Positions 1-64,000 of a stretch of DNA of 64,000 nucleotides are shown piece by piece (within the stretch, counting starts at the first letter, position 1; every line of letters begins with the position of its first letter). The stretch lies in the NCBI RefSeq assembly GCF_000831385.1, contig NZ_AP014548.1, positions 2,037,779-2,101,778 on the forward strand. Direction: 5' to 3'. This stretch comes from Nonlabens marinus S1-08 (GTDB lineage Bacteria; Bacteroidota; Bacteroidia; Flavobacteriales; Flavobacteriaceae). The position numbers and the translations under genes were made by a program. The notes under the pieces were generated by a model. It saw nothing but the letters and a program-made list of their open reading frames with translations. It was not told the DNA's origin and did no database searches.

Positions 1-300
1 AAAGTAGATGCAGACGGGTGGATGTGTCACAAAACGCTCCAAGAATTAAATCTGCGGGAAGAAGGTATAACCATCTTAGGGGTGTATCGTAAGGGCGAAG
101 AATATTTTGGATCACCTTCAGGTCCATTTAAACTGCTACCCAATGACATTGTTACGATTTACGGGAAAGCTGACGGGATTAAAAGTCTGTACAAACGTAA
201 AAAAGACTTTTACGCTCATCTAGAGCACGAACGTTTTGTTGCTCGTGAAGAGAGCAAACGGGAAGAAGAAGTCAAAAAACCTGGGTTGGAGCAAGAATAG
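1..300 (+). CDS. TrkA-C (RCK_C) domain protein, C-terminal fragment
   Basis: The reading frame is open from base 1, so the start lies outside the window and the ATG at 22 is internal. The visible 99 residues fit an RCK_C/TrkA-C fold. Conserved features are a beta strand GITILGVYR, the loop GSPSGPFKLLPNDIVTIYG, which matches the family's 'P..d.vL...G' turn, and then a charged, probably disordered tail rich in Lys and Glu. TrkA-C domains bind ligands such as nucleotides in K+ channels, transporters and related membrane proteins, so the missing N-terminal part is probably a membrane or RCK_N module. The substrate cannot be told from this piece. The gene ends at TAG 298-300 and is followed by a long AT-rich gap. 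Confidence 0.7.
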   Translation, partial: KVDADGWMCHKTLQELNLREEGITILGVYRKGEEYFGSPSGPFKLLPNDIVTIYGKADGIKSLYKRKKDFYAHLEHERFVAREESKREEEVKKPGLEQE

Positions 301-1471
301 TAGGTGGTCATAACTTTCGGCAAAGAACGACCTACTTAAACCAGTGTTATTCTACAATTATTGCAATTAGCGAGTTGTAAAATGGCTTAATTGCTATGTG
401 TATATGGCTTGTACTACATAGGAACATGAGGGTTCCATCAGGTAGTCATAGTAAGAATATATAAATTTCTACACTTAGCGGCATAAGCTTTCAAATAGTT
501 TTTAATAGCCATGAGTGGAGATTCTAAACCTCCTTTTGGATGCCTCTTTCTAATTGAAGTTTTCATAACTGATGATTTCTAGTAAAGATATTAAATAGTT
601 GCAATAACTTTACCTTTAAGTAACGTTAAATTTACATTAGATATATAAAACACTGTAAAACAGTTTATTATAATAAAACACATTTGCTATTTTAACATCT
701 CAAATACTCATAAATAGCAATTTTCTACAAATATGAGCTATAGGTACGTATGCCACTTTCAAGAGATTCTCCGTGGCTGACTTGTAGAGCATCTAGAATT
801 TAAATAAATCGGGTGAGTGCGGTAAAATATTAATTTAAATACGAGTGAAAATATTAGGATTTTTTGGATAATGCTTTCTTCGGTCCTAATATCCTATGGA
901 CGTTATACGAGCTTCCCATGCTCAAAATGACACTAGATTATAGTGTAACCATACAAATCATAAGCTTTTAGAGTAGTGATTTTATGATATAACTAGTATT
1001 GACTTCTGACGGCACTCGCGAGGAGGCTTTTGTAGATAATTGGATAAATACAAATGCTCGACCTTTCGATTAAATACAGCTACTTTTAAATTTTCGACAA
1101 ACTGGAATTGATATGAAAAAATCTAAACCATCATTAGAAAATCTAAATTGTCTTAAGTAAAAAAATAATGCCATGCATGAGGTGGATGCTAATTTTTCTC
1201 TTATTCAATAGTGACTGGATCAGGTAATCAATTTTCCAGTGGACTTTTAAATAAACGTATAAAAAGCTGTTTGATAAATATTTGTATCCTTTTGGAGGCA
1301 TAGGGGTGAAAATCATATTTTAGCGTTATAAGCTGAAATATGTATCATTGTAATCCTTAAACTATTTTGATAACCATGGCACTAAATAAAATATGGTAGT
1401 TGCAAATTAAGAAGTACCATTTGAAAAATTCTTTTTATTATTTTTTGTAACCTCAATAGTCCCCTGTTTTG
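301..1471. other. Long AT-rich intergenic stretch, no gene seen
   Basis: About 1.17 kb without a credible reading frame on either strand and without a recognisable tRNA, terminator with T-run, or insertion-sequence end. A weak complementary pair (GTAGGT near 301 with ACCTAC near 331) follows the stop of the first gene but has no T-run. The length is unusual for this gene-dense window. It could hold a decayed gene, a long leader of the downstream kinase, or a small RNA, but I see nothing specific. Confidence 0.5.
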
Positions 1472-3700
1472 ATGTTTAAAATTTGTGCCGTTTTCTCATT
1501 CCTATTTCTATCCCTGATTCCTAGCAGTGCACAAGAAACTCCTAAAACCGTAGACCCGATACCAGAGCCGCCTTTTTCCTATGCTAAGGAAGAGATGGAC
1601 TCGATTTTTAGAGTCGCAGAGAAATACTATTATTCAGGGAATTACGAGAAAATCATTAAGAAGGTTCCTGCACTGGTGGAACATGCGAATAGTGTCAATG
1701 CAAACCGAGCTGAAACTCGTTTACTCACTATTTTAGGTCTTTCATTTGTCAAACTGGATGATGTCAATAGTGCTGATATTATGTTTCGTGAAGCACTCGA
1801 TGATGCCTTAAAGCGTCAAGACACCTTCGATATTTTGAGCCACTATATCAATCTTGGGAACACTCATTTCAATAACGATAGTGAAAAAGCCATTGATTAT
1901 TTTTTACATGGCACTGATTATTTAGGCAATATTGACGTTAGTGATCTTGCCTTGACCATAATTTACAACGATCTAGCGGAGCTTTATATGACTCGCAAGG
2001 AAATTGCGAAATCTCAATATTACTTAGATCTAGCTCGACCTAAATTATACCTCCCATCTCTTTCTTCTCGTAAAAACGAATACCTATTCATCAGCTATTA
2101 TGTTCAAGGACGTCTTGATTTATTACGTGGAGACAACTTCAAAGCGATCGAAAGTGCTAACATATCATTAGACTTACTAGATGAGGGAATAGATATTGAG
2201 GAAAAATATCTGATTGGGAATTATAAAAACCTTATTGATGCCTACGATTTAACTGGACAATATGAAAAGTTAAATGAGATTCGCAAACCTTATGATTCAG
2301 TTAGAGATCATCGATTTGAGAAGGACAGAATTAGACAAGCACAAATTGCTCGTTTTAAATTCAATACAGATAAGTATCAGCAAGAACTAAAACAATCTCA
2401 GTTAGAAAATGAATTAGCATTCCAGGAGGCACAACAAAATCGTATTTTACTTTGGATTTTTTCAGTGGTGAGTGTTATTCTTATTGCATTATTAGGAACG
2501 CTACTTTACACTCGCAACAGACGCAATCTGTTATTGAAAAATTTGAAGATTAAAAATGGTCAGTACTTAGAAGCCAAGCAAACTTCAGAGAAATTGGCAC
2601 AAAAAAATTCAAAATTTCTTTCTACCATAAGTCACGAATTGCGAACCCCATTATACGGTATCATTGGCTTATCCTCCGTATTTCTTAAAAACCCTAAACT
2701 CAAAGAATTTGCAGATGATTTTAACTCGCTCAAATTCTCTGCTGATTATTTACTAGCCTTGGTAAATGACGTATTGAGTATCAATAAGTATGAGTCTAAG
2801 AAAGGCAGGGAGTTGAAGGAAGAGCATTTTAATATTTACGAACTGGCAACCAGTATTTCGCAGACTTTTCAGTTTTTAAATGAAAAAAATAATAATAGGG
2901 TTACACTAACTATAAGGCCAGAAGTTCCTGAAGTTCTGTACGGTGATAAGACTAAACTGTCTCAAGTCATTATGAACTTGCTGAGCAATGCTAGCAAGTT
3001 TACTCAAGATGGATCTATCTATTTTACCATTGAGCATCATAATAGTAATGGGGAACTCGTCGAACTCTTGTTTACAGTCCAAGATACCGGTCGCGGTATC
3101 AAGGAAGAAGATCAAAAAGAGATATTTGAAGAGTTCACACAAGTGCCTACACATTCTTATGAAGGTGGTACAGGATTAGGATTACCCATCGTTAATAAGC
3201 TTTTAAATATTCTAGGGAGCAAGCTTATTATGGAAAGTATCTTCGGTGTGGGGACTACATTTTCTTTTCTATTGCCTTTAGGCATCAGTTCCACTGAAAA
3301 TTTAGAAACTCATGTGGATGAAGCTGATGTTGACAAACTCAAGAATAAAAAATTGCTCATTGTAGATGACAACAAGATCAATCAATTGGTGACGCAGAAA
3401 GTTTTGGAACAATATCAAATGCTTCACGATACGGTCAATAACGGTAAGGAAGCTGTTGATATCGTTGAACATAATGACTACGACTATATCTTGATGGACA
3501 TCAATATGCCCGTGATGAATGGTATCAAGGCGAGTACGATTATACGTGACAAGGGAATCACGACTCCCATTCTTGCGCTTACCGCTGCTGACGACTTAAA
3601 TCTAGAGAAAGATATTTTTGCGCACGGCATCAATTCCATTTTGGTAAAACCCTACCAGACAGAGCAATTACTCCATTTATTGTTACGTCACTTGAAGTAG
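1472..3700 (+). CDS. Hybrid sensor histidine kinase/response regulator with TPR sensor region
   Basis: The protein has about 742 residues from ATG 1472; a TTG lies directly before it at 1469. Order of parts: a signal peptide (residues 1-21, ending SSAQ), a periplasmic helical TPR-like region (about 30-310), one membrane segment (WIFSVVSVILIALLGTLLY), and a HisKA domain with phospho-acceptor His about 388 in STISHELRTPL. A HATPase_c domain follows (N box NLLSNASKF, G1 QDTGRGI, G2 GGTGLGLPI), and a REC domain with phospho-acceptor Asp about 676 in YILMDINMP completes it. Such one-piece kinases sense an extracytoplasmic cue through the TPR part and pass phosphate to the internal receiver. No DNA-binding domain is present, so an Hpt protein (for example 52628-52990) or another partner may be needed. 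The signal is unknown. Confidence 0.9.
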   Translation: MFKICAVFSFLFLSLIPSSAQETPKTVDPIPEPPFSYAKEEMDSIFRVAEKYYYSGNYEKIIKKVPALVEHANSVNANRAETRLLTILGLSFVKLDDVNSADIMFREALDDALKRQDTFDILSHYINLGNTHFNNDSEKAIDYFLHGTDYLGNIDVSDLALTIIYNDLAELYMTRKEIAKSQYYLDLARPKLYLPSLSSRKNEYLFISYYVQGRLDLLRGDNFKAIESANISLDLLDEGIDIEEKYLIGNYKNLIDAYDLTGQYEKLNEIRKPYDSVRDHRFEKDRIRQAQIARFKFNTDKYQQELKQSQLENELAFQEAQQNRILLWIFSVVSVILIALLGTLLYTRNRRNLLLKNLKIKNGQYLEAKQTSEKLAQKNSKFLSTISHELRTPLYGIIGLSSVFLKNPKLKEFADDFNSLKFSADYLLALVNDVLSINKYESKKGRELKEEHFNIYELATSISQTFQFLNEKNNNRVTLTIRPEVPEVLYGDKTKLSQVIMNLLSNASKFTQDGSIYFTIEHHNSNGELVELLFTVQDTGRGIKEEDQKEIFEEFTQVPTHSYEGGTGLGLPIVNKLLNILGSKLIMESIFGVGTTFSFLLPLGISSTENLETHVDEADVDKLKNKKLLIVDDNKINQLVTQKVLEQYQMLHDTVNNGKEAVDIVEHNDYDYILMDINMPVMNGIKASTIIRDKGITTPILALTAADDLNLEKDIFAHGINSILVKPYQTEQLLHLLLRHLK

Positions 3701-3718
3701 TTTTATAGATGGTATGAG

Positions 3719-3738
3719 TTCGCTTTCGCGAAAGCGAA
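3719..3738. repeat. Palindrome copy, TTCGCTTTCGCGAAAGCGAA
   Basis: Perfect 20-bp palindrome 19 bp after the stop of the hybrid kinase. No T-run follows, so it does not look like an intrinsic terminator. Confidence 0.9.
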
Positions 3739-3836
3739 AAGCCACACCAGTTCATCTCCTATTAAGCTATCTTGAGCTCATCATCTGTTTATAAAAACTG
3801 GTTTTTGACTTATCTTGCTGTACTCAAAACTGAACG

Positions 3837-6800
3837 ATGAAAAATTTTTTCTTTGCCATGCTGTTGCTATATTCCTTGATCGCTTTTGCACAGCAGGATG
3901 CAGGCTGGTTGCGCCACAGCACCATATCTCCAGACGGTTCGCAGATTGCCTTCACTTATAAAGGGGATTTATACAAAGTATCGTCTCAAGGTGGTACAGC
4001 ACAACAGTTGACTTTTCATGAGGCACATGATTATAAAGCCGTGTGGAGCAAGGATGGAAGTCAAATCGCATTTGCTTCTAACCGCTACGGGAATTTTGAC
4101 GTTTATGTCATGAATGCTAATGGAGGGAGCGCTCAGCGATTGACGTTCCATTCTACAGACGAGGAACCTTTTACATTTACCAGCGACGATAGTTCCATCT
4201 TATTTGGTGGAGTGCGCATGGACATTGCAGGTCACCGCCAGTTCCCAACTGGATCACAGCCAGAAGTGTACAAAGTGCCCGTTGCCGGTGGTAGAGTTGA
4301 TCAGTTGTTCACCATTCCTGCAGAGGCTTTGACTATGAGTGTTGATGGAAAAACAATACTGTACCACGATAAAAAAGGAGGGGAAAACGAGTGGCGCAAG
4401 CATCATACTTCCAGTATTACTAGAGACTTGTGGAGTTATGATACCGTTGCCAAATCCCATAAGATGTTAACCACATTTGAAGGTGAGGACCGTCAGCCAG
4501 TTTATGGAGTAAATGACCAGACGGTTTATTATTTAAGTGAACAAAGCGGCAATTTCAACGTGCATGAAATGAGCTTGACTAATCCTACCGCCTCTATCCA
4601 ACTTACCGATTTTAAAACACATCCAGTGCGGTTTTTATCTTACGGTGGTGGAATGTTGAGCTTTGGATACGATGGAAAGTTGTACACCATGAAACCTGGT
4701 GAACAGCCTAAGAAATTGAAGGTAAACATCATCACCCAGCAAATTATTAATACAGATAAATTTCTTTCAGTCAATGGAGGCGTTAGCGAGATGGCTATTT
4801 CTCCCAATGGTAAAGAAATTGCCTTTATCGCTAGAGGAGAAGTGTTTGTAACCTCAGTAGAAGAATCTTTCACAAAGCGGTTAACAAATACTCCAGAAGC
4901 AGAAGATTTTGTAAGCTGGGGTCCTGAAGGTAAATCAGTGGTTTACAGTAGTGAGCGGAATGGCAACTGGAGTATTTTTAAAACCGAAATCGTCCGGGAG
5001 GAAGAACCTTTCTTTTTTGCCTCCACTTTGCTCAAAGAAACCCCAGTCATTGAAAATGGAAAAGACAATTACCTCGCACAATTTTCACCAGATGGCAAAA
5101 AGCTGGCGTTTATTGAAGATCGCCGTTCCTTAAAAATCAGGGATTTCAAATCTGGCAACGAGATCACACTTTTAACTCCGGAAGATTTGTACCACATGCG
5201 AGATGGTGATAAATATTTCAAATGGAGTCCAGATAGCAAATGGTTGCTGGTAGACTGGAGTTTGTCGTTAAACAACAGTGATATATTACTCATGGCAGCT
5301 GATGGCTCTAAAAGAGTAAACTTGAATGAAAGTGGTTATTATGATTTCAAGCCAGTGTGGGTCAATGATGGAAAGCAAATGTTGTGGTTTTCTAATAAAG
5401 ATGGGTTGAAATCCTATGCCACCAGTGGCTCTACTCAAAGTGATGTGTATAGTATGTTTTTTACTCAAGACGCTTGGGATGAGTTCAATTTGAGTAAAGA
5501 AGAATACGCTTTGTTGAAAGAGATGAAAAAGCTCTCTGAAAAGGAGAAAGAAAAGGAAAACGAAGAGGATGAAAAGAAGAAGAGTAAAAAGGATAAAGAC
5601 AAAAAGGAAAAAGAAGAAATCAAAGATCTAAAATTTGATTGGGAGGAAATGAAAGAACGTACCAAGCGTTTTACAATTCACTCTTCTGACATTAGCGATG
5701 CAGTTCTTTCTAAGGATGCGAGTAAGCTATATTACCTCACAAAATTTGAAGATAAGCTAGATCTTTGGTCTACTGACCTAAGAACCAAAGAAACTAAAAT
5801 GGTCATGAAACTCGGTGCCTCATCAGGAAATCTGGAGTGGGATGCAGAAAGAGAAAACCTATTTTTATTGAGTAGCGGTAAAATTTCTAAAATTGATCCT
5901 GAGAAAGAAAAGAAGGAATCTGTAACCATTGCTGGAGAAATGGAGTATGAAGCCGTTGCAGAGCGTCAAGCGATGTTTGATCACGTGTGGTTGAGAACTA
6001 ACGCCATCTTTTACCATTCCGATTTTCATGGGATCGATTGGGACCTCATGAAAACTGAGTATGAGAAGCACTTGCCTTACATAGGCAACAGCAATGAATT
6101 TGCAGAGTTATTATCTGAAATGCTAGGCGAACTCAATGTATCTCACGCAGGTGCGGGAGCAGCTAATTATTCTATGGAAAATGAAGATGAAACAGCCTCC
6201 CTAGGAATATTTCTAGATTACAATCATACAGGTAATGGTATTAAAATCACGGAAATCCTAAATGGCGGACCTTTAGATAAAGCCAAGTTTGATATCAAAC
6301 CAGGAATGATCATCCATAAAATTGATGGTCAACCTATACTCAACAACACAGATGTCTCATCATATTTAAACCGTAAAGAAAATAAATTTACCCTATTGGA
6401 ACTTAGTGACCCTGCTTCAACTGAGTCCATCACGATTACAGTGAAGCCTATCTCCCTAAGAGAGGAACGTGGACTATTGTACCGCCGCTGGGTAAAGAAA
6501 AATGAGAAAGAAGTAGAGAAGAAAAGTAATGGCCAGTTGGGTTACGTTCATATCCCAGGTATGAGTGACGGCCCTTATCGGGATGTGTATGAGAAAATGA
6601 TGGGGAAATTTTTAGACCGTAAAGGGGTGATTGTTGACACTCGATTCAACGGTGGTGGTGATTTAGTGGCAGATCTTGCTGCATTTTTTACAGGAACTCC
6701 ATTTATTACCTATGCCACAGAGGACCGCGTGGTAGGCGGTGAGCCTACTTCCAGGTGGACTAAGCCTACACTAGCGATGATCAATGAAGCTCAATATAGC

Positions 6801-7082
6801 GATGGACATTGTTTCGCTTGTGGTTATACAGACTTAAAAATCGGTAAAACAGTTGGGATGCCTACGCCTGGTACTTGCAGTTTTGCAGGGTGGGAGGGAC
6901 TTCCTGATGGTTCACGCTGGGGTGTGGTTCCAGTGAGCGCTAAAGATATCAATGGGAATTGGATGGAAAACAACCAGACAGAACCCATGATTCAGGTCAA
7001 GAACAGACCAGCAACAATTGCAAGCGGGACAGATGAGCAGCTGGATCGTGCTATTATTGAATTATTGAAAGAAGTAGGGTAG
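3837..7082 (+). CDS. Tricorn-like S41 protease with PDZ domain, secreted
   Basis: 1081 residues with a signal peptide (MKNFFFAMLLLYSLIAFAQ). The N-terminal half is WD40/PD40-type beta-propeller repeats (for example ISPDGSQIAFTYKGDLY). These are followed by a Lys/Glu-rich linker (about residues 560-600), the tricorn core, a PDZ-like segment and the tail-specific protease domain. Residues matching the tricorn active site are visible: Ser-His at 769-770 in GELNVSHAG, and the nucleophile Ser988 followed by Asp in QYSDGH. The family degrades peptides, and members with a signal peptide act in the periplasm or outside the cell. It stands alone, flanked on both sides by the 20-bp palindrome. The assignment as an active peptidase is secure by motif; the substrates are unknown. 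Confidence 0.9.
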   Translation: MKNFFFAMLLLYSLIAFAQQDAGWLRHSTISPDGSQIAFTYKGDLYKVSSQGGTAQQLTFHEAHDYKAVWSKDGSQIAFASNRYGNFDVYVMNANGGSAQRLTFHSTDEEPFTFTSDDSSILFGGVRMDIAGHRQFPTGSQPEVYKVPVAGGRVDQLFTIPAEALTMSVDGKTILYHDKKGGENEWRKHHTSSITRDLWSYDTVAKSHKMLTTFEGEDRQPVYGVNDQTVYYLSEQSGNFNVHEMSLTNPTASIQLTDFKTHPVRFLSYGGGMLSFGYDGKLYTMKPGEQPKKLKVNIITQQIINTDKFLSVNGGVSEMAISPNGKEIAFIARGEVFVTSVEESFTKRLTNTPEAEDFVSWGPEGKSVVYSSERNGNWSIFKTEIVREEEPFFFASTLLKETPVIENGKDNYLAQFSPDGKKLAFIEDRRSLKIRDFKSGNEITLLTPEDLYHMRDGDKYFKWSPDSKWLLVDWSLSLNNSDILLMAADGSKRVNLNESGYYDFKPVWVNDGKQMLWFSNKDGLKSYATSGSTQSDVYSMFFTQDAWDEFNLSKEEYALLKEMKKLSEKEKEKENEEDEKKKSKKDKDKKEKEEIKDLKFDWEEMKERTKRFTIHSSDISDAVLSKDASKLYYLTKFEDKLDLWSTDLRTKETKMVMKLGASSGNLEWDAERENLFLLSSGKISKIDPEKEKKESVTIAGEMEYEAVAERQAMFDHVWLRTNAIFYHSDFHGIDWDLMKTEYEKHLPYIGNSNEFAELLSEMLGELNVSHAGAGAANYSMENEDETASLGIFLDYNHTGNGIKITEILNGGPLDKAKFDIKPGMIIHKIDGQPILNNTDVSSYLNRKENKFTLLELSDPASTESITITVKPISLREERGLLYRRWVKKNEKEVEKKSNGQLGYVHIPGMSDGPYRDVYEKMMGKFLDRKGVIVDTRFNGGGDLVADLAAFFTGTPFITYATEDRVVGGEPTSRWTKPTLAMINEAQYSDGHCFACGYTDLKIGKTVGMPTPGTCSFAGWEGLPDGSRWGVVPVSAKDINGNWMENNQTEPMIQVKNRPATIASGTDEQLDRAIIELLKEVG

Positions 7083-7093
7083 CGGTGAGGTAG

Positions 7094-7113
7094 TTCGCTT
7101 TCGCGAAAGCGAA
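7094..7113. repeat. Palindrome copy, extended to 28 bp
   Basis: Perfect 20-mer core that stays palindromic out to 28 bp (7090-7117, flanks GTAG and CTAC). It lies 11 bp after the tricorn-like gene. No T-run. Confidence 0.9.
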
Positions 7114-7275
7114 CTACCCACTATATCTATCTATTTTGAAATGTCCTATACCTTACACTTTGTCGATGTTTTATACTAAATTTATACGATTAAAGGCGTA
7201 AAAAAGTAGAATTAGATCTGCATGAGATAAATTTGCGTAGTATAAGTAGTGTTCCTAGAACACCTTTAACATCCT

Positions 7276-10182
7276 ATGCATATCAAAAGATTTTCGGTAT
7301 TTCTTCTAGTTTTGATGACGCTACCATTTTGCTTGGCGGTGATACCTATATCTAAAATTAAAAGTTATCAAAAGTTAAATAAAGCTAGTGCTTCAGGAAC
7401 GTATTTCAACTTCGGCCAATTTTCCTCATATCAATCAATCACTAAATCCTCTACTGTGGCAGACATTTTCTGTCCTGATGATATAGTAGTGGACGCCACC
7501 CCAGGCGCATGTGGAGCGATCGTACACTTCGAGGATGCCACAACGCCAGATATTCCACAAGCTCAAGAGGTTATCATGCTTTTTGAAGGTGCTGCAGAGG
7601 ATGATTCACCATACATTGAAAACGGAATGCGACTGGATGGAAATGGTTTGAGCCATATAGATGCACCCTGGCCCATACCTTGTAACAACCGGCAAGGAGC
7701 CGCAATCCATCCGAATACCTCAAACACCTGGACCTACAATGATGGCCAGCCATTTACACCTACCAGGCTTTTTGTTTGTTCGACAAATATGCGCTTTACA
7801 ACGGGTGACTGTGGTACTGAATTTATCCCAGCTACTACGGGAGAAGTTACTTTTCCTGATACTCCTGAATGGCAGAATATAACTTCCATGGTCTGGGAAC
7901 AATGGGGAGATGATTTTGATGCCAGTATGGATAATTTTAGATTTATTCCATCGGCGGTTCAGCAAACAGAAGGATTGGAATCTGGATGTTTTTTTCCAGT
8001 GGGAACTACGCCAGTCACCTTTAGCGCAACAGATGTTGACGGAACTGTAACCACATGTACCTTCAATGTGACCGTCCGAGATGTAGAGAAGCCCTTCCTA
8101 GAACTTAAAGAATTTACCACCGCATTAGATGCTTCCCAACTGGCAAAAATAACTATTGAAGATATTACCACATCATTGCCTACTGATAACTGTGCCATAG
8201 ATACGATTGTCATAAGCCGAACCATATTTACCTGTTCAGATGTGGGCACTAATGAAATCACAGTTACCGTAACAGATGTTAATGGTAATGTGAGCTCTGA
8301 TACTGTTATTATCACCATTGATGGCAGTACCTCCAACTCAGGAATTGACCCAATTACGGACGCTGTGAGCTGTGAATCTTATACCTTACCACAAATAACA
8401 GGTGAAAACCTATCTGGCTCGCAACGTTATTACACACAACCCAATGGTATGGGGCAGTCTTTCAATGAGGCTGATGTTCTGGTCTTTTCAGATTTTGCCG
8501 CTTACCCTGTCCAACTCTTTGCCTATGATGGAAGTTCTAGCAAGGAATGTAAGCCTCAAGCCACTTTTCAGCTCACCATAGAAACTCCTTCACAGTTACA
8601 ACCTATAGGAGATGTACTAGCTTGTGAGAATTTTATATTTCCAGAAATAGATGGAACTAACCTATCCGGTAATCAAGCCTATTTTACAGAATCCGGTGGT
8701 GAAGGCATCAAATATGAAACAGGGGATGAAATAACTCGGGATCCTGAACAGACTTATCCTATCACCATTTTTATATATGATCAAACTTCAACAGCAGCAT
8801 GTGGTACTGAGGTTTCTTTTCAACTGGATCTTACCGCATGTGAATTGGAAGTCAACATTGAAGCTAGCCAAAATGAAATTTGCGATAACGACATTTCTAG
8901 TATCGCTCTCACGGCTGTTACAAATCCAGAAAATGCTCTAGGTACGTATAGCTACACTTGGAGAAAAAACGGAGACCCTGACATTGTATCTACCAGCAAA
9001 ACTTATAATCTAATTCCTGCATTCACATCTCTTTACGAGGTGACTGTGGTTGATGATGGTGCAGCAGCCACAGTTAATACAGCAAAGGCAAGCATTGAAA
9101 TTCAGGTAAATGAGGCGCCTATCATTGCCGCGCCATATGCTATAGAAATTTGCGATACTAATGATAGCGGCACAGGTACAGAAGTTATGGACCTAACAAC
9201 CTTAAGTGATAACATCAGCTTAGATATTGAAAATACTACGGTTACATACCATGACACTCAAGAGTTCGCAAATTCTGGTACGTCACCTTTACCGAGTATC
9301 TATGAGTTGAACATGCCAGAAACTTTGATTTATGCACGGGTGACAAACGAGAATACGGGCTGCTTTGAAACTACGAGGATTACATTAGTCTTAAATGAAT
9401 CTCCTGTAATTCTGCTTGCGCAAAATTATGCTCTTTGTAGCTCTAATGATGATAATAATTCACCTACGATACTTTTAGATTCAGGATTGGAGACATTAAA
9501 CTATGATTTTGAATGGAGCGTCGATCGAGGAAATGGTTCTGAATCCTTACCGTCTACAGATGCGTCGATCGTGGCAAATGAAATAGGAACCTATACGGTT
9601 GTTGCTACAAATCTTGATACAGGATGTAGTGCCACAGCTACTACTATCGTTGATGCCGCTACTCAGCCCACTGAAGTTTCTGCAGTAGCTGAAGTTTCTG
9701 CTGTTCTCAATACCCATCGTATTCAAGCTAGTTTGACTCCGGCGCCTGGAGATAATTCAAGATTTCAAGTAAGGTTGGATGATGGAATCTGGTACGACAT
9801 GAATGCCCGTGCTGGTGAATTCTTCTATAATTTCCAAGGCATAGAAACCGGTAACGGCGTTCATCAAGTTTACTTCAGGGATACAATCGGTTGTTTTTAT
9901 GATCAGGTGGAAGTGTTATTGGTAGGCGTTCCGCAATTTTTTACACCTAATGGTGATGGTTATAACGATTATTGGAACGTTTTCGGTTCAAACCAGTTGT
10001 TGGAAGATTCAAAAGTCTCCATTTTTGACCGTTATGGTAAACTTTTGAGTCAGTTGACAACCACTTCTGCAGGATGGGATGGAAGTTTTAATGGCGAACC
10101 ATTACCGTCTACGGACTATTGGTTCACTTTGGAACTTAATGATGGTCAAGTGGTTAAAGGTCATTTTGCGATGAAACGGTAA
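7276..10182 (+). CDS. Large secreted HYR-domain protein with T9SS type B sorting domain
   Basis: 968 residues with an N-terminal hydrophobic signal segment. Residues about 65-265 contain an HYR-type motif (CPDDIVVDATPGACGAIV ... GTTPVTFSATDVDG), apparently split by an inserted segment. Several immunoglobulin-like beta repeats with paired Cys follow. The last 90 residues are a gliding-motility-associated C-terminal domain: FFTPNGDGYNDYWNV, IFDRYGKLL, GWDGSFNGEPLPSTDYWF. That domain is the type B signal for export by the type IX secretion system, so the protein should be on or released from the cell surface. The function may be adhesion or polymer binding, but the sequence does not decide this. 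The next 20-bp palindrome lies 24 bp downstream. Confidence 0.88.
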   Translation: MHIKRFSVFLLVLMTLPFCLAVIPISKIKSYQKLNKASASGTYFNFGQFSSYQSITKSSTVADIFCPDDIVVDATPGACGAIVHFEDATTPDIPQAQEVIMLFEGAAEDDSPYIENGMRLDGNGLSHIDAPWPIPCNNRQGAAIHPNTSNTWTYNDGQPFTPTRLFVCSTNMRFTTGDCGTEFIPATTGEVTFPDTPEWQNITSMVWEQWGDDFDASMDNFRFIPSAVQQTEGLESGCFFPVGTTPVTFSATDVDGTVTTCTFNVTVRDVEKPFLELKEFTTALDASQLAKITIEDITTSLPTDNCAIDTIVISRTIFTCSDVGTNEITVTVTDVNGNVSSDTVIITIDGSTSNSGIDPITDAVSCESYTLPQITGENLSGSQRYYTQPNGMGQSFNEADVLVFSDFAAYPVQLFAYDGSSSKECKPQATFQLTIETPSQLQPIGDVLACENFIFPEIDGTNLSGNQAYFTESGGEGIKYETGDEITRDPEQTYPITIFIYDQTSTAACGTEVSFQLDLTACELEVNIEASQNEICDNDISSIALTAVTNPENALGTYSYTWRKNGDPDIVSTSKTYNLIPAFTSLYEVTVVDDGAAATVNTAKASIEIQVNEAPIIAAPYAIEICDTNDSGTGTEVMDLTTLSDNISLDIENTTVTYHDTQEFANSGTSPLPSIYELNMPETLIYARVTNENTGCFETTRITLVLNESPVILLAQNYALCSSNDDNNSPTILLDSGLETLNYDFEWSVDRGNGSESLPSTDASIVANEIGTYTVVATNLDTGCSATATTIVDAATQPTEVSAVAEVSAVLNTHRIQASLTPAPGDNSRFQVRLDDGIWYDMNARAGEFFYNFQGIETGNGVHQVYFRDTIGCFYDQVEVLLVGVPQFFTPNGDGYNDYWNVFGSNQLLEDSKVSIFDRYGKLLSQLTTTSAGWDGSFNGEPLPSTDYWFTLELNDGQVVKGHFAMKR

Positions 10183-10206
10183 TAGAGTTCGATGTAGGGT
10201 AAAGAG

Positions 10207-10226
10207 TTCGCTTTCGCGAAAGCGAA
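10207..10226. repeat. Palindrome copy, 20 bp
   Basis: Perfect TTCGCTTTCGCGAAAGCGAA between the T9SS-B protein gene and the DUF2891 gene. Confidence 0.9.
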
Positions 10227-10330
10227 ATTTCAACAACTCCAATCTACACCTAGAAATTCAGGATTTATAAACTAGAACCCTGCAACAGTGTTGACTTTGT
10301 TATATTTACTTCACCACCAAAATTGACATC

Positions 10331-11464
10331 GTGAAGAACTATTACATTGGGATCACATTCTTGATTTTGAGTTGCAATGATGCGACTCAACAAACCGTGA
10401 CGGACACCACTGCTGCCTTAAGTACGGAAATTACATCTATTCCAACGCCCCAATTAACTTTAGAACAAGCCAATAATCTGGCCTTATTGCCTTTATATTG
10501 TGTGGACCAGGAATATCCTAATAAAATGGGACACGTGACAGCGTCACCAAAAGATCAAAAACGGCCTACAGCTCAACACCCAGTTTTCTACGGTTGTTTT
10601 GACTGGCACAGTGCCGTTCATGGTCACTGGAGCGCGGTCACCTTGCTTAAACAATTTCCTAATCTAGATAAGGCTTCAGAATTGCTAGGAAAGTTGACAT
10701 CAAATATTACTGCTGCTAATGTAGCGGTAGAGATTGAATACCTGGAATCTGATCACAATACTACTTTTGAACGTACCTATGGGTGGGCATGGCTTCTCAA
10801 GCTCCAGCAGGAATTAGATACTTGGGATACCACTTATGGCAGACGCATGGCGGCTGACTTGAAGCCTTTGAGCGATTTGATCGTCGAGCGGTATATAGAA
10901 TATTTACCTAAACTTCAATATGCGATACGAGTGGGAGAACATTCTAACACAGCATTTGCGATGACCTTGGCCTGGGATTATGCTGTACATAAAAATGAGG
11001 TAGCCTTAAAAAGTGCAATTGGAGCTAAAGCCATGGAGTTTTATCGCAATGACGAGGACTGTCCTATCTCCTGGGAGCCTAGTGGCTATGATTTTCTTTC
11101 TCCTTGTTTAGAAGAAGTGGACATCATGCGACGCGTCATGCCAGCAGAAGATTTTCACATGTGGCTTGCTAGATTCTTGCCTGAAATGGAGCAAGGAATA
11201 TTAGATATTGAAATAGGTAAAGTAAGCGATAGAACTGATGGTAAATTAGTTCATATCGACGGATTGAACTTAAGCCGGGCTTGGGTTTTATATGGTCTCG
11301 CAGCCCAGTATAAAAGATATGAGCCCCTTGTTGAAATAGCAGATGCTCATTTATCACACACACTTCCCAACCTCGTTGCAGACGACTATGAGGGCGGTCA
11401 CTGGCTAGGAAGTTTTGCTATTTATGCCTTACAGCAGGCAGGAGATTTTGAGAAGAATATTTAA
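10331..11464 (+). CDS. DUF2891 family lipoprotein
   Basis: 377 residues from a GTG start. No in-frame ATG precedes the lipobox, so GTG is the likely start. The N-terminus reads as a lipoprotein signal (hydrophobic stretch then LILSC, Cys about 15). The family signature is the block HPVFYGCFDWHSAVHGHW near residue 95, with a second conserved block YDFLSPCLEE; the predicted fold is an all-helical, alpha/alpha-barrel-like protein. DUF2891 proteins have no firmly established activity. The many conserved Trp, His and acidic residues would fit a carbohydrate-active barrel, but that is only a guess. The gene stands alone on the + strand. Confidence 0.85.
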   Translation: MKNYYIGITFLILSCNDATQQTVTDTTAALSTEITSIPTPQLTLEQANNLALLPLYCVDQEYPNKMGHVTASPKDQKRPTAQHPVFYGCFDWHSAVHGHWSAVTLLKQFPNLDKASELLGKLTSNITAANVAVEIEYLESDHNTTFERTYGWAWLLKLQQELDTWDTTYGRRMAADLKPLSDLIVERYIEYLPKLQYAIRVGEHSNTAFAMTLAWDYAVHKNEVALKSAIGAKAMEFYRNDEDCPISWEPSGYDFLSPCLEEVDIMRRVMPAEDFHMWLARFLPEMEQGILDIEIGKVSDRTDGKLVHIDGLNLSRAWVLYGLAAQYKRYEPLVEIADAHLSHTLPNLVADDYEGGHWLGSFAIYALQQAGDFEKNI

Positions 11465-11697
11465 ACGGCAGACATTCTTTTAATTATTAGAGTTTCGAAT
11501 TTTTGATCTACTGGCGTATCAAGTTAAGAGGTTTCTGCACGTTCATTTCTTAATTGGGTTAGCATAAAAGTTAGAGAATCTAGGAACACTTCGACGCCAA
11601 AATTTCTTGGTGTTAATCATCATGGTAGCAGCAAAATTCAAGAGTGAACGCAATCAGCTTATATGAGCGAATTGAGATTTATCAGTAAATTCGAAAA

Positions 11698-13341
11698 ATG
11701 AATTCTAGAACCCTATTCTTCTGCTTACTGTATTGTTTTTATGGTTTGCTGGTTCATTCTGCAACAGCTCAACAAGTAGGGGATAGCACAGCGTATTACT
11801 ATAATAAATTTATTAAGCCTACTAATGATTCAGACCTAGCTAGAGCCTATCTGTATTTTGAAAAGTCCATGCTAGAGAATATTGAAAATAAAAACTTTGC
11901 AAAAGCAGTTTATGACTTGAGAAGTATATCTGAGATTCAAAATAGATTAGGACTTTTTAATGAAAGTGAAAAATCTGCGGTTGAAGCTTTAGAGTTGTTG
12001 GAACAAATGAAGGATGATGATTTTGTTCTCAATTCCAAAATCGGTTTGTACAATCAACTTGGAATGCTCTACGGTGAGCAAGAAAACTTTTTAAAAGCTC
12101 TTGAATACTATGATTACGCTATGAAGAGAGCATGAGATTCATCCAGCATGAACTCCATACGCAATAACAAGGCTGTCATATATAGCAGATTGGGAAAATA
12201 TGATGCCGCAGTCGCACAACTTACCAAAGTTTACAACTACAACCTTAGCATAAATGACAAGGAAAAAATAGCCAGAGCCATTGATAACTTGGGACATGCA
12301 AGATCAAAAATCAATCACCCAATTGCTCTTGATAACCTTATGACAGCGCTTAGCATACGAAAAGAATTGAGTTATGCTAACGGCATCTTTACTAGCTACT
12401 ACCACTTGAGCGAATATTATAAAGAGAAAGACCCTGTGAAAGCGATGGAGTATGCTAATATGGCTCATGACATTTCAATATCAACAAGTAACCTAAAGCA
12501 AAGAGAAGCCGCTCTGGAATTGAAAGTAACTTTGAATAATGATCAAGATATAATTGAATACCTAGCACTTAAGGACAGCATTTCTAATTTTCAAAATCTT
12601 TCCAGAAATAAGTATGCGGCGCTAAAATATGATAAACAGTCAGAGGCTAAACGAGCCGATTTGAGTCAGCTCAAAATGGAACGGTGGATCGTTTTTTCGG
12701 TGATTGTAATCCTCATTTCTATTTTAATCTATTATTATCAAAAAACAAAACATGCTAAGGAAAAGGAGCAGAAAATCTATGAAACAGAATCTCGAATCTC
12801 TAAACGAATTCATGATGAATTAGCAAATGATGTTTATGGTACCATGGTTCAATTAGAAAGCAAGCCCATTAACATACCATCAATCATTAACGATCTTGAA
12901 GCTATTTATCACCAAGCTCGAGATATCTCACAAGAGAAAACGGTATTTCATTCTGATGAAGAATATATGGATGACCTCAAACGTATGCTCAGTTCATTTT
13001 CAAATAATCAAATTAATATTATTGTTCGTGGACTTTCCAATACGTTGTGGAACGGTATTTCTGGAATTAAGAAAGTGGCAATCCTAAGGGTGCTCAAGGA
13101 AGTATTAGTAAATATGAAAAAGCATAGTGGTGCTACAATAGTTTCGATTGTATTTGAACGATTGGAAAAACAGCTAGTGATCACCTACATCGATAACGGG
13201 ATCGGTGTGAAAAACAATGCTGATAATAAAGGTGTTGGACTCAAAAATGTGGAAACCCGTATTCATTCCATCGGTGGGAGATTTACATTTGATTCTTCAA
13301 ATAAAAATGGATCAAAAATAGAAATAGCTATTCCAGTTTAA
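11698..13341 (+). pseudogene. TPR sensor histidine kinase interrupted by one in-frame TGA
   Basis: Two frames, 11698-12135 and 12148-13341, lie in the same phase and are separated by a single TGA at 12133-12135. Read through, they form one normal kinase of 547 codons: a signal peptide (ending SATAQ), TPR repeats running across the stop (ALEYYDYAMKRA, stop, then NNKAVIYSRLGKYDAA), and a membrane helix (WIVFSVIVILISILIYYY). A HisKA_3-type helix follows with His about 372 in SKRIHDELAND, then a HATPase_c end with DNGIGV and GVGLKNVETRI. A single C-to-T change (CGA to TGA) would explain the stop. Alternatives are a sequencing error, stop readthrough, or re-initiation at ATG 12148, which would give a kinase without a signal peptide. 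The paired response regulator at 13352 is intact. Confidence 0.8.
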
Positions 13342-13351
13342 CCTTTTAAGT

Positions 13352-14017
13352 ATGTTCAATAAAGTACTCGTAGCAGAAGATTTAGGGAGTATAAATCACA
13401 GTGTGGTGCATACCTTAAGAGAACAACTTCAAATAGCAGTTATCGAGCACGCCTTGTACTGTGATGATACCTATTTAAAAGTCTTGAAGTCTATTAAAGA
13501 TAAAGCACCTTTTGATCTACTCATAACAGATCTTTCCTTTACTAAGGATCACAGGTTTCAAAAGATTCAAAACGGTAAAGACTTGATATCTAAAGTCAGA
13601 GAGCAGATTCCTGAAATAAAAATCTTAGTGTATTCTATAGAGAATCGATCCAATGTTATAAAATCGCTCTTTACGGACTATGAGATAAATGGATACATCT
13701 GTAAAGGTCGTAATGGGTTAAAGGAGTTGGAACAAGCTGTTCTAGAAATACAGAATGGTATTGAGTACATATCTCCAGAATTAAAAAGGACTTTAAAATC
13801 AGATGTTTTTGAGTTACAAGATTATGATGTCCAATTATTAGAGAAATTGTCCCTAGGCGATTCACAAGAAGAAATTTCCATTCAGTTCAAAGAAAATAGA
13901 GTTTCACCTAATAGTATTAGCACTATAGAAAAACGATTGAATAAATTGAAGATCGAGTTCAAGGCAAAAAATACCGTTCAGTTAATTGCGATTGTCAAAG
14001 ACCTTGGAATAATATAA
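13352..14017 (+). CDS. NarL/FixJ-type response regulator
   Basis: 221 residues. The N-terminal receiver domain carries VLVAEDLGSI for the acidic pocket, the phospho-acceptor Asp about 60 in LLITDLSFT, and the Lys about 113 in GYICKGRN. The C-terminal part (about 150-221) looks like a LuxR-type helix-turn-helix (LEKLSLGDSQEEISIQF ... VSPNSISTIEKRLNKLKIEF ... NTVQLIAIVKDLGII), although the DNA-recognition helix departs from the usual motif. It starts 10 bases after the kinase stop and so is co-transcribed with the HisKA_3-type kinase, its expected cognate sensor. If that kinase is truly broken, the regulator may be orphaned. Target genes are unknown. Confidence 0.85.
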   Translation: MFNKVLVAEDLGSINHSVVHTLREQLQIAVIEHALYCDDTYLKVLKSIKDKAPFDLLITDLSFTKDHRFQKIQNGKDLISKVREQIPEIKILVYSIENRSNVIKSLFTDYEINGYICKGRNGLKELEQAVLEIQNGIEYISPELKRTLKSDVFELQDYDVQLLEKLSLGDSQEEISIQFKENRVSPNSISTIEKRLNKLKIEFKAKNTVQLIAIVKDLGII

Positions 14018-14718
14018 TTATCATGTAGAATGGAAATTATAATTTTCCTGTCGTACGTAGATTTTATGACAGATCACTGCTTAATTAATTGCGGTTGATC
14101 CCTTGCATCAGTAAATCCGCTTTAAGATATGATTGGCCTTTCAAAAAATTGATCTAGCACTGCACTATCGCTTTCGCGAAAGCGAAACTTCAACTTAAAA
14201 CTCCTCTAAGTATTCATTCGAGATCAATTTAAAAATTAGCTCTGTTTACGGAAACCCGTAATCAAATACTTTCTCATCATTCTATTTTCGCTTCACAAAA
14301 TTGATCTGATTTTATCGGAATGGTCAATTTTATCAAGTTCAACAAATTTATTTAAGTGGCCACTTGCTAAGTAATTTACACTTATGTTTTTCTTTTCTTG
14401 GGGGAGAAAGGAAGGCAGTAGATTGCAAGGTTAGTGGTTCACTTATTTTATAATTTCAAACAGTTTCAGGATTGCAGTTCCTTCCATTTGCCTGTTGAAC
14501 CCAACATGTCGTCCATCTTAATCGTTAGAAAGTTATAAGTATTTAAAATTTATCATGAATAGGTATTTAGCAGTTCAATAGTAACTTGAGATGTATCCCC
14601 ATAAAGTATTTTTAATTTTTAAACCTTTAACAACCAATCGTTAAACTCGGTTAAGGGTTGTGAACTGTCTCATTTAATAGTTTAGATTTCTATTGAAACC
14701 AACTTAAACGATCACATT
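14018..14718. other. Intergenic stretch without a gene
   Basis: About 700 bp between the response regulator and the alcohol dehydrogenase. It holds one 18-bp palindrome copy (14168-14185) and a C-poor, G-rich patch near 14400 (TTGGGGGAGAAAGGAAGG). The last 150 bp are AT-rich and presumably contain the dehydrogenase promoter. No reading frame of note was seen on either strand. Confidence 0.5.
14168..14185. repeat. Palindrome copy, 18 bp
   Basis: TCGCTTTCGCGAAAGCGA, perfect over 18 bp, in the middle of a 700-bp intergenic region. Confidence 0.9.
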
Positions 14719-15807
14719 ATGAAGGCAGATATTCATTATAAGGAATCCACTTTTACCGTTAAAGGCTATGGAGCTAAAGACGAAAATAATACTACCTTAA
14801 AAGAAATGGACGTGGAACGTCCCATGATCAAGGAAGACGAGGTGATCATTGAAACACTATACAGTGGCGTTTGTCACAGCGACATCCACCAGGTCCATAA
14901 TGACTGGGAAAACACTCGTTACCCATGTGTTCCTGGGCATGAGGTCATCGGTAAAATTGTGAATGCTGGTAGTAAGGTGACTAAATTTAAAGAAGGCGAT
15001 ATTGTAGGGGTAGGTTGTATGATCGATAGCTGTCAAGCATGCCCGCAATGTAAAAATGATCAAGAACAGTTTTGCACAGGACCACACGGTCCCACCATGA
15101 CTTATAACGGTTATTTTGCTGATCCAGAATCTGATTTCAATACTTATGGCGGCTATGCGTCACACTTGGTTTCCAACCAAGATTTCTTAATTAAAATCCC
15201 AGACACTTTAGACATTAAGGCAGCAGCACCCATTTTATGTGCAGGCGTTACTACCTATTCTCCTTTAAAACATTGGGGAGTAAAGAAAGGCGATCAGGTT
15301 GCTGTTGTAGGTATTGGCGGTTTAGGCCACATGGGAGTTCAATTGGCAAAGGCTATGGGAGCAAAAGTCACTGCGATCACCACTGAAAAATCTAAAACTG
15401 ATGATGTCAAAGCTCTAGGAGCAGATCATGTATTGTTATCTACAGACGATAAAGCAATGGAAGAACACGCCATGAAATTTGACTTCATATTAATAACTAT
15501 ACCTAGCGCATTTGACGTCAACCCTTATATCAGTCTGATTGCCCCACGCGGGAGCCTAGTTACCGTGGGACTTTTGGGAGCTTATGAAAGCCCAACCAAT
15601 AACATGGAAGTCGCAAAATATGCACGTTCCATAGGTGGATCCATTATCGGCGGTATAAAAGAAACACAGGATGTTATGAATTTTTGTGCAAAACACGGGA
15701 TCCTTCCTGAAGTGGAAATGATCGGAATAGAACAAATTAACGATGCCTTTCAAAAGGTGAAGGAAGAGGATGTTCGCTTCAGGTACGTTATTGACATGAA
15801 AAGCTAG
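14719..15807 (+). CDS. Zinc-dependent NAD(P)-alcohol dehydrogenase, cinnamyl-alcohol/YahK type
   Basis: 362 residues, normal length for medium-chain dehydrogenases. Catalytic zinc ligands are visible in GVCHSDIHQ (Cys about 53) and in the GHE of CVPGHEVIG. The structural zinc site is the four-Cys lobe CQACPQCKNDQEQFC. The nucleotide-binding turn is GIGGLGHMGVQLAKAMGA, and GHMG with downstream ITTEKSK suits NADP(H), as in YahK/CAD-type aldehyde reductases. The likely role is NADPH-dependent reduction of aldehydes in the cytoplasm; the physiological substrate is not evident. The gene is monocistronic and closed by a clear intrinsic terminator. Confidence 0.9.
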   Translation: MKADIHYKESTFTVKGYGAKDENNTTLKEMDVERPMIKEDEVIIETLYSGVCHSDIHQVHNDWENTRYPCVPGHEVIGKIVNAGSKVTKFKEGDIVGVGCMIDSCQACPQCKNDQEQFCTGPHGPTMTYNGYFADPESDFNTYGGYASHLVSNQDFLIKIPDTLDIKAAAPILCAGVTTYSPLKHWGVKKGDQVAVVGIGGLGHMGVQLAKAMGAKVTAITTEKSKTDDVKALGADHVLLSTDDKAMEEHAMKFDFILITIPSAFDVNPYISLIAPRGSLVTVGLLGAYESPTNNMEVAKYARSIGGSIIGGIKETQDVMNFCAKHGILPEVEMIGIEQINDAFQKVKEEDVRFRYVIDMKS

Positions 15808-15833
15808 CTAGAAATAGTTTGAATATAGTAAAT

Positions 15834-15864
15834 ACCTCCTAAATTTCACAAGGAGGTTTTTTTT
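15834..15864 (+). terminator. Intrinsic terminator after the alcohol dehydrogenase
   Basis: Stem ACCTCCT (15834-15840) / AGGAGGT (15851-15857), 10-nt loop, then a run of T to 15864. Confidence 0.85.
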
Positions 15865-15873
15865 GAGACGAAG

Positions 15874-15893
15874 TTCGCTTTCGCGAAAGCGAA
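15874..15893. repeat. Palindrome copy, extended to 26 bp
   Basis: Perfect 20-mer, palindromic out to 26 bp (15871-15896, flanks AAG and CTT). It lies 10 bp beyond a separate intrinsic terminator, which argues against a terminator role for the palindrome itself. Confidence 0.9.
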
Positions 15894-16122
15894 CTTATTA
15901 CCTAGTTCCTAATTCTCATGCAAAGAAATATTCAAACCAATGCGACTGGACCAATCGAGCAGTTCTAGAAAAATAAAGAAAGTTATAGAAATTGAACTTA
16001 AAAGCGGTAAATTAGTAGGTGTAGATCTTTATACCCCATTGATAATCTAATAGTTGAGTTAGCTTTATTCTAATCAATTTTAATTAAAGCAAATCCCCTT
16101 GCTGCTTTCAAAACGAAGCTTT

Positions 16123-16458
16123 ATGACATCAGTAACTGACCACTGGAGTAAAAGAGAATTAGAAGTTTATATCCTGTTGCTATGTGCTTTGGCAGACTCA
16201 AATGCTGCCCAAGCTGAGCTGGACTTGATTCATTCTAAAACGGATGGGCCTACATTTTATAAAATGGCTCAAGAAATTTCTGGAGATTCAGAAAAGAAAA
16301 GCCTTAAAAAAATACGGAAGAATATCGTGTATCATGACTATTCCATCCAAGAAATAGGAAATTTAAGACGTGAGATGGATGAAGTTTTCCGTGCAGATCA
16401 AGTGTATGTTACTAAGGAACGTTTGATGAACGAGGTTCTTCAAAACATTATTTATTGA
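16123..16458 (+). CDS. Small hypothetical helical protein, weakly TerB-like
   Basis: 111 residues from ATG 16123; an upstream in-frame TTG at 16099 would add eight unconvincing residues. The sequence is entirely helical in appearance. WSKRELEVYILLLCALADSNAAQAELDLI resembles the first helices of TerB-like domains, but the acidic metal-binding residues typical of TerB are not obvious. The centre and end are rich in Lys, Arg and Glu. There is no signal peptide and no membrane segment. I do not recognise a specific family with confidence. It lies on the same strand as the YchJ-like gene about 100 bp downstream, with no shared function evident. Confidence 0.65.
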   Translation: MTSVTDHWSKRELEVYILLLCALADSNAAQAELDLIHSKTDGPTFYKMAQEISGDSEKKSLKKIRKNIVYHDYSIQEIGNLRREMDEVFRADQVYVTKERLMNEVLQNIIY

Positions 16459-16556
16459 TTTTTTTAAGACAAAAATTAGAACAGCATTAAAGAATGTGGC
16501 GGTACAGAAATTCCTAATTTCGAAATTTATTAAGAACTTATAGACTTAAGCTGCCA

Positions 16557-16952
16557 GTGACTGCCTTAATTTGCCCTTGTACACCTACCCAGCTGTATGA
16601 AACATGCTGTGGCATGGCCCATAAAAACATTCATACCGTAATCACTCCAGAACAGCTCATGAGGTCTAGATACAGCGCCTTTGTCCTAGCTGATGTGGAT
16701 TACCTTCAATTGAGCCAACATTCCTCGCAACGATTGTCAAAAAAAGAGGCTAAAGAATTAAAATTATGGACAAAATCTGTGACTTGGATTCGGTTAGAGG
16801 TATTACAAACGACTCAAGGACTTGAGGATTTAGAGACAGGTAGGGTTGAATTCAAGGCTCATTATCTAGAGAATAGCCGCTTACAAGTCATTCATGAGAA
16901 CTCCAAATTCTGCAAAGAGAATGGGCATTGGGTATATCTAGAAGCTATATAA
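16557..16952 (+). CDS. YchJ-like SEC-C/zinc-binding family protein
   Basis: 131 residues from a GTG start; no in-frame ATG precedes the conserved N-terminus. The family hallmark is the Cys-rich opening CPCTPTQLYETCCG, followed by LMRSRYSAFVLADVDYL. A second cysteine pair is not present at the C-terminus, which instead ends ENGHWVYLE. In the YchJ family the first part is a SEC-C-like zinc site and the rest a small NTF2-like fold. The biochemical role is not established; some members are used as markers of general stress or redox functions. The gene is short but complete, and a palindrome copy follows 25 bp downstream. Confidence 0.85.
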   Translation: MTALICPCTPTQLYETCCGMAHKNIHTVITPEQLMRSRYSAFVLADVDYLQLSQHSSQRLSKKEAKELKLWTKSVTWIRLEVLQTTQGLEDLETGRVEFKAHYLENSRLQVIHENSKFCKENGHWVYLEAI

Positions 16953-16976
16953 AGTCAGATGGTGTGAATGTTTTTT

Positions 16977-16996
16977 TTCGCTTTCGCGAAAGCGAA
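16977..16996. repeat. Palindrome copy, 20 bp
   Basis: Perfect 20-mer preceded by a run of T, between the convergent YchJ-like gene and the small 51-residue gene. Confidence 0.9.
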
Positions 16997-17028
16997 CTCA
17001 CAACATTATCCATTCTAATTCTATCCTT

Positions 17029-17184
17029 TTAAGACTCCTTCTGCGCCTGCGTTGCCTTCACAATTTCTTTTAAACGCTGGGCGCGTGTTTCTTTTTGAGA
17101 GCGCAATTTATTTTTCTTGCGATCCATTAATTTAGAATGTTTGCCTTTGTTTTTGGTGTTTTTTTCCTTGCCCGTCTTTGCCAT
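17029..17184 (-). CDS. Small basic 51-residue protein
   Basis: Reading from ATG at 17184 to TAA at 17029-17031 gives 51 residues, about one third Lys or Arg, beginning MAKTGKEKNTKNKGKHSK and ending QRLKEIVKATQAQKES. It has no signal peptide and no hydrophobic stretch. Support for a real gene is a near-perfect flavobacterial -7 box (TACCTTTG on the minus strand, 17203-17210) placed to start the transcript about 10-15 nt before the ATG, and a coding-like composition in an otherwise gene-free gap. Such short Lys-rich proteins are often ribosome- or nucleic-acid-associated, but nothing here proves that. Confidence 0.7.
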   Translation of the reverse strand: MAKTGKEKNTKNKGKHSKLMDRKKNKLRSQKETRAQRLKEIVKATQAQKES

Positions 17185-17202
17185 GGCTAAATATTTACAG
17201 CA

Positions 17203-17210
17203 CAAAGGTA
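17203..17210 (-). promoter_or_regulatory. Probable -7 promoter box (TACCTTTG)
   Basis: The minus-strand sequence matches the Bacteroidetes TAnnTTTG -7 consensus, about 19 nt upstream of the ATG of the 51-residue gene. Confidence 0.5.
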
Positions 17211-17406
17211 AAGCTTAGGAAAATTCTATTGTGTTTCACTTATGCTTCATTAATAGAGGTTTAAGAATGGATCACCTATCCAAATTTGCATAGGAAGAAG
17301 CTATTTCTATGTCCTTGAGGAGAGTTTTATCAAAATTTTGGTTTGTTTATTATTAGACTTAGTTGGAATAAGCCTTACTTTATCGGCCTACAAACAAAAT
17401 GTAAAC

Positions 17407-18282
17407 ATGAGAATAGCAATCCTATCACAAAACCCCAATTTATATTCTACTAAACGCATTGTTGAAGCGGGAACTAAAAAAGGGCATGAGATGGTAATTA
17501 TAGACCATACGAAATGCAACCTGGTCATTGAAAAAAAGAATCCTACTATTATTTATAAAGGCAAAACACTAACCGATTTTGATGGAGTGATTCCAAGGAT
17601 AGGTGCATCAGTTACATTCTACGGTACTGCCGTGGTGCGTCAGTTTGAGATGATGAAAGTATTTTCAGCAACTGAATCACAGGCATTAGTAAGATCTCGT
17701 GATAAATTGAGAAGTTTACAAATACTATCTCGTGCTGGTCTGGGATTGCCTAAAACAGTTTTTAGTAATTATTCCAAAGACGTGAGCGAGGTGGTAGACG
17801 CTGTGGGTGGTGCACCATTGGTGATTAAATTACTGGAAGGAACTCAAGGACTAGGAGTGGTACTTGCAGACAATAGAAACTCTGCCGAGTCGATCTTAGA
17901 AGCCTTTAACGGACTTCAAGCACGTGTGATCGCTCAAGAATTTATAAAGGAAGCTGGCGGCGCAGATATTAGAGTATTTATAGTAGATGGCGTTGTTGTA
18001 GGAGCTATGAAAAGACAAGGAAAGGAAGGAGAATTTAGATCTAACCTTCACCGTGGCGGTAGCGCAAATATCATTGAACTATCAGATGAAGAAGAAAATG
18101 CGGCCCTTAAAGCAGCTAAGGCTATGGGGTTGGGAATTGCAGGTGTTGACTTGCTCCAATCATCTAGAGGTCCATTGATACTTGAGGTAAACTCTTCTCC
18201 AGGTCTTGAAGGTATTGAAGCTGCGACTGGTAAAGACATCGCAAATCAAATTATCAGGTATATCGAGCGTAATGCTGGCTAA
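17407..18282 (+). CDS. rimK: RimK-type ribosomal protein S6 glutamate ligase
   Basis: 291 residues from ATG 17407, which begins the conserved [15 protein letters not shown]; an upstream TTG in frame would add 23 unrelated residues. The ATP-grasp domain shows the glycine-rich loop [17 protein letters not shown], the metal and substrate segment DIRVFIVDG, and [15 protein letters not shown], with the Glu and Asn that bind Mg-ATP. In Escherichia coli RimK adds glutamates to the C-terminus of ribosomal protein S6. Whether S6 is the target here is inferred from family membership; RimK relatives also modify other targets. There is no co-directional operon partner. A strong hairpin follows. Confidence 0.88.
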
Positions 18283-18355
18283 TAGGTTGAGAGTCGATTT
18301 AGGTTATTTCCGGTCCCTTAATAGATCAATTTCCTCTGTAGATTTGTACTAGAGT

Positions 18356-18400
18356 AAAAAATAATTCCAGTGTCGATACATTCGACACTGGAATTTTTGA
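18356..18400. terminator. Bidirectional intrinsic terminator between rimK and ackA
   Basis: 14-bp stem (AATTCCAGTGTCGA 18363-18376 / 18382-18395) with a 5-nt loop, a T-run on the right for rimK and an A-run on the left serving ackA on the opposite strand. Confidence 0.9.
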
Positions 18401-18412
18401 TTTTATAAAGTG

Positions 18413-19597
18413 TCAATGAGCTATTTGAAACGCCTGCTTCGCAATTTCTAATTCTTCATTTGTTGGAATGACAAGGATCCTAATTTTTGATTCTTGAGAT
18501 TGGATTTCTCGTAATGAATTGGACCTTATTTCATTTTTTTCTTGGTCTATAGCTAATTCCAGAAACTCCATATCGCTGCATACCTTGCTTCTAAGTAAGT
18601 TCGAGTTTTCCCCAATTCCAGCAGTAAAGATGATCGCGTCAACACCATTCATAGCCGCTGCATAGGCACCTATGTATTTCTTGATTCGGTAAGCGTTCAT
18701 TTCTAGTGCAAGAACGCAGTCCTTATCTCCATTTGCAGCTTCTCTCTGTATATCCCGTAAATCGGCATACCCAGTTAATCCAAGCATACCACTTTCCTTA
18801 TTTATCATGCGCTCTACGTCGCTCAATTCATATCCTAGTTTATTCACGAGATGAAAGATGATAGCATGATCAATATCGCCACTACGAGATCCCATAATTA
18901 ATCCATTAGACGGCGCAAACCCTAGACTATGGTCCATGCTCTTTCCGTTTACAATTGCGGTCATGCTGCATCCATTCCCTAAATGGATGGATAGAATTTT
19001 AGAAGTTGCTAGTTGCAAATGCGCTATCGCTTTCTCTGAAACATACTTATGGCTGGTACCGTGAAATCCGTAAACCTGAATTCCTTCTTCCTCATATAGT
19101 TTATTGGGCAATGCGTATTTTTTTGCCTTTTCTGGTATGGTTTGATGGAAGGCCGTATCAAAAACGGCTATTTGTGGTGCTTTAGGGAAAAGCCGTTCGG
19201 CGATATGAATTCCCTCTAGATTATGAGGATTGTGTAAAGGGGCTAATGTCGCAAACTCAGCAATTTTACCTTTAACTTCGTTTGTAATTAAGGTGGTGTT
19301 TGTAAATAATTTACCACCGTGTACGACCCGGTGACCTACAGCATCGATTTCCTCTACATGTTTGATCACTCCTTTATCAGAGTCCAACAGTAGCTCAACA
19401 ATTCGTTCTAAACCCTCTTGATGCGATGCTATCGTTCCAGTTTCTGTAAGCTCTGAATGTTGAGATTTGAAGGAAAGAACAGCATCATTTTGACCTATAC
19501 GCTCTGCCATGCCGCTGCACACCACTTTTTCAGATGGCATCTGCAATAATTGAAATTTAATGGAAGAACTGCCTGCATTGAGTATTAGTATATTCAT
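18413..19597 (-). CDS. ackA: Acetate kinase
   Basis: 394 residues, full length for the family. Signatures are MNILILNAGSSSIKF at the N-terminus, VGHRVVHGG (Arg for phosphoryl transfer), AVFDTAFHQTIPEKA, the ASKHA motifs HLGNGCSMTAI and GSRSGDIDH, and FTAGIGENS. It interconverts acetyl phosphate plus ADP with acetate plus ATP in the cytoplasm. It lies directly after pta on the same strand (10-base gap), so pta-ackA form an operon that makes ATP from acetyl-CoA. With acs elsewhere in the window, acetate could be re-used. The hairpin at 18356-18400 ends the transcript. Confidence 0.97.
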   Translation of the reverse strand: MNILILNAGSSSIKFQLLQMPSEKVVCSGMAERIGQNDAVLSFKSQHSELTETGTIASHQEGLERIVELLLDSDKGVIKHVEEIDAVGHRVVHGGKLFTNTTLITNEVKGKIAEFATLAPLHNPHNLEGIHIAERLFPKAPQIAVFDTAFHQTIPEKAKKYALPNKLYEEEGIQVYGFHGTSHKYVSEKAIAHLQLATSKILSIHLGNGCSMTAIVNGKSMDHSLGFAPSNGLIMGSRSGDIDHAIIFHLVNKLGYELSDVERMINKESGMLGLTGYADLRDIQREAANGDKDCVLALEMNAYRIKKYIGAYAAAMNGVDAIIFTAGIGENSNLLRSKVCSDMEFLELAIDQEKNEIRSNSLREIQSQESKIRILVIPTNEELEIAKQAFQIAH

Positions 19598-19607
19598 TTG
19601 TGATAGG

Positions 19608-21707
19608 TTAAAAGTCTTCTTGCGCCTGGATAGCAGTCACTACTACCGTATTGAAAATATCGTCCACCGTACACCCGCGACTTAAGTCATTTACGGGCTT
19701 ATTCAAACCTTGAATAATTGGGCCTATGGCCAGCGCTTTGGTCTCCCTTTGAACCGCTTTATAGGTATTGTTACCTGTATTCAAATCTGGAAAAATAAAA
19801 ACATTAGCCTGGCCAGCGACCTCGCTGTCGGGCATTTTAGTCTTACCCACTTTCATGTCGACGGCTGCATCGTATTGTATAGGTCCTTCTACTTTGAGAT
19901 CTGGACGTAATTTTTTGACTAAAACAGTCGCTTGCCGTACTCGCTCTACATCTTCTCCCACGCCTGAACTACCTGAAGAATAGGACAGCATTGCAATTTT
20001 AGGATCAATATTAAAGGCACGACTGGTGGCAGCAGAGGATATGGCAATTTCTGCCAATTGTTCTGCAGTAGGATTAGGGTTGATGGCGCAATCTCCATAA
20101 ACAGAAACACGATCTTCTAAGCACATGAAAAATACAGAGGAAACAATGGAAGCCTCAGGTTTGGTTTTAATAAACTGTAATGCTGGCAATATAGTGTGCT
20201 GTGTGGTATGAACCGCTCCAGACACCATGCCATCGGCTTTGCCCTTATAGACCATCATCGTCCCATAATAAGAGACGTCTTCCATCAAGTCTTTCGCCAT
20301 AGCGAGGTTTACATTCTTGTGTTTTCTTAATTCATATAACGCTTCCGCGAAAGCGTCAAAATCAGCACTGTGGACTGGATCAACAATTGAGATTTTATCC
20401 AGGTCTAGACCTATGTCTAAAGCGGCGACTTTCTCAGTAATTTGTTTAGGATCTCCCAGTAATGTGATGGTTACGGCATCAATGTCGATCAGTTGTTTGG
20501 TAGCTCTAAGGATGCGCTCGTCCATCCCTTCTGGCAAAACGATGTGTTTCTTGTGGGATTTGGCTTTTTGTAAGAGGTTGTATTGGAACATTCTGGGTGT
20601 GATGCCGTCTGTTTTAAAAGTAATCAGTCGTTCCACTAAGGCATCAACGTTGACATATTTCTCAAAATCCTTGATCGACGATTCTATCTTCTGTGTATTT
20701 TCAGCATAAATCTGCGATTTGATATCGCCTATACTGTTAGTGACCGCATAGGTGCCGCCAGCCACTGAGATTACGGGAACTACATCAGAAAGACCTTCAA
20801 TCAACTTGATGATAGAATCCTCAGGCACTAGTCCACCAGTAAGTACAATACCAGAAATCGATGGATAGTTTGCAGATATATTAGCCTGTAAAGCGCCTAG
20901 AATGATATCTGCCCGGTCGCCAGGAGTGATGACTAGTCCATTTTCCTTTAAGTGCGTCAAGTAATTGCGCAGTTGCATTGCCCCAACGCTGAAGTATCCC
21001 GCTTGATTGTTTAAATAATCTCTACCGAAAAGAACTGTCGCATCCAGCACATCAACAATCTCTTTGAGAGATGGGTTTGCTAAAATAGGATTCAGCGGAA
21101 TAGCATTCACAATGACTTGTGCAGGCAACTTAGACTGCAGATTGGATATTATAGCATTAGTATGATCTGTCTGAACTTTATTAGCGATCACAGCTAGAAC
21201 CTCGACACCTTTATCTCTAAACGAATCAAATGCAATGCGCAAACTTCCCGTAAGATCTTCCAACGATTTCCCAACGCCACTGGCCAGGATAATGGCAGGA
21301 ACACCCAGATTGCGTGCAATCGCAACATTTATATCAAACTCGATAAGCGAGCCCTCGCCGCTGAAACTAGTGCCTTCAATAAGTACATAATCGTAGCGCT
21401 CTTCCACCGCTTTGTACTTTTCAATAATCCGGCTGATGATTTCATCCTCCTGATTCAAATTTTTCATTCGGATCACCTCACTGCGAGTAAAAGCATAGGC
21501 ATCCTCAAATTTGAGATCCAGATTGAAATACGTGATTACCGTTTTAATGTGATTATCGATGCTACCTTCTACAAAATCGTCAATAATGGGTCTGAAGTAA
21601 CCCACCTTTGGAGTTTTACCCAGTAATAAATGCATTAACCCTAGAGAAACTATGGATTTCCCACTGTGCGATTCTATGGTGGTGATGTATATGGCTTTGT
21701 TAGGCAT
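19608..21707 (-). CDS. pta: Phosphate acetyltransferase, long form with BioD/DRTGG N-terminal domains
   Basis: 699 residues, the long bacterial form. Residues 1-210 are a BioD-like P-loop domain (ITTIESHSGKSIVSLGL), about 215-330 a DRTGG domain (PGDRADIILGAL), and 370-699 the catalytic PTA_PTB domain (IVLPEGMDERILRA, SYSSGSSGVGEDVERV, FPDLNTGNNTYKA). The enzyme converts acetyl-CoA and phosphate to acetyl phosphate and CoA. The N-terminal parts are thought to sense metabolites in related enzymes. It is the first gene of the pta-ackA pair. A degenerate palindrome copy (CGCTTCCGCGAAAGCG, 20340-20355) encodes DAFAEAL inside the catalytic domain's start. Confidence 0.96.
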   Translation of the reverse strand: MPNKAIYITTIESHSGKSIVSLGLMHLLLGKTPKVGYFRPIIDDFVEGSIDNHIKTVITYFNLDLKFEDAYAFTRSEVIRMKNLNQEDEIISRIIEKYKAVEERYDYVLIEGTSFSGEGSLIEFDINVAIARNLGVPAIILASGVGKSLEDLTGSLRIAFDSFRDKGVEVLAVIANKVQTDHTNAIISNLQSKLPAQVIVNAIPLNPILANPSLKEIVDVLDATVLFGRDYLNNQAGYFSVGAMQLRNYLTHLKENGLVITPGDRADIILGALQANISANYPSISGIVLTGGLVPEDSIIKLIEGLSDVVPVISVAGGTYAVTNSIGDIKSQIYAENTQKIESSIKDFEKYVNVDALVERLITFKTDGITPRMFQYNLLQKAKSHKKHIVLPEGMDERILRATKQLIDIDAVTITLLGDPKQITEKVAALDIGLDLDKISIVDPVHSADFDAFAEALYELRKHKNVNLAMAKDLMEDVSYYGTMMVYKGKADGMVSGAVHTTQHTILPALQFIKTKPEASIVSSVFFMCLEDRVSVYGDCAINPNPTAEQLAEIAISSAATSRAFNIDPKIAMLSYSSGSSGVGEDVERVRQATVLVKKLRPDLKVEGPIQYDAAVDMKVGKTKMPDSEVAGQANVFIFPDLNTGNNTYKAVQRETKALAIGPIIQGLNKPVNDLSRGCTVDDIFNTVVVTAIQAQEDF
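20339..20356. repeat. Degenerate palindrome copy inside pta
   Basis: ACGCTTCCGCGAAAGCGT, one base off the perfect palindrome (T to C in the left arm), read as DAFAEAL in pta. Confidence 0.7.
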
Positions 21708-21831
21708 AGGCTGTAATGAAGTTTTCTATTTCTTAGGTCGACTATAAAAATAATACTATCACAAGTAAAAGAGGCAACACATATAGGTTCCTCATTAGAA
21801 ATCCATTGAGAGAATGGAGAGTGAGGCTTTT

Positions 21832-21851
21832 TTCGCTTTCGCGAAAGCGAA
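21832..21851. repeat. Palindrome copy, 20 bp
   Basis: Perfect 20-mer in the divergent gap between pta and the 21922 gene. Confidence 0.9.
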
Positions 21852-21921
21852 TTTCATCTAATTTCATAAAATTTTCGTGGGTTTGAAAACATCAATTAAC
21901 TTGTTAAAAAAATAGATTCAT

Positions 21922-22281
21922 ATGACCCTAGACGACTTGATGGGCAGCTTTACTATCCAAGGAGAAAATCAAAATGCTATGAAAAGCAGCTATTCTGGTA
22001 CACTAGAGTTGAGCTTGAACAGTGATCTTCAAGTTGTAGCAAATTGGCAGATAGGCGAGGAGCAAACCCAAAGCGGGCTAGGTTTCTATAAAGATAATAT
22101 TCTGGTAATAAATTTTAAATATACAGGCGGCGACGGAGCTCGATATTACGGGACGGTCGTTTATAAATGCGTGACTAAGGATGTCCTTGTTGGGTTCTGG
22201 TCAGAAGAATTGGGAGATCCCGCTTTTTTAGGAACAGAAAAAGCGTACCGGATAAGAAGTAGTCAAAAGATTTTGAACTGA
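21922..22281 (+). CDS. Hypothetical cytoplasmic 119-residue protein
   Basis: Starts at ATG 21922 without a signal peptide. The sequence is beta-rich (SYSGTLELSLNSDLQVVANWQIG ... ILVINFKYTGGDG ... YYGTVVYKCVTKDVLVGFW) with several Trp, Tyr and Gly. This pattern is typical of small lipocalin- or beta-barrel-like domains that measure or bind a small ligand. I do not recognise the family. It is divergent from pta and precedes a secreted beta-barrel protein by about 80 bases on the same strand, so the two could be co-transcribed. Confidence 0.65.
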   Translation: MTLDDLMGSFTIQGENQNAMKSSYSGTLELSLNSDLQVVANWQIGEEQTQSGLGFYKDNILVINFKYTGGDGARYYGTVVYKCVTKDVLVGFWSEELGDPAFLGTEKAYRIRSSQKILN

Positions 22282-22364
22282 TCTAAATGAAATATGACAG
22301 TTTTCTTTCTGTTTTACTTGGAATCTTTGGATACATTTAAATTTAAAATTTTCCAGTTGAAAGC

Positions 22365-22892
22365 ATGAGATTTATTTTAAGTATTACTTTATTCCTAGTG
22401 AGTGCAATTTCTTTTGCACAGGAAACTATGGGATTTCAGCCTTACCGGCTCACTTTTGAATCAGGTTATTACCATGCAGCTAAAAGAGATGCTAATGGAT
22501 ATCATTCTCAGTTTGATTTTGCTGTTTCTAAGAAGAATCATTTAATCAAACTAAACTTGTCTACTGGTTTAGGCACAAGGTTAGGCCCATCACCAGAATC
22601 TAGAAACTTGGGAGAAATTATTATTGAGGAAATATTCTTTCCATTCCGCTATGGGATTGCCTCTGGACAATACGGCTATGCAATGGATCTGAGTAATAAG
22701 GTACTATTAGAACCCTACATAGGCGGTGGAGTCTTATTTGCGAATGACTCTAGTTATCTAGTAATTCCAGTATCTGTAAAAGTAATCTATACGCTAGATG
22801 CACCTATAGATCTGGGAATTTCAGGAAATTATCAGATCAATGCATTAAATGACTTCTACACAGTTAGTGCGGTTGTAGGGTATCGATTTTAA
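22365..22892 (+). CDS. Outer-membrane beta-barrel-like protein
   Basis: 175 residues with a clear signal peptide (MRFILSITLFLVSAISFAQ). The mature part alternates polar and hydrophobic residues in strands of 8-10 residues and ends in Phe (VSAVVGYRF), as integral outer-membrane barrels often do. The length suits an 8-strand barrel. Conserved-looking turns include YIGGGVLFANDSSYL. The function is unknown; such small barrels include porin-like and structural proteins. It follows the 21922 gene on the same strand. Confidence 0.7.
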   Translation: MRFILSITLFLVSAISFAQETMGFQPYRLTFESGYYHAAKRDANGYHSQFDFAVSKKNHLIKLNLSTGLGTRLGPSPESRNLGEIIIEEIFFPFRYGIASGQYGYAMDLSNKVLLEPYIGGGVLFANDSSYLVIPVSVKVIYTLDAPIDLGISGNYQINALNDFYTVSAVVGYRF

Positions 22893-23134
22893 GTAATATT
22901 CATGTTAAAAATTGTTCTTCAAAAAGTAAACCACCCAAAAGGATGGTGCTTGTAAATTCATTAAATAAGTTGATCCCGCACTGGAAAGCATGATGAGTGA
23001 TAAGCTCTATAGAAGCTAGTCATGGACAAAGCCTTTAACCATTAAGGAATTCACTTAAAAAGCCATAGGTTGCTACCAATTATCTTAAGCTATACTTGTT
23101 ACTCTTCTCATTTTACAATTATATTGTTGATTCA

Positions 23135-23884
23135 ATGCTCAACCCTCAAAGCACTATGCAAAAAGAATTGATTGCGCTCTTAAAAAAAGTAAAGCAAATG
23201 CTCTCACAAACTTTTAAGAGATATGATGATAGATGGCCCTATTTAATTACTGCAATAGTAGCGGCATTAGTCTTTTTTGCGGGTATCAAATTATTTATAG
23301 CGCTTACTGAAATTCTTAAATCTGAGTACTTAGCTTCCTACGATACTACCATCAGCGAGAATGTTGCACTCTATCGCAGCCCATATTTGACAGACTATTT
23401 TGTTTTTGTAACAAACCTAGGCGATGCACTGGGATACCTTATCGTCTTTTCAGTTTGTACTCTCCTATTTTACCTAATTTTTAAAAATTGGAAATATGTG
23501 GCGCAACTGGCTTTAGTTATGGTTTTGGCACTCAGTTCAAATTTGATTTTAAAACAAATTATTAATAGGGCAAGACCAACGGCCGAGCATCTGGTCACTG
23601 TAGAAACCTTGAGTTATCCTAGTGGACACGCCATGATGGCAATGGCTTTTTACGGCCTGCTGATTTATTTAATTACTCAATTCAATTTTAGGAAAGCTTA
23701 TAAATTTCTTGTCATTTTTACTCTTATCGTGCTCATTTTGAGCATTGGTCTCAGCAGGATCTATTTAGGAGTTCATTTTCCGTCAGACATTGCAGGCGGC
23801 TTTATCGCTGGGTTTATTTGGGTGGTTTTTTGCGTCATGATTTTCAATTTGATCAAAATATTTAGAAGAGATCCAGCCACTTGA
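23135..23884 (+). CDS. PAP2-type phosphatase, membrane-bound
   Basis: The reading frame extends upstream to a TTG at 23096, but ATG 23135 or 23156 is a better start. The three signature blocks of the type 2 phosphatidic acid phosphatase family are present: KQIINRARPT, PSGHAMMAM (catalytic His) and SRIYLGVHFPSDIAGG (second catalytic His). There are five or six membrane helices, with the active-site blocks between them. Such enzymes remove phosphate from lipid phosphates (phosphatidate, undecaprenyl diphosphate, phosphatidylglycerol phosphate). The exact lipid cannot be fixed from sequence. The gene appears monocistronic. Confidence 0.88.
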   Translation: MLNPQSTMQKELIALLKKVKQMLSQTFKRYDDRWPYLITAIVAALVFFAGIKLFIALTEILKSEYLASYDTTISENVALYRSPYLTDYFVFVTNLGDALGYLIVFSVCTLLFYLIFKNWKYVAQLALVMVLALSSNLILKQIINRARPTAEHLVTVETLSYPSGHAMMAMAFYGLLIYLITQFNFRKAYKFLVIFTLIVLILSIGLSRIYLGVHFPSDIAGGFIAGFIWVVFCVMIFNLIKIFRRDPAT

Positions 23885-24052
23885 TTATGACGTAAACTCT
23901 TTTGAGTCATGCTGATGAATGAAGCTGGAGTGCTTTAAACCATGAAGTTACTAGGAAAAACTGATGTGCTGTTTTTGAATTTCTACCTATCTAAGTTGCG
24001 ATTTAAGAAAATCTAAAGATCCATTCTAGCATTCTAGTCCGTTCTTTACCAC

Positions 24053-25771
24053 ATGGGAGAAAAGGTATACCAACTGTCGATTGTTGGATTTGGCGCAAGA
24101 GGATTGCATGCGTTAGAATTGTTTTATAGTTCGCTTTCGCGAAAGCGAAATAACATTCAGTCGCAAACCATCATTTTTGAGACCCGTAAAAACCTAGGAA
24201 CTGGACTTGCCTGGGATCCAGATCAAACGTCTGCGAATTGTAGCAACATCGCTGACCGTGCAATGGATACCCTCCACGGTAGACAAGAATTTACCGTAAA
24301 TAATGTCATTGTTCCTGCATTTCCTAGCTACCTAGAGTGGTTGGATGAGGTTATGGAGGTACAGGTAGATAATGAAAAGGATTCCTATTCTCCTAGAAAA
24401 GTTACTGGAGCCTATCTAGCGCAAAGAGCACGATCCATTCTGGAGCCTTTACAAATTATAAGAATGGTAGAATTGTGCAAAGAACGCATAACAAACATTC
24501 AACAATCAGGTAATCAATTTACACTGACTTCAATGGCAGGCAAAAAATATTCATGTGAAAACGTGCTACTTGCACTAGGACATTTGCCGACCAGAATGTC
24601 TAACCTTAATAAGAAATGCCTAGAGCACGCGCAGCAGTCAGGAATCCGTTTTAGTAATACGCCTTGCACGGCAACGGCACAAGAGATATATCATGATTCT
24701 AAGACAATTCTTATAAAAGGTCTAGGTCTTTCTATGATTGATGTGGTACGCATGATTGTTAAAAATAGAGGAGGAGCGTTTGCTCAAGAATCTAATAGTA
24801 TTTTTTTGAAATTTATGGGAACCACAGATGTGCAAATTGTTCCCTATTCTCTTGATGGTCTAGCCATGGTACCAAAACCGATAGGCAAACGCGTTGACGA
24901 TAACTTCAACCCTATAAATGCTGGAAAGGCTGAAATGCTGGCAAGATTGAAAGATGATATTGCTGCTAACAAAATTAAAACGGTTGAGGATATTTTATAC
25001 CCTATCGCTCGTATCGTGATGAAGATTTATAAAGGTTTTGAAAAAACATATTCAGGTCAATCAATTGAGGCTGAAACTGGTGCAGCGCTGGTCGTAGAAT
25101 GGTTTAAAAACCCGTTGACTAAAAGTGATCACATCATGGATACCTCAATGCCTATTGTGGAATATATGAAGCTCACCTGCAAGATGTCTCATGGGCAAAT
25201 TGCATTTTCACTGGATTATACCGCTGGACAGGTATGGAGAGAAATGCAGATAGATATGTATCACTTGTTTACGTATGGCTTATTGCCAGATCTACTAGTG
25301 GCAGAATTTATACAAATAAATGAGCAGGTAAAGAGATATAGCTTTGGACCCCCAGTGGCTACTATTTTACAACTCATAGCTTTGCAGGAGGCTGGCGTTC
25401 TAAATTTAGATTTTCATCATGATCCAAAAATTAAGTTATCTGAAAATGGATATGAAATTTCTAACCTGAGTCAGTCTATACTATGTGATGCTATGGTAGA
25501 CAGTGTATTGCCAAGACCTAATATGCGAGAGATTACAGATGACCTAATGAAATCCATATTAGAAAAACCATTGGCTGAGCAGTTTGCTAAACATCTTGGT
25601 ATACGCGTTTCTGATCGTGCTCAACATCTTTTAAATTCTTGTCCTGTAGCAGGACTTTACACTATAGGTCGCAACGCTAAAGGCTCTATTTATGGTGTGG
25701 ATTCTATTCTTGAATGTTTTAACAGTGATAGGATGCAACCTGTGATGGATGATATCATCAATAGGTTGTAA
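24053..25771 (+). CDS. FAD/NAD(P)-binding protein, PF13454-like
   Basis: 572 residues. The N-terminal Rossmann motif is YQLSIVGFGARGLHALELF (GxGxxG variant), followed by IIFETRKNLGTGLAWDP. ALGHLPT is a second dinucleotide-fold element, and the late block CPVAGLYTIGRNAKGSIYG is typical of FAD-NAD(P)-binding oxidoreductase-like proteins with this architecture. No specific substrate is evident. A perfect 20-bp palindrome copy (24130-24149) is embedded in the N-terminal domain and is read as LSRKR (ELFYSSLSRKRNN), which looks like an insertion after helix 1. The gene ends 63 bp before the left attachment site of the integrated element, and the mnmE gene would have been its next neighbour before integration. 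Confidence 0.8.
   Translation: MGEKVYQLSIVGFGARGLHALELFYSSLSRKRNNIQSQTIIFETRKNLGTGLAWDPDQTSANCSNIADRAMDTLHGRQEFTVNNVIVPAFPSYLEWLDEVMEVQVDNEKDSYSPRKVTGAYLAQRARSILEPLQIIRMVELCKERITNIQQSGNQFTLTSMAGKKYSCENVLLALGHLPTRMSNLNKKCLEHAQQSGIRFSNTPCTATAQEIYHDSKTILIKGLGLSMIDVVRMIVKNRGGAFAQESNSIFLKFMGTTDVQIVPYSLDGLAMVPKPIGKRVDDNFNPINAGKAEMLARLKDDIAANKIKTVEDILYPIARIVMKIYKGFEKTYSGQSIEAETGAALVVEWFKNPLTKSDHIMDTSMPIVEYMKLTCKMSHGQIAFSLDYTAGQVWREMQIDMYHLFTYGLLPDLLVAEFIQINEQVKRYSFGPPVATILQLIALQEAGVLNLDFHHDPKIKLSENGYEISNLSQSILCDAMVDSVLPRPNMREITDDLMKSILEKPLAEQFAKHLGIRVSDRAQHLLNSCPVAGLYTIGRNAKGSIYGVDSILECFNSDRMQPVMDDIINRL
24130..24149. repeat. Palindrome copy inside a coding region
   Basis: Perfect TTCGCTTTCGCGAAAGCGAA, read as SLSRKRN inside the FAD/NAD(P)-binding protein. 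Confidence 0.9.
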
Positions 25772-25834
25772 ACTTTCTTAAGAGCGAGAATATAGAATCG
25801 GTTAAATTTTTAAGTAGGTTTTTGTTTCTCCTTT

Positions 25835-25850
25835 TTACTTCCCGATGCAA
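25835..25850. repeat. Left attachment site, 16-bp direct repeat
   Basis: TTACTTCCCGATGCAA, identical to 45436-45451. Confidence 0.85.
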
Positions 25851-25891
25851 TATCTTTCTAACCTATATTTTAAAGGGGTTGTGAGAGATTA

Positions 25892-25963
25892 GGCAACAAA
25901 TAGGCTACAGAATAGCCATATAATCGGCAGTATCACAACAATCAAGGGAAAATACTTGTTGCC
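25892..25963. promoter_or_regulatory. Candidate integrase arm-binding sites, left end
   Basis: GGCAACAAATA at 25892-25902 and, inverted, TTGTTGCC at 25956-25963. The same 11-mer occurs at 45301-45311 in the right end. Confidence 0.5.
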
Positions 25964-25998
25964 TTATTTGTATCAAAGATAACATATTTCAAGAGGTG

Positions 25999-26029
25999 CA
26001 AAAAAAAAGACCGCTCGTGAGAGCAGTCT
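25999..26029 (-). terminator. Intrinsic terminator after the DUF6266 gene
   Basis: On the minus strand: AGACTGCTC (26029-26021), loop TCAC, GAGCGGTCT (26016-26008), then a T-run (one G-T pair). Confidence 0.85.
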
Positions 26030-26051
26030 CTTTCAACACAATATACAAGCA

Positions 26052-26693
26052 CTATTGGGCTGTACCAGAACCCAAATAAACACTGTTTGATACTTGGCTA
26101 CCATCAGCAGTAATAAATGCCATAAATAGCTCTACATCATCTCCCGCATAAACGCTCGGTAATGCAACATTATCAGATCCTGTTGCTCTCGTAGCTCCGT
26201 CAAGAATAGAAACTGCTTCCTTCTTTGCTGGATTGTACACTAAAAGCATCGCTTTATCTGTTCCGTAGGCGTTTCCACCTGTAGAGTTATCATCCCAAGT
26301 GAATGATACTTCGCCAGGTGTAGTTAAATCAACCGCACCGTTAATTGGTGCCGCTAATCCGCCGCGGCTTACAAGCGCATCAGGATAAAACACTTCAAAG
26401 TTTGGTTCAACGCCAGAAATAGCATTGTTTAGGATGTAAGACATCGCTGCATTAAACTCTGTTCGCTTTACCGCAAGCTTTTTGTAGCCTTGCTTAATAA
26501 ATGGCTTTACAGCCTGTAAAAATTCAAGCGTGACGGTAAACTTATTTCTTTGGTTTACTTGTCCCGCAGTTCTCGGATTGGCTACACTCGCAGGTTTAAT
26601 GCGTAAATAGTCAATTCCTTTCCAGCTTCCACCGATAACGTTTCCAACCTTACCTGAAAGCCCACCTAAAATTCCTTGTGCAATCTTTCCCAT
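26052..26693 (-). CDS. DUF6266 family protein
   Basis: 213 residues. The N-terminus, MGKIAQGILGGLSGKVGNV followed by SWKGIDYLRIKPASVANPRT and GQVNQRNKF, is the recognisable DUF6266 opening of Bacteroidetes proteins. The C-terminal half (about 110-213) is a beta-sandwich-like domain (VSFTWDDNSTGGNAYGTDKAMLLVYNP, DDVELFMAFITADG). There is no signal peptide. The family is widespread in flavobacterial genomes, often with mobile DNA, and has no known function. It sits at the left end of the island as its own transcription unit with a terminator, well separated from the integrase end. Confidence 0.8.
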   Translation of the reverse strand: MGKIAQGILGGLSGKVGNVIGGSWKGIDYLRIKPASVANPRTAGQVNQRNKFTVTLEFLQAVKPFIKQGYKKLAVKRTEFNAAMSYILNNAISGVEPNFEVFYPDALVSRGGLAAPINGAVDLTTPGEVSFTWDDNSTGGNAYGTDKAMLLVYNPAKKEAVSILDGATRATGSDNVALPSVYAGDDVELFMAFITADGSQVSNSVYLGSGTAQ

Positions 26694-27088
26694 TTTGTTT
26701 ATAGATTTTGGGGTTAATAATTATTGTTCGGATTTGGTACGGCTTTGGCCTGAAGCAATACCCTTTCCGCCTAAAGTATGGCAAGTATTATGCAAACTGC
26801 TATTGGCAGTCGCCTTTGCTTTCGGCTGCGCTGTTTTGCCCTTCAACAAAGAAATGGATACATTTTTTTAAAAGAAAAAGAGAAAAAAGAAAGGCAATCG
26901 TGTTGTGGCGTGGCAATCCTGTCAAGCTTTTTGGAAAAAATCGTGCGCTTGGATAGGGTTTAAAAAAAAGTACGCCATTTTTCAGCGTACTATTTTTTTC
27001 AAAACCCTTGTGGCTTGAGCTTTACTGGATTATAGCGTTGGCCGTAGGAAGCCACGTATCTTTCCGACCTTTTTTTTCTTTGAGAATT
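26694..27088. other. Intergenic stretch with strong hairpin
   Basis: About 395 bp. The only clear feature is the long hairpin at 26956-27007. Possible short frames on the + strand (26708-26956) have low-quality composition and no supporting signals, so I do not call them. A second small GC-richer segment follows near 27005-27060. Confidence 0.5.
26956..27007. terminator. Long bidirectional hairpin/terminator
   Basis: Core stem AGTACGC (26969-26975) / GCGTACT (26985-26991), flanked by an A-run and a T-run that pair, closed by GGGTTT (26956-26961) / AAACCC (27002-27007). It can terminate on either strand. Confidence 0.75.
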
Positions 27089-27781
27089 TCAATTATTAGA
27101 TAATCTTTTGTAGAGTAATTCTCTGAAAGGTAAATTCTCTTTAGTGGGATAATAATTTAAATAGTTATAAATCGAAACAAGTAACTGGCTGCCTTGTCTA
27201 TTATATTGTTTTATAGGAACAAAAAACATTCTTTGAAACTCTGGGAAATTAAAAATTATTCCTTGCATTGATAAATGACTGCCCTTTAATTTATAAGCTA
27301 TATATCCTGATTTTTGAAGTTTTTTGAAATCAGCTGCATATTTCAGGTTGTCGGTAAATATCGAAGGATTAATGTCTGTTCTTGGTTTCCACTTACGCCC
27401 ATTTTTAGTAATCTTAAAAATATCTGTTTGTTCAATGTTTTCATTTTCCAAAGGCATCAAGATGAAGTTATATTTTTTCAACTTACCTAAATTGCTACGG
27501 TTTCGAAGTATAAGATTTAGTAGATTGACCTTCATAAAATCAGTAAAACGATACATCATTAAGAAGAAACGAAATGATGGAATAACAAGAATAAAATCTC
27601 GACGTTTGGCACCCGGTTCATTGATATTGTCATTAGTGAAATGAATATTAAATTCTTTTCTTTTTTGATCAAAACCAATGCTTAAATGGATGCCTTCATC
27701 AAATGTTGGTACAGTGAATAAGAAACCTTTTTCTTCACTATTTGACATCCAAATGAAAAGTGATTTAAATTCTTCAAACAT
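27089..27781 (-). CDS. Hypothetical 230-residue island protein
   Basis: Begins at ATG 27781. It is a mixed alpha/beta, Phe/Tyr/Lys/Asn-rich protein without signal peptide or membrane helix. FFLMMYRFTDFMKVNLLNLILRN reads as an amphipathic helix pair, and the last third has a beta-rich block (YIAYKLKGSHLSMQGIIFNFPEF). I do not recognise a family or a catalytic motif. It lies on the same strand as the defence-type operon but is separated from it by the structured non-coding tract. It could therefore belong to that unit or be independent. Confidence 0.6.
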   Translation of the reverse strand: MFEEFKSLFIWMSNSEEKGFLFTVPTFDEGIHLSIGFDQKRKEFNIHFTNDNINEPGAKRRDFILVIPSFRFFLMMYRFTDFMKVNLLNLILRNRSNLGKLKKYNFILMPLENENIEQTDIFKITKNGRKWKPRTDINPSIFTDNLKYAADFKKLQKSGYIAYKLKGSHLSMQGIIFNFPEFQRMFFVPIKQYNRQGSQLLVSIYNYLNYYPTKENLPFRELLYKRLSNN

Positions 27782-28865
27782 TGGCGTAATGTATGCTTTT
27801 TAAGCAGGTAATCCAAAAGGCGCGAGCCGCCTGCGAGATGAGCGAGGGTGCTGTGAGTGATAGCCTGTAGCGAGTGTTCAGAAATATGTTTAATCAAATA
27901 TACTTTTTATGAATGTTAACCAAAATTCGAGCGAAAGGCTCTCACGGCAATGTTGAAAACACAAGGGTGGCGCTGTTTTTTGATGCGGCTGGAAAGGCAA
28001 GTGCTGGGAACGAAGGAAGCAATGTATTTAGGATGGCGGTAGATTTTCATCTCTTGATAGGGTTTAAGAGATGTAAGGATATTAAGGAAATTGAGAATTA
28101 TGATTGATAAGATAACGAGATGAAAAATCTACCGCTGTGTGGTGGCTTACATTGCTGACGGAATGAGTAGCTCTTGTGAGCGGTTGCAATATGGGATCAT
28201 CCGCCGTTCAGATATTGTAGTAATTTGAACTGTAGATTATAAATTCAGATTTTACTGATTTATAATGAGTATTAGCGGTGATTGCATATTGTGACTTGGG
28301 TGCTATCAAAAACTGTGACACCCTGATTAGCCCGAAGCGACACGCAGGCTCGCAAAACAAGAAATAGCGGTTACACCCACAAATTAAGCCACGCGATAGC
28401 GTGACCATAAAGGGGTGTGGGTGTAAGAGTAGCTATGGGTGCAAAAGGCGTGTAATGTGTGAAATAAAGCAAGCCGCCACTCTTGGATGGCGCACGTTGG
28501 ATGTGGTGGCGGTCCCCACAAGGGCAGCTTACCTATGTTCATTTTTATAACTAAATGATAATGCTGTTTATATACCCTTGTGGGGATGCTTTATGGAACT
28601 AAATGAAACAACTGGCGCACTCCTTATTACCTGCCTTCCCCAATGTTAATGTCATCACTACAGTTCATTTTGAAGACTGAAATATGATTTGGATTTAAGC
28701 GCAAAGGCAAAGAGTACTGGCGATAGTTTTACCAGATTACTTATTAAATACTTTAGAAGGTTTCTTGAAACTATTGTCTGTACTGCGCGGAACCGTAGGC
28801 TCTTGCGATTGAAAGTAGTGTAGCTTGCGGAATGGATTGAAAGCGTAAGTGCCGAAGGTGGGGAA
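27782..28865. ncRNA. Candidate large structured RNA (or structured DNA) tract, strand unknown
   Basis: About 1.08 kb without a credible gene, GC-richer than its neighbours and dense in long complementary pairs: 28018-28026 with 28148-28156 (AGCAATGTA) enclosing 28036-28053 with 28117-28135 (18 bp, one bulge); 28187-28204 with 28275-28291 (15 pairs, small loops) enclosing hairpins 28206-28210/28226-28230 and 28237-28248/28255-28265; 28371-28381 with 28416-28426 (TTACACCCACA) enclosing CACGC-GATA-GCGTG; 28474-28480 with 28506-28512 (CCGCCAC); and immediately adjacent 28513-28524 with 28575-28586 (TCCCCACAAGGG). A 9-bp pair GCAGGTAAT/ATTACCTGC (27804-27812, 28626-28634) could close the whole. 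The helices nest without conflict, which is unlikely by chance. Origin-of-transfer or replication-related DNA is an alternative. Confidence 0.55.
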
Positions 28866-30101
28866 TTATTTCTCTTTGTTCTTTAATAAAGGATTTGCGC
28901 TTAATATTTCATTGGTTCTTTTCATATCAATAAATACGCTGTTGCCGTGCATAATGAACTTTTTTAATAGATCTTCTGATACTTTAAGGGTTTCGAGTAA
29001 TAGATAACCTATTACAAAATCGAATAGAAAGCTTATGTAGAGTAATTCATATTCACTGTATACATTCTTGTTGGCAATATTGCTATGAACGTGATAATCT
29101 CTTGAACGTACTACTTTACTTGGAAATGATTTCCACTCATCATCAGTGAATTTACCGATTAATACAAATGCTATTTTGTAGTGTTTAATGAACTTTGACA
29201 GGTTATTTGATTTATGTCCTGCATATAACTTCCCAAAAGCTTCAAAAGATGCTATACTATTAGTAAATCTCTTGTTATGGCTTGTATGGGTAGCTATGAA
29301 GTTTTCCATCAACTTGTCCAGGCAGAATTGAAAAGAATTATTAGTATATACTGCGTACAGCACTTTATCTAAATCAACTTTTACTTTCTCATAATCTGTA
29401 TGTACATAAGTATGTGTGGACTTCGTTAATTTTTTATCATTATAATAAACCTGCTGCCATTCTCCACAGGAAAGACATTTAAAACTGAACCTTTCAAATT
29501 TGGCTGACCGCCCAAAGAGTAGTTGTAGCATTTTTTGAAATTGATCATAAATTCTAATCGCTTCCAAAATATCGACAGGCTCATCTTTTTTAAACAGAAT
29601 TGAACCACGATTTTTAATGTGTAATTCTGTTCTTTCAGAATGAAAATTCAAATAATGACTTATTGTTATTTCTAAACCGATATTATCAATTGTATATAGA
29701 TCATCAAATTTTTTATAAAGTAGTTTATCATCCAAATGGTCATACCACGTATAATGATTTACCCATTTTACTATTGCATCATTTATAACAGAAAATTCAG
29801 AGACTTTTGTATTTAAAGCATCTACGAAATGATCTGCACTTACAAAGGAATATTTAGGACGATATATTCTTGTCTCGACCATTCCAGATGATGAATGCTG
29901 AATGTGACAGTCAATAAAAGTTATATAACCTAAACTGGTAAAAACGCCTAAAATTTGTGGTTGCTTATAAACTGTTCTTGGTGCACAAAGATTAGTTTCC
30001 AACATTAAATCGTCATCTTTATAAAAAAGCACAGCAAATTGCTTGTTGCTTTCTTCGCCAGCAAACCATACTTCCCCATAATATTTTTGATCCTTGTTCA
30101 T
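28866..30101 (-). CDS. ApeA-like HEPN protein, probable anti-phage ribonuclease
   Basis: 411 residues, last gene of the defence-type operon. The N-terminal beta-rich region (about 1-200: GEVWFAGEESNKQFAVLFYKDDDLMLETNL) resembles the ApeA N-terminal domain. A single CxxC (FKCLSCGEW) lies near 215. The helical C-terminus carries the HEPN motif R334-x4-H339 (VRSRDYHVHSN). HEPN proteins of this kind act as ribonucleases, and ApeA was described as a one-gene abortive anti-phage system. The start ATG overlaps the stop of the upstream gene by four bases, so translation is coupled. The ApeA assignment is by resemblance; the HEPN motif is seen directly. Confidence 0.6.
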   Translation of the reverse strand: MNKDQKYYGEVWFAGEESNKQFAVLFYKDDDLMLETNLCAPRTVYKQPQILGVFTSLGYITFIDCHIQHSSSGMVETRIYRPKYSFVSADHFVDALNTKVSEFSVINDAIVKWVNHYTWYDHLDDKLLYKKFDDLYTIDNIGLEITISHYLNFHSERTELHIKNRGSILFKKDEPVDILEAIRIYDQFQKMLQLLFGRSAKFERFSFKCLSCGEWQQVYYNDKKLTKSTHTYVHTDYEKVKVDLDKVLYAVYTNNSFQFCLDKLMENFIATHTSHNKRFTNSIASFEAFGKLYAGHKSNNLSKFIKHYKIAFVLIGKFTDDEWKSFPSKVVRSRDYHVHSNIANKNVYSEYELLYISFLFDFVIGYLLLETLKVSEDLLKKFIMHGNSVFIDMKRTNEILSANPLLKNKEK

Positions 30102-30817
30102 TCTACAGGATGTTTACCAATTTTATAAAGTAATGAAGCAATGTTTTTTGAAAGGCTTTGTAAAAATGCCTTATCTGTAAATTTTAATATGTAACGTTGT
30201 GGCTTGCTCAAGTCAGTAAGTTGATTAGTTTTATGTTCAAGTTCAAACCCTTTTTGCTCAAATGCCTTGATTTCCTTAAAATCCCTATGTGTACTCATTA
30301 ATTCTCCATTGTGATGAACTAATATATTTCGAGTTTTTCGTAAGCGTTGTATATAGCTCCATTCTGGATCTAAATCTCTAACAGCTATACCCATTGAGCG
30401 TGACATAAATAATTTTGCTTTATCCATATCACTACTACCTTTAAGGTCGCTCATTTTATAGGCCGTGTTTTTTTGACGTGCATAGTTATCACATCCATAT
30501 TTCAATTTATATTCAAGGAATGAGTAAAGTTGAATGACGATTGATTGCCTAAAAAATTGTTTGAAGTGATTGTCAATCTGCCACATATCGTCTATTAAAC
30601 TCGATGTTAAGTGGTCGTGATATTCTGGTGGGGCATCAATTTGACCTGCTTCTATATCCTTTTGTAATTGATGAAACTTATCTTCAAGTGATTTGCCTTG
30701 TAGCTCAAATTGACGTTCTTGTTCATCTATGTAATCATCAATTTGCATCATTTCAAAATCTACCCATTGCGGTAGGAAATAATTCATTAGGTCATTTAAT
30801 CTTCTTGATCTTGACAT
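30098..30817 (-). CDS. HEPN-motif protein
   Basis: 239 residues, helical throughout. The diagnostic element is R163-N164-x3-H168 in RKTRNILVHHNGE, which matches the HEPN R-N/D-x3-5-H signature. A coiled-coil-prone segment (IDEQERQFELQGKSLEDKFHQLQKDI) lies near residues 28-60. HEPN domains function as metal-independent ribonucleases, or as tightly bound toxin partners of MNT-type antitoxins; no MNT gene is nearby. It is translationally coupled to the downstream ApeA-like gene (ATGA overlap) and begins 9 bases after the GIY-YIG gene. A heteromeric two-HEPN RNase is possible. Confidence 0.65.
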   Translation of the reverse strand: MSRSRRLNDLMNYFLPQWVDFEMMQIDDYIDEQERQFELQGKSLEDKFHQLQKDIEAGQIDAPPEYHDHLTSSLIDDMWQIDNHFKQFFRQSIVIQLYSFLEYKLKYGCDNYARQKNTAYKMSDLKGSSDMDKAKLFMSRSMGIAVRDLDPEWSYIQRLRKTRNILVHHNGELMSTHRDFKEIKAFEQKGFELEHKTNQLTDLSKPQRYILKFTDKAFLQSLSKNIASLLYKIGKHPVE

Positions 30818-30826
30818 ATAAGAGCA

Positions 30827-31414
30827 TTAATGAGTTTTAAATCTATTGTAGTAGGATAATTTTAGTTGTACCGCAACATATACTTCAAATAGATACAATT
30901 CTGTTGAACCTTTTATTGGAAGCATCGAGACTTGACATTCTTCTCTCAATATCTTTTTAAATGGACCCGAAAATCTATCAAAATCTAATTCCTTTCTTGT
31001 ACCAGTATGCTCAACACCTTCAATCTCATTATGAAACTCTTTTCCCATTGTGTAACTCAATGAAGATGAGAAATGGTTTGATCCCTTTGTATGTTGATGA
31101 ATACGCTTGATAACACCACGTGAAATCCCTGTATAGAAAGGTTCATCGTCGAACCAAAACAGATAAATACCTTTGAAATCTTGGTCTTGCTCTAATTGAG
31201 GAATTAAGGACTTTAAGGAATTGCGAGAGGTTACTTTTCCAACTCCAGTTTTACCAAAGTTCTCATATATGCTTATCACTCTTGACTTATCTGTGAGCGT
31301 GGCGAGCATTGCAGGAAAGCTTTCCGTTATTTTCTTAAATTCCCGAGTTTCATCAGGTAAGAAATTTAATGGCCAATGCTTTTTGAGCTTTATCGTTGGG
31401 TTTATTTTTGACAT
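30827..31414 (-). CDS. GIY-YIG nuclease-family protein
   Basis: 195 residues. The GIY-YIG domain occupies about 75-195: G82-I-Y84 in FKGIYLFWFDDE, then Y94-T-G in FYTGISRGVIKRIHQHTKG with the conserved Arg, HFSSSLSY, and the distal Glu in ELYLFEVYVAVQL followed by YNRFKTH. These are the residues that bind the metal and cut DNA in the family. The N-terminal 70 residues are of unknown type. It lies between the DUF3800 and HEPN genes with gaps of 8-9 bases and is therefore an integral part of the operon. The likely role is a DNA nuclease effector or accessory; the target is not known. Confidence 0.75.
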   Translation of the reverse strand: MSKINPTIKLKKHWPLNFLPDETREFKKITESFPAMLATLTDKSRVISIYENFGKTGVGKVTSRNSLKSLIPQLEQDQDFKGIYLFWFDDEPFYTGISRGVIKRIHQHTKGSNHFSSSLSYTMGKEFHNEIEGVEHTGTRKELDFDRFSGPFKKILREECQVSMLPIKGSTELYLFEVYVAVQLKLSYYNRFKTH

Positions 31415-31422
31415 TGCGAATA

Positions 31423-32490
31423 CTAATCTTTAAAAGCTTGTGGAAAATTTCGAACTAAAAAATCAAGAGGATTAACACCTTCCCCTTTCTCCATCCCTAA
31501 CGCTTCAGGCGAAACATCATCTGTGGGCCAAAGACTTTGTGCATTTGATAATTGGAACAATTTACTTTCTTTGATTTGTTTTGAAAACTTTTCCATTCTA
31601 CCTTCTTCATTATTATAAGCGAATGCCAGGGAACTGGCTATTAAATCAGCACATTGTACACCCATCTCATCTTGAGAGTTCACTAACTCTACAGAAGAAA
31701 TTTGATGAGGAAAACTCATAGTACGATTATCGTAACCTATTTCAATAGTCTTTTCAGTCTTGGGGATTAATTCAAGCGTTTTTTCTATGTATCTATTGTA
31801 ATGTTCAATCTGCTTTGACTGATCAAACCTTACGTCAATTGTATTGCCGATTTGCTTCGCCCATTTATCACAGAGTACCAAAAAAGTTGAAAACGTAACA
31901 TCTATAGAGAATTGATCAACTGCACTCAATACTTCATCAATATGATTTTTACTTTTTAAAACAGGTTCAAGAATTTCCTTTTCATCAATTTGATTATACA
32001 ATTCTTTAGTTATAGTGTAAAAATTATTGATTGATAAAGTGTCCTTATTTCTAATCATCGCAACAAATGCTTCGAGAAATATGTTGAATAAATGTTTATT
32101 CCAATAGAAATTACCAAAGTAGAATATCCAATTTGTATAAGCTATGTGGCGACCGTGAAGGTATAAGTCATATCCATTATGATGAAATACGGTTTCAATA
32201 AGTAGATTAACAATTTGGCCACAAGTAGCAAACTCCTTGTTTGCATAGTATAAGATAATATGATCTTCTTTGATCCAAGGGCTGTTTAAAAAATTTAAAA
32301 TCTTTCTTCTACCATTACCACTATTTTTTAATTGTTTAAAATGGATTTCGCCATCTACATTGAAAAGCGATTTTATTTCATTTTGTGCAGTTGCATCATA
32401 ATTGACAGAAGCTAAAACAAAAACTTTCTGATCTTTATTTAACATATCTTGCCCAGTGTTACCTGCTTCATCAAAGTAAATCTTATTCAT
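31423..32490 (-). CDS. DUF3800 protein (second of two)
   Basis: 355 residues. The family hallmarks are the N-terminal acidic motif YFDEAGNTG (Asp7, Glu8) and the C-terminal QCADLIASSLAFAY, whose Asp would join the same acidic site. The middle region (about 100-240) is a long helical insert. DUF3800 proteins are often found beside mobile DNA and defence genes; their activity is not firmly established, and the two acidic motifs suggest a metal-dependent nuclease-like site. It follows the other DUF3800 gene with a 2-base gap and precedes the GIY-YIG gene by 8 bases. The two DUF3800 proteins are clearly different from each other. Confidence 0.8.
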   Translation of the reverse strand: MNKIYFDEAGNTGQDMLNKDQKVFVLASVNYDATAQNEIKSLFNVDGEIHFKQLKNSGNGRRKILNFLNSPWIKEDHIILYYANKEFATCGQIVNLLIETVFHHNGYDLYLHGRHIAYTNWIFYFGNFYWNKHLFNIFLEAFVAMIRNKDTLSINNFYTITKELYNQIDEKEILEPVLKSKNHIDEVLSAVDQFSIDVTFSTFLVLCDKWAKQIGNTIDVRFDQSKQIEHYNRYIEKTLELIPKTEKTIEIGYDNRTMSFPHQISSVELVNSQDEMGVQCADLIASSLAFAYNNEEGRMEKFSKQIKESKLFQLSNAQSLWPTDDVSPEALGMEKGEGVNPLDFLVRNFPQAFKD

Positions 32491-32492
32491 AT

Positions 32493-33629
32493 TTAAAACT
32501 TTTCACTCACGTTTATTAACTGTTTAAGCAAAAGAAATTTTTGACTATCCATTAAATGATTATCTACATCAAGTTTCTTTAACTTATTACTTGCCACTTC
32601 CATTTTGCGAAGCATCGGTTTTACGTAATTTAAATAATGATTAAAATATGCACTTATATCATTTTCATCTTTTGCTAACTTGTAGCCACTACGCCCAGCT
32701 GCTGTTACTACCAAAATGCCATCGTATCGCAAATCTCTTATCAAAGTTCTTATTTGTTCAACGGTAATGTTTTTATGAAGCCTTGATAAACTACCTTGAA
32801 TTGAGTGTACATCGACAAATTGATTGGGGTTAATTCTGAAACAGAAATAAAGAAACTTCAATAAATCTACTTTAGGGTCTAATTTAGAATTTTGATTGAT
32901 ATATAGTATTACATCATTAATTACAAACCGTGTGACCAATATAGAGGAACTGTTAGTGGATTTACTTGTAGTAGGTACTTGGTAACGATATGGGAAATAT
33001 TCTGGTGGCGTCATTTTACCTATTAGAACATCAACAATATCCGACGCTTCTTTAACGTAATGTGAATGTGCAAATACTCTTCCCAAAGAACCAGCCACTA
33101 AATCGGCTAACTGAACCAATACTTCATTTTTATCATCAACCATTTTGTAGTTGCTGAACAATGATTGGATACTTAAATTTTTATTCAAATATGAATACAT
33201 TTCTTGCTTGTATTCTTCAGAAATGAGTTCGTCAACATATATCTCAAAATTCTGATAATCTGAAATGATGTTAGAAGCAAATATCTTTTGGAAGTACTTA
33301 TAGAAAACTTCCTTTATTTGTAAACCCGCACTGTCAATTTTGGATTTATCTACGACAACAGTATATATCTTAAAGTCAAGATTATTGCTTAAATATTGCA
33401 GTGCTTTAAGGCGTTTATCAATTTTTTTAACCGCTCTTGATTTAGATCTTATTTTTTGGCCTTGAAAGAAATTCTTGGAAATATAATCTCTTACTTCATA
33501 TGCTTTATTGAGATTACTCTCTGAAACTACAATTGCAGAATACACAAAATGTGAAACTTCGTTTTGTGCCTGTAAGTTCATTGAACTTGTACCGAACTCG
33601 TCGCCGTAGATATATACTTTTTCTTCCAT
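32493..33629 (-). CDS. DUF3800 protein with C-terminal winged-helix-like domain (first of two)
   Basis: 378 residues. DUF3800 motifs: VYIYGDEFGTS (Asp10, Glu11) and VLVQLADLVAGSLGRVF (about 168-184). After the DUF3800 part, residues about 250-310 resemble a small winged helix (VDVHSIQGSLSRLHKNITVEQIRTLIRDLRYDGILVVT), which could bind nucleic acid. It starts 2 bases after the end of the restriction-methylation gene, so the stop and start nearly overlap. The function is unknown, but the domain pairing of an acidic-site protein with a DNA-binding-like domain fits a defence role. Confidence 0.75.
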   Translation of the reverse strand: MEEKVYIYGDEFGTSSMNLQAQNEVSHFVYSAIVVSESNLNKAYEVRDYISKNFFQGQKIRSKSRAVKKIDKRLKALQYLSNNLDFKIYTVVVDKSKIDSAGLQIKEVFYKYFQKIFASNIISDYQNFEIYVDELISEEYKQEMYSYLNKNLSIQSLFSNYKMVDDKNEVLVQLADLVAGSLGRVFAHSHYVKEASDIVDVLIGKMTPPEYFPYRYQVPTTSKSTNSSSILVTRFVINDVILYINQNSKLDPKVDLLKFLYFCFRINPNQFVDVHSIQGSLSRLHKNITVEQIRTLIRDLRYDGILVVTAAGRSGYKLAKDENDISAYFNHYLNYVKPMLRKMEVASNKLKKLDVDNHLMDSQKFLLLKQLINVSEKF

Positions 33630-33631
33630 CC

Positions 33632-36600
33632 TTAACTATTTTCAACAATTGCAATTTCATCTTCTGTGAGACCATACAACTCATAAACCTTTTGATCAAT
33701 TTCTTTTTCTGTGACGGCTATTTGATCTTGAAGCTCTTGCGCTTTTTTCTTGTTATCTTCAAAGAGTTCCATCCATTCAAACTCATCTTTTTTGGTAAGC
33801 GTAGCGATAGGGTTAAGGCTTTCTTCTGCTCTTAATTTGTTGGTAACTTTTATGGCCTTGTTAAGTTCTTTAATAAATTTCGTAAAATCAAGCTCATACC
33901 AATATTCAAGAATTCTTGTGATTTTTAAAAGGCTGTATTGACCAGAGAAATATGACTTGAAATTTGATTTAAGTTTTGTCAGGCTTGCGTTATACCTGAT
34001 TGTGTTATTAACAGGCTTTGAGAAGTCTATCGCCTTATCAAATTTTATTGGAAAATCTAATATATATGTTCCTTTAAATTGGGCAAATGCTTTGTTTTCA
34101 GCACTTGTCATTGATTTGTGGTAAAACCCAAATAAAGATGAATTAAGTTGTGCCAACAACTGGTCTAATTTATATATCTCATCAGGAATAATCAAATAAG
34201 AGTTTTTCAATACCATCATATTATCTTCGTCCTTGGTAGCAATAATTGACGAGCCCGTACGACGCATAAGTATCTTTGGTTGTAAATACATATCAAGATT
34301 AGCATTACTTTTCATTTCACTTTGTATGAAGTTTACGTACGTTCCTGTATATTCTATGTCATACCTATTAACATCCCTACCTAAAAGTATTGGTAAATGA
34401 TTTTCATCTTTTTTGTCTTCTGATAACCACAATTTATTATTCCGTGTCTCTAAACCACGATAGACAATCGCGTGATCTTTTAATTTTTCAAAACCATTAT
34501 CCAATTTTTCCAATAGAGGATTTGAAGAGTATATAAATGGATTATAGCCACTGGTAAAACGATCTTTTTCGAAAGTTGCAGAACCGTAAATATTCTCTTT
34601 AATATCAGTTGTAAGTTTTATTGTACTTGGAATAGTGTCACTATTTCTTATGTGAATTACTACTGTTTCAACAACTTCATCAAAAGCAGTATTTTTTAAA
34701 TAAACTATTTCTTTAATTAATTTGTTATAAACATCTTGCCGCATTTTGGAAAAATATTGACCGTCCATCCAGCTATTAGGAATAATAAACCCTAAATAAC
34801 CATCGGTTTTTAAAAGAGTATTTAAAGCTAAATCTGTAAATAGGGCATATGTGTTTGGATTATACTCCGCATATTTATAATGCTTGTTTATATAATCTAA
34901 TGTAGGCTGCCCGAAAATAGATTTTATATAAACTACGTAAGGTGGATTACCTATAATCACATCAAAACCACCATTTTCAAACACTTTCGCGAAAGCGGTT
35001 TCCCATTTAAAAGCTTTATCTCCAGCAACACTTTTATTATCTATAAGGCTATTGCCACATTTAATATTACTGCTTAAATCATTGAGTTTACGTCGTGGTT
35101 GTGCGGTGCGCAACCATAAGGATAGCTTTGCTATCTCCACACTCTCTTCATTTAGATCTACACCGTAAATGTTGTTCTCCAATATAGTGTTTTCAATATC
35201 AGGAAATTGTAAACCACCACCTAATACACGTACTTTAAGCTCGTCTATATAATTGTGTTCCTTTATAAGAAAATCAAGTGCCTGGTTTAAGAATGCTCCA
35301 GAACCACAGGCAGGGTCACAAATTGTAATTTGCAGCAACCATTCACGATAGGTGTCGAGAATACTAACTAATTTTTCAATGGTTGTTTTATTACGGTTTT
35401 TACGCCCCTTAAAGTATTGTTCTTCATCAAAACCAAGTTCTTGTTTCTTCTCATCACATAGCTTGCCTACGGTATTTTCTACTATGTATTTGGTAACATA
35501 TTTAGGCGTGTAGAATACACCATCCTTTTTACGCTTACTGGTCTGTTTATCAAAATCGCCACCTTCAATCTCTGCGTTAACGCTCTCGATTTCATTGAGT
35601 GAGTTTTCAAAAATGTGTCCCAGTATATTTACATCTACTTGACTTTCAAAATCGTAATTGGATAATTTAAGTGTGTATTTATATAATAGGTCGTTATCTA
35701 TTTCTAGTGCATCGAGTATGGCATCTGGTTTAAATAAACCACCGTTATAGGCATAGATTTCCGCACGTTTTTCTGTCCCCTTGCGCCCTATATCCAGAAA
35801 GTTGAAATACTGCTTAAAAAGACCATATAATGGACGTTCATCGCCAAAATCCCAATCATCTTTCCATTTGTTTAAGATCTGTAAGGTAGAGTTGGAAGGC
35901 AGTAACATTCTATCTTCCGCAAAGAAGATAAATAGAAAACGATCTATGAGTTTTTGAGATTTTTGAAACAGCGTTAGTTTGACATTTTTCTCTAATCTGG
36001 TTATGTCTTCATCACGTTCAGTTGTGGCGAGCTTATCCTTTACCGTCTTTGAGTTGCGCTTAACCAGATCACGATACAGCTCTCGTTTAAAAATAGAATA
36101 GTCCTTATAGAATGCTTTGGTAATTTCTTCTTCTTCAACAATAGATGCTTCTTTAATCTTTAGCGGTGTATTGTTAAGTACCTTATCCAGATGTAAGCAC
36201 AAATAGAGTAGGTTAAACCGCTTCCGCGAAAGCGTAAACAAATCAAATTCTTCAAACTCTGTAGCATCATTGATGTAAAAGCGCAGCTTTTCAAAGTTGG
36301 ATGTTACTACATACACACAGCCTTTTTGATTAGCCTTATAATCAAATGCCTGCCGCCTAATGCTCTCCAAGTCCTTTGTATTTGTTCCTTTTAACTCTAT
36401 AACTCCTATTGCTGTACCGTCTTTAAGAATTGCGCCATCTGCCTTACGAGCGTTTTTCTCATTCTTAAACTCGGTGGTTAGGTTAGAATTAGGGTTTGGG
36501 AATAGTGTATAGCCCAGAATATTTACAAACAATTCGTTTAGAAACGTTGCTTGATACTGTTCTTCCTTTGCACTTTTAATATTCTCCTGTATCGTCGTAT

Positions 36601-36700
36601 TCCAGAAGTACTTTTGATATTTTTTATATGCTTTATCTACCGCTGCTTCATTAAGCAAAGCGAGATGTGATTTAAGTACAGATGTTTGAAATAATGCCAT
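33632..36700 (-). CDS. Type IIG (Eco57I-like) restriction enzyme and N6-adenine methylase
   Basis: 1022 residues in one chain. The N-terminal nuclease of the PD-(D/E)XK type has D88 in ARKADGAILKDG and E102-L-K104 in VIELKGTNT. The central methylase shows ICDPACGSGAF (AdoMet motif I, Asp about 459) and FDVIIGNPPYV (motif IV, Asn about 584). The C-terminal 250 residues look like a TaqI-like target-recognition domain with terminal helices. It should methylate adenine at, and cut near, one recognition site; the site cannot be predicted here. The gene begins 29 bases after the HTH-Argonaute gene. Two degenerate palindrome copies occur within it (34982-34998 and 36219-36234). Confidence 0.92.
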   Translation of the reverse strand: MALFQTSVLKSHLALLNEAAVDKAYKKYQKYFWNTTIQENIKSAKEEQYQATFLNELFVNILGYTLFPNPNSNLTTEFKNEKNARKADGAILKDGTAIGVIELKGTNTKDLESIRRQAFDYKANQKGCVYVVTSNFEKLRFYINDATEFEEFDLFTLSRKRFNLLYLCLHLDKVLNNTPLKIKEASIVEEEEITKAFYKDYSIFKRELYRDLVKRNSKTVKDKLATTERDEDITRLEKNVKLTLFQKSQKLIDRFLFIFFAEDRMLLPSNSTLQILNKWKDDWDFGDERPLYGLFKQYFNFLDIGRKGTEKRAEIYAYNGGLFKPDAILDALEIDNDLLYKYTLKLSNYDFESQVDVNILGHIFENSLNEIESVNAEIEGGDFDKQTSKRKKDGVFYTPKYVTKYIVENTVGKLCDEKKQELGFDEEQYFKGRKNRNKTTIEKLVSILDTYREWLLQITICDPACGSGAFLNQALDFLIKEHNYIDELKVRVLGGGLQFPDIENTILENNIYGVDLNEESVEIAKLSLWLRTAQPRRKLNDLSSNIKCGNSLIDNKSVAGDKAFKWETAFAKVFENGGFDVIIGNPPYVVYIKSIFGQPTLDYINKHYKYAEYNPNTYALFTDLALNTLLKTDGYLGFIIPNSWMDGQYFSKMRQDVYNKLIKEIVYLKNTAFDEVVETVVIHIRNSDTIPSTIKLTTDIKENIYGSATFEKDRFTSGYNPFIYSSNPLLEKLDNGFEKLKDHAIVYRGLETRNNKLWLSEDKKDENHLPILLGRDVNRYDIEYTGTYVNFIQSEMKSNANLDMYLQPKILMRRTGSSIIATKDEDNMMVLKNSYLIIPDEIYKLDQLLAQLNSSLFGFYHKSMTSAENKAFAQFKGTYILDFPIKFDKAIDFSKPVNNTIRYNASLTKLKSNFKSYFSGQYSLLKITRILEYWYELDFTKFIKELNKAIKVTNKLRAEESLNPIATLTKKDEFEWMELFEDNKKKAQELQDQIAVTEKEIDQKVYELYGLTEDEIAIVENS
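34982..34998. repeat. Degenerate palindrome copy in the restriction-methylation gene
   Basis: Core CTTTCGCGAAAG with one arm altered; read as ETAFAKVF. Confidence 0.6.
36219..36234. repeat. Degenerate palindrome copy in the restriction-methylation gene
   Basis: CGCTTCCGCGAAAGCG, the same single-base variant as in pta; read as TLSRKRF. Confidence 0.65.
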
Positions 36701-36729
36701 TAATGCTTTGTATTGCTATTGATACTCTA

Positions 36730-39078
36730 TTATAAAAACCATAATTTTTCCTTGCCATAAGGTGGCATATCCTTGCCAAAATGAGGTGCTATTTCAGCCA
36801 CCATTTCAGGATATTTGATAGTAACCGGAACATTTTGCTGTCGCAAAGATTTCCAGTATAAACGGCTAAATTGATACACTTGCTCAATGAGCTTTCTAAT
36901 CATTGCCGTGTCATTCATTGCCTTTTCATCTGGACTTGTAATGCGAAGCTTTACAGGAAAGGGGTAACCTTCATAATGTGGATATTTCTCTACTCCTGGA
37001 TAACGGGCATTATTGAAAAGAAGGTATTTATACTCTTTTTTTGCAATCTTGATGAATGTACCGCTTTTAGGCATTAATTTTCCTTGCCAATTTTCATCAA
37101 AAGCGATCAAATCTTCAGATTTGGTTTTATTGATATTAACGATGTATAAAGGACATTCCATTTTAAGCATATTCATCATCTTGAGAATAGGCTTTAGTTC
37201 CTTGTCGTTCATTTCTTTGTAAAAATGTATGACTACCTTATCAGGATTGTTTTCAACCTTTACAAATTTATCTATGGCATCACTTATAGCTCCTGCCAAT
37301 TGTGCTGTGTCAGATTTTGCAGAATACTCAAACCCATTAAATTTTCCATTGTTTTGAAAACTAAAGGCACTGGCCACATATTGAACATCTTCTCTCACGT
37401 TTTTAAATGCACCTACACCTATTACCAATTCTCGTTTAGGTTGTACAGTAAGTTGCCAAGGTATGCCGTCGAGCTTTGCGAGTAGTGCTAATGAAATGTT
37501 AGTCAACTCGTACACAAAATTATCAATCTTACTTTCCAGCTTTTTATAGTCTATCACTTGTGAAATGATACGGCGTTGTAAGAGTTCTTTCTTTACTTGG
37601 TAATAAACTTCACGCTTTGCGAGATTAGGCTCAAATTTGCTAAATGGACTTAAATAAATTGCCGCATACGTAATCTCGGGATCAAGATCAAGGTTTTTAA
37701 TGCCGTTTGATATTTCGGGCATAGGGTTATCCAAATCTTTAAAAACTATACTAAAGCCTTTTTCTACGTGATACAGAATACCTGTAAAGTCCAGCAAACC
37801 CTTAAACCAGCTGTGTTGTTTATTGAGATAGCTTTCAAGCTTTACGGCTTCTTCTGCAAAGCTTTCGTGTAGAATGAAGAACAAATGAATGTTTTTATAA
37901 GGGGTAGATTTATATGGTTTGTACTTTTTAAAGTCAAATTTAGGAACACGCCCAATACCATTTTTAAATTGTAGATCGTTACACTCATCACTTACATATC
38001 CTACTGAACTGCTATCTACTGGAAGGAAATCTTCATTATTGATGGGAACTTCTTTTTTGAAATCTTCTTTAAAGACATATTTACTACACAGGAAATCAAT
38101 TTTTTCCTTGAACTCTATGTATTTGTTCTCTGGCTTGAACACTTCTGCTTCAAAACCCAATTCACTATTTAACTCTGCATTTAATATGGCATAGGATTTT
38201 GTATAGTCGATATCATCTTCATCCCTTATATATTCATATTTGTGATATGTGGCGTTGTGAATTATTCCGCTGAAATTCTTGGCAGACACTTTTTTGACCA
38301 ATTCCGAAACAGGTTCTTTAATTATCTTGCTCTTTCCATCATAAGCAATTATTAATTCTCCATAATCACTCAACTCTTTAAATTGAAATTTGAATGTGAA
38401 CTTGTCATAGCGCGCAAACGTTGGATTAGAGTAATCTCGATCTCGTAGCCACAGTTGGTTATCCTTGACAAAATTTCTTTTAACCACCTTACCCTTTTTT
38501 CTAAAGAAACGCTTGATAGTGAAGTTATAGTAGTCCTTTAAAAAGTCAGAATTCTGGTCTTTTAGAACAATGTCAAGAGCTTTATAGTTATCATCTGGAA
38601 AGTAAAAAGAAGTGTAAATCGTGTCGGTTCCATCAGTGGTGATACCAGGGAATATATCTTCGATATTTGAAGGGAACTTATTGCGGAAAAGTTTACGATT
38701 ACGATCGTGTTTCTCTTTCGAAAAATACATCGTAATAGGCCCTGTTGGCACATCAAAGGTCAGCGCATTATAGAATAAACTTTCTGTCATTGATTTAAGG
38801 TTTTTTGCTTTTTCCTTGGCGTAATTTAGAATTTTTAGACCATCCTGTTCATCACTTATTGTATTGAATATTTTGTCTGCCATCCAAAGCATTAATAATT
38901 CATTTTCATCCTGTTCCAGTGCTTTAGCGAAAGCAATAACCTGCTCTTTACGAGCTTCACGATTACCGCGTTCTATTTTACTTAAATAAGCCACATCCAT
39001 ATCCACCGCTGCCGCAAGCTGTCGTAAAAGCAACTGCTTTTCTTCACGTATATTTCTGATGTGTGTTCCAAAATCCAT
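36730..39078 (-). CDS. XRE helix-turn-helix fused to a MID-PIWI Argonaute
   Basis: 782 residues, first gene of the operon. Residues 1-65 form a complete XRE domain (IRNIREEKQLLLRQLAAAV ... YLSKIERGNREA) of the kind that regulates restriction genes. Residues 65-400 are of unknown fold. About 400-525 is MID-like, with Y493, K496-K497 and Q507 in YYQVKKELLQRRIISQVI. From about 530 the PIWI region is clear: SLALLAKLDGIPWQL, LVIGVGAF, VVIHFYKEM, MPKSGTFIKI, then YWKSLRQQNVPVTIKYPEM. The first catalytic Asp of PIWI is replaced by Gly (G556) and the second block reads H618-F-Y-K621, so slicing is predicted lost. The guide-binding site seems kept. It may pair guide recognition with effector nucleases encoded downstream. 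Confidence 0.85.
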   Translation of the reverse strand: MDFGTHIRNIREEKQLLLRQLAAAVDMDVAYLSKIERGNREARKEQVIAFAKALEQDENELLMLWMADKIFNTISDEQDGLKILNYAKEKAKNLKSMTESLFYNALTFDVPTGPITMYFSKEKHDRNRKLFRNKFPSNIEDIFPGITTDGTDTIYTSFYFPDDNYKALDIVLKDQNSDFLKDYYNFTIKRFFRKKGKVVKRNFVKDNQLWLRDRDYSNPTFARYDKFTFKFQFKELSDYGELIIAYDGKSKIIKEPVSELVKKVSAKNFSGIIHNATYHKYEYIRDEDDIDYTKSYAILNAELNSELGFEAEVFKPENKYIEFKEKIDFLCSKYVFKEDFKKEVPINNEDFLPVDSSSVGYVSDECNDLQFKNGIGRVPKFDFKKYKPYKSTPYKNIHLFFILHESFAEEAVKLESYLNKQHSWFKGLLDFTGILYHVEKGFSIVFKDLDNPMPEISNGIKNLDLDPEITYAAIYLSPFSKFEPNLAKREVYYQVKKELLQRRIISQVIDYKKLESKIDNFVYELTNISLALLAKLDGIPWQLTVQPKRELVIGVGAFKNVREDVQYVASAFSFQNNGKFNGFEYSAKSDTAQLAGAISDAIDKFVKVENNPDKVVIHFYKEMNDKELKPILKMMNMLKMECPLYIVNINKTKSEDLIAFDENWQGKLMPKSGTFIKIAKKEYKYLLFNNARYPGVEKYPHYEGYPFPVKLRITSPDEKAMNDTAMIRKLIEQVYQFSRLYWKSLRQQNVPVTIKYPEMVAEIAPHFGKDMPPYGKEKLWFL
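38921..38934. repeat. Strongly degenerate palindrome copy
   Basis: GCTTTAGCGAAAGC inside the HTH region of the Argonaute gene (IAFAKALEQ); may be coincidental. Confidence 0.3.
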
Positions 39079-39089
39079 AACTGGAAATA

Positions 39090-39120
39090 TTTAGACTTGT
39101 CAATATTTGTCAAATCTAAA
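39090..39120. promoter_or_regulatory. Imperfect palindrome upstream of HTH-Argonaute, candidate operator
   Basis: Arms TTTAGACTTGTCAA (39090-39103) and, inverted, TTTAGATTTGACAA (39120-39107), 12 of 14 matching, separated by 3 bases, 11 bp upstream of the ATG. It is well placed as a binding site for the XRE domain encoded by the first gene, as in C-protein control of restriction genes. Confidence 0.6.
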
Positions 39121-39208
39121 AAAAAGAAGGAAACAAACAACTAAAAACAAGTGCTCGTTATTAACAAGTTATTGTCAAAATCGTTTATAACTGTTGTTAC
39201 GCCAGTGA

Positions 39209-39235
39209 TTTAGGGTGTTTAGGGTGTTCAGGGTT
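39209..39235. repeat. Three tandem 9-bp repeats
   Basis: TTTAGGGTG, TTTAGGGTG, TTCAGGGTT in a row, between the primase-type operon and the Argonaute operon. Iteron-like spacing; role unknown. Confidence 0.55.
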
Positions 39236-39248
39236 TGCGGAAACAAAG

Positions 39249-39269
39249 AAATCGGGACTTGCCCGATTT
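39249..39269 (-). terminator. Hairpin after the primase-type operon
   Basis: AAATCGGG (39249-39256) / CCCGATTT (39262-39269), 5-nt loop; only a broken T-run follows on the minus strand. Confidence 0.55.
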
Positions 39270-39295
39270 TCTTGATGCTTAAAGTTGAATTGCTG

Positions 39296-41032
39296 CTAAT
39301 CGTCAGGAATTAGATATTGACCGTGGCTCTCACGATGTATGATACCATCTTTTACAAACTTGGTTATATAACCTTCTGCCGTCTTGTGCGGAATGCCGTT
39401 GGCGTCAGCAATTTCGAGATATTTGGTGCGGTCAAACTTTTTAGGCAAACCTTGTAAGAAACGTTCCTTTTTATTGGGTCTGCGCTTTTTTGCTGGTTCA
39501 GTAGGTAAATCATTGAATACTGCACTACTGTGTTGTACCAAGACCGTAATAATCTTTAAACAATTCTCAAAATCTGCATCTTCACATTCCTTTACCGTAT
39601 TTACGTCGCCATCTTCCATTGTACGTAAGGCTGTAAAAATCATTGCCATTCTAAATGCCACCAATCCCAATCTTCGTACGGTTGCAATGTATTCCATAGG
39701 CTGTAAGCTGATATACTTTGCTTGCATTTTTGAGAAATACTCATTAAAGCGCTGTTGCTGCTTCCGCGAAAGCGTAACCCTTATTTCAGGATTGTTTTTG
39801 AGTGTCTTGTACAAACCCAAAAACTGATTTCCTAAATTTGTGTAATGCTCTTCTAAACCTACCTTACTATGTGTTGCAAATACATCTTTCCATTCAGGTT
39901 TAATATTCATATAGTAGAATACAAAGCGGCTGAATAAGCCGTTTTCTGCATTGGGAACCAATAAAGCAATCTGCTTGGGCGTACCTGATAAGAGCGTTGA
40001 TAAACACGGTTTTTCAATGTCTACAAGTTCTCGATCTGTCCTGCGGTAGTAACTGATGTTCTCGTGATGAAATGCCTTTCGGAAACCATCGCTATAATTG
40101 CCGTAATCAGATTTGAATGCTTGAGTAAGTGTATCGCCTTCGGTTTCAAACATTAATCCGCGACCTTCATTATCTGAAATCAACTGATATACTCCTGTTG
40201 TGCTATTGTTGGCAGGAATAAACAGCATCCTTTCAGGTGGTTTAATAGGCTTTTCCAAATTGTCACTTTTATTTTTGTTCATATTATAAGTTGCCATTTC
40301 CGCTTCGTGCTGTTGCTTTAAGGATTTCGACTGTTCCCTAAACATTTTATGAATAGGCATTACCAACTTTTTAAGTTGGTTGAGCTTGCCTTTTCCTGCC
40401 GAAGCTGCGGCCGTTACAAACAGGTACAAGTTTGCATAGACTTTGCGCTCATCATAAAATCCGTAAAGATTAGGAAAGCAGGCACTTAATACAGTCAATG
40501 CACCTAATAATAAAATATCACGTTCTTCTGGACTGCTTGCAGGCTGTGTCACGGCTTTAAGAAATTCAGGTACTGTGTCGTGTACCGCTTGCGGTATCAC
40601 GGGCATCATCGCAATTGTAGGTTCATCTAACTTTTCTGAAGGAATGCTGTTCTTGCTTTTTGCAAGCTTAATACCAGCTTTGTGAGCGTGATGATAGAAG
40701 GTTGCAATATTAATACCGTGTCCAGATGCTGAAAGGCATTTGGTAAATTGGTCGTCGCATTCCTTGTGATCGTAATCTGAAAAGTTGCGGCTTACACGAT
40801 GGTACATATCTCTGCCTTGCTCGCCGTATTCAGATGCCAATGCAAAACCTATATTTCGCCAGGTTGCATAGTCGCCTGTAATGTCTATTCCAGACTGTTC
40901 AATGCTCGAAATATAGCTTTCAATATCATTATTTGTAACTGCTGTAGGCACAGGTTGCTGAACGATGGGTTCTATGGGTGGTGCTTGCTTTGCAGGCTTA
41001 TCCAGCCATTCTAAAGGATTAAAATTCTTCAT
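39296..41032 (-). CDS. PriCT-2/DUF3987 primase-helicase-type protein
   Basis: 578 residues. Residues about 35-115 look like a PriCT-2 primase C-terminal domain (WRNIGFALASEYGEQGRDMYHRVS ... HECDDQFTKCL). The following 400 residues fit DUF3987, with a P-loop-like VTAAASAGKGKLNQL and downstream LFETEGDTLTQAF. The last 60 residues may be a winged helix (YLEIADANGIPHKTAEGYITKFVKDGI). Proteins of this type are common in Bacteroidetes integrative elements and are thought to help replication or mobilisation. The start overlaps the stop of the upstream BT4734-like gene by four bases. A degenerate palindrome copy (39759-39776) lies in it, read as TLSRKQ. Confidence 0.8.
   Translation of the reverse strand: MKNFNPLEWLDKPAKQAPPIEPIVQQPVPTAVTNNDIESYISSIEQSGIDITGDYATWRNIGFALASEYGEQGRDMYHRVSRNFSDYDHKECDDQFTKCLSASGHGINIATFYHHAHKAGIKLAKSKNSIPSEKLDEPTIAMMPVIPQAVHDTVPEFLKAVTQPASSPEERDILLLGALTVLSACFPNLYGFYDERKVYANLYLFVTAAASAGKGKLNQLKKLVMPIHKMFREQSKSLKQQHEAEMATYNMNKNKSDNLEKPIKPPERMLFIPANNSTTGVYQLISDNEGRGLMFETEGDTLTQAFKSDYGNYSDGFRKAFHHENISYYRRTDRELVDIEKPCLSTLLSGTPKQIALLVPNAENGLFSRFVFYYMNIKPEWKDVFATHSKVGLEEHYTNLGNQFLGLYKTLKNNPEIRVTLSRKQQQRFNEYFSKMQAKYISLQPMEYIATVRRLGLVAFRMAMIFTALRTMEDGDVNTVKECEDADFENCLKIITVLVQHSSAVFNDLPTEPAKKRRPNKKERFLQGLPKKFDRTKYLEIADANGIPHKTAEGYITKFVKDGIIHRESHGQYLIPDD
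39759..39776. repeat. Degenerate palindrome copy in the DUF3987 gene
   Basis: TGCTTCCGCGAAAGCGTA, one arm base changed as in pta and the restriction gene. Confidence 0.6.
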
Positions 41033-41937
41033 AGTGCTCTATGTCTTTTATGAAGAAATGCATTAGGGTCGTGGCATAAAAAACAAGCCCGGGAAATATC
41101 CTTACCAGATGCATCTACTTCTATGTTGTATGTATGTTGTAAATAATTTGTAATTGCCTGAAAATACTGTGCGTGTGTTGCCTGTTCAAGATCAACGCGA
41201 ACAACCCATTTAAGGCCATCGCCCGATGGGGATGCAAATAAAAGTTCTGTGTCAAATGCTTTGTCGGCTAATAATAACTGCCTTGTTTTTTCCAAGTTGT
41301 CCAGATGGTCGAAGTCAATCGTGATGAGGTTAGAATGCTTAACCAGATTGTTGTCGTTTCTCCTTTCAAAAACTCCCGAAAATGTGACGTAATCCAAATT
41401 GTTTGCTTTGAATTTACGTTTGGTTTTAGGGTCTGTTATTGCTCTTAATTCAGTAGTCACACTTTTATACTTTTCACTTGTGATAAGCTTGTGTATATTA
41501 TGTAACCGTAGCGTTTCCGAAGGAAATACGTTACGGATAGGTGCTTTAAAAAAACTTATATCTGTGTACCAAGTATCATCTTCATCATTGAGCCACGCAA
41601 GTGGATCTTCATCATCTTTTACTTGGATATTAAGATGCAAAGCATCGCAAATACGTATCAGTAAATCATCTTCATTTTCAGTTTTAAAATACTTTGCCGC
41701 AAATTCAAAAACATCTCCCTTAAAAGTGGGAATTTCTATATCTGAATGTATTGCTACACCAGCTTGAATGCAAACTGAAAGCGTTTCCTTATCGTCATTA
41801 AAAGGATTTCTCGTTATCCCGCAATCCCTTCCCGAAAGGGAAAGGACGGTTGTGCCGGGATAGTACTGTCGTATCACATAGGCGTAAATATTTAGCCCGT
41901 AATGTGTCTTATCTAAAATTGCAGCTCTACTTACCAT
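41029..41937 (-). CDS. BT4734-like (VirE N-terminal type) replication protein
   Basis: The frame opens at 42042, but ATG 41937 (MVSRAAILDK) is preferred because it lies at the end of the upstream HTH gene with a short overlap; that gives 302 residues. The conserved block is FKANNLDYVTFSGVFERR, HSNLITIDFDHL, then ASPSGDGLKWVVRV and GKDISRACFLCHDPNAF. It is an archaeo-eukaryotic primase-like region with the acidic pair in ITIDFD, as found in Bacteroidetes conjugative and integrative elements. It works next to, and is translationally coupled to, the DUF3987 gene. The probable role is priming or replication of the excised element. Confidence 0.78.
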   Translation of the reverse strand: MVSRAAILDKTHYGLNIYAYVIRQYYPGTTVLSLSGRDCGITRNPFNDDKETLSVCIQAGVAIHSDIEIPTFKGDVFEFAAKYFKTENEDDLLIRICDALHLNIQVKDDEDPLAWLNDEDDTWYTDISFFKAPIRNVFPSETLRLHNIHKLITSEKYKSVTTELRAITDPKTKRKFKANNLDYVTFSGVFERRNDNNLVKHSNLITIDFDHLDNLEKTRQLLLADKAFDTELLFASPSGDGLKWVVRVDLEQATHAQYFQAITNYLQHTYNIEVDASGKDISRACFLCHDPNAFLHKRHRAL

Positions 41938-42220
41938 CTGTCTTGAAATTATGGTTATAGTAATTGCTTTTAAACAGATCTTCAATATCAGATACCTTAT
42001 AGTAGAATTTTCCAGATACTTTGCTGTAAGGCAATGTGCCATTGCTCCTAAAGGTCTGTAGGGTTCGCTTACTAATGTGAAGCATTTGCATCACATCCTG
42101 ATTATCTACCCAACTGTCTTTTAAGACTTCTGCTCTCGATTGTCTTATGAGTTGGATATATATTTTCAGTTCCTTGATTTGTTCAGAGAGCGCAAGGATT
42201 AATGGGATTAAATCGTTCAT
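41927..42220 (-). CDS. Excisionase-type HTH protein
   Basis: 97 residues. The HTH_17/MerR-like DNA-binding domain is DNQDVMQMLHISKRTLQTFRSNGTLPYSKVSGKFYYKVSDIEDLF (residues 39-83), preceded by a short helix (LILALSEQIKELKIYIQLI). Such small proteins act as excisionases or as element-specific regulators. It overlaps the upstream HTH gene by four bases and the downstream replication gene by 11 bases. It is therefore part of one operon of two HTH genes plus the two primase-type genes. Confidence 0.8.
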   Translation of the reverse strand: MNDLIPLILALSEQIKELKIYIQLIRQSRAEVLKDSWVDNQDVMQMLHISKRTLQTFRSNGTLPYSKVSGKFYYKVSDIEDLFKSNYYNHNFKTDGK

Positions 42221-42519
42221 AGCTGTACCCTTCCTTTATTGATTAGGTAATCGGCAGCTTGCTGTTCGATCTCGTCCTGCGTGTCCATACGGTTGCGTAG
42301 CAACCATTGGTCAAGTTCTTCCCTGTGGAAATAGATTTTCTTTCCGTTGGGTTTGTAATGTGGTATGGCTCCTGTACTCGTTAGTTTGTACAGATGCGAT
42401 TGAGATAGTTCTAAAAAAGCACAAGTCTCGTTAAAATTCAATACCGTTTTTTGCAACGCCTGTTGCTGTTGCAGCATCTTTTCGATGCGGTCTAATTGTT
42501 CAATAATGTTATCGTCCAT
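42217..42519 (-). CDS. Excisionase-type HTH protein
   Basis: 100 residues. An N-terminal coiled-coil-prone stretch (EQLDRIEKMLQQQQALQ) is followed by an HTH_17 domain (LNFNETCAFLELSQSHLYKLTSTGAIPHYKPNGKKIYFHREELDQWL). It is the first gene of the four-gene operon that continues into the primase-type genes. Paralogous in general type, but not in detail, to the next HTH gene. The likely role is excision or regulation of the element. The repeats at 42631-42710 upstream could be its operator. Confidence 0.8.
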   Translation of the reverse strand: MDDNIIEQLDRIEKMLQQQQALQKTVLNFNETCAFLELSQSHLYKLTSTGAIPHYKPNGKKIYFHREELDQWLLRNRMDTQDEIEQQAADYLINKGRVQL

Positions 42520-42630
42520 TATTTCTATTGTTATAAATAATTAAGGACGTTTGCGCAAACATCACAGCTGATTGTCAACTGCAAGTGCAATATGGGAAGA
42601 TGTGCTTGGTACTGTAGAAAAAGGCAAAAA

Positions 42631-42710
42631 TGGTATTAACAACACGCTGTATATTAGCGTGTTGAAATAGAATTGGTATTAACTTTTGGTACTATATAGT
42701 TATAATACCA
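42631..42710. promoter_or_regulatory. Repeats and hairpin upstream of the HTH-primase operon
   Basis: TGGTATTAAC at 42631-42640 and 42674-42683, the inverted TAATACCA at 42703-42710, and a hairpin AACACGCT (42641-42648) / AGCGTGTT (42656-42663). The hairpin could end the 42520-side transcript, or the repeats could bind one of the HTH proteins. Confidence 0.4.
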
Positions 42711-42730
42711 CTTTAAGAAATAATGATTTT

Positions 42731-43744
42731 TTAGCTTATTTGGTCAAGCCAAGGATGTTTGATGAGCAACTGATTGTACTTTGGTCGTTTTGAACCTTCA
42801 AAGTTTCGGTATTCCTTATCTGCATAACTACCTGGACCATATCTGTGAGCGAAGAACTTTATGATGTGCTTTCTTTCAATCTTTTTTGGTGGTTTCCCAT
42901 CGGGAAAAACACGTTCATTGAAGTACCCTTTTTCAAATAATGTGAGAAAAAAGGCAGCTATTACCTGTTTGTTGCCACGTTTGTTATTGAATGAATACTT
43001 GTTATCAATAAGATTTTCTTCCACCAATCTTTCTTCAAGACGAGCAAAAGCGTCAGCTTTTGAGGATTTGACCAGCTCTGCATAAGTCAAGATTTTATCA
43101 TTAGGTATTCTAAAGTCAAGGTCTGCTTTAATCGCGTTGAATTTACCACCTACATTTATAGATGGTTTTGGTTTGCTGATAGGTTTACCACTAAATTCAA
43201 CTACGTACAAGTCATTAGGTGGTAACTCCTGAAAATATACTTCGTGAATTTCTTCTTGAGTAAGTAATGGTTCATCACTATTGTATGAAAATCTATGCTG
43301 CAATTCTAAAAACAATAAAATTGCATTTGCTTTCAAATAAAATATAGCGTGTACGTGGTCTGCATCAGCAGATGCACCCGGAACAGTAAAAGCTTTTTCC
43401 TGCATTTCATTATTCTGGATATACTGCTGTATGTTTAATAGATAACTTATAAATCTATTATGCCATTTTTGATATAGAAACTGTAGATGTTCTTCTGTTG
43501 AGGTTCTATCAAGTTCTGCTATCATTTCATTAAAATGAAGCGCTGTCTCTTTATCAATGAGCTTTTCGTAATACTTGAGCTTTGGTGAAAATGCTTTTTT
43601 AGGAAAGCGGATTTCTTGGGTAGGCGTTGTTTCCTTGTACTCTTTATCAAGTTTTGGAAGTAGCTCTTTAAATTTTAATTCGCTACGTTGGTCTTTTAAA
43701 TAAGTATCAACATAAAGTATATCAGAAAATAAATCTTTGCTCAT
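42731..43744 (-). CDS. Hypothetical integrase-associated protein
   Basis: 337 residues, helical, without signal peptide. It starts where the integrase stops (one-base overlap, TAATG). Parts that stand out are a long helical first half (WHNRFISYLLNIQQYIQNN ... KANAILLFLELQHRF) and a C-terminal segment (SFNNKRGNKQVIAAFFLTLFEKGYF ... KRPKYNQLLIKHPWLDQI). The translational coupling to the integrase suggests it belongs to the recombination or regulation module. I do not recognise the family and cannot offer a catalytic function. Confidence 0.6.
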   Translation of the reverse strand: MSKDLFSDILYVDTYLKDQRSELKFKELLPKLDKEYKETTPTQEIRFPKKAFSPKLKYYEKLIDKETALHFNEMIAELDRTSTEEHLQFLYQKWHNRFISYLLNIQQYIQNNEMQEKAFTVPGASADADHVHAIFYLKANAILLFLELQHRFSYNSDEPLLTQEEIHEVYFQELPPNDLYVVEFSGKPISKPKPSINVGGKFNAIKADLDFRIPNDKILTYAELVKSSKADAFARLEERLVEENLIDNKYSFNNKRGNKQVIAAFFLTLFEKGYFNERVFPDGKPPKKIERKHIIKFFAHRYGPGSYADKEYRNFEGSKRPKYNQLLIKHPWLDQIS

Positions 43745-44838
43745 TATAAATCAAGTTGAATACGGTTAGAAGCTTCACGTTTTTTGTCATCTATTACTTT
43801 TGCATAAATCTGTGTGGTACGCAATTCTTTGTGACCTAATAATTTTGATACTGTATAAATATCAGTTCCCAAAGTTAGCTGAAGCGTAGCGTAAGTGTGC
43901 CTTGCGCAGTGAAAAGTGATTGTTTTAGAAATTCCAGCCTTCATCATCCATTGCTGTAACTTAAGATTTGTCCAGGCGCTATAATGTAATCCTTGAAAAA
44001 CTTTATCTGTTGGGTCTTTTCGGTCGCCCAATAATTGAACAGCTTGTTCTGGAATAGGTAGGGTTTCAGCTCCTTTAGTTTTCTTTTGTCTAAATCTAAT
44101 GTAGTAACCGTTTTCTTTAGAGTGCTGTAATTCTGACCAAACCATTTTCTCTATATCAGACCATCGCAAGCCGGTAAGGGCAGAAAATATAAAGGCTTTC
44201 TTTAGTTCTGGTAATTCACATTCTGTATTAACAGCTTGCTGTAATTCAGATAATGTAAGAAACTCGCGTTGTGGTTCGCCTTGTTTAAAATGGTCAACAC
44301 CTGCTGCTGGATTTACTCTTAATATACCATCTTTCACAGCTTGCTTAAGAGCTGCTGTGAATTTACCGTAATATGAATATTTAGAATTTTGAGATAATGA
44401 CTTGTTCGCTCTACCAATTGCAGTCTTATCGAGGTATTCTTTAAACCGTTCTACAAATTGTTTATCAACCTGGTCGAAACTTATGTCAGTTGTTTGAAAT
44501 GCCTTTAGATGTTTCAACATACTGTACCAATTGCCGTGATTACCTTTACTGGTATTTTTCTTTTCTGCAAGTGCGGTCACATAAGCAATAAAACTTCCCT
44601 TTAATTTCTCAATATCCTGAAATCCGTAGTGTCCGTTTTGTATCTCGATTTGTCGCTGTGCACAAATAGTCGTTGCCAGTTCTTTAGTCTTTTTATTGAG
44701 ATCTTTCTCTGCTTTGCTTTTAGCGTTTAGAGATAGATACAATTTTAGATACTCTGTTTTTCTTTTGCCCTTATGGTAGTAATCAAGGTACAAAGCTATT
44801 TTTCCGTTTTTCTTGCGCTCGCGTAGTGTGACTTTCAT
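43744..44838 (-). CDS. Tyrosine-type site-specific integrase
   Basis: The start at ATG 44838 (MKVTLRERKKNGKI) is typical of the Bacteroidetes family; a TTG further upstream would add 14 residues across the preceding gene. 364 residues: an arm-binding domain (1-80), a SAM-like core-binding domain (about 95-190) and the catalytic domain. Catalytic residues are visible: Arg in TGLRWSDIEK, Lys in RQKKTKGAETLPIP, the His-x-x-Arg in FHCARHTYATL, His in LLGHKELRTT and Tyr in QIYAKV. It should catalyse insertion into, and excision from, the 3' end of mnmE, whose copy lies about 600 bp away. It overlaps neither the upstream nor the downstream gene apart from one base. Confidence 0.92.
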   Translation of the reverse strand: MKVTLRERKKNGKIALYLDYYHKGKRKTEYLKLYLSLNAKSKAEKDLNKKTKELATTICAQRQIEIQNGHYGFQDIEKLKGSFIAYVTALAEKKNTSKGNHGNWYSMLKHLKAFQTTDISFDQVDKQFVERFKEYLDKTAIGRANKSLSQNSKYSYYGKFTAALKQAVKDGILRVNPAAGVDHFKQGEPQREFLTLSELQQAVNTECELPELKKAFIFSALTGLRWSDIEKMVWSELQHSKENGYYIRFRQKKTKGAETLPIPEQAVQLLGDRKDPTDKVFQGLHYSAWTNLKLQQWMMKAGISKTITFHCARHTYATLQLTLGTDIYTVSKLLGHKELRTTQIYAKVIDDKKREASNRIQLDL

Positions 44839-44845
44839 AAGGCTA

Positions 44846-45217
44846 TTAATTAAAGAGGTTTTCAATCTGGTATCGTGCAACTATATGTTTTCGTCCAAAG
44901 GGAACTGCCTTTAGCTGTCCGCGCTTAATCATACGTTGTATGGTCCATCTACTTACACCTATTAATTGTGATGCTTCGGTTACACTTAAAAAATCTTTGT
45001 TGGCAATATTAGTAGATGAGGTTTCAACTGCCTGTGGGGTAGTAGTCTGTTGCTTGTGAGTTTCTCGTAAAGCTTGCTTTACTTTTTCTTCTCTCTTAAT
45101 CTGTTTGTAGTGCCTGCTGTTGCATTTATGCGAACAGTAACGCGTAACTGTGGTACGTGCGGTAAATAGATTTCCACAGTATTCGCAGGTTTTTGGGATG
45201 TGTAGATTGGTACTCAT
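44846..45217 (-). CDS. HTH protein with N-terminal zinc-ribbon
   Basis: 123 residues, translated just upstream of the integrase (7-base gap). The N-terminus has two Cys pairs (CEYCGNLF and YCSHKCNSRHY), as in small zinc-ribbons. The C-terminus carries an HTH_17 excisionase-type domain (SVTEASQLIGVSRWTIQRMIKRGQLKAVPFGRKHIV). A Gln/Thr-rich linker joins them. Position and domain fit a regulator or directionality factor of the integrase. Confidence 0.82.
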   Translation of the reverse strand: MSTNLHIPKTCEYCGNLFTARTTVTRYCSHKCNSRHYKQIKREEKVKQALRETHKQQTTTPQAVETSSTNIANKDFLSVTEASQLIGVSRWTIQRMIKRGQLKAVPFGRKHIVARYQIENLFN

Positions 45218-45300
45218 ATATGGTGCTATTTATGCAGAAGTGGTGCAACGTGGGGCGTTATGGTGCATCATTTCGCTTTGTTTCCTAATCATCATTTTTG

Positions 45301-45380
45301 GGCAACAAATACACAAAGTAGGCAACGATTAGACAACAAATATAGCTGAAAAAGGGCAAATAAGCAACAAAAAAGAATAG
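45301..45380. promoter_or_regulatory. Candidate integrase arm-binding sites, right end
   Basis: GGCAACAAATA (45301-45311), GGCAACG (45321), GACAACAAATA (45332-45342) and AGCAACAAAAA (45373) as direct repeats between the HTH gene and the attachment site. The first is identical to a sequence at 25892-25902. Confidence 0.5.
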
Positions 45381-45435
45381 ATAAATATGTGTAAAGTAAA
45401 GAAAAACAGTTAGTTAAGTACAAAAAGAAAGTTGC

Positions 45436-45451
45436 TTACTTCCCGATGCAA
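45436..45451. repeat. Right attachment site inside the end of mnmE
   Basis: TTACTTCCCGATGCAA. On the minus strand it encodes the C-terminal Cys-Ile-Gly-Lys and the TAA stop of mnmE. Confidence 0.85.
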
Positions 45452-46872
45452 AACTGACTAAAAATATTCCCCAACAGCTCATCATTAGTGATCTCGCCTG
45501 TGATGATGCCAAGTGACTCTGCAGTAGCTTTGATGTCTATGGCGAGGAACTCACTCGAAATATCGTTTTCAATGCCATTTTGAACCTCTAGCAAGGAACT
45601 GTACGCTTTTTGCAGAGCGTCATAATGCCTGGCGTTACTCACGATGCTGTCATCTGCGCTCAATGCGCCACTTTGGAAACTGGCAACTAGTGCTTCTTTA
45701 AGTTCCTCAACACCAGTACCTGATTTTGCGCTTAACGATATTACAATCGTTTCTGGTGAACGTTTTTTGATTTGTTTAGTGATTTCAGCATGTTGTAAAC
45801 CTGTAATTTCATCTAGTTTGTTCAAGATGACCACGACAGGTTTATCTGGAAAACGTTCTTTTAAAATCTGGATGCGCATCAAACAGTGCACAATTCGCGG
45901 GTTTGAATTGAGCTGTGTGGCGTCCAGTAGATAAAGAACCAATCTGGACTGCTCTGCTTTGGAATAGCTGCGCTGGATCCCCATCGTTTCAATGGTATCT
46001 GTTGTTTCCCTGATTCCAGCAGTGTCAATAAACCTAAAACGGATTCCATCGATATTGATTTCGTCCTCAATGCTGTCCCTAGTGGTTCCAGCGATGTCGC
46101 TTACAATTGCTTTTTCCTCGTTCAGCAAAGCATTTAATAAAGTAGATTTCCCAACGTTAGGTTCGCCCACAATAGCGATTGGGATTCCCGATTTCAACAC
46201 ATTACCAAGGGCAAAAGAGTCAATCAGCTTCCGCAAGGTTTGTTGGCTTTCAGACAACAGTCGTTTGAGATCATCCCTATTGGCAAATTCCACATCTTCC
46301 TCACCAAAATCCAATTCTAATTCTATCATGCTCGAGAAGTTGAGCAATTGCTTTCTTAACCCTTGTAGTTCGCTAGAGAAACCGCCGCGCATTTGCTGTA
46401 AAGCAATCTGATGGGCAGTAGCACTCTCGCTAGATATCAAATCGGCTACAGCTTCTGCTTGTGAAAGATCCATTTTGGCATTGAGAAAGGCCTGTAAAGT
46501 GAATTCACCGGCCTGAGCCATACGTGCACCTTTTCTCAAACACAAGCCTATGATTTCTTGTTGTATGTAAATGGATCCATGGCAGGAAATTTCTACAACA
46601 TCCTCTCCCGTATAGGATCTAGGAGCGTCAAACCTAGTCAATAGCACTTGGTCTACGATTCGATCGCCGTCATAAACGTGTCCTAATGTCACTGTATTTG
46701 GATGCAGTCGCTCGTATAATTTTGAGGATGGTTTTGAGTGCGCTTTCGCGAAAGCGGGAACAAAAACCGCCGCAGCAATAGCATGAGATTCTGAACCTGA
46801 AAGTCGAATCACAGCAATGGCACCTGAACCTGCAGGCGTAGCTAAAGCAACAATAGTATCATTTTTGAACAT
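45436..46872 (-). CDS. mnmE: tRNA modification GTPase MnmE
   Basis: 478 residues from ATG 46872 (MFKNDTIVALATP); an upstream in-frame ATG would add five residues. The N-terminal tetrahydrofolate-binding domain includes APRSYTGEDVVEISCHG and AGEFTLQAFLNAKMDLSQAEAVADLI. The central G domain shows GEPNVGKSTLLNALL, DIAGTTRD, DTAG and NKLD. The C-terminus ends in the conserved FCIGK, with the Cys of the catalytic tail. With MnmG it makes the cmnm5 modification at the wobble U of tRNAs. The end of the gene is the insertion site of the element, but the coding sequence is restored intact. A palindrome copy at 46741-46756 is read as PAFAKAHSK in the N-terminal domain. Confidence 0.96.
   Translation of the reverse strand: MFKNDTIVALATPAGSGAIAVIRLSGSESHAIAAAVFVPAFAKAHSKPSSKLYERLHPNTVTLGHVYDGDRIVDQVLLTRFDAPRSYTGEDVVEISCHGSIYIQQEIIGLCLRKGARMAQAGEFTLQAFLNAKMDLSQAEAVADLISSESATAHQIALQQMRGGFSSELQGLRKQLLNFSSMIELELDFGEEDVEFANRDDLKRLLSESQQTLRKLIDSFALGNVLKSGIPIAIVGEPNVGKSTLLNALLNEEKAIVSDIAGTTRDSIEDEINIDGIRFRFIDTAGIRETTDTIETMGIQRSYSKAEQSRLVLYLLDATQLNSNPRIVHCLMRIQILKERFPDKPVVVILNKLDEITGLQHAEITKQIKKRSPETIVISLSAKSGTGVEELKEALVASFQSGALSADDSIVSNARHYDALQKAYSSLLEVQNGIENDISSEFLAIDIKATAESLGIITGEITNDELLGNIFSQFCIGK
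46741..46756. repeat. Palindrome copy inside mnmE
   Basis: Perfect 16-bp CGCTTTCGCGAAAGCG, read as PAFAKA. Confidence 0.9.
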
Positions 46873-46876
46873 AGTA

Positions 46877-46884
46877 CAAAGGTA
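46877..46884 (-). promoter_or_regulatory. mnmE: Probable -7 box (TACCTTTG) at the start of mnmE
   Basis: It matches TAnnTTTG on the minus strand and ends only 4-5 bases before ATG 46872. Transcription starting about 5-7 nt beyond the box would give a leaderless or nearly leaderless message. Confidence 0.5.
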
Positions 46885-46937
46885 CATTCTATTCTTTTGA
46901 AGTGGTCATACCGTTCAGAAAAGTCTGTAAATCAAAA

Positions 46938-46961
46938 CAGCCCAATCAAACGATTGGGCTG
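46938..46961 (-). terminator. Terminator of the T9SS-A protein gene
   Basis: CAGCCCAATC (46938-46947) / GATTGGGCTG (46952-46961), AAAC loop; a T-rich run follows on the minus strand. Confidence 0.85.
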
Positions 46962-46986
46962 CTCTTAAATGTAGCGTTGATTGCGT

Positions 46987-49365
46987 TTATTGGATCATCA
47001 ATTTGCGGGATAGTTGTTGATCGCCATTAGATAGCGTAATAACATACATACCCTGCGCTATGTCGCTGGTGTTGATTACCGTTGCGCCACTGGAAGTCAA
47101 ATCTAAAGTTTGATTGATAACTACCTGACCTAAAAGGTTAGTCACCTTCAAGCCTATGTTTGCATTATTCCACTCTGGTACATTCACAAATAAGTGCCCA
47201 TCGCTTACAGGATTAGGATACACGCTCCATGAAATGGTTGCAGCCTCATCAGTCCCAGCTGTACTTTTGTCAAATTTGAGTTTGAAGCGATCAGCGTTCG
47301 CACTTTCGTTTGACGTATCTACCGTATAATTTACTGTATTTTGTCCAGAGTCTAGAGTAGTTTCTGTATTCAAAAACTGATCTACTAGAATCGCCGTAGT
47401 TTCAGCTTCCATGTTTTCTAGATTTACCCACAGTTCATAGGTGGCGTATTGATAGTTTCTAAAGTCTAATTCCAGTATTTCTTGATCTGTAGGAACAGCT
47501 CTGGATTCAATACTTAAGAACGTATTTTCATCATATTTTCTAGAAATACTTTCATCAATATTAAAAAGCTTTCTAGCATCGTTGAGTGTTTTATCATTTG
47601 TCCCATCAAAATTCATTTTCAACTGGTCCACTAAAATTCTTTCCGTACCGTTGATAGCGGTCAAATTCATTGAAATGGACGGTGTTTCGTTTACAGAAAA
47701 TGTGGTCAAATTAGTTTGCGAGGGAGCTCTGGAAGCTCTATCAAATGTGATAGAAGCGGCACCATTAGTTGCAGTTTCTACAAAGAAGGATTGACCTGGT
47801 TGGATGAATTGTAAAGGACTGTCTGCACCGCTAACGTCTATAGTTGCATAAGCTCCTCTCGTAGAAGCATTGGCGTTCCATACATAGACAAAATTAGGAT
47901 TCAAGTTCGTTTTAGGTAAGGATTCAAAGTTTACCACTGCTTGAAAAGGATTACCAACTAGACTGAAAAATCCTGCTGTAGGATTCAAGGTCACGCTAGG
48001 TTCCGTTAGAACTGGTGCTCCTAATGCTCTTAACGTCACATTACTGTTGGGCTGGTTAGCAGGACTGGAAGCCAAGTCATAATTGCGATCCCCTCGCACA
48101 AATAGGCGGTATCCTTTTCCTGCTTCAAGAGATAGCACGTCTGTATTGGCAATAGGGTTCCAAGCTGCTGATTGATTGGTAGAGGTGTCTGTATTGTCAA
48201 AAGTAAATAATGACGATGCTCCAGTAGTTGTAGCATCAAATCCATTTGCCCCAGTAGTCGAGCCAGTTATATGTGTGCCAAGTCCTGCTACAGCGTTTCC
48301 ACCATCTTGCCAGTTGTCATAAATGGATCCGGAACTATTCACAGGAGAAGTAACAAAACGAAACGCTCTTCTATCATTAGTGAATGCTGGAATAAAACGT
48401 TCCATACTTAGATCTCCAGTTACTGTGGCGCTTGCACCACTAATCAATTGCGCGGTACCGTTAGCATCGCTTGCAAATCGTGTAGTGCCATTGTTGGTCA
48501 ATGATCCATTAAGGTTAAGTATTTGATCTGATGAGATGGTTAATATTGCAGCACCATCAACAGTGAGTGAGTTATTAATTGTTACAGGGACATCTGCCTC
48601 AACTGTATTCTTTACAACGATAGATTCGCTTGGCGTGGGTACGCTTGCATTGACCCAGGTTGCGGTCGAGCTCCAAACTCCATCAGCAATTGTTCTTTTT
48701 GTACCGACAAAATCTAAACTTGAAGTAAAGGTTACATCATCGGTTCCCGGATTACCAGATGGTAAACCATCTCCATATCCTTCATCACTTCTAAAAACAC
48801 CATTTCCACCAAATCCGTCCATGTAGGTAATAACAAATTTGAAATTGTTGGAATTTGAAATTCCCAATTCACTCCAGTCGAATGAAAAAGTAAAAGATGT
48901 ATCGGTATTGTTAGCTGGGTTTCCAACACCATCTATGAAAGGGAATTCAGCATTTTCAATGAGCTGCCACAACCCTCCAAAGCCAGTGTTGATTGCTATT
49001 GCATAATCAGCTTCAAATCCACTTGGGAAGTTAACCACAGAACGTGAAGCTCCATCAAAACCTCCATAACCAGCTATGGAACGTCTTAATTTGTCTCCTG
49101 AATTAGGATCGTTAAAATTTACCGTTGAACTAAAGCCCCCTGATTTGGAATCGATATAAATCACCATCTCATTATTGAAATTGTCGCTAGTACCTTTTGT
49201 GAAAGTACCTGTAACAGTAGTGCCATTATCTGAAAATTGAAGAGAACTTGGGCCTACTGGACCTCCAAAGCCAGTATTACCATTACCAGAATAATTGACT
49301 TGTGCCTGTAACGCTATCGTGGCGAAAAAAAGCGAAAATAATGTCGAAACGTAAAATTTTATCAT
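46987..49365 (-). CDS. Large secreted protein with T9SS type A sorting domain
   Basis: 792 residues with a signal peptide (LFSLFFATIALQAQ). The body is beta-rich: an N-terminal domain (about 25-225) with repeated strand-turn patterns, a middle with GWSST/TATW-type blocks, and many Asn/Gly turns. The last 80 residues form the type A sorting domain: SWSVYPNPVSDGHLFVNV, LLGQVV, IAQGMYVITLSNGDQQLSRKLMIQ. It is therefore exported through the type IX system and attached to the surface or released. No catalytic motif was recognised; adhesion or polymer binding is possible. It is monocistronic with its own terminator. Confidence 0.88.
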   Translation of the reverse strand: MIKFYVSTLFSLFFATIALQAQVNYSGNGNTGFGGPVGPSSLQFSDNGTTVTGTFTKGTSDNFNNEMVIYIDSKSGGFSSTVNFNDPNSGDKLRRSIAGYGGFDGASRSVVNFPSGFEADYAIAINTGFGGLWQLIENAEFPFIDGVGNPANNTDTSFTFSFDWSELGISNSNNFKFVITYMDGFGGNGVFRSDEGYGDGLPSGNPGTDDVTFTSSLDFVGTKRTIADGVWSSTATWVNASVPTPSESIVVKNTVEADVPVTINNSLTVDGAAILTISSDQILNLNGSLTNNGTTRFASDANGTAQLISGASATVTGDLSMERFIPAFTNDRRAFRFVTSPVNSSGSIYDNWQDGGNAVAGLGTHITGSTTGANGFDATTTGASSLFTFDNTDTSTNQSAAWNPIANTDVLSLEAGKGYRLFVRGDRNYDLASSPANQPNSNVTLRALGAPVLTEPSVTLNPTAGFFSLVGNPFQAVVNFESLPKTNLNPNFVYVWNANASTRGAYATIDVSGADSPLQFIQPGQSFFVETATNGAASITFDRASRAPSQTNLTTFSVNETPSISMNLTAINGTERILVDQLKMNFDGTNDKTLNDARKLFNIDESISRKYDENTFLSIESRAVPTDQEILELDFRNYQYATYELWVNLENMEAETTAILVDQFLNTETTLDSGQNTVNYTVDTSNESANADRFKLKFDKSTAGTDEAATISWSVYPNPVSDGHLFVNVPEWNNANIGLKVTNLLGQVVINQTLDLTSSGATVINTSDIAQGMYVITLSNGDQQLSRKLMIQ

Positions 49366-49563
49366 GATGTTTAATATTTATCTAGTAAATATATTCAATA
49401 AATAGTTCTTTCAATCACTGGTTTTAAGTTAGGTAGCATTGATTCCGCACTCTTTATCGATTTTTTAAGGGGTAGTTGGAACTACAAGGTTTTCGTAAAT
49501 TCTCGGAATTAAGTGCTGTTTGCACAAAATCCTTTATTTTTAAGTATTTAAAAATCTGACCTG

Positions 49564-52035
49564 ATGAAAATGACCTTTAAATGCATTGCGTTTGTGACGG
49601 TATTCGCTTTCGCGAAAGCGTACGCACAAGAAAAACTTACCTACCAGCAACCCTCTGAGGAGATTATGAAGCTGGTAGATTATGACCGCCCACCATGGGC
49701 ATTAATAGATACGGATGCAGAAAACATGGTGCTGCTCTACAGGGATACCTATAAATCCATCGCCGATTTATCTGAAGAAGAAATGCGGCTGGGTGGCTTG
49801 CGCATCAATCCTAAAACTAACATAGGCAGCCGAACGACCTTTTATGACAAGGTCGCCATTCAAAAAGTAGGATCTAAAGAAATGCGGCCTGTAACTGGTT
49901 TACCCGCTACGCCTAAATTATCCAATGTCAATTGGTCTCCAGATGAATCCATGATAGCCATGACGCACACCACAAATAATGGAACTGAAGTCTGGGTGCT
50001 GGACGTGGAAAAAGCAGCAGCCCGCAAACTTACTGACGCTACTGTAAATGCAAATATGGGAAACCCACTGGACTGGTTTAAAGATGGAAAATCTTTATTA
50101 GTCAAAATGCTGGCAGATGATCGCAAGCCACTTATTGATACGAGTGTAGACATCCCGTCAGGCCCTACCATTTCTACCAGCGATGGTTCTAAAGCACAAA
50201 ACAGGACCTATCAGGATTTACTTAAAAACCCTTCAGACGAGCATAATTTTGAGCAACTGGCATTGAGCAAATTGGTGCGAGTACATCTAGATGGAACTTC
50301 ATCAGATTACCTTCCAGGAGCTATGTATACAGGTGTTTCTTTTTCGCCAGATGGTTCTCATGTGATGGTTTCTAAACTGCAAAAACCTTTTTCTTACATC
50401 GTCACATATGGCAGGTTTCCACAACAATCTCATGTATACGACACAAACGCCACTTTAGTTGCTCAAGTAAATGACGTGCCGTTAATTGAAGAAATGCCAC
50501 AAGGTTTCATGGCAGAACGTGAAGGGAAAAGGAACATGTCCTGGAGGGCAGATCAACCGCATACCTTAATGTTTGCGACTGTTTTAGATAAAGGAGATCC
50601 TGAGGTAGAGGTTCCTTACCGTGATCAAGTATATACTTGGGAAAGTCCTTTTAAAGAAGGGACTCAAAAGGAATTGGTAAAGACAAAAGATCGCTTTTCT
50701 GGAATCACCTTTGGTGATAAGAATACGGCAATAGTATATGATTACTGGTGGAATACTCGCAATACAAGAACCTATGTATTTGACCCAAGCGATGCCTCAA
50801 AAGAACCAACGGTTCTTTTTGATCGCAGCTATCAAGATTCCTATTCAGATCCAGGGAGTTTTGTGACGGTTAAGAATGAATACAATAACAGTGTGCTAAA
50901 GCTCAATGGAGATATCGCTTTCCTAATGGGAGATGGGTATTCTGATAAAGGTCAGTTTCCATTTATTGATCAAATAAACCTTGAGACTCAGGATAAAAAG
51001 CGTTTATACACGTCCACTTATACAGACAAGAAAGAGACACTAGTTGAAGCGCTAGATATGGATAAAGGAACTGTGTTGGTGCGTATAGAAGGACCTACAC
51101 AATACCCTAATTACTACATCCGTAATATTTATAAAAAGAACAAACTGGATCAGATCAGTTATTTTGAAAATCCCTTTTCTGGAATGCAAAACGTGCATAA
51201 AGAACTCATCACCTATAAAAGAGATGATGGTGTGCCTTTGAACGCAACGTTGTATTTACCACCTAATTATGACATGAAGAAGAAGGAAAAACTTCCTATG
51301 CTATTATGGGCTTACCCAGTGGAATACAAGGATGCATCTAATGCTGGTCAAAACACTCAAAACCCTAATGAATTTATCTATCCAAGTTATGGAAGTTTTG
51401 TCTATTGGGTGATGAAAGGTTATGCTGTGGTTGACGATGCGGCATTCCCAATTATTGGCGAAGGGGATACAGAGCCAAATGATACCTTTTTAAAGCAATT
51501 GGTGGCTAACGGTAAGGCGGCAATTGACGCAGTAGATGAAATGGGGTATATAGATCGAAATAGAGTAGGAGTAGGAGGTCATAGTTACGGTGCTTTTATG
51601 ACAGCAAATCTATTGGCACATTCTGACCTATTCGCAGCTGGAATCGCTAGATCTGGAGCCTATAACAGAACCTTGACGCCATTTGGCTTTCAAAGTGAGG
51701 AACGTAATTACTGGGAGGCGCCAGAAATTTATAATACCATGTCACCTTTCATGAATGCAGAAAAAGTGGATGAGCCTATATTACTTATTCATGGACAGGC
51801 AGATAATAATAGCGGTACCTATCCATTACAAAGTGAGCGTTACTTTAATGCCTTAAAAGGTCTGGGAGCTACGGCACGACTGGTAATGTTGCCTAAAGAA
51901 AGTCACGGTTATGCCGCTAAAGAGTCCATTCTTCATGTGTTATGGGAGCAAGACCAATGGCTGGATAAATATGTAAAGAATAAGCCAGTGGCAAACAACG
52001 AAATGAAAGCAGAACCGCAAATGAAAGGTGAGTAA
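49564..52035 (+). CDS. S9 family (glutamyl-endopeptidase/prolyl-oligopeptidase type) peptidase
   Basis: 823 residues with a signal peptide that is partly made by a palindrome copy (FVTVFAFAKAYAQ). The N-terminal two thirds form a seven-bladed-type propeller with RPPWALIDTDAENMVLL and LRINPKTNIGSRTTFYD, which is the pattern of the glutamyl-endopeptidase (S9D) branch. The C-terminal alpha/beta-hydrolase has Ser674 in VGGHSYGAFMTA, Asp in LIHGQADNNSGTYP and His in PKESHGYAAKE. It should hydrolyse peptides in the periplasm or outside. The gene is monocistronic with a strong terminator. Confidence 0.9.
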   Translation: MKMTFKCIAFVTVFAFAKAYAQEKLTYQQPSEEIMKLVDYDRPPWALIDTDAENMVLLYRDTYKSIADLSEEEMRLGGLRINPKTNIGSRTTFYDKVAIQKVGSKEMRPVTGLPATPKLSNVNWSPDESMIAMTHTTNNGTEVWVLDVEKAAARKLTDATVNANMGNPLDWFKDGKSLLVKMLADDRKPLIDTSVDIPSGPTISTSDGSKAQNRTYQDLLKNPSDEHNFEQLALSKLVRVHLDGTSSDYLPGAMYTGVSFSPDGSHVMVSKLQKPFSYIVTYGRFPQQSHVYDTNATLVAQVNDVPLIEEMPQGFMAEREGKRNMSWRADQPHTLMFATVLDKGDPEVEVPYRDQVYTWESPFKEGTQKELVKTKDRFSGITFGDKNTAIVYDYWWNTRNTRTYVFDPSDASKEPTVLFDRSYQDSYSDPGSFVTVKNEYNNSVLKLNGDIAFLMGDGYSDKGQFPFIDQINLETQDKKRLYTSTYTDKKETLVEALDMDKGTVLVRIEGPTQYPNYYIRNIYKKNKLDQISYFENPFSGMQNVHKELITYKRDDGVPLNATLYLPPNYDMKKKEKLPMLLWAYPVEYKDASNAGQNTQNPNEFIYPSYGSFVYWVMKGYAVVDDAAFPIIGEGDTEPNDTFLKQLVANGKAAIDAVDEMGYIDRNRVGVGGHSYGAFMTANLLAHSDLFAAGIARSGAYNRTLTPFGFQSEERNYWEAPEIYNTMSPFMNAEKVDEPILLIHGQADNNSGTYPLQSERYFNALKGLGATARLVMLPKESHGYAAKESILHVLWEQDQWLDKYVKNKPVANNEMKAEPQMKGE
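49603..49620. repeat. Palindrome copy that encodes part of a signal peptide
   Basis: TTCGCTTTCGCGAAAGCG in frame as FAFAKA, forming the h-region end and cleavage-site neighbourhood of the S9 peptidase signal peptide. Confidence 0.9.
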
Positions 52036-52058
52036 AACTTTAACCAACCATTAATTAA

Positions 52059-52087
52059 AAACGATCCCTTGAGGATCGTTTTTTTTG
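52059..52087 (+). terminator. Intrinsic terminator of the S9 peptidase gene
   Basis: AACGATCC (52060-52067) / GGATCGTT (52073-52080), 5-nt loop, long T-run. Confidence 0.9.
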
Positions 52088-52197
52088 CTTTCAAGAAGTT
52101 TTACATAGCCGAAGTTTATGCTGAACTCGCGGAAGTATGAAAGGGAAATCACCTAGAGCATCCCAATCAACACAATAACGAGTTGTATTTTTACGGC

Positions 52198-52626
52198 ATG
52201 TATTCAAAGGAAGAAGCAAAGCAAATACGACAGGATTTTTGGACCTTTTTTGGGAAACGGTACCACCGCAAGTGGACTTTGTACGATACAAAAATTAAGG
52301 ATATCAATCTGAAATTTTCCATGGAAGATCCACGGGCAATGGTTTCAATAGATGTGGAACATGATGATGACGTTTTCCGCGAGTATTATTTTGATAAGTT
52401 GAAAAGCCTAAAGTCTATTTTAATAGAAGAAGTTTCTGAAGATTTGGTTTTTGATCCACACTACCTTCTAGAGTCAGGAAAAGAAATTTCTAGAATCTAT
52501 ATCTATCTAGAGCCGGTTAAATTAATGCGTAAAACAGACTGGCCTAAGATTTATGAATTTTTCTATAAGTATATGGATCGCCTAGAAACCTTTTTCTGGG
52601 AATATCAAGATTATATCAAGGAGTAA
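52198..52626 (+). CDS. DUF4268 protein
   Basis: 142 residues from ATG 52198 (MYSKEEAKQIRQDFW); a TTG at 52183 in frame would add five residues. The opening helix SKEEAKQIRQDFWTFFGKRY, then LYDTKIKDINLKFSM, then VSIDVEHDDDVFREYYFDKL, matches the DUF4268 family. Related domains occur in small proteins and in larger nuclease-associated proteins. There is no clear catalytic set in this short form, and the function is not established. It converges with the Hpt gene and the gap between them is one base. Confidence 0.8.
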   Translation: MYSKEEAKQIRQDFWTFFGKRYHRKWTLYDTKIKDINLKFSMEDPRAMVSIDVEHDDDVFREYYFDKLKSLKSILIEEVSEDLVFDPHYLLESGKEISRIYIYLEPVKLMRKTDWPKIYEFFYKYMDRLETFFWEYQDYIKE

Positions 52627-52627
52627 A

Positions 52628-52990
52628 TTATCTCCTTTTTAAGCTTTTTATAGTTCTCATAATCAACTTCAAACCCTCTTCATAACCGTCTTGAAACTGC
52701 TTGAAAAGCCTTGGAATCTCTTCAATTTGTTCCTTTCTCTTTGCACGGTTTTCAATTTCTTGTAGCAATAGAGTTTCCTTTTCCATGCCCAGCATTCGAT
52801 AACTACTTTTCACCTTGTGTGCGAGAAGGCCAGAGGCATAATAATCCTCAATAGACATCTTGTTTTTAAGGTCCTCATAATCATTAGGAACCTCAATCAT
52901 AAACATTTCCAGCACCGCGATAAATGTTTCTGGATCGTCGCCGAAGGATTCCTTTAATTGTTCTAATTCTAAAATATCATTTTCACTCAT
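52628..52990 (-). CDS. Hpt (histidine phosphotransfer) protein
   Basis: 120 residues from ATG 52990, or 122 from ATG 52996. The longer frame back to 53059 would overlap the upstream ATPase gene and lacks a plausible extra domain. The Hpt helix has the phospho-acceptor His in SGLLAHKVKSSYRMLGM (about residue 59), with the usual Lys three residues before a Ser-rich turn. It is a monodomain, all-helical shuttle that passes phosphate between hybrid kinases and response regulators. It is downstream of the ComM-like gene by 16 bases and probably co-transcribed. The hybrid kinase at 1472-3700 is a possible partner. Confidence 0.82.
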   Translation of the reverse strand: MSENDILELEQLKESFGDDPETFIAVLEMFMIEVPNDYEDLKNKMSIEDYYASGLLAHKVKSSYRMLGMEKETLLLQEIENRAKRKEQIEEIPRLFKQFQDGYEEGLKLIMRTIKSLKRR

Positions 52991-53006
52991 AATCATTTGT
53001 TTTAGG

Positions 53007-54545
53007 TCATCCCAACCAGCCATCGCGATCCAGACTGCGGTACTGGATTGCCTCAGCAATGTGTGTTCCGGTTACTTGTTCACTAGCCTCTAAATCGGCA
53101 ATTGTACGGGAAACTTTTAATATCCTATCATAAGCACGGGCGCTCAAATTCAGTCGCTCCATAGCCTGTTTTAATAATTGTTTGCTAGCATCGTCTAGGG
53201 CACAATGCTGTCTAATTTCTTTACTGCCCATTTGGGCATTATAGTGGGTTTTTTCGCTTTCGCGAAAGCGTTCCGTTTGCACATTCCTTGCTGCGGTCAC
53301 TCGCTCGCGTATCACGGTCGACTTTTCAGCCGTGCGCTCTTCCGTCAATTTCTCAAAAGGCACAGGTGTGACTTCTATATGTATATCAATCCGATCCAAT
53401 AAAGGCCCTGAGACTTTGCTCAAATACCGCTGCATTTCTGCAGGACTGCTTTGAACAGGCGCGCTAGGGTCATTAAAATAACCGCTAGGACTAGGGTTCA
53501 TACTCGCGACTAGCATAAAGCTAGAAGGGTAAGTTATTGTAAATTTTGCTCTAGAAATAGTCACCTCGCGATCTTCTAGAGGTTGTCGCATGACTTCCAG
53601 TACACCGCGTTTAAATTCAGGAAGCTCATCTAAAAATAAGACACCATTATGACTTAATGAAATTTCACCAGGCTGCGGGTAAGCTCCACCGCCGACTAGT
53701 GCTACATCTGATATCGTATGATGCGGACTGCGAAATGGCCGTTGCGCCATTAGACCAGCTTTTTCAAGTGTTCTTCCAGCAACGCTATGTATCTTAGTCG
53801 TCTCTAAAGCTTCCTGCAAAGTCATTGGTGGCAAGATGGATGGCAAGCGTTTAGCAAGCATGGTTTTTCCAGCGCCCGGTGGTCCTATTAAAATGATATT
53901 ATGTCCTCCAGCGGCTGCAATTTCCATACAGCGCTTGATGGACTCTTGACCTTTCACATCTGCAAAATCAAACTCCGGATGCTCTAGAGCTTGAAAGAAT
54001 TCATCTCTGGTGTCCACAATGGTCTCCTCAAGTTCTTGACCTTTATCAAAAAAGTCAATGACCTGAGATATGTTGTTGACGCCATAGACTTTTACATCAT
54101 TGACAATTGCCGCTTCACGTGCATTTTGAGTGGGTAAAATAAAACCCTTAAAACCTTCCTGACGTGCCTTAATTGATATAGGTAAAGCTCCCTTGATAGG
54201 CTGCAGCGTGCCATCTAGAGACAACTCCCCCATAATAATGTACTTGTCTAAATCATCTGCTTTTATTTGGTTTGAGGAAACTAAAATCCCCATCGCCAGG
54301 GGTAAATCATAAGCACTTCCTTCCTTTCTTAAATCTGCAGGAGAGAGGTTGATGATCAACTTCTTACCGGGCATTTTATAACCCACGTTAGATAGAGCCG
54401 CTGCAATTCTATAGGAACTCTCGCTTATGGCTTTGTCTGGCAATCCCACAAGATGGTACCCGATACCGGTGGCTGAATTTACCTCGACGGTAATCGTGGT
54501 AGCCTCAACACCGAAAACGGCACTCCCATAAACCTTAGTTAACAT
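53007..54545 (-). CDS. comM: ComM/YifB family Mg-chelatase-like AAA+ ATPase
   Basis: 512 residues from ATG 54545 (MLTKVYGSAVFGVEATTI), the conserved start; an upstream in-frame start would add 25 residues. Signatures are GLPDKAISES, RKEGSAYDLPLAMGIL, the Walker A IGPPGAGKTMLAKRL, Walker B FLDELPEFKRGVL and the PFRSPHHTIS finger. In competent bacteria ComM is a helicase that aids branch migration of incoming DNA; YifB relatives are widespread in organisms not known to be competent. The gene has a palindrome copy (53253-53270) read in a third frame as RFRESEK near the C-terminus. Confidence 0.9.
   Translation of the reverse strand: MLTKVYGSAVFGVEATTITVEVNSATGIGYHLVGLPDKAISESSYRIAAALSNVGYKMPGKKLIINLSPADLRKEGSAYDLPLAMGILVSSNQIKADDLDKYIIMGELSLDGTLQPIKGALPISIKARQEGFKGFILPTQNAREAAIVNDVKVYGVNNISQVIDFFDKGQELEETIVDTRDEFFQALEHPEFDFADVKGQESIKRCMEIAAAGGHNIILIGPPGAGKTMLAKRLPSILPPMTLQEALETTKIHSVAGRTLEKAGLMAQRPFRSPHHTISDVALVGGGAYPQPGEISLSHNGVLFLDELPEFKRGVLEVMRQPLEDREVTISRAKFTITYPSSFMLVASMNPSPSGYFNDPSAPVQSSPAEMQRYLSKVSGPLLDRIDIHIEVTPVPFEKLTEERTAEKSTVIRERVTAARNVQTERFRESEKTHYNAQMGSKEIRQHCALDDASKQLLKQAMERLNLSARAYDRILKVSRTIADLEASEQVTGTHIAEAIQYRSLDRDGWLG
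53253..53270. repeat. Palindrome copy inside comM
   Basis: TTCGCTTTCGCGAAAGCG, read as ERFRESEK on the coding (minus) strand. Confidence 0.9.
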
Positions 54546-54715
54546 CCTTAGAATTTTAGAATAAAAGTAAGATAAAAAGCATGAAACATCCATGTTCATA
54601 CGATTATTAGGATGTACCACCGTTTTGGGCGTTTTTTGCCTAATTAGTAGTCATTAATTTTCAAATTTCCTTAGAATTCTATATCTAGTAATTTAAATAG
54701 ATTTGATGCTTGTTA

Positions 54716-54731
54716 CGCTTTCGCGAAAGCG
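54716..54731. repeat. Palindrome copy upstream of the nitroreductase gene
   Basis: Perfect 16-bp CGCTTTCGCGAAAGCG, 22 bp before the start codon and next to a TATCTTTA -7-like box. Confidence 0.9.
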
Positions 54732-54753
54732 CGCTCCTTCCTATCTTTAGTTC

Positions 54754-55323
54754 ATGCAAACATTATTACAAAAAATACAACAACGTCGTTCCATTTTTCC
54801 TAAAGACTATACTGGTGACGCAGTATCGAGCGAGCATATGGATCAAATTTTAGAAGCCGCAAGATGGGCGCCCACGCACAAAAAGACCCAGCCCTGGAAA
54901 TACAAGGTGTTCCAAGGAAATGGGCTGAAGCAGTTGGGCGATTTTATGACCGCTCAGTTTGTAAAGGATTCTGGAAAAGCAGAAAGTTTTAAGTCAAGAA
55001 AACTTGCCGAAAAAATGCAGCAGTCATCAGCGGTGGTATTAATATTCTTGAACAGGCAAATCAAAGAGTCATTGCCAGAATGGGAAGAAGTCGCAGCTGT
55101 ATCTATGAGCGTTCAAAATATGTGGCTGACGGCTCATGATTTGGGTTATGGATGTTATTGGAGCTCTCCTAAATCCTTTGCTAAAATGCAAGAATTTGAG
55201 GCGATCGATCTGGAGTCGAACGATCAGTTTCTAGGTTTTCTCTACATAGGAACAGTAGACTCCCAACCAGAAGAACTACCAAAACGCAAATCGGTAGAGG
55301 AATTTGTACAATTCATTAATTGA
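54754..55323 (+). CDS. Nitroreductase family protein
   Basis: 189 residues, the usual size. Flavin-binding elements: QQRRSIFPKDY at the N-terminus, LEAARWAPTHKKTQPWKY, MSVQNMWLTAHDLGYGCYWSSP and the C-terminal GFLYIGTVD. The family uses FMN and NAD(P)H to reduce nitro-compounds, quinones or related substrates in the cytoplasm. Divergent from comM, with a palindrome copy just upstream of its promoter-like box. Monocistronic. Confidence 0.9.
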   Translation: MQTLLQKIQQRRSIFPKDYTGDAVSSEHMDQILEAARWAPTHKKTQPWKYKVFQGNGLKQLGDFMTAQFVKDSGKAESFKSRKLAEKMQQSSAVVLIFLNRQIKESLPEWEEVAAVSMSVQNMWLTAHDLGYGCYWSSPKSFAKMQEFEAIDLESNDQFLGFLYIGTVDSQPEELPKRKSVEEFVQFIN

Positions 55324-55433
55324 CCTATAACTTTTGTAGCTTTATGATAGGTGCGTGTCAAACCTGTGATTCACTGGTTTTATCAACTGATTGTCAAAAA
55401 GTTAATACAATAGTTATTGCGAGGAATTAATCG

Positions 55434-55441
55434 TACTTTTG
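55434..55441 (+). promoter_or_regulatory. Probable -7 box (TACTTTTG) of the DEAD-box helicase gene
   Basis: It matches TAnnTTTG about 23 bp before the TTG start codon. Confidence 0.5.
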
Positions 55442-55463
55442 CAAAATAATTAAATACTGTTAT

Positions 55464-57389
55464 TTGAAAAATTTTGAAGCCTTAGGGCTCTCACAGCCGT
55501 TACTTGACGGCCTCGCTGAAATGGGATTTGAAACCCCAACTGAGATTCAGCAACAGTCCATTCCCCTTTTATTGCAACATGATGGAGACTTTATAGGTCT
55601 CGCGCAAACCGGTACGGGAAAAACTGCTGCTTTTGGTTTACCCTTATTGGATCTTATAGATTTGAACTCGAGAGAAACGCAAGCCTTAATACTTGCACCT
55701 ACTCGAGAACTTGCTCAACAAATTTGTGGGCAAATGGAGCAAATGTCCCAAAAGTTGGGCAAGCTTAATGTAGTTCCCGTTTTTGGAGGAGCTAACATCA
55801 TGAACCAGATACGTGACATACGTCGTGGCGCCCAGATTGTGGTAGCCACACCAGGTCGTTTGATGGACTTGATGAAACGTAAAGAAGTGAATCTTGATTC
55901 CCTCAAATTCATGGTACTCGATGAGGCCGATGAGATGCTGAACATGGGATTCAAGGAAGACATCGACTTCATCCTTTCTAAAAGTGATGGCGGTCGTAAA
56001 ATCTGGCTGTTCTCTGCTACTATGGCTCGCGAGATCAAGCGCATTGTCGATACCTACATGGTACAACCGGAAGAGGTACGTATCAATCAAGAGAATATTG
56101 TAAATACCAATATTGAACACAAATCTGTTCAATTAAAGGCATCTGATAAGATTGAGGCATTACGTCGTTACCTGGATTATGATGCAGATATGTTTGGCGT
56201 CGTATTTTGTCGTACCAAACGTGATACGCAAAAAGTAGCAGATGAGTTGAATAACAATGGTTATGCAACTGAAGCGTTGCATGGTGATATGTCTCAAGCC
56301 CAGCGTGATGCAGCCATGAAGAGATTCCGTGATAAGAATTTGAAATTGTTGATCGCAACAGATGTTGCTGCTCGTGGTATTGATGTAGATGATATTACTC
56401 ACGTAATTCACTTTGCTTTACCAGATGATCCAGAGTTTTATGCACACCGCTCTGGTCGTACAGCTCGTGCAGGTAAAAAGGGAGTTTCATTAGCCTTGAT
56501 TACTAAAGGAGATACAAGAAAACTGAAGTATATCGCTAGCAAACTGGGAATTAGTTTTGCTCCAGGTGAAGTGCCAGCATTAGAGGCAATTACTCAAAAA
56601 CGTATTACTCGATGGTCTGAAAACCTGAAGAATCAAGAAGTGAATCCTAAAATCAGCGATGAGCTGATGAGTACGGTTATTGCTGAATTTGATGAGGTAT
56701 CTAAGGAAGATTTAATCGCAAGATTATTGACTAAAGAATACAATTCTATTTACAAGCGCAATTCCATTAAGGATGTAAATGACCGTTCTAAAGGACGTGA
56801 TGACGACCGTGGCGATCGAGGAGATCGCGGTGGACGTAGAGATCGTGGGCCTAAAAACGCTAGAGGTAAGGAAGAAGGAATGAAAACTTATTTCGTTAAC
56901 CTCGGTCGTAAAGACAACATCAATAAAGGTGCTTTGTTAGGTTACGTTTGTGATGCTACTGGACTTACAGGTGATGACATAGGACGTATCGTACTTGATG
57001 GCGCTCATTCTTTCATGGACGTAAAGCAAGAAGTTGCTGCACAAATGGAAAAATTGAACGGTATGCAACGTGATGGGCGAGAGGTTCGAGCTAATGAGCA
57101 TCATGGTCAAGTAACCGAGTCAAGAGATCGCGGCGACCGTAAAGGTGGTGGCGGTTACAAAGGAAAACACGATGGCGGTGGTGGTTTCAAGGGACGCAGA
57201 TCTGACGATTCTAAAAGTGGCGGTGGATACAAAGGACGCAGGTCTGATGGAGATTCCTCCTCAGCTCCTAGGTCTGGAGGTTTCAAAGGTCGTAGCACCA
57301 AGACGTCTGATGATAGTTCAAGATCACGTTCTTCAAAGCCTAGTGGTGATAAAGGAAGATCTAAGTTCTTTGGTAAGAAATGGGACTAG
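55464..57389 (+). CDS. DEAD-box RNA helicase, DeaD/CsdA type, with DbpA-like RNA-binding domain
   Basis: 641 residues from a TTG start. The conserved start region (MKNFEALGLSQPLLDGLAEMGF) needs this codon, since no ATG precedes it and the next ATG is within the Q-motif region. Helicase motifs: FETPTEIQQQ, AQTGTGKTA, PTRELA, DEAD, SAT, and HRSGRTARAG. The DbpA RNA-binding domain is at about 470-535 (KTYFVNLGRKDNINKGALLGYV). The tail is Gly/Arg/Lys/Ser-rich repeats (GGGYKGRR). It should remodel RNA, for example in ribosome assembly or mRNA decay, and related enzymes help growth in the cold. A terminator follows. Confidence 0.93.
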   Translation: MKNFEALGLSQPLLDGLAEMGFETPTEIQQQSIPLLLQHDGDFIGLAQTGTGKTAAFGLPLLDLIDLNSRETQALILAPTRELAQQICGQMEQMSQKLGKLNVVPVFGGANIMNQIRDIRRGAQIVVATPGRLMDLMKRKEVNLDSLKFMVLDEADEMLNMGFKEDIDFILSKSDGGRKIWLFSATMAREIKRIVDTYMVQPEEVRINQENIVNTNIEHKSVQLKASDKIEALRRYLDYDADMFGVVFCRTKRDTQKVADELNNNGYATEALHGDMSQAQRDAAMKRFRDKNLKLLIATDVAARGIDVDDITHVIHFALPDDPEFYAHRSGRTARAGKKGVSLALITKGDTRKLKYIASKLGISFAPGEVPALEAITQKRITRWSENLKNQEVNPKISDELMSTVIAEFDEVSKEDLIARLLTKEYNSIYKRNSIKDVNDRSKGRDDDRGDRGDRGGRRDRGPKNARGKEEGMKTYFVNLGRKDNINKGALLGYVCDATGLTGDDIGRIVLDGAHSFMDVKQEVAAQMEKLNGMQRDGREVRANEHHGQVTESRDRGDRKGGGGYKGKHDGGGGFKGRRSDDSKSGGGYKGRRSDGDSSSAPRSGGFKGRSTKTSDDSSRSRSSKPSGDKGRSKFFGKKWD

Positions 57390-57415
57390 GTAATTTCTAG
57401 TTTTATAAATATTCA

Positions 57416-57447
57416 AAATCCCATCGTATTGATGGGATTTTTTGTTT
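57416..57447 (+). terminator. Intrinsic terminator of the helicase gene
   Basis: AAATCCCATC (57416-57425) / GATGGGATTT (57431-57440), GTATT loop, T-run. Confidence 0.85.
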
Positions 57448-57585
57448 GTATTAAAAGTGAATTCTGCGGATTGATATTTTCTTATGCTAATTGGGGGGGG
57501 CAGTAGAAGTCTGGTTGGTTTCGACCAGAAAAATATTTTTTTGCATTCTGCTATAGTTAATCATATTTGACGATGATTAAGTATT

Positions 57586-58125
57586 TTATAATACACTTAA
57601 AGTTTCAAACATCGCGTTTGAATCCTTTAAGTGCTTAGAGAAAAGCTCGTTGTTAGCACCATAAGAGTAAACATATATCTCGTCCTCAATTTTAAAAACC
57701 CTATCCAATTTTATATAAGATATATTATTCAAAACGAAACTTTGACGAATTAAATAAGTATCTCCTTGAGCTGTTTTTTCAAAACTCTTTTCGATTTTGT
57801 GATTTTTGTAAAAACGGGATCTCTGATAATTTTTTTCTACAAAATCATTCAAATTATCTGAGGGCTCCTTCTTAATATCATATTTTAATATAAGGACAGA
57901 TGCCTTGAAATACCTATTATTATAAATTTCTGGTTTGTAGCTTAAATCACCATGAATATTATTAAATGAATGCCAACCAACCGGAATTGCCAAGCTGTAT
58001 GTCATGTTTTCTGTAGATTCAGGCGTTGAGTAATTACTTCTAGCATTTTTTTCCTTACTACTAGCACAGCTGAAACTTATAAACAGTATCAATAATATCG
58101 TTAAACCTAAAATTGCCTTATTCAT
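57586..58125 (-). CDS. Hypothetical lipoprotein
   Basis: 179 residues with a lipoprotein signal (MNKAILGLTILLILFISFSC; lipobox FSC, Cys about 20), followed by a Ser/Asn-rich tether. The mature part is a mixed alpha/beta domain (YSLAIPVGWHSFNNIHGDLSY ... IKKEPSDNLNDFVEKNYQRS ... YKNHKIEKSFEKT). The pattern suggests a stress-type or binding domain, but I recognise no family. The gene is monocistronic in a gap between the helicase and acs genes; a run of eight G residues at 57493-57500 lies in the space before it. Confidence 0.7.
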   Translation of the reverse strand: MNKAILGLTILLILFISFSCASSKEKNARSNYSTPESTENMTYSLAIPVGWHSFNNIHGDLSYKPEIYNNRYFKASVLILKYDIKKEPSDNLNDFVEKNYQRSRFYKNHKIEKSFEKTAQGDTYLIRQSFVLNNISYIKLDRVFKIEDEIYVYSYGANNELFSKHLKDSNAMFETLSVL

Positions 58126-58306
58126 AATAACTGTTTTTATAGCTTAAGTTTAATAGAATCCTTAAAAATGAATATTAGGACTCATGATGTAAAGATGGGA
58201 GTTTTTGGTGGTGAATCGCAGTTTTTAATTTATTTCAAAAAATAGTTTGACAATTTTGACATTTTAATCAAATATTTCTGCTTTGCAAAACTAAGGTAAC
58301 AGGCAT

Positions 58307-60214
58307 TTACAATCTTGTATCTATAATCTCCTGAACCACTTCAGGATTCAATAGCGTGGAAATATCTCCCAATTCATCCATCTCACCAGAAGCAATTTTG
58401 CGTAATATGCGTCGCATGATTTTTCCAGACCTGGTTTTAGGAAGTCCAGAAGTGAACTGAATTTTTTCCATTTTGGCAATCGCACCTATGCGTTCTGAAA
58501 TGAGTTGGTTGATCTCGTTGCGCAAGTTGTCGTGATTGCGATCCTCACCAGTTTCTTTAAGAATCACGTAGCCGTATAACGAATTGCCTTTGATATCATG
58601 TGGGTATCCCACGATAGCGCTTTCTGCAACTGCAGGGTGTTCATTGATGGCATCTTCAATAGGCGCTGTTCCCAGATTATGACCTGAAACGATGATGACA
58701 TCATCTACTCGGCCAGTAATGCGATAATATCCTGTAGCGTCCCTTAGAGCGCCATCGCCAGTAAAGTAAGTTCCTGGAAAAGCGGTAAAATAAGTTTCTT
58801 TAAACCGATCATGATCGCCGTATATACTGCGAGCGATTCCTGGCCATGGGAATTTCATGCACAAAAACCCGGAGACTTGGTTGCCCTTGAGCTCCTCACC
58901 ATCTTTGTTCATTAATGCGGGCTGTATTCCCGGCAGCGGTAAGGTAGCAAAAGTGGGGATGGTAGGTGTGGCAAATGGAATAGGGCTGATCATGATACCA
59001 CCGTTTTCCGTCTGGAACCAGCTGTCTACAATAGGGCAGTTTTTCTTCCCAATATTATCGTTGTACCAGTGCCAGGCTTCTTCGTTAATAGGTTCCCCTA
59101 CGGTTCCTAGAATTTTTAGCGAACTCAAATCGTATTTTTCTACATGGCTTAGGTTTTCTTTAGCCAATGCACGGATCGATGTTGGAGCAGTGTAAAATTG
59201 GTTGACTTTGTGCTTGTCTATAACCTCCCAAAATCTTCCCCAGTGTGGGTATTGAGGTACACCTTCAAACATAAGACTTGTAGCTCCATTCAGCAATGGC
59301 CCGTACACAATATAACTGTGTCCGGTAATCCAACCTATGTCTGCACTGCACCAGTAAACATCTGGCTGCTGGTATTGGAAGACGTTTTTAAAAGTATAGG
59401 CACTATATACCATGTAGCCAGCGGTAGTGTGTAACATGCCTTTAGGTTTTCCTGTAGACCCTGATGTATAGAGAATGAAAAGTGGATCTTCCGCCTCCAT
59501 CATTTCAATGGGGCAATGGTCAGATGCTTTTTCCAATAGTGGTTCAAGCCAATGATCCCTATTTTCTTTCATTTTAACCTCGGTTCCTGTGCGTTTCACG
59601 ACCAGGACACTTTCAATTGATGGCGTTTCCTTTAAAGCCTCGTCTAGGATACCTTTAAGATCTATACTTTTGGTGCCACGATACGAGCCGTCGCTGGTAA
59701 TTACCATTTTACAACTCGCATCATTAATTCTAGTTTGCAAGGCGGTACTAGAAAACCCAGCAAAAACAACCGAATGTACAGCACCTATGCGAGCACAGGC
59801 GAGCATCGTCACCGCTAGATCTGGAATCATGGGCAAATAAACACATACACGGTCGCCGCGTTGTATGCCTTGATCTTTAAGAACATTGGACATTTTACAA
59901 ACCCGAGAGTGCAATTCCTTATAAGTAATATGCTGTGCAGGCTCTGATGGATCGTTAGGCTCAAAAATAATCGCCGTCGTGTCGCCTAGGGCATAGAGGT
60001 GCCGGTCTAGACAATTCTCAGTAATGTTGAGCTGAGCACCTTGAAACCATTGAATTTCAGGTTTATGAAAATCCCATTGCAGTACCTGATCCCAGCGTTT
60101 GCGCCAGACAAAATTCTCCTCAGCAATTTCTGCCCAAAATTGTTCTGGTTGCTGGACAGACTTACGGTATACTTGAAAATATTCTTCTAATCCTTTGATA
60201 TGGTAATTGCTCAT
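58307..60214 (-). CDS. acs: Acetyl-CoA synthetase
   Basis: 635 residues, full length. The AMP-binding motif is ILYTSGSTGKPKGMLHT (about 255-270). Substrate and hinge motifs include YWCSADIGWITGHSYIVYG, WFQTENGGIMISP and GRVDDVIIVSGHNLGTAPIEDAI. The C-terminal catalytic Lys block is PKTRSGKIMRRIL, which is the site usually acetylated. It converts acetate, ATP and CoA to acetyl-CoA, AMP and pyrophosphate. It thus re-assimilates acetate that pta-ackA can produce. Monocistronic. Confidence 0.96.
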   Translation of the reverse strand: MSNYHIKGLEEYFQVYRKSVQQPEQFWAEIAEENFVWRKRWDQVLQWDFHKPEIQWFQGAQLNITENCLDRHLYALGDTTAIIFEPNDPSEPAQHITYKELHSRVCKMSNVLKDQGIQRGDRVCVYLPMIPDLAVTMLACARIGAVHSVVFAGFSSTALQTRINDASCKMVITSDGSYRGTKSIDLKGILDEALKETPSIESVLVVKRTGTEVKMKENRDHWLEPLLEKASDHCPIEMMEAEDPLFILYTSGSTGKPKGMLHTTAGYMVYSAYTFKNVFQYQQPDVYWCSADIGWITGHSYIVYGPLLNGATSLMFEGVPQYPHWGRFWEVIDKHKVNQFYTAPTSIRALAKENLSHVEKYDLSSLKILGTVGEPINEEAWHWYNDNIGKKNCPIVDSWFQTENGGIMISPIPFATPTIPTFATLPLPGIQPALMNKDGEELKGNQVSGFLCMKFPWPGIARSIYGDHDRFKETYFTAFPGTYFTGDGALRDATGYYRITGRVDDVIIVSGHNLGTAPIEDAINEHPAVAESAIVGYPHDIKGNSLYGYVILKETGEDRNHDNLRNEINQLISERIGAIAKMEKIQFTSGLPKTRSGKIMRRILRKIASGEMDELGDISTLLNPEVVQEIIDTRL

Positions 60215-60327
60215 GACAACTGCTTTAGGCCATCAAAAGGTAAGCACATCTATTGAATTTCGCGAATCAGATTTTAAATATCGAGGCTTGTTCTTTTCTT
60301 CTTGTTTGCAAAACAATGGATGTGGAG

Positions 60328-60347
60328 TTCGCTTTCGCGAAAGCGAA
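60328..60347. repeat. Palindrome copy, 20 bp
   Basis: Perfect TTCGCTTTCGCGAAAGCGAA in the gap between the S1/P1 nuclease gene and acs. Confidence 0.9.
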
Positions 60348-60389
60348 CTTCTGACAAGTTAAGTGGGTCAGTATATGAAGGGTTGCCGC

Positions 60390-61160
60390 CTAACCCAATA
60401 ATTCATTGAGCAATGCCGCTAAACGGACGCCACCTTTCTGCAGCTGGTTGCGAACGGTAGACATGTAATCGTACATATAGCGGTAGCCTAGTTTTTCACC
60501 TACTTCAGTATTTGCGTACACGTCTTTAACAAGAACACGGCTGTCTTTCATCCAGTCCCGGTGGGTTCCAGCCGCCATAACCTCGCGTTCTTTTTTAGTT
60601 AAATGTGGCATATTATCAGCTAACTCCGTATAAGACATTCCGAAGCTCTCAATCATTTTAGTATCCCAAACGCTATGCAAGTTTGTTCCATCGTTGAACC
60701 AGCGCACTTGAAAATCATTACCACCTTTATCTTCACTTATACCTACGTGCATAGGCTGGTGCAAGTCGCCTATAAAGTGAACTAATAAGCGCAAGTGAAA
60801 TGCTTTGTCTTCCTTGCTTGTTAAAGATGATTTAAGGACTTCAATGCATTTATCGATGCCTTGAATAATGTCGCCACGATCGTTGTGTGGGTGTTCCTCA
60901 TAGGTACTATCAAAAGGTACGTTGACATAATGCCATGGGCCATAAGCACGGTAGGCATCGTCACTTTTAATCTCGTCAGCATATGTGGAGGTCAAGGCCA
61001 GCGATTGACCGTCTAGAAGATCAGCAATAGCTTTTTGTGCTTTCTTGTTCAAATATTGCTCTGCTATTTCTCCTGTAGCGCGGTGGCCCGTTTGGCCCCA
61101 ATCATAGGCTTGAGCGTTAAAGGAAATGAAGCCAATGAATAAAACGAAAAGATATTTCAT
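60390..61160 (-). CDS. S1/P1 family nuclease, secreted
   Basis: 256 residues from ATG 61160 (MKYLFVLFIGFISFNAQAY); an upstream start would add 25 residues, which overlaps the next gene. The mature enzyme should begin with Trp in DWGQTGHRATGEIAE, as in S1/P1 nucleases. Zinc ligands are seen in HYVNVP, HLRLLVHFIGDLHQPMHVG and the GGND motif (DKGGNDFQVRWF). These three-zinc enzymes cut single-stranded nucleic acids and 3'-nucleotides. Export implies use of external nucleic acid as nutrient. Confidence 0.9.
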   Translation of the reverse strand: MKYLFVLFIGFISFNAQAYDWGQTGHRATGEIAEQYLNKKAQKAIADLLDGQSLALTSTYADEIKSDDAYRAYGPWHYVNVPFDSTYEEHPHNDRGDIIQGIDKCIEVLKSSLTSKEDKAFHLRLLVHFIGDLHQPMHVGISEDKGGNDFQVRWFNDGTNLHSVWDTKMIESFGMSYTELADNMPHLTKKEREVMAAGTHRDWMKDSRVLVKDVYANTEVGEKLGYRYMYDYMSTVRNQLQKGGVRLAALLNELLG

Positions 61161-61212
61161 AGGATAGTATTGTCTAAGGTTAAAAATGTGTGATAAAAGT
61201 TGAAAATAGGGA

Positions 61213-61686
61213 CTACAATTTTGCTCTTTGCGCATCGCGTTGCTTTTGGAATCCTGTCAGGAAATTACGCAAATATTGATCATTGAGGGGTTTGTATTTC
61301 GCATGTTTCGGATTGCGGAAAAATGCGCTCAACTCCGTCGTGCTTACATTTTGACCGCCTAGACGCAGTAAATAAACGATTTCTTCCGCTTTAAAATTGA
61401 AGGCTATTTTGAGTTTACGCAGGATAATGTTGTTATCGAGAACAACCTCCGCCACGGGCGTGCGACCTTCTTGTTTGCCTCTATAATTAACGATGACTCC
61501 ATTGAGAAATGTTGCCAGATTTTCATCAATCACTACATCAAAGGCTTCATCTTCTTCTTTTTTCAACCAGTCGCTAACTTCAGCTCTAGAAACGGGTTCA
61601 CCGCCTTTAGCATAGATGTCCATCATGGCATCGTCGCTCAAGTTGAGAATGTAACGCAGGCGTCTTAAAATATCGTTGTTATCCAT
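61213..61686 (-). CDS. YehS-like DUF1456 protein
   Basis: 157 residues, two tandem copies of the same helical domain: NDILRRLRYILNLSDDAMMDIYAKGG (about 4-70) and NNIILRKLKIAFNFKAEEIVYLLRLGG (about 83-150). This is the DUF1456/YehS arrangement. The function is unknown; homologues are widespread, and the fold is small and cytoplasmic. It is on the same strand as the S1/P1 nuclease gene 52 bases downstream and may be co-transcribed. A palindrome copy lies just upstream. Confidence 0.88.
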   Translation of the reverse strand: MDNNDILRRLRYILNLSDDAMMDIYAKGGEPVSRAEVSDWLKKEEDEAFDVVIDENLATFLNGVIVNYRGKQEGRTPVAEVVLDNNIILRKLKIAFNFKAEEIVYLLRLGGQNVSTTELSAFFRNPKHAKYKPLNDQYLRNFLTGFQKQRDAQRAKL

Positions 61687-61719
61687 GTGTTATCTAAGTA
61701 GCAGTAGCAAAGATAAGAG

Positions 61720-61739
61720 TTCGCTTTCGCGAAAGCGAA
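61720..61739. repeat. Palindrome copy, 20 bp
   Basis: Perfect 20-mer in the gap between the amidohydrolase and YehS-like genes. Confidence 0.9.
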
Positions 61740-61745
61740 CTTTAT

Positions 61746-62996
61746 TCAATTCTCATTTTTATAAATCACACCATCCTTCATAACAAAATACACCTGGCGC
61801 ATGGCTTTGATGTCCTGAGTAGGATCGCCATCTACAGCGATCAAGTCGGCAAGTTGATTGTTCTTGATGGTACCTAGTTGTTCCAGGTGAAATATCTGTG
61901 CGTTACCAGAGGTTGCTGTTTTGAGCACATCGATAGGAGACATGCCATAATTTACCATCAATTCCAGCTCCCGGTAATTCTCACCATGAGTAAAAACGCC
62001 AACATCCCCACCAAAGGCGATGGTAACGCCACTTTTTAGAGCTTGTTGAAAGGATTTCTTCTTTTGAGTAATGCGTTCAGGTTCTGGATCGCTGGCTTTG
62101 TTCCAGCCGTTGTACTGTAAAATGGCATCACCTGCTGCAAGGGTAGGGCATAACGCAACATTGTGCTTTTTCATGAGCTCATAAATCTCTGGCGTCGCTG
62201 CATCGCCATGTTCAATGGTCTCGACGCCGCCTAGAATAGCCCGTCGCATACCTTCTGGAGTACTGGCATGAGCGACGGCATGGGTTCCAGCGCTTTTTGC
62301 TGTTTCTACCATCATTTTAATTTCTTCTAATGAAAAAGTAGGCTGTGATGGAGCACCGGTTTGCCAGCGGTAGTCTGCATAGATTTTAATAAAATCAGCA
62401 CCATTACCTATTTGACGTCGCACGGTGGCGATTACATCATTGCCGCTGGCTTCTTCTGCACCTAAAGGCACAGTAACGCCATCGTGAAAACCTTTGGGGC
62501 CGTAAGCTCCCGTAGCTACGATGGCAGGACCAGCCACTAATAATCGAGGTCCGGGAATGATGCCCTGATCGATGGTTTTCTTAATGTAAACATCGCTGTA
62601 ACCAGCACCTTCCGCACCCAAGTCTCTCATAGTGGTAACTCCTGCCATTAGCGAATTGCGCACATGATTGGTCGCTCTAATGGATCGCTCGACTGGCGAC
62701 TCTTTTAACACCTGATCGTTCCAAGAGGTCTCGTTATAGGGATGCAACAAAATATGGGAATGACCTTCAATAATTCCAGGCATCAAGGTTTTTCCAGAAA
62801 GTAAAATTTCTTCAGTTCCCACAGGAATTTTGATGGCAGCTCGTCTGCCCACTTGAGAGATCTTATTACCTTCTATCAAAACGACCCAGTCTTTATGTGT
62901 TTCCACACCATCAAATACTTGATCTGGAACTAATAAAAATTGGGCATCAACAGTCGTAAAAGAAATGATGATTAGGAAGTAAAGAATAGTTTTCAT
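61746..62996 (-). CDS. Secreted amidohydrolase (imidazolonepropionase-like)
   Basis: 416 residues from ATG 62996 (MKTILYFLIIISFTTVDAQ), or 418 from ATG 63002. Signal peptide, then an amidohydrolase fold with metal ligands in MPGIIEGHSHILLHP, THAVAHAST, ETIEHGD and TIAFGGDVG (Asp). The length is ordinary for the class. Enzymes of this type hydrolyse amides, peptide-like dipeptides or nitrogen heterocycles; secreted flavobacterial forms are often annotated as Xaa-Pro dipeptidase-like amidohydrolases, but the substrate here is unknown. Ends about 7 bases after a palindrome copy. Confidence 0.87.
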   Translation of the reverse strand: MKTILYFLIIISFTTVDAQFLLVPDQVFDGVETHKDWVVLIEGNKISQVGRRAAIKIPVGTEEILLSGKTLMPGIIEGHSHILLHPYNETSWNDQVLKESPVERSIRATNHVRNSLMAGVTTMRDLGAEGAGYSDVYIKKTIDQGIIPGPRLLVAGPAIVATGAYGPKGFHDGVTVPLGAEEASGNDVIATVRRQIGNGADFIKIYADYRWQTGAPSQPTFSLEEIKMMVETAKSAGTHAVAHASTPEGMRRAILGGVETIEHGDAATPEIYELMKKHNVALCPTLAAGDAILQYNGWNKASDPEPERITQKKKSFQQALKSGVTIAFGGDVGVFTHGENYRELELMVNYGMSPIDVLKTATSGNAQIFHLEQLGTIKNNQLADLIAVDGDPTQDIKAMRQVYFVMKDGVIYKNEN

Positions 62997-63016
62997 AGCC
63001 ATAAAGTAAGTCAAAA

Positions 63017-63053
63017 AAAAGAGTCCATCCCAGATTGAGGATAGACTCTTTTC
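63017..63053. terminator. Bidirectional terminator between amidohydrolase and endonuclease genes
   Basis: AAAAGAGTC / GACTCTTTT with ATCC/GGAT inside and one mismatch, T-run and A-run on both sides. It ends the endonuclease gene. Confidence 0.8.
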
Positions 63054-63072
63054 AAAAAATAGATCGATCTAT

Positions 63073-64000
63073 TTATCGAACTACGATCTTCTTAGTCACG
63101 GATCCTTTTGAATTACTCATTTGCAATAAATAAATACCGCTGGAAAGGCTGTGATCAATACGACCGTTTTGGGTAATCTCTTGATTCAATGCCGTTCTCC
63201 CCAAGGCATCAATGATGCGTACCTGAGTAGGTTCTGTCACGTTTTTAAGAAATAAGAATGCATTAGATGGATTAGGATAAATGACGATACCGCTTAATGT
63301 ATTGCTTTCGCTAGAAAGCGTGTAAGTTTCACCCTGCTTGTTGCCCCAGATAAATTCTACTAATTCAGGGTCATCAATAAATGGGTTTCTGTTGATTTGC
63401 CATTCATATATAACATTGTTGCGATTCATTTCAAAATCATCTGGTGGATCCTGGCGATGCCATTGCAGCAATGTCGCTAGATCACCTAACTCGCCTAAAC
63501 CAGAATCAGGATCTCCATCGACTACATCAATCCCACTATATCTTAAGGCCATGTAAAAAGCAGATCGTGCCACATCGCCATGCCAGCTTCCTTGACTTCC
63601 AGTAGGGCCATTATAAAATGAGCCTCCTATACCATAATTTTTATTTCCTCGAGAAGAATTGGTACCGGAATCTGCAGCTCTTAAATGATGGGCATCGCTG
63701 TTGCCGTGACGTAAACTGTCCACACTGGTTTCTACCCAGACATTAATTCCATCTGCAATATCATCCTCTTTTATACTGAAGTAACCACCACGAGATCTGG
63801 GAAATACATGCTCTCGATTCCAAGAACTTCCAGAGTTTGAATTGCCTTGAAAGTAGACGTCTCTTATTTCATCTTCGGTATAAAGCAACCAGACTTTATT
63901 AGAGTTGGTAGGCGTGGCATCTGCATCTCGAAGTATGGTAGTAATATCAGCATAGGTATGCTCTCTTACCACTCCTGTTTGAGCAATAATATCCGTAATC
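63073..64000 (-). CDS. Endonuclease I family protein with T9SS type A sorting domain, N-terminus beyond window
   Basis: The frame is open to the window edge, so about 309 residues are visible and the signal peptide lies outside; the GTG at 63972 is internal. The endonuclease I core is seen in SSWNREHVFPRSRGGYF, with the catalytic His and metal-binding SDAHHLRAADSGTN and RGNKNYG. C-terminally VIYPNPSNAFLFLKNV ... LGRTALNQ ... LSSGIYLLQMSN is a type A sorting domain. It is thus a secreted or surface nuclease, most likely for degrading external DNA. Confidence 0.88.
   Translation of the reverse strand, partial: ITDIIAQTGVVREHTYADITTILRDADATPTNSNKVWLLYTEDEIRDVYFQGNSNSGSSWNREHVFPRSRGGYFSIKEDDIADGINVWVETSVDSLRHGNSDAHHLRAADSGTNSSRGNKNYGIGGSFYNGPTGSQGSWHGDVARSAFYMALRYSGIDVVDGDPDSGLGELGDLATLLQWHRQDPPDDFEMNRNNVIYEWQINRNPFIDDPELVEFIWGNKQGETYTLSSESNTLSGIVIYPNPSNAFLFLKNVTEPTQVRIIDALGRTALNQEITQNGRIDHSLSSGIYLLQMSNSKGSVTKKIVVR

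Follow-up and report, generated by a model that had tools for sequence, protein, structure and literature searches.

A fused XRE regulator-Argonaute gene in Nonlabens marinus as a possible core module of mnmE-site mobile elements

The gene described here lies on the minus strand of a 64,000-nucleotide stretch of the Nonlabens marinus S1-08 genome (hereafter the window), and its parts, together with the inverted repeat ahead of it, are as follows; here and below, some open reading frame (ORF) starts are automatic first-start calls.

36730..39078 (-): fused XRE helix-turn-helix (HTH)/long Argonaute gene, 782 aa
38902..39060 (-): XRE helix-turn-helix, residues 7-59 (PF01381)
36730..38790 (-): Argonaute part, residues 97-782, from alignment, junction and fold
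39090..39120 (-): 31-bp imperfect inverted repeat just ahead of the gene's start, TTTAGATTTG-N11-CAAGTCTAAA, the presumed HTH operator

A first-pass annotation of this DNA had read the frame as a genuine single chain joining an XRE regulator to an Argonaute, and this is borne out. The profile search places PF01381 at residues 7-59 (Pfam, E 8.8e-9), the PADLOC Control_protein model matches the same HTH (E 1.1e-6) and C.AhdI is a weak PDB match to it (E 0.039). For the Argonaute part, a check for an RNase-H-like PIWI/Argonaute fold returned a full-length Argonaute fold with RsAgo as the top match, at 12% identity over aligned residues; EcAgo is a weak sequence match (2.2e-7). An assembly error joining unrelated genes is ruled out as the source of the fusion, as the identical frame is present in a second genome, that of Nonlabens spongiae. 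This relative (P0001, 97%) is the only one of 26 homologues to carry the HTH, and it is again the only cluster with PF01381 among the 120 listed, of 200 found, in a protein-cluster survey. Gene maps were drawn for 44 loci (the window and 43 relatives, picked by match strength; the partial or weak Argonaute matches of G381, G158, G230, G415, G303, G171 and G340, and most weak matches from a phylum-wide sample, lie outside the maps), and in these XRE is fused to the Argonaute in 2, separate in 33 and absent from the fetched stretch in 9. The HTH-PIWI architecture, which the annotation had proposed to look for across genomes, was thus recovered in the second Nonlabens genome and otherwise in none of the 44 loci or 120 listed clusters; in this Argonaute family the architecture is not widespread, and the fusion is local to Nonlabens.

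Met97 of the fused protein aligns with the start codon of unfused Argonautes, and a free Argonaute could be made from it. Where XRE and Argonaute genes directly adjoin (seven loci), the gap between them is 5-20 bp, and at Met97 of the fused gene a TGA stop in the +1 frame overlaps the ATG. Such a coupled XRE/Argonaute pair would become a fusion through a shift of a single base, a history that we infer from the junction. Separately, between the two Nonlabens copies (window and L011) the HTH part (38791-39078) looks as if it had been exchanged or recombined, because its dS of 0.97 (83% identical) lies far above the 0.175 of the Argonaute part.

The PIWI had been predicted to be dead, with Gly at the first catalytic Asp and His618 in the second block, and the same state is found throughout the family. 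In an alignment of 123 rows (the window plus 122 of 124 family proteins, those 600-800 aa long), Gly takes the place of the first catalytic Asp in 122 rows and Ala in one, His618 is invariant (123/123), and the C-terminal WFL is present in 122. The proposed MID pattern stood in part: Y492 is kept in 122 rows and K496, Q507 and K535 in all 123, while K497 is variable. These positions were mapped by correspondence with AfAgo, in which the Y-K-Q-K residues form the MID pocket for the guide 5' end. Because the pocket residues are conserved and the first Asp column holds Gly or Ala, guide binding has probably been retained, and slicing probably lost, across the whole family. By its PIWI without the first catalytic Asp, its MID pocket and its full-length fold, the gene would be classed as long-B-type.

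The surroundings of the gene are bounded by two identical repeats, and upstream of it (as well as at the far end) lie the following features.

45436..45451 (-): attachment repeat formed by the final 16 nt of mnmE
44846..45217 (-): HTH_17 protein, excisionase-like, backbone
43744..44880 (-): tyrosine integrase (PF00589, PF13102; phrog_1)
42731..43744 (-): DUF6617 protein, backbone
41927..42519 (-): pair of small HTH genes resembling excisionases, backbone
41029..42042 (-): BT4734-like/VirE-N primase-type protein, backbone (PF08800; primase PHROGs)
39296..41032 (-): PriCT_2 + DUF3987 putative replication helicase, backbone
26052..26693 (-): DUF6266 protein, final backbone gene ahead of the far attachment repeat
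25835..25850 (-): far-end attachment repeat, with the same 16 nt

Judged by the integrase and the flanking repeats, the locus is an integrative mobile element at the 3' end of mnmE. The 16-nt repeat has two exact copies only in the whole genome. DUF6266 is present in all 14 elements for which mnmE and far-end sequence are both at hand (L115, L120 and L112 show mnmE without far-end sequence and stand outside the 14), and in 11 of these the mnmE core recurs 175-206 bp past the DUF6266 stop with 0-2 mismatches; L089 has 3 mismatches at an equal distance, L099 has 4, and in L087 no core was found there. The border argument rests on the constant distance, because 3-mismatch matches arise elsewhere too. 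Seven further elements have no mnmE in view, and DUF6266 was found in five of them and not in L075 or L086. Five complete elements share integrase, DUF6617, the HTH genes, VirE-N, DUF3987, Argonaute and DUF6266; inspection of their listed ORFs by eye recognised neither genes for transfer (a relaxase, type IV secretion) nor genes for phage packaging, and DUF6266, DUF6617 and a 230-aa ORF gave no PHROG match. Between the two Nonlabens genomes, the 3' part of host mnmE is 72% identical with dS saturated, as against 83-98% for the element genes, which points to transfer of the element between Nonlabens hosts. No empty mnmE site was found in Nonlabens; in the two further genomes that contain a single exact copy of the repeat, the site is occupied by other islands. 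SGI1 and similar genomic islands at the 3' end of trmE/mnmE occur in other bacteria; the integration site is of like kind, and the excerpts at hand mention no Argonaute in them.

Several smaller observations concern these islands. L149 (G004:C4:831000-850900) is an mnmE-site island that carries an integrase, an XRE gene ahead of restriction-like genes (by eye), and DUF6266, and from which DUF3987 and Argonaute are both absent. ORF-poor stretches of about 1-2 kb lie between cargo and DUF6266, at 27782-28865 of the window and at about 32.3-34.1 kb of the joined L100 and L136; an origin, transfer site or small RNA may lie there. Against Rfam the element gave a sub-threshold match alone, to the Bacteroides sRNA BTnc231 (window 25861-26034, immediately inward of the far attachment repeat; 26.7 bits against a cut-off of 80.4, E 0.072). 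In the element of L087 a DUF6943 gene (L125:16518-17081) lies shortly ahead of DUF6266, with a relative at 37110-37550 of L123, and DUF6943 is possibly a further gene near the far end of the element.

As we read the sequences, the Argonaute is part of the element backbone and not cargo. The Argonaute family is present in 40, and DUF3987 in 52, of the 397 Flavobacteriaceae genomes sampled. Where DUF3987 scores at least 880 bits (a limit chosen after seeing the gap in scores, 886 to 802), an Argonaute of more than 200 bits lies no more than 30 kb away in 35 of 36 places, and the sole exception, G286, meets a contig edge after three further genes. At 700-880 bits an Argonaute is nearby in one of seven places (G230 adds a partial Argonaute on another contig), and with weaker DUF3987 it is nearby in none (0/2 at 600-700 bits, 0/4 at 500-600, 0/7 below). 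From the other side, every Argonaute of at least 700 bits has DUF3987 within 30 kb (35/35), falling to one of four at 200-700 bits and none of four under 200 bits, some of these being on broken contigs. The count includes G257 and G112, which are not in the gene maps, and leaves out one weak row, the second G072 piece (65 bits). In a sample of the phylum, 22 of 395 genomes have an Argonaute match, many of them weak, and DUF3987 is in view in four of the eight loci mapped from it (L078, L079, L080 and L081).

Pairwise distances of the Argonaute correlate with those of DUF3987 (0.75, n=38), integrase (0.75, n=23), DUF6617 (0.96, n=23) and XRE (0.64, n=37); because they also track cargo (HEPN-like 0.55, n=14; type IIG 0.84, n=7) and host mnmE (0.96, n=13), part of this co-inheritance is shared ancestry. 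Between the two fused Nonlabens copies the Argonaute part has a dN/dS of 0.036. Cargo genes are constrained too (0.045-0.074, with one DUF3800 gene at 0.347), so purifying selection is not peculiar to the Argonaute. Two genomes, G270 (C19, C5) and G185 (C8, C3), each hold two diverged Argonaute-bearing elements, and for this reason strict mutual exclusion between such elements is unlikely. In L072 (G072:C1) the Argonaute is broken by one TAG and three TAA in frame, and the rest of the backbone is present. Beyond the islands, a close full-length relative on plasmids was rejected, as the eight matching plasmid records cover only 10-37% of the query (21-49% identity); viral contigs gave one relative, L124, beside genes that are phage-like by eye, and a scan of genome contigs confirmed no relative.

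With regard to the XRE part, 30 of 41 loci (related loci, not 30 independent cases) have the palindrome half-site TGACAAGTC ending 12-15 bp ahead of the start of XRE, and shuffled sequences give a mean of 0.01 loci. Over 242 divergent pairs, the 22 columns left of the motif have an identity of 0.83, vs 0.58 upstream and 0.51 downstream; the pairs are anchored on the motif, which is identical by construction, and it is the arm and flanks that are informative. A single-strand fold of the palindrome restates the inverted repeat. The half-site is retained ahead of the fused gene, and the HTH part probably regulates the operon which the fused gene opens, in support of that part of the annotation. 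Because XRE is also present in the Argonaute-less G006 and G004 loci, it seems to act as a regulator of cargo operons by itself. A role for XRE in governing the entire element is not supported: of 16 stretches of 19-50 kb that were searched, 4 lack the exact 10-mer and 12 contain it a single time, these 12 being among the loci in which the motif precedes XRE. The G006 locus (L107, G006:C8) holds a 460-aa XRE right behind DUF3987, joined to a part resembling adenine-specific DNA methyltransferases (by eye), which gives a further type of XRE fusion in this slot. Restriction-modification controller (C) proteins are small XRE regulators with a palindrome just ahead of their own start. The small XRE HTH and the palindrome upstream of its own gene are both found here, and some elements have restriction genes behind XRE; unlike the C proteins, which are free-standing and activate a restriction gene, the XRE here is fused to an Argonaute, and in relatives it occupies a mobile-element slot with varied cargo, often preceding non-restriction genes.

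Behind the fused gene, the window carries the following cargo.

33632..36700 (-): type IIG restriction-modification enzyme
32493..33629 (-): DUF3800 protein
31423..32490 (-): DUF3800 protein
30827..31414 (-): GIY-YIG match just below the Pfam cut-off (22.2 vs 22.6 bits)
30098..30817 (-): possible HEPN protein, weak sub-threshold match
28866..30101 (-): ApeA-type HEPN protein (PF18862, PF18739)

Over the 44 mapped loci the neighbours of XRE and Argonaute vary widely, with cargo lying either between the two or behind the Argonaute: type IIG enzymes in 7 loci, ApeA in 5, HEPN-like proteins in 13, RND transporters in 15 and HlyD-type partners in 17, as well as methyltransferase- and type I restriction-like genes (by eye). 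The commonest cargo seen is a copper/heavy-metal efflux block (L068, L070-L072, L080 and, in part, L087-L103), the metal label resting on resemblance to the gene block that follows the Argonaute in L123, L101 and L100 and being Pfam-checked for L087. In L087, a DUF6660 and an RND efflux gene come next after the Argonaute, where the window has the type IIG enzyme. The 18 L087 ORFs of at least 70 aa up to DUF6266 match, in Pfam, RND efflux, HlyD, OEP, FUR, MerT/HMA, multicopper oxidase, P-type ATPase, cation efflux, haem-binding, DUF6660, DUF3347, DUF305, DUF6943 and DUF6266 (one is unmatched), with no nuclease domain among the 18, ORFs of 649 and 81 aa being left out. A constant effector partner was rejected, as no non-backbone cluster occurs in more than 20 of the 44 loci, and a constant downstream effector of the BPAN/BPAS/BPAM type (RecB2-type nuclease, SIR2 or membrane protein) was not seen in them. 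As such, the restriction, ApeA/HEPN and metal genes look like exchangeable cargo. A partner of the Argonaute could be a host effector, or an element gene such as DUF6266, DUF6943 or DUF6617.

The annotation was aware of no described system with both this fusion and these partners; HTH-long-B Argonaute fusions as such are already in print: the part of PMC6299218 (2018) at hand reports a lambda-repressor-type HTH (PF01381) at the N-terminus of several long-B Argonautes, seven long Argonautes with Schlafen or lambda-repressor-like domains, and RND transporters, their role unexplained, in 14% of long-B operons, with no defined operon composition. The gene examined here is alike in its N-terminal PF01381 on a long-B Argonaute, and the mobile element offers an explanation for the lack of a fixed operon in that group. 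The accessible portion of PMC10620215 (2023) describes long-B Argonautes with an og_54 (VirE-N) gene, usually second to eighth upstream, whose function it leaves to future studies; the present family shares the slicing-dead long Argonaute and the upstream VirE-N gene and is probably, we infer, this og_54 subclade, whereas the VirE-N gene is placed here in the backbone of an Argonaute-bearing mnmE-site element. DUF3987 is given as a probable helicase of mobile elements in the available part of PMC5862659, which describes no Argonaute-bearing element of the present kind, and in the open-access literature searched, no title or abstract opening describes an mnmE-site element whose backbone includes an Argonaute. 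The BPAN, BPAS and BPAM systems (long-B Argonaute with nuclease, SIR2 or membrane protein), of which EcAgo is the weak match noted above, likewise contain a dead long-B Argonaute, but the Argonaute here has no constant adjacent effector gene over 44 loci. RsAgo is slicing-dead, is not known to have a dedicated effector, and resembles the Argonaute part as a full-length Argonaute, though it has no HTH.

We consider it moderately probable that the gene is a fusion of what is otherwise a core module of two genes in mobile elements, XRE plus slicing-dead long-B-type Argonaute, and that the module serves the element; element borders, backbone membership, one-frame fusion, intact pocket, lost catalytic residue and operator-like palindrome are the portions read from sequence. 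Many elements of this family integrate at the mnmE 3' end in Flavobacteriaceae, and the XRE part would repress its own promoter. The Argonaute would load short guides, presumably RNA by analogy with RsAgo, bind matching DNA without cutting it and benefit the element, most likely by keeping rival plasmids, phages or elements silent, with no dedicated nuclease effector among the element's genes. The Nonlabens fusion tethers the Argonaute to its own regulator.

In the model of the annotation, foreign nucleic acid would be sensed by the Argonaute, which would in turn license, via the HTH or by contact, the nucleases of its operon (type IIG, GIY-YIG, HEPN/ApeA). Gene spacing at the Nonlabens locus is tight, defence-type genes often lie between XRE and Argonaute (IIG in 7, HEPN-like in 13 of 44 loci), and other long-B Argonautes act with partner effectors in the portion of PMC10620215 at hand. 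However, the neighbours change from element to element while the backbone is constant, L087 has no nuclease domain behind its Argonaute, and in L088, L091, L092, L098 and L104 related IIG enzymes stand upstream, not downstream, of the Argonaute; the variable neighbours and L087 argue against a fixed partnership with the nucleases of the window. Type IIG enzymes and ApeA are, moreover, self-sufficient systems. We therefore regard licensing as unsupported and improbable, although some coupling of Argonaute and defence is possible, since defence genes are frequent between XRE and Argonaute.

The main rival to the silencing of competitors is a function in replicating the element itself or in its copy number, exercised alongside the VirE-N/DUF3987 proteins after the manner of TtAgo, which helps complete chromosome replication (PMC10269773, in part). 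Linkage to one DUF3987 clade is near-perfect, and DUF3987 and Argonaute are jointly absent from the G004 island. More distant DUF3987 elements nevertheless do without an Argonaute, and TtAgo is an active Argonaute while the PIWI here is slicing-dead, such that we hold this role to be unlikely, if a shade less so than licensing. That the Argonaute is neutral ancestral cargo hitchhiking with one element clade would agree with its restriction mostly to that DUF3987 clade, with distances that follow host mnmE and with the one broken copy in G072 (1 TAG, 3 TAA), but a dN/dS of 0.036 and pocket residues kept in 122-123 of 123 rows while neighbours changed speak against it, and we give it very little credence. 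Extending the preferred element-serving module, the Nonlabens Argonaute could be the sensor half of a repressor, target recognition altering HTH binding at 39090-39120 and so switching the defence operon, restriction enzyme included, on or off, with the Argonaute more widely an element-serving core gene in competition between elements; taken whole, this is a speculative and improbable extension.

Were the element-serving module correct, the Argonaute would be the component kept by the element while surrounding genes change, and its status as a core gene in a mobile island may explain the orphan Argonaute group, which would become a testable case of an Argonaute working for, not against, a mobile element. 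The VirE-N gene reported near long-B Argonautes (PMC10620215, portion at hand) would then belong to the replication module of a mobile element. Likewise, the RND transporters of long-B operons (PMC6299218, in part) would be the element's metal-resistance cargo, and such cargo may explain these genes for the Argonaute group considered here. This case would include both a natural minimal version (XRE and Argonaute, with no nuclease partner found) and a natural fusion of the Argonaute to its own regulator.
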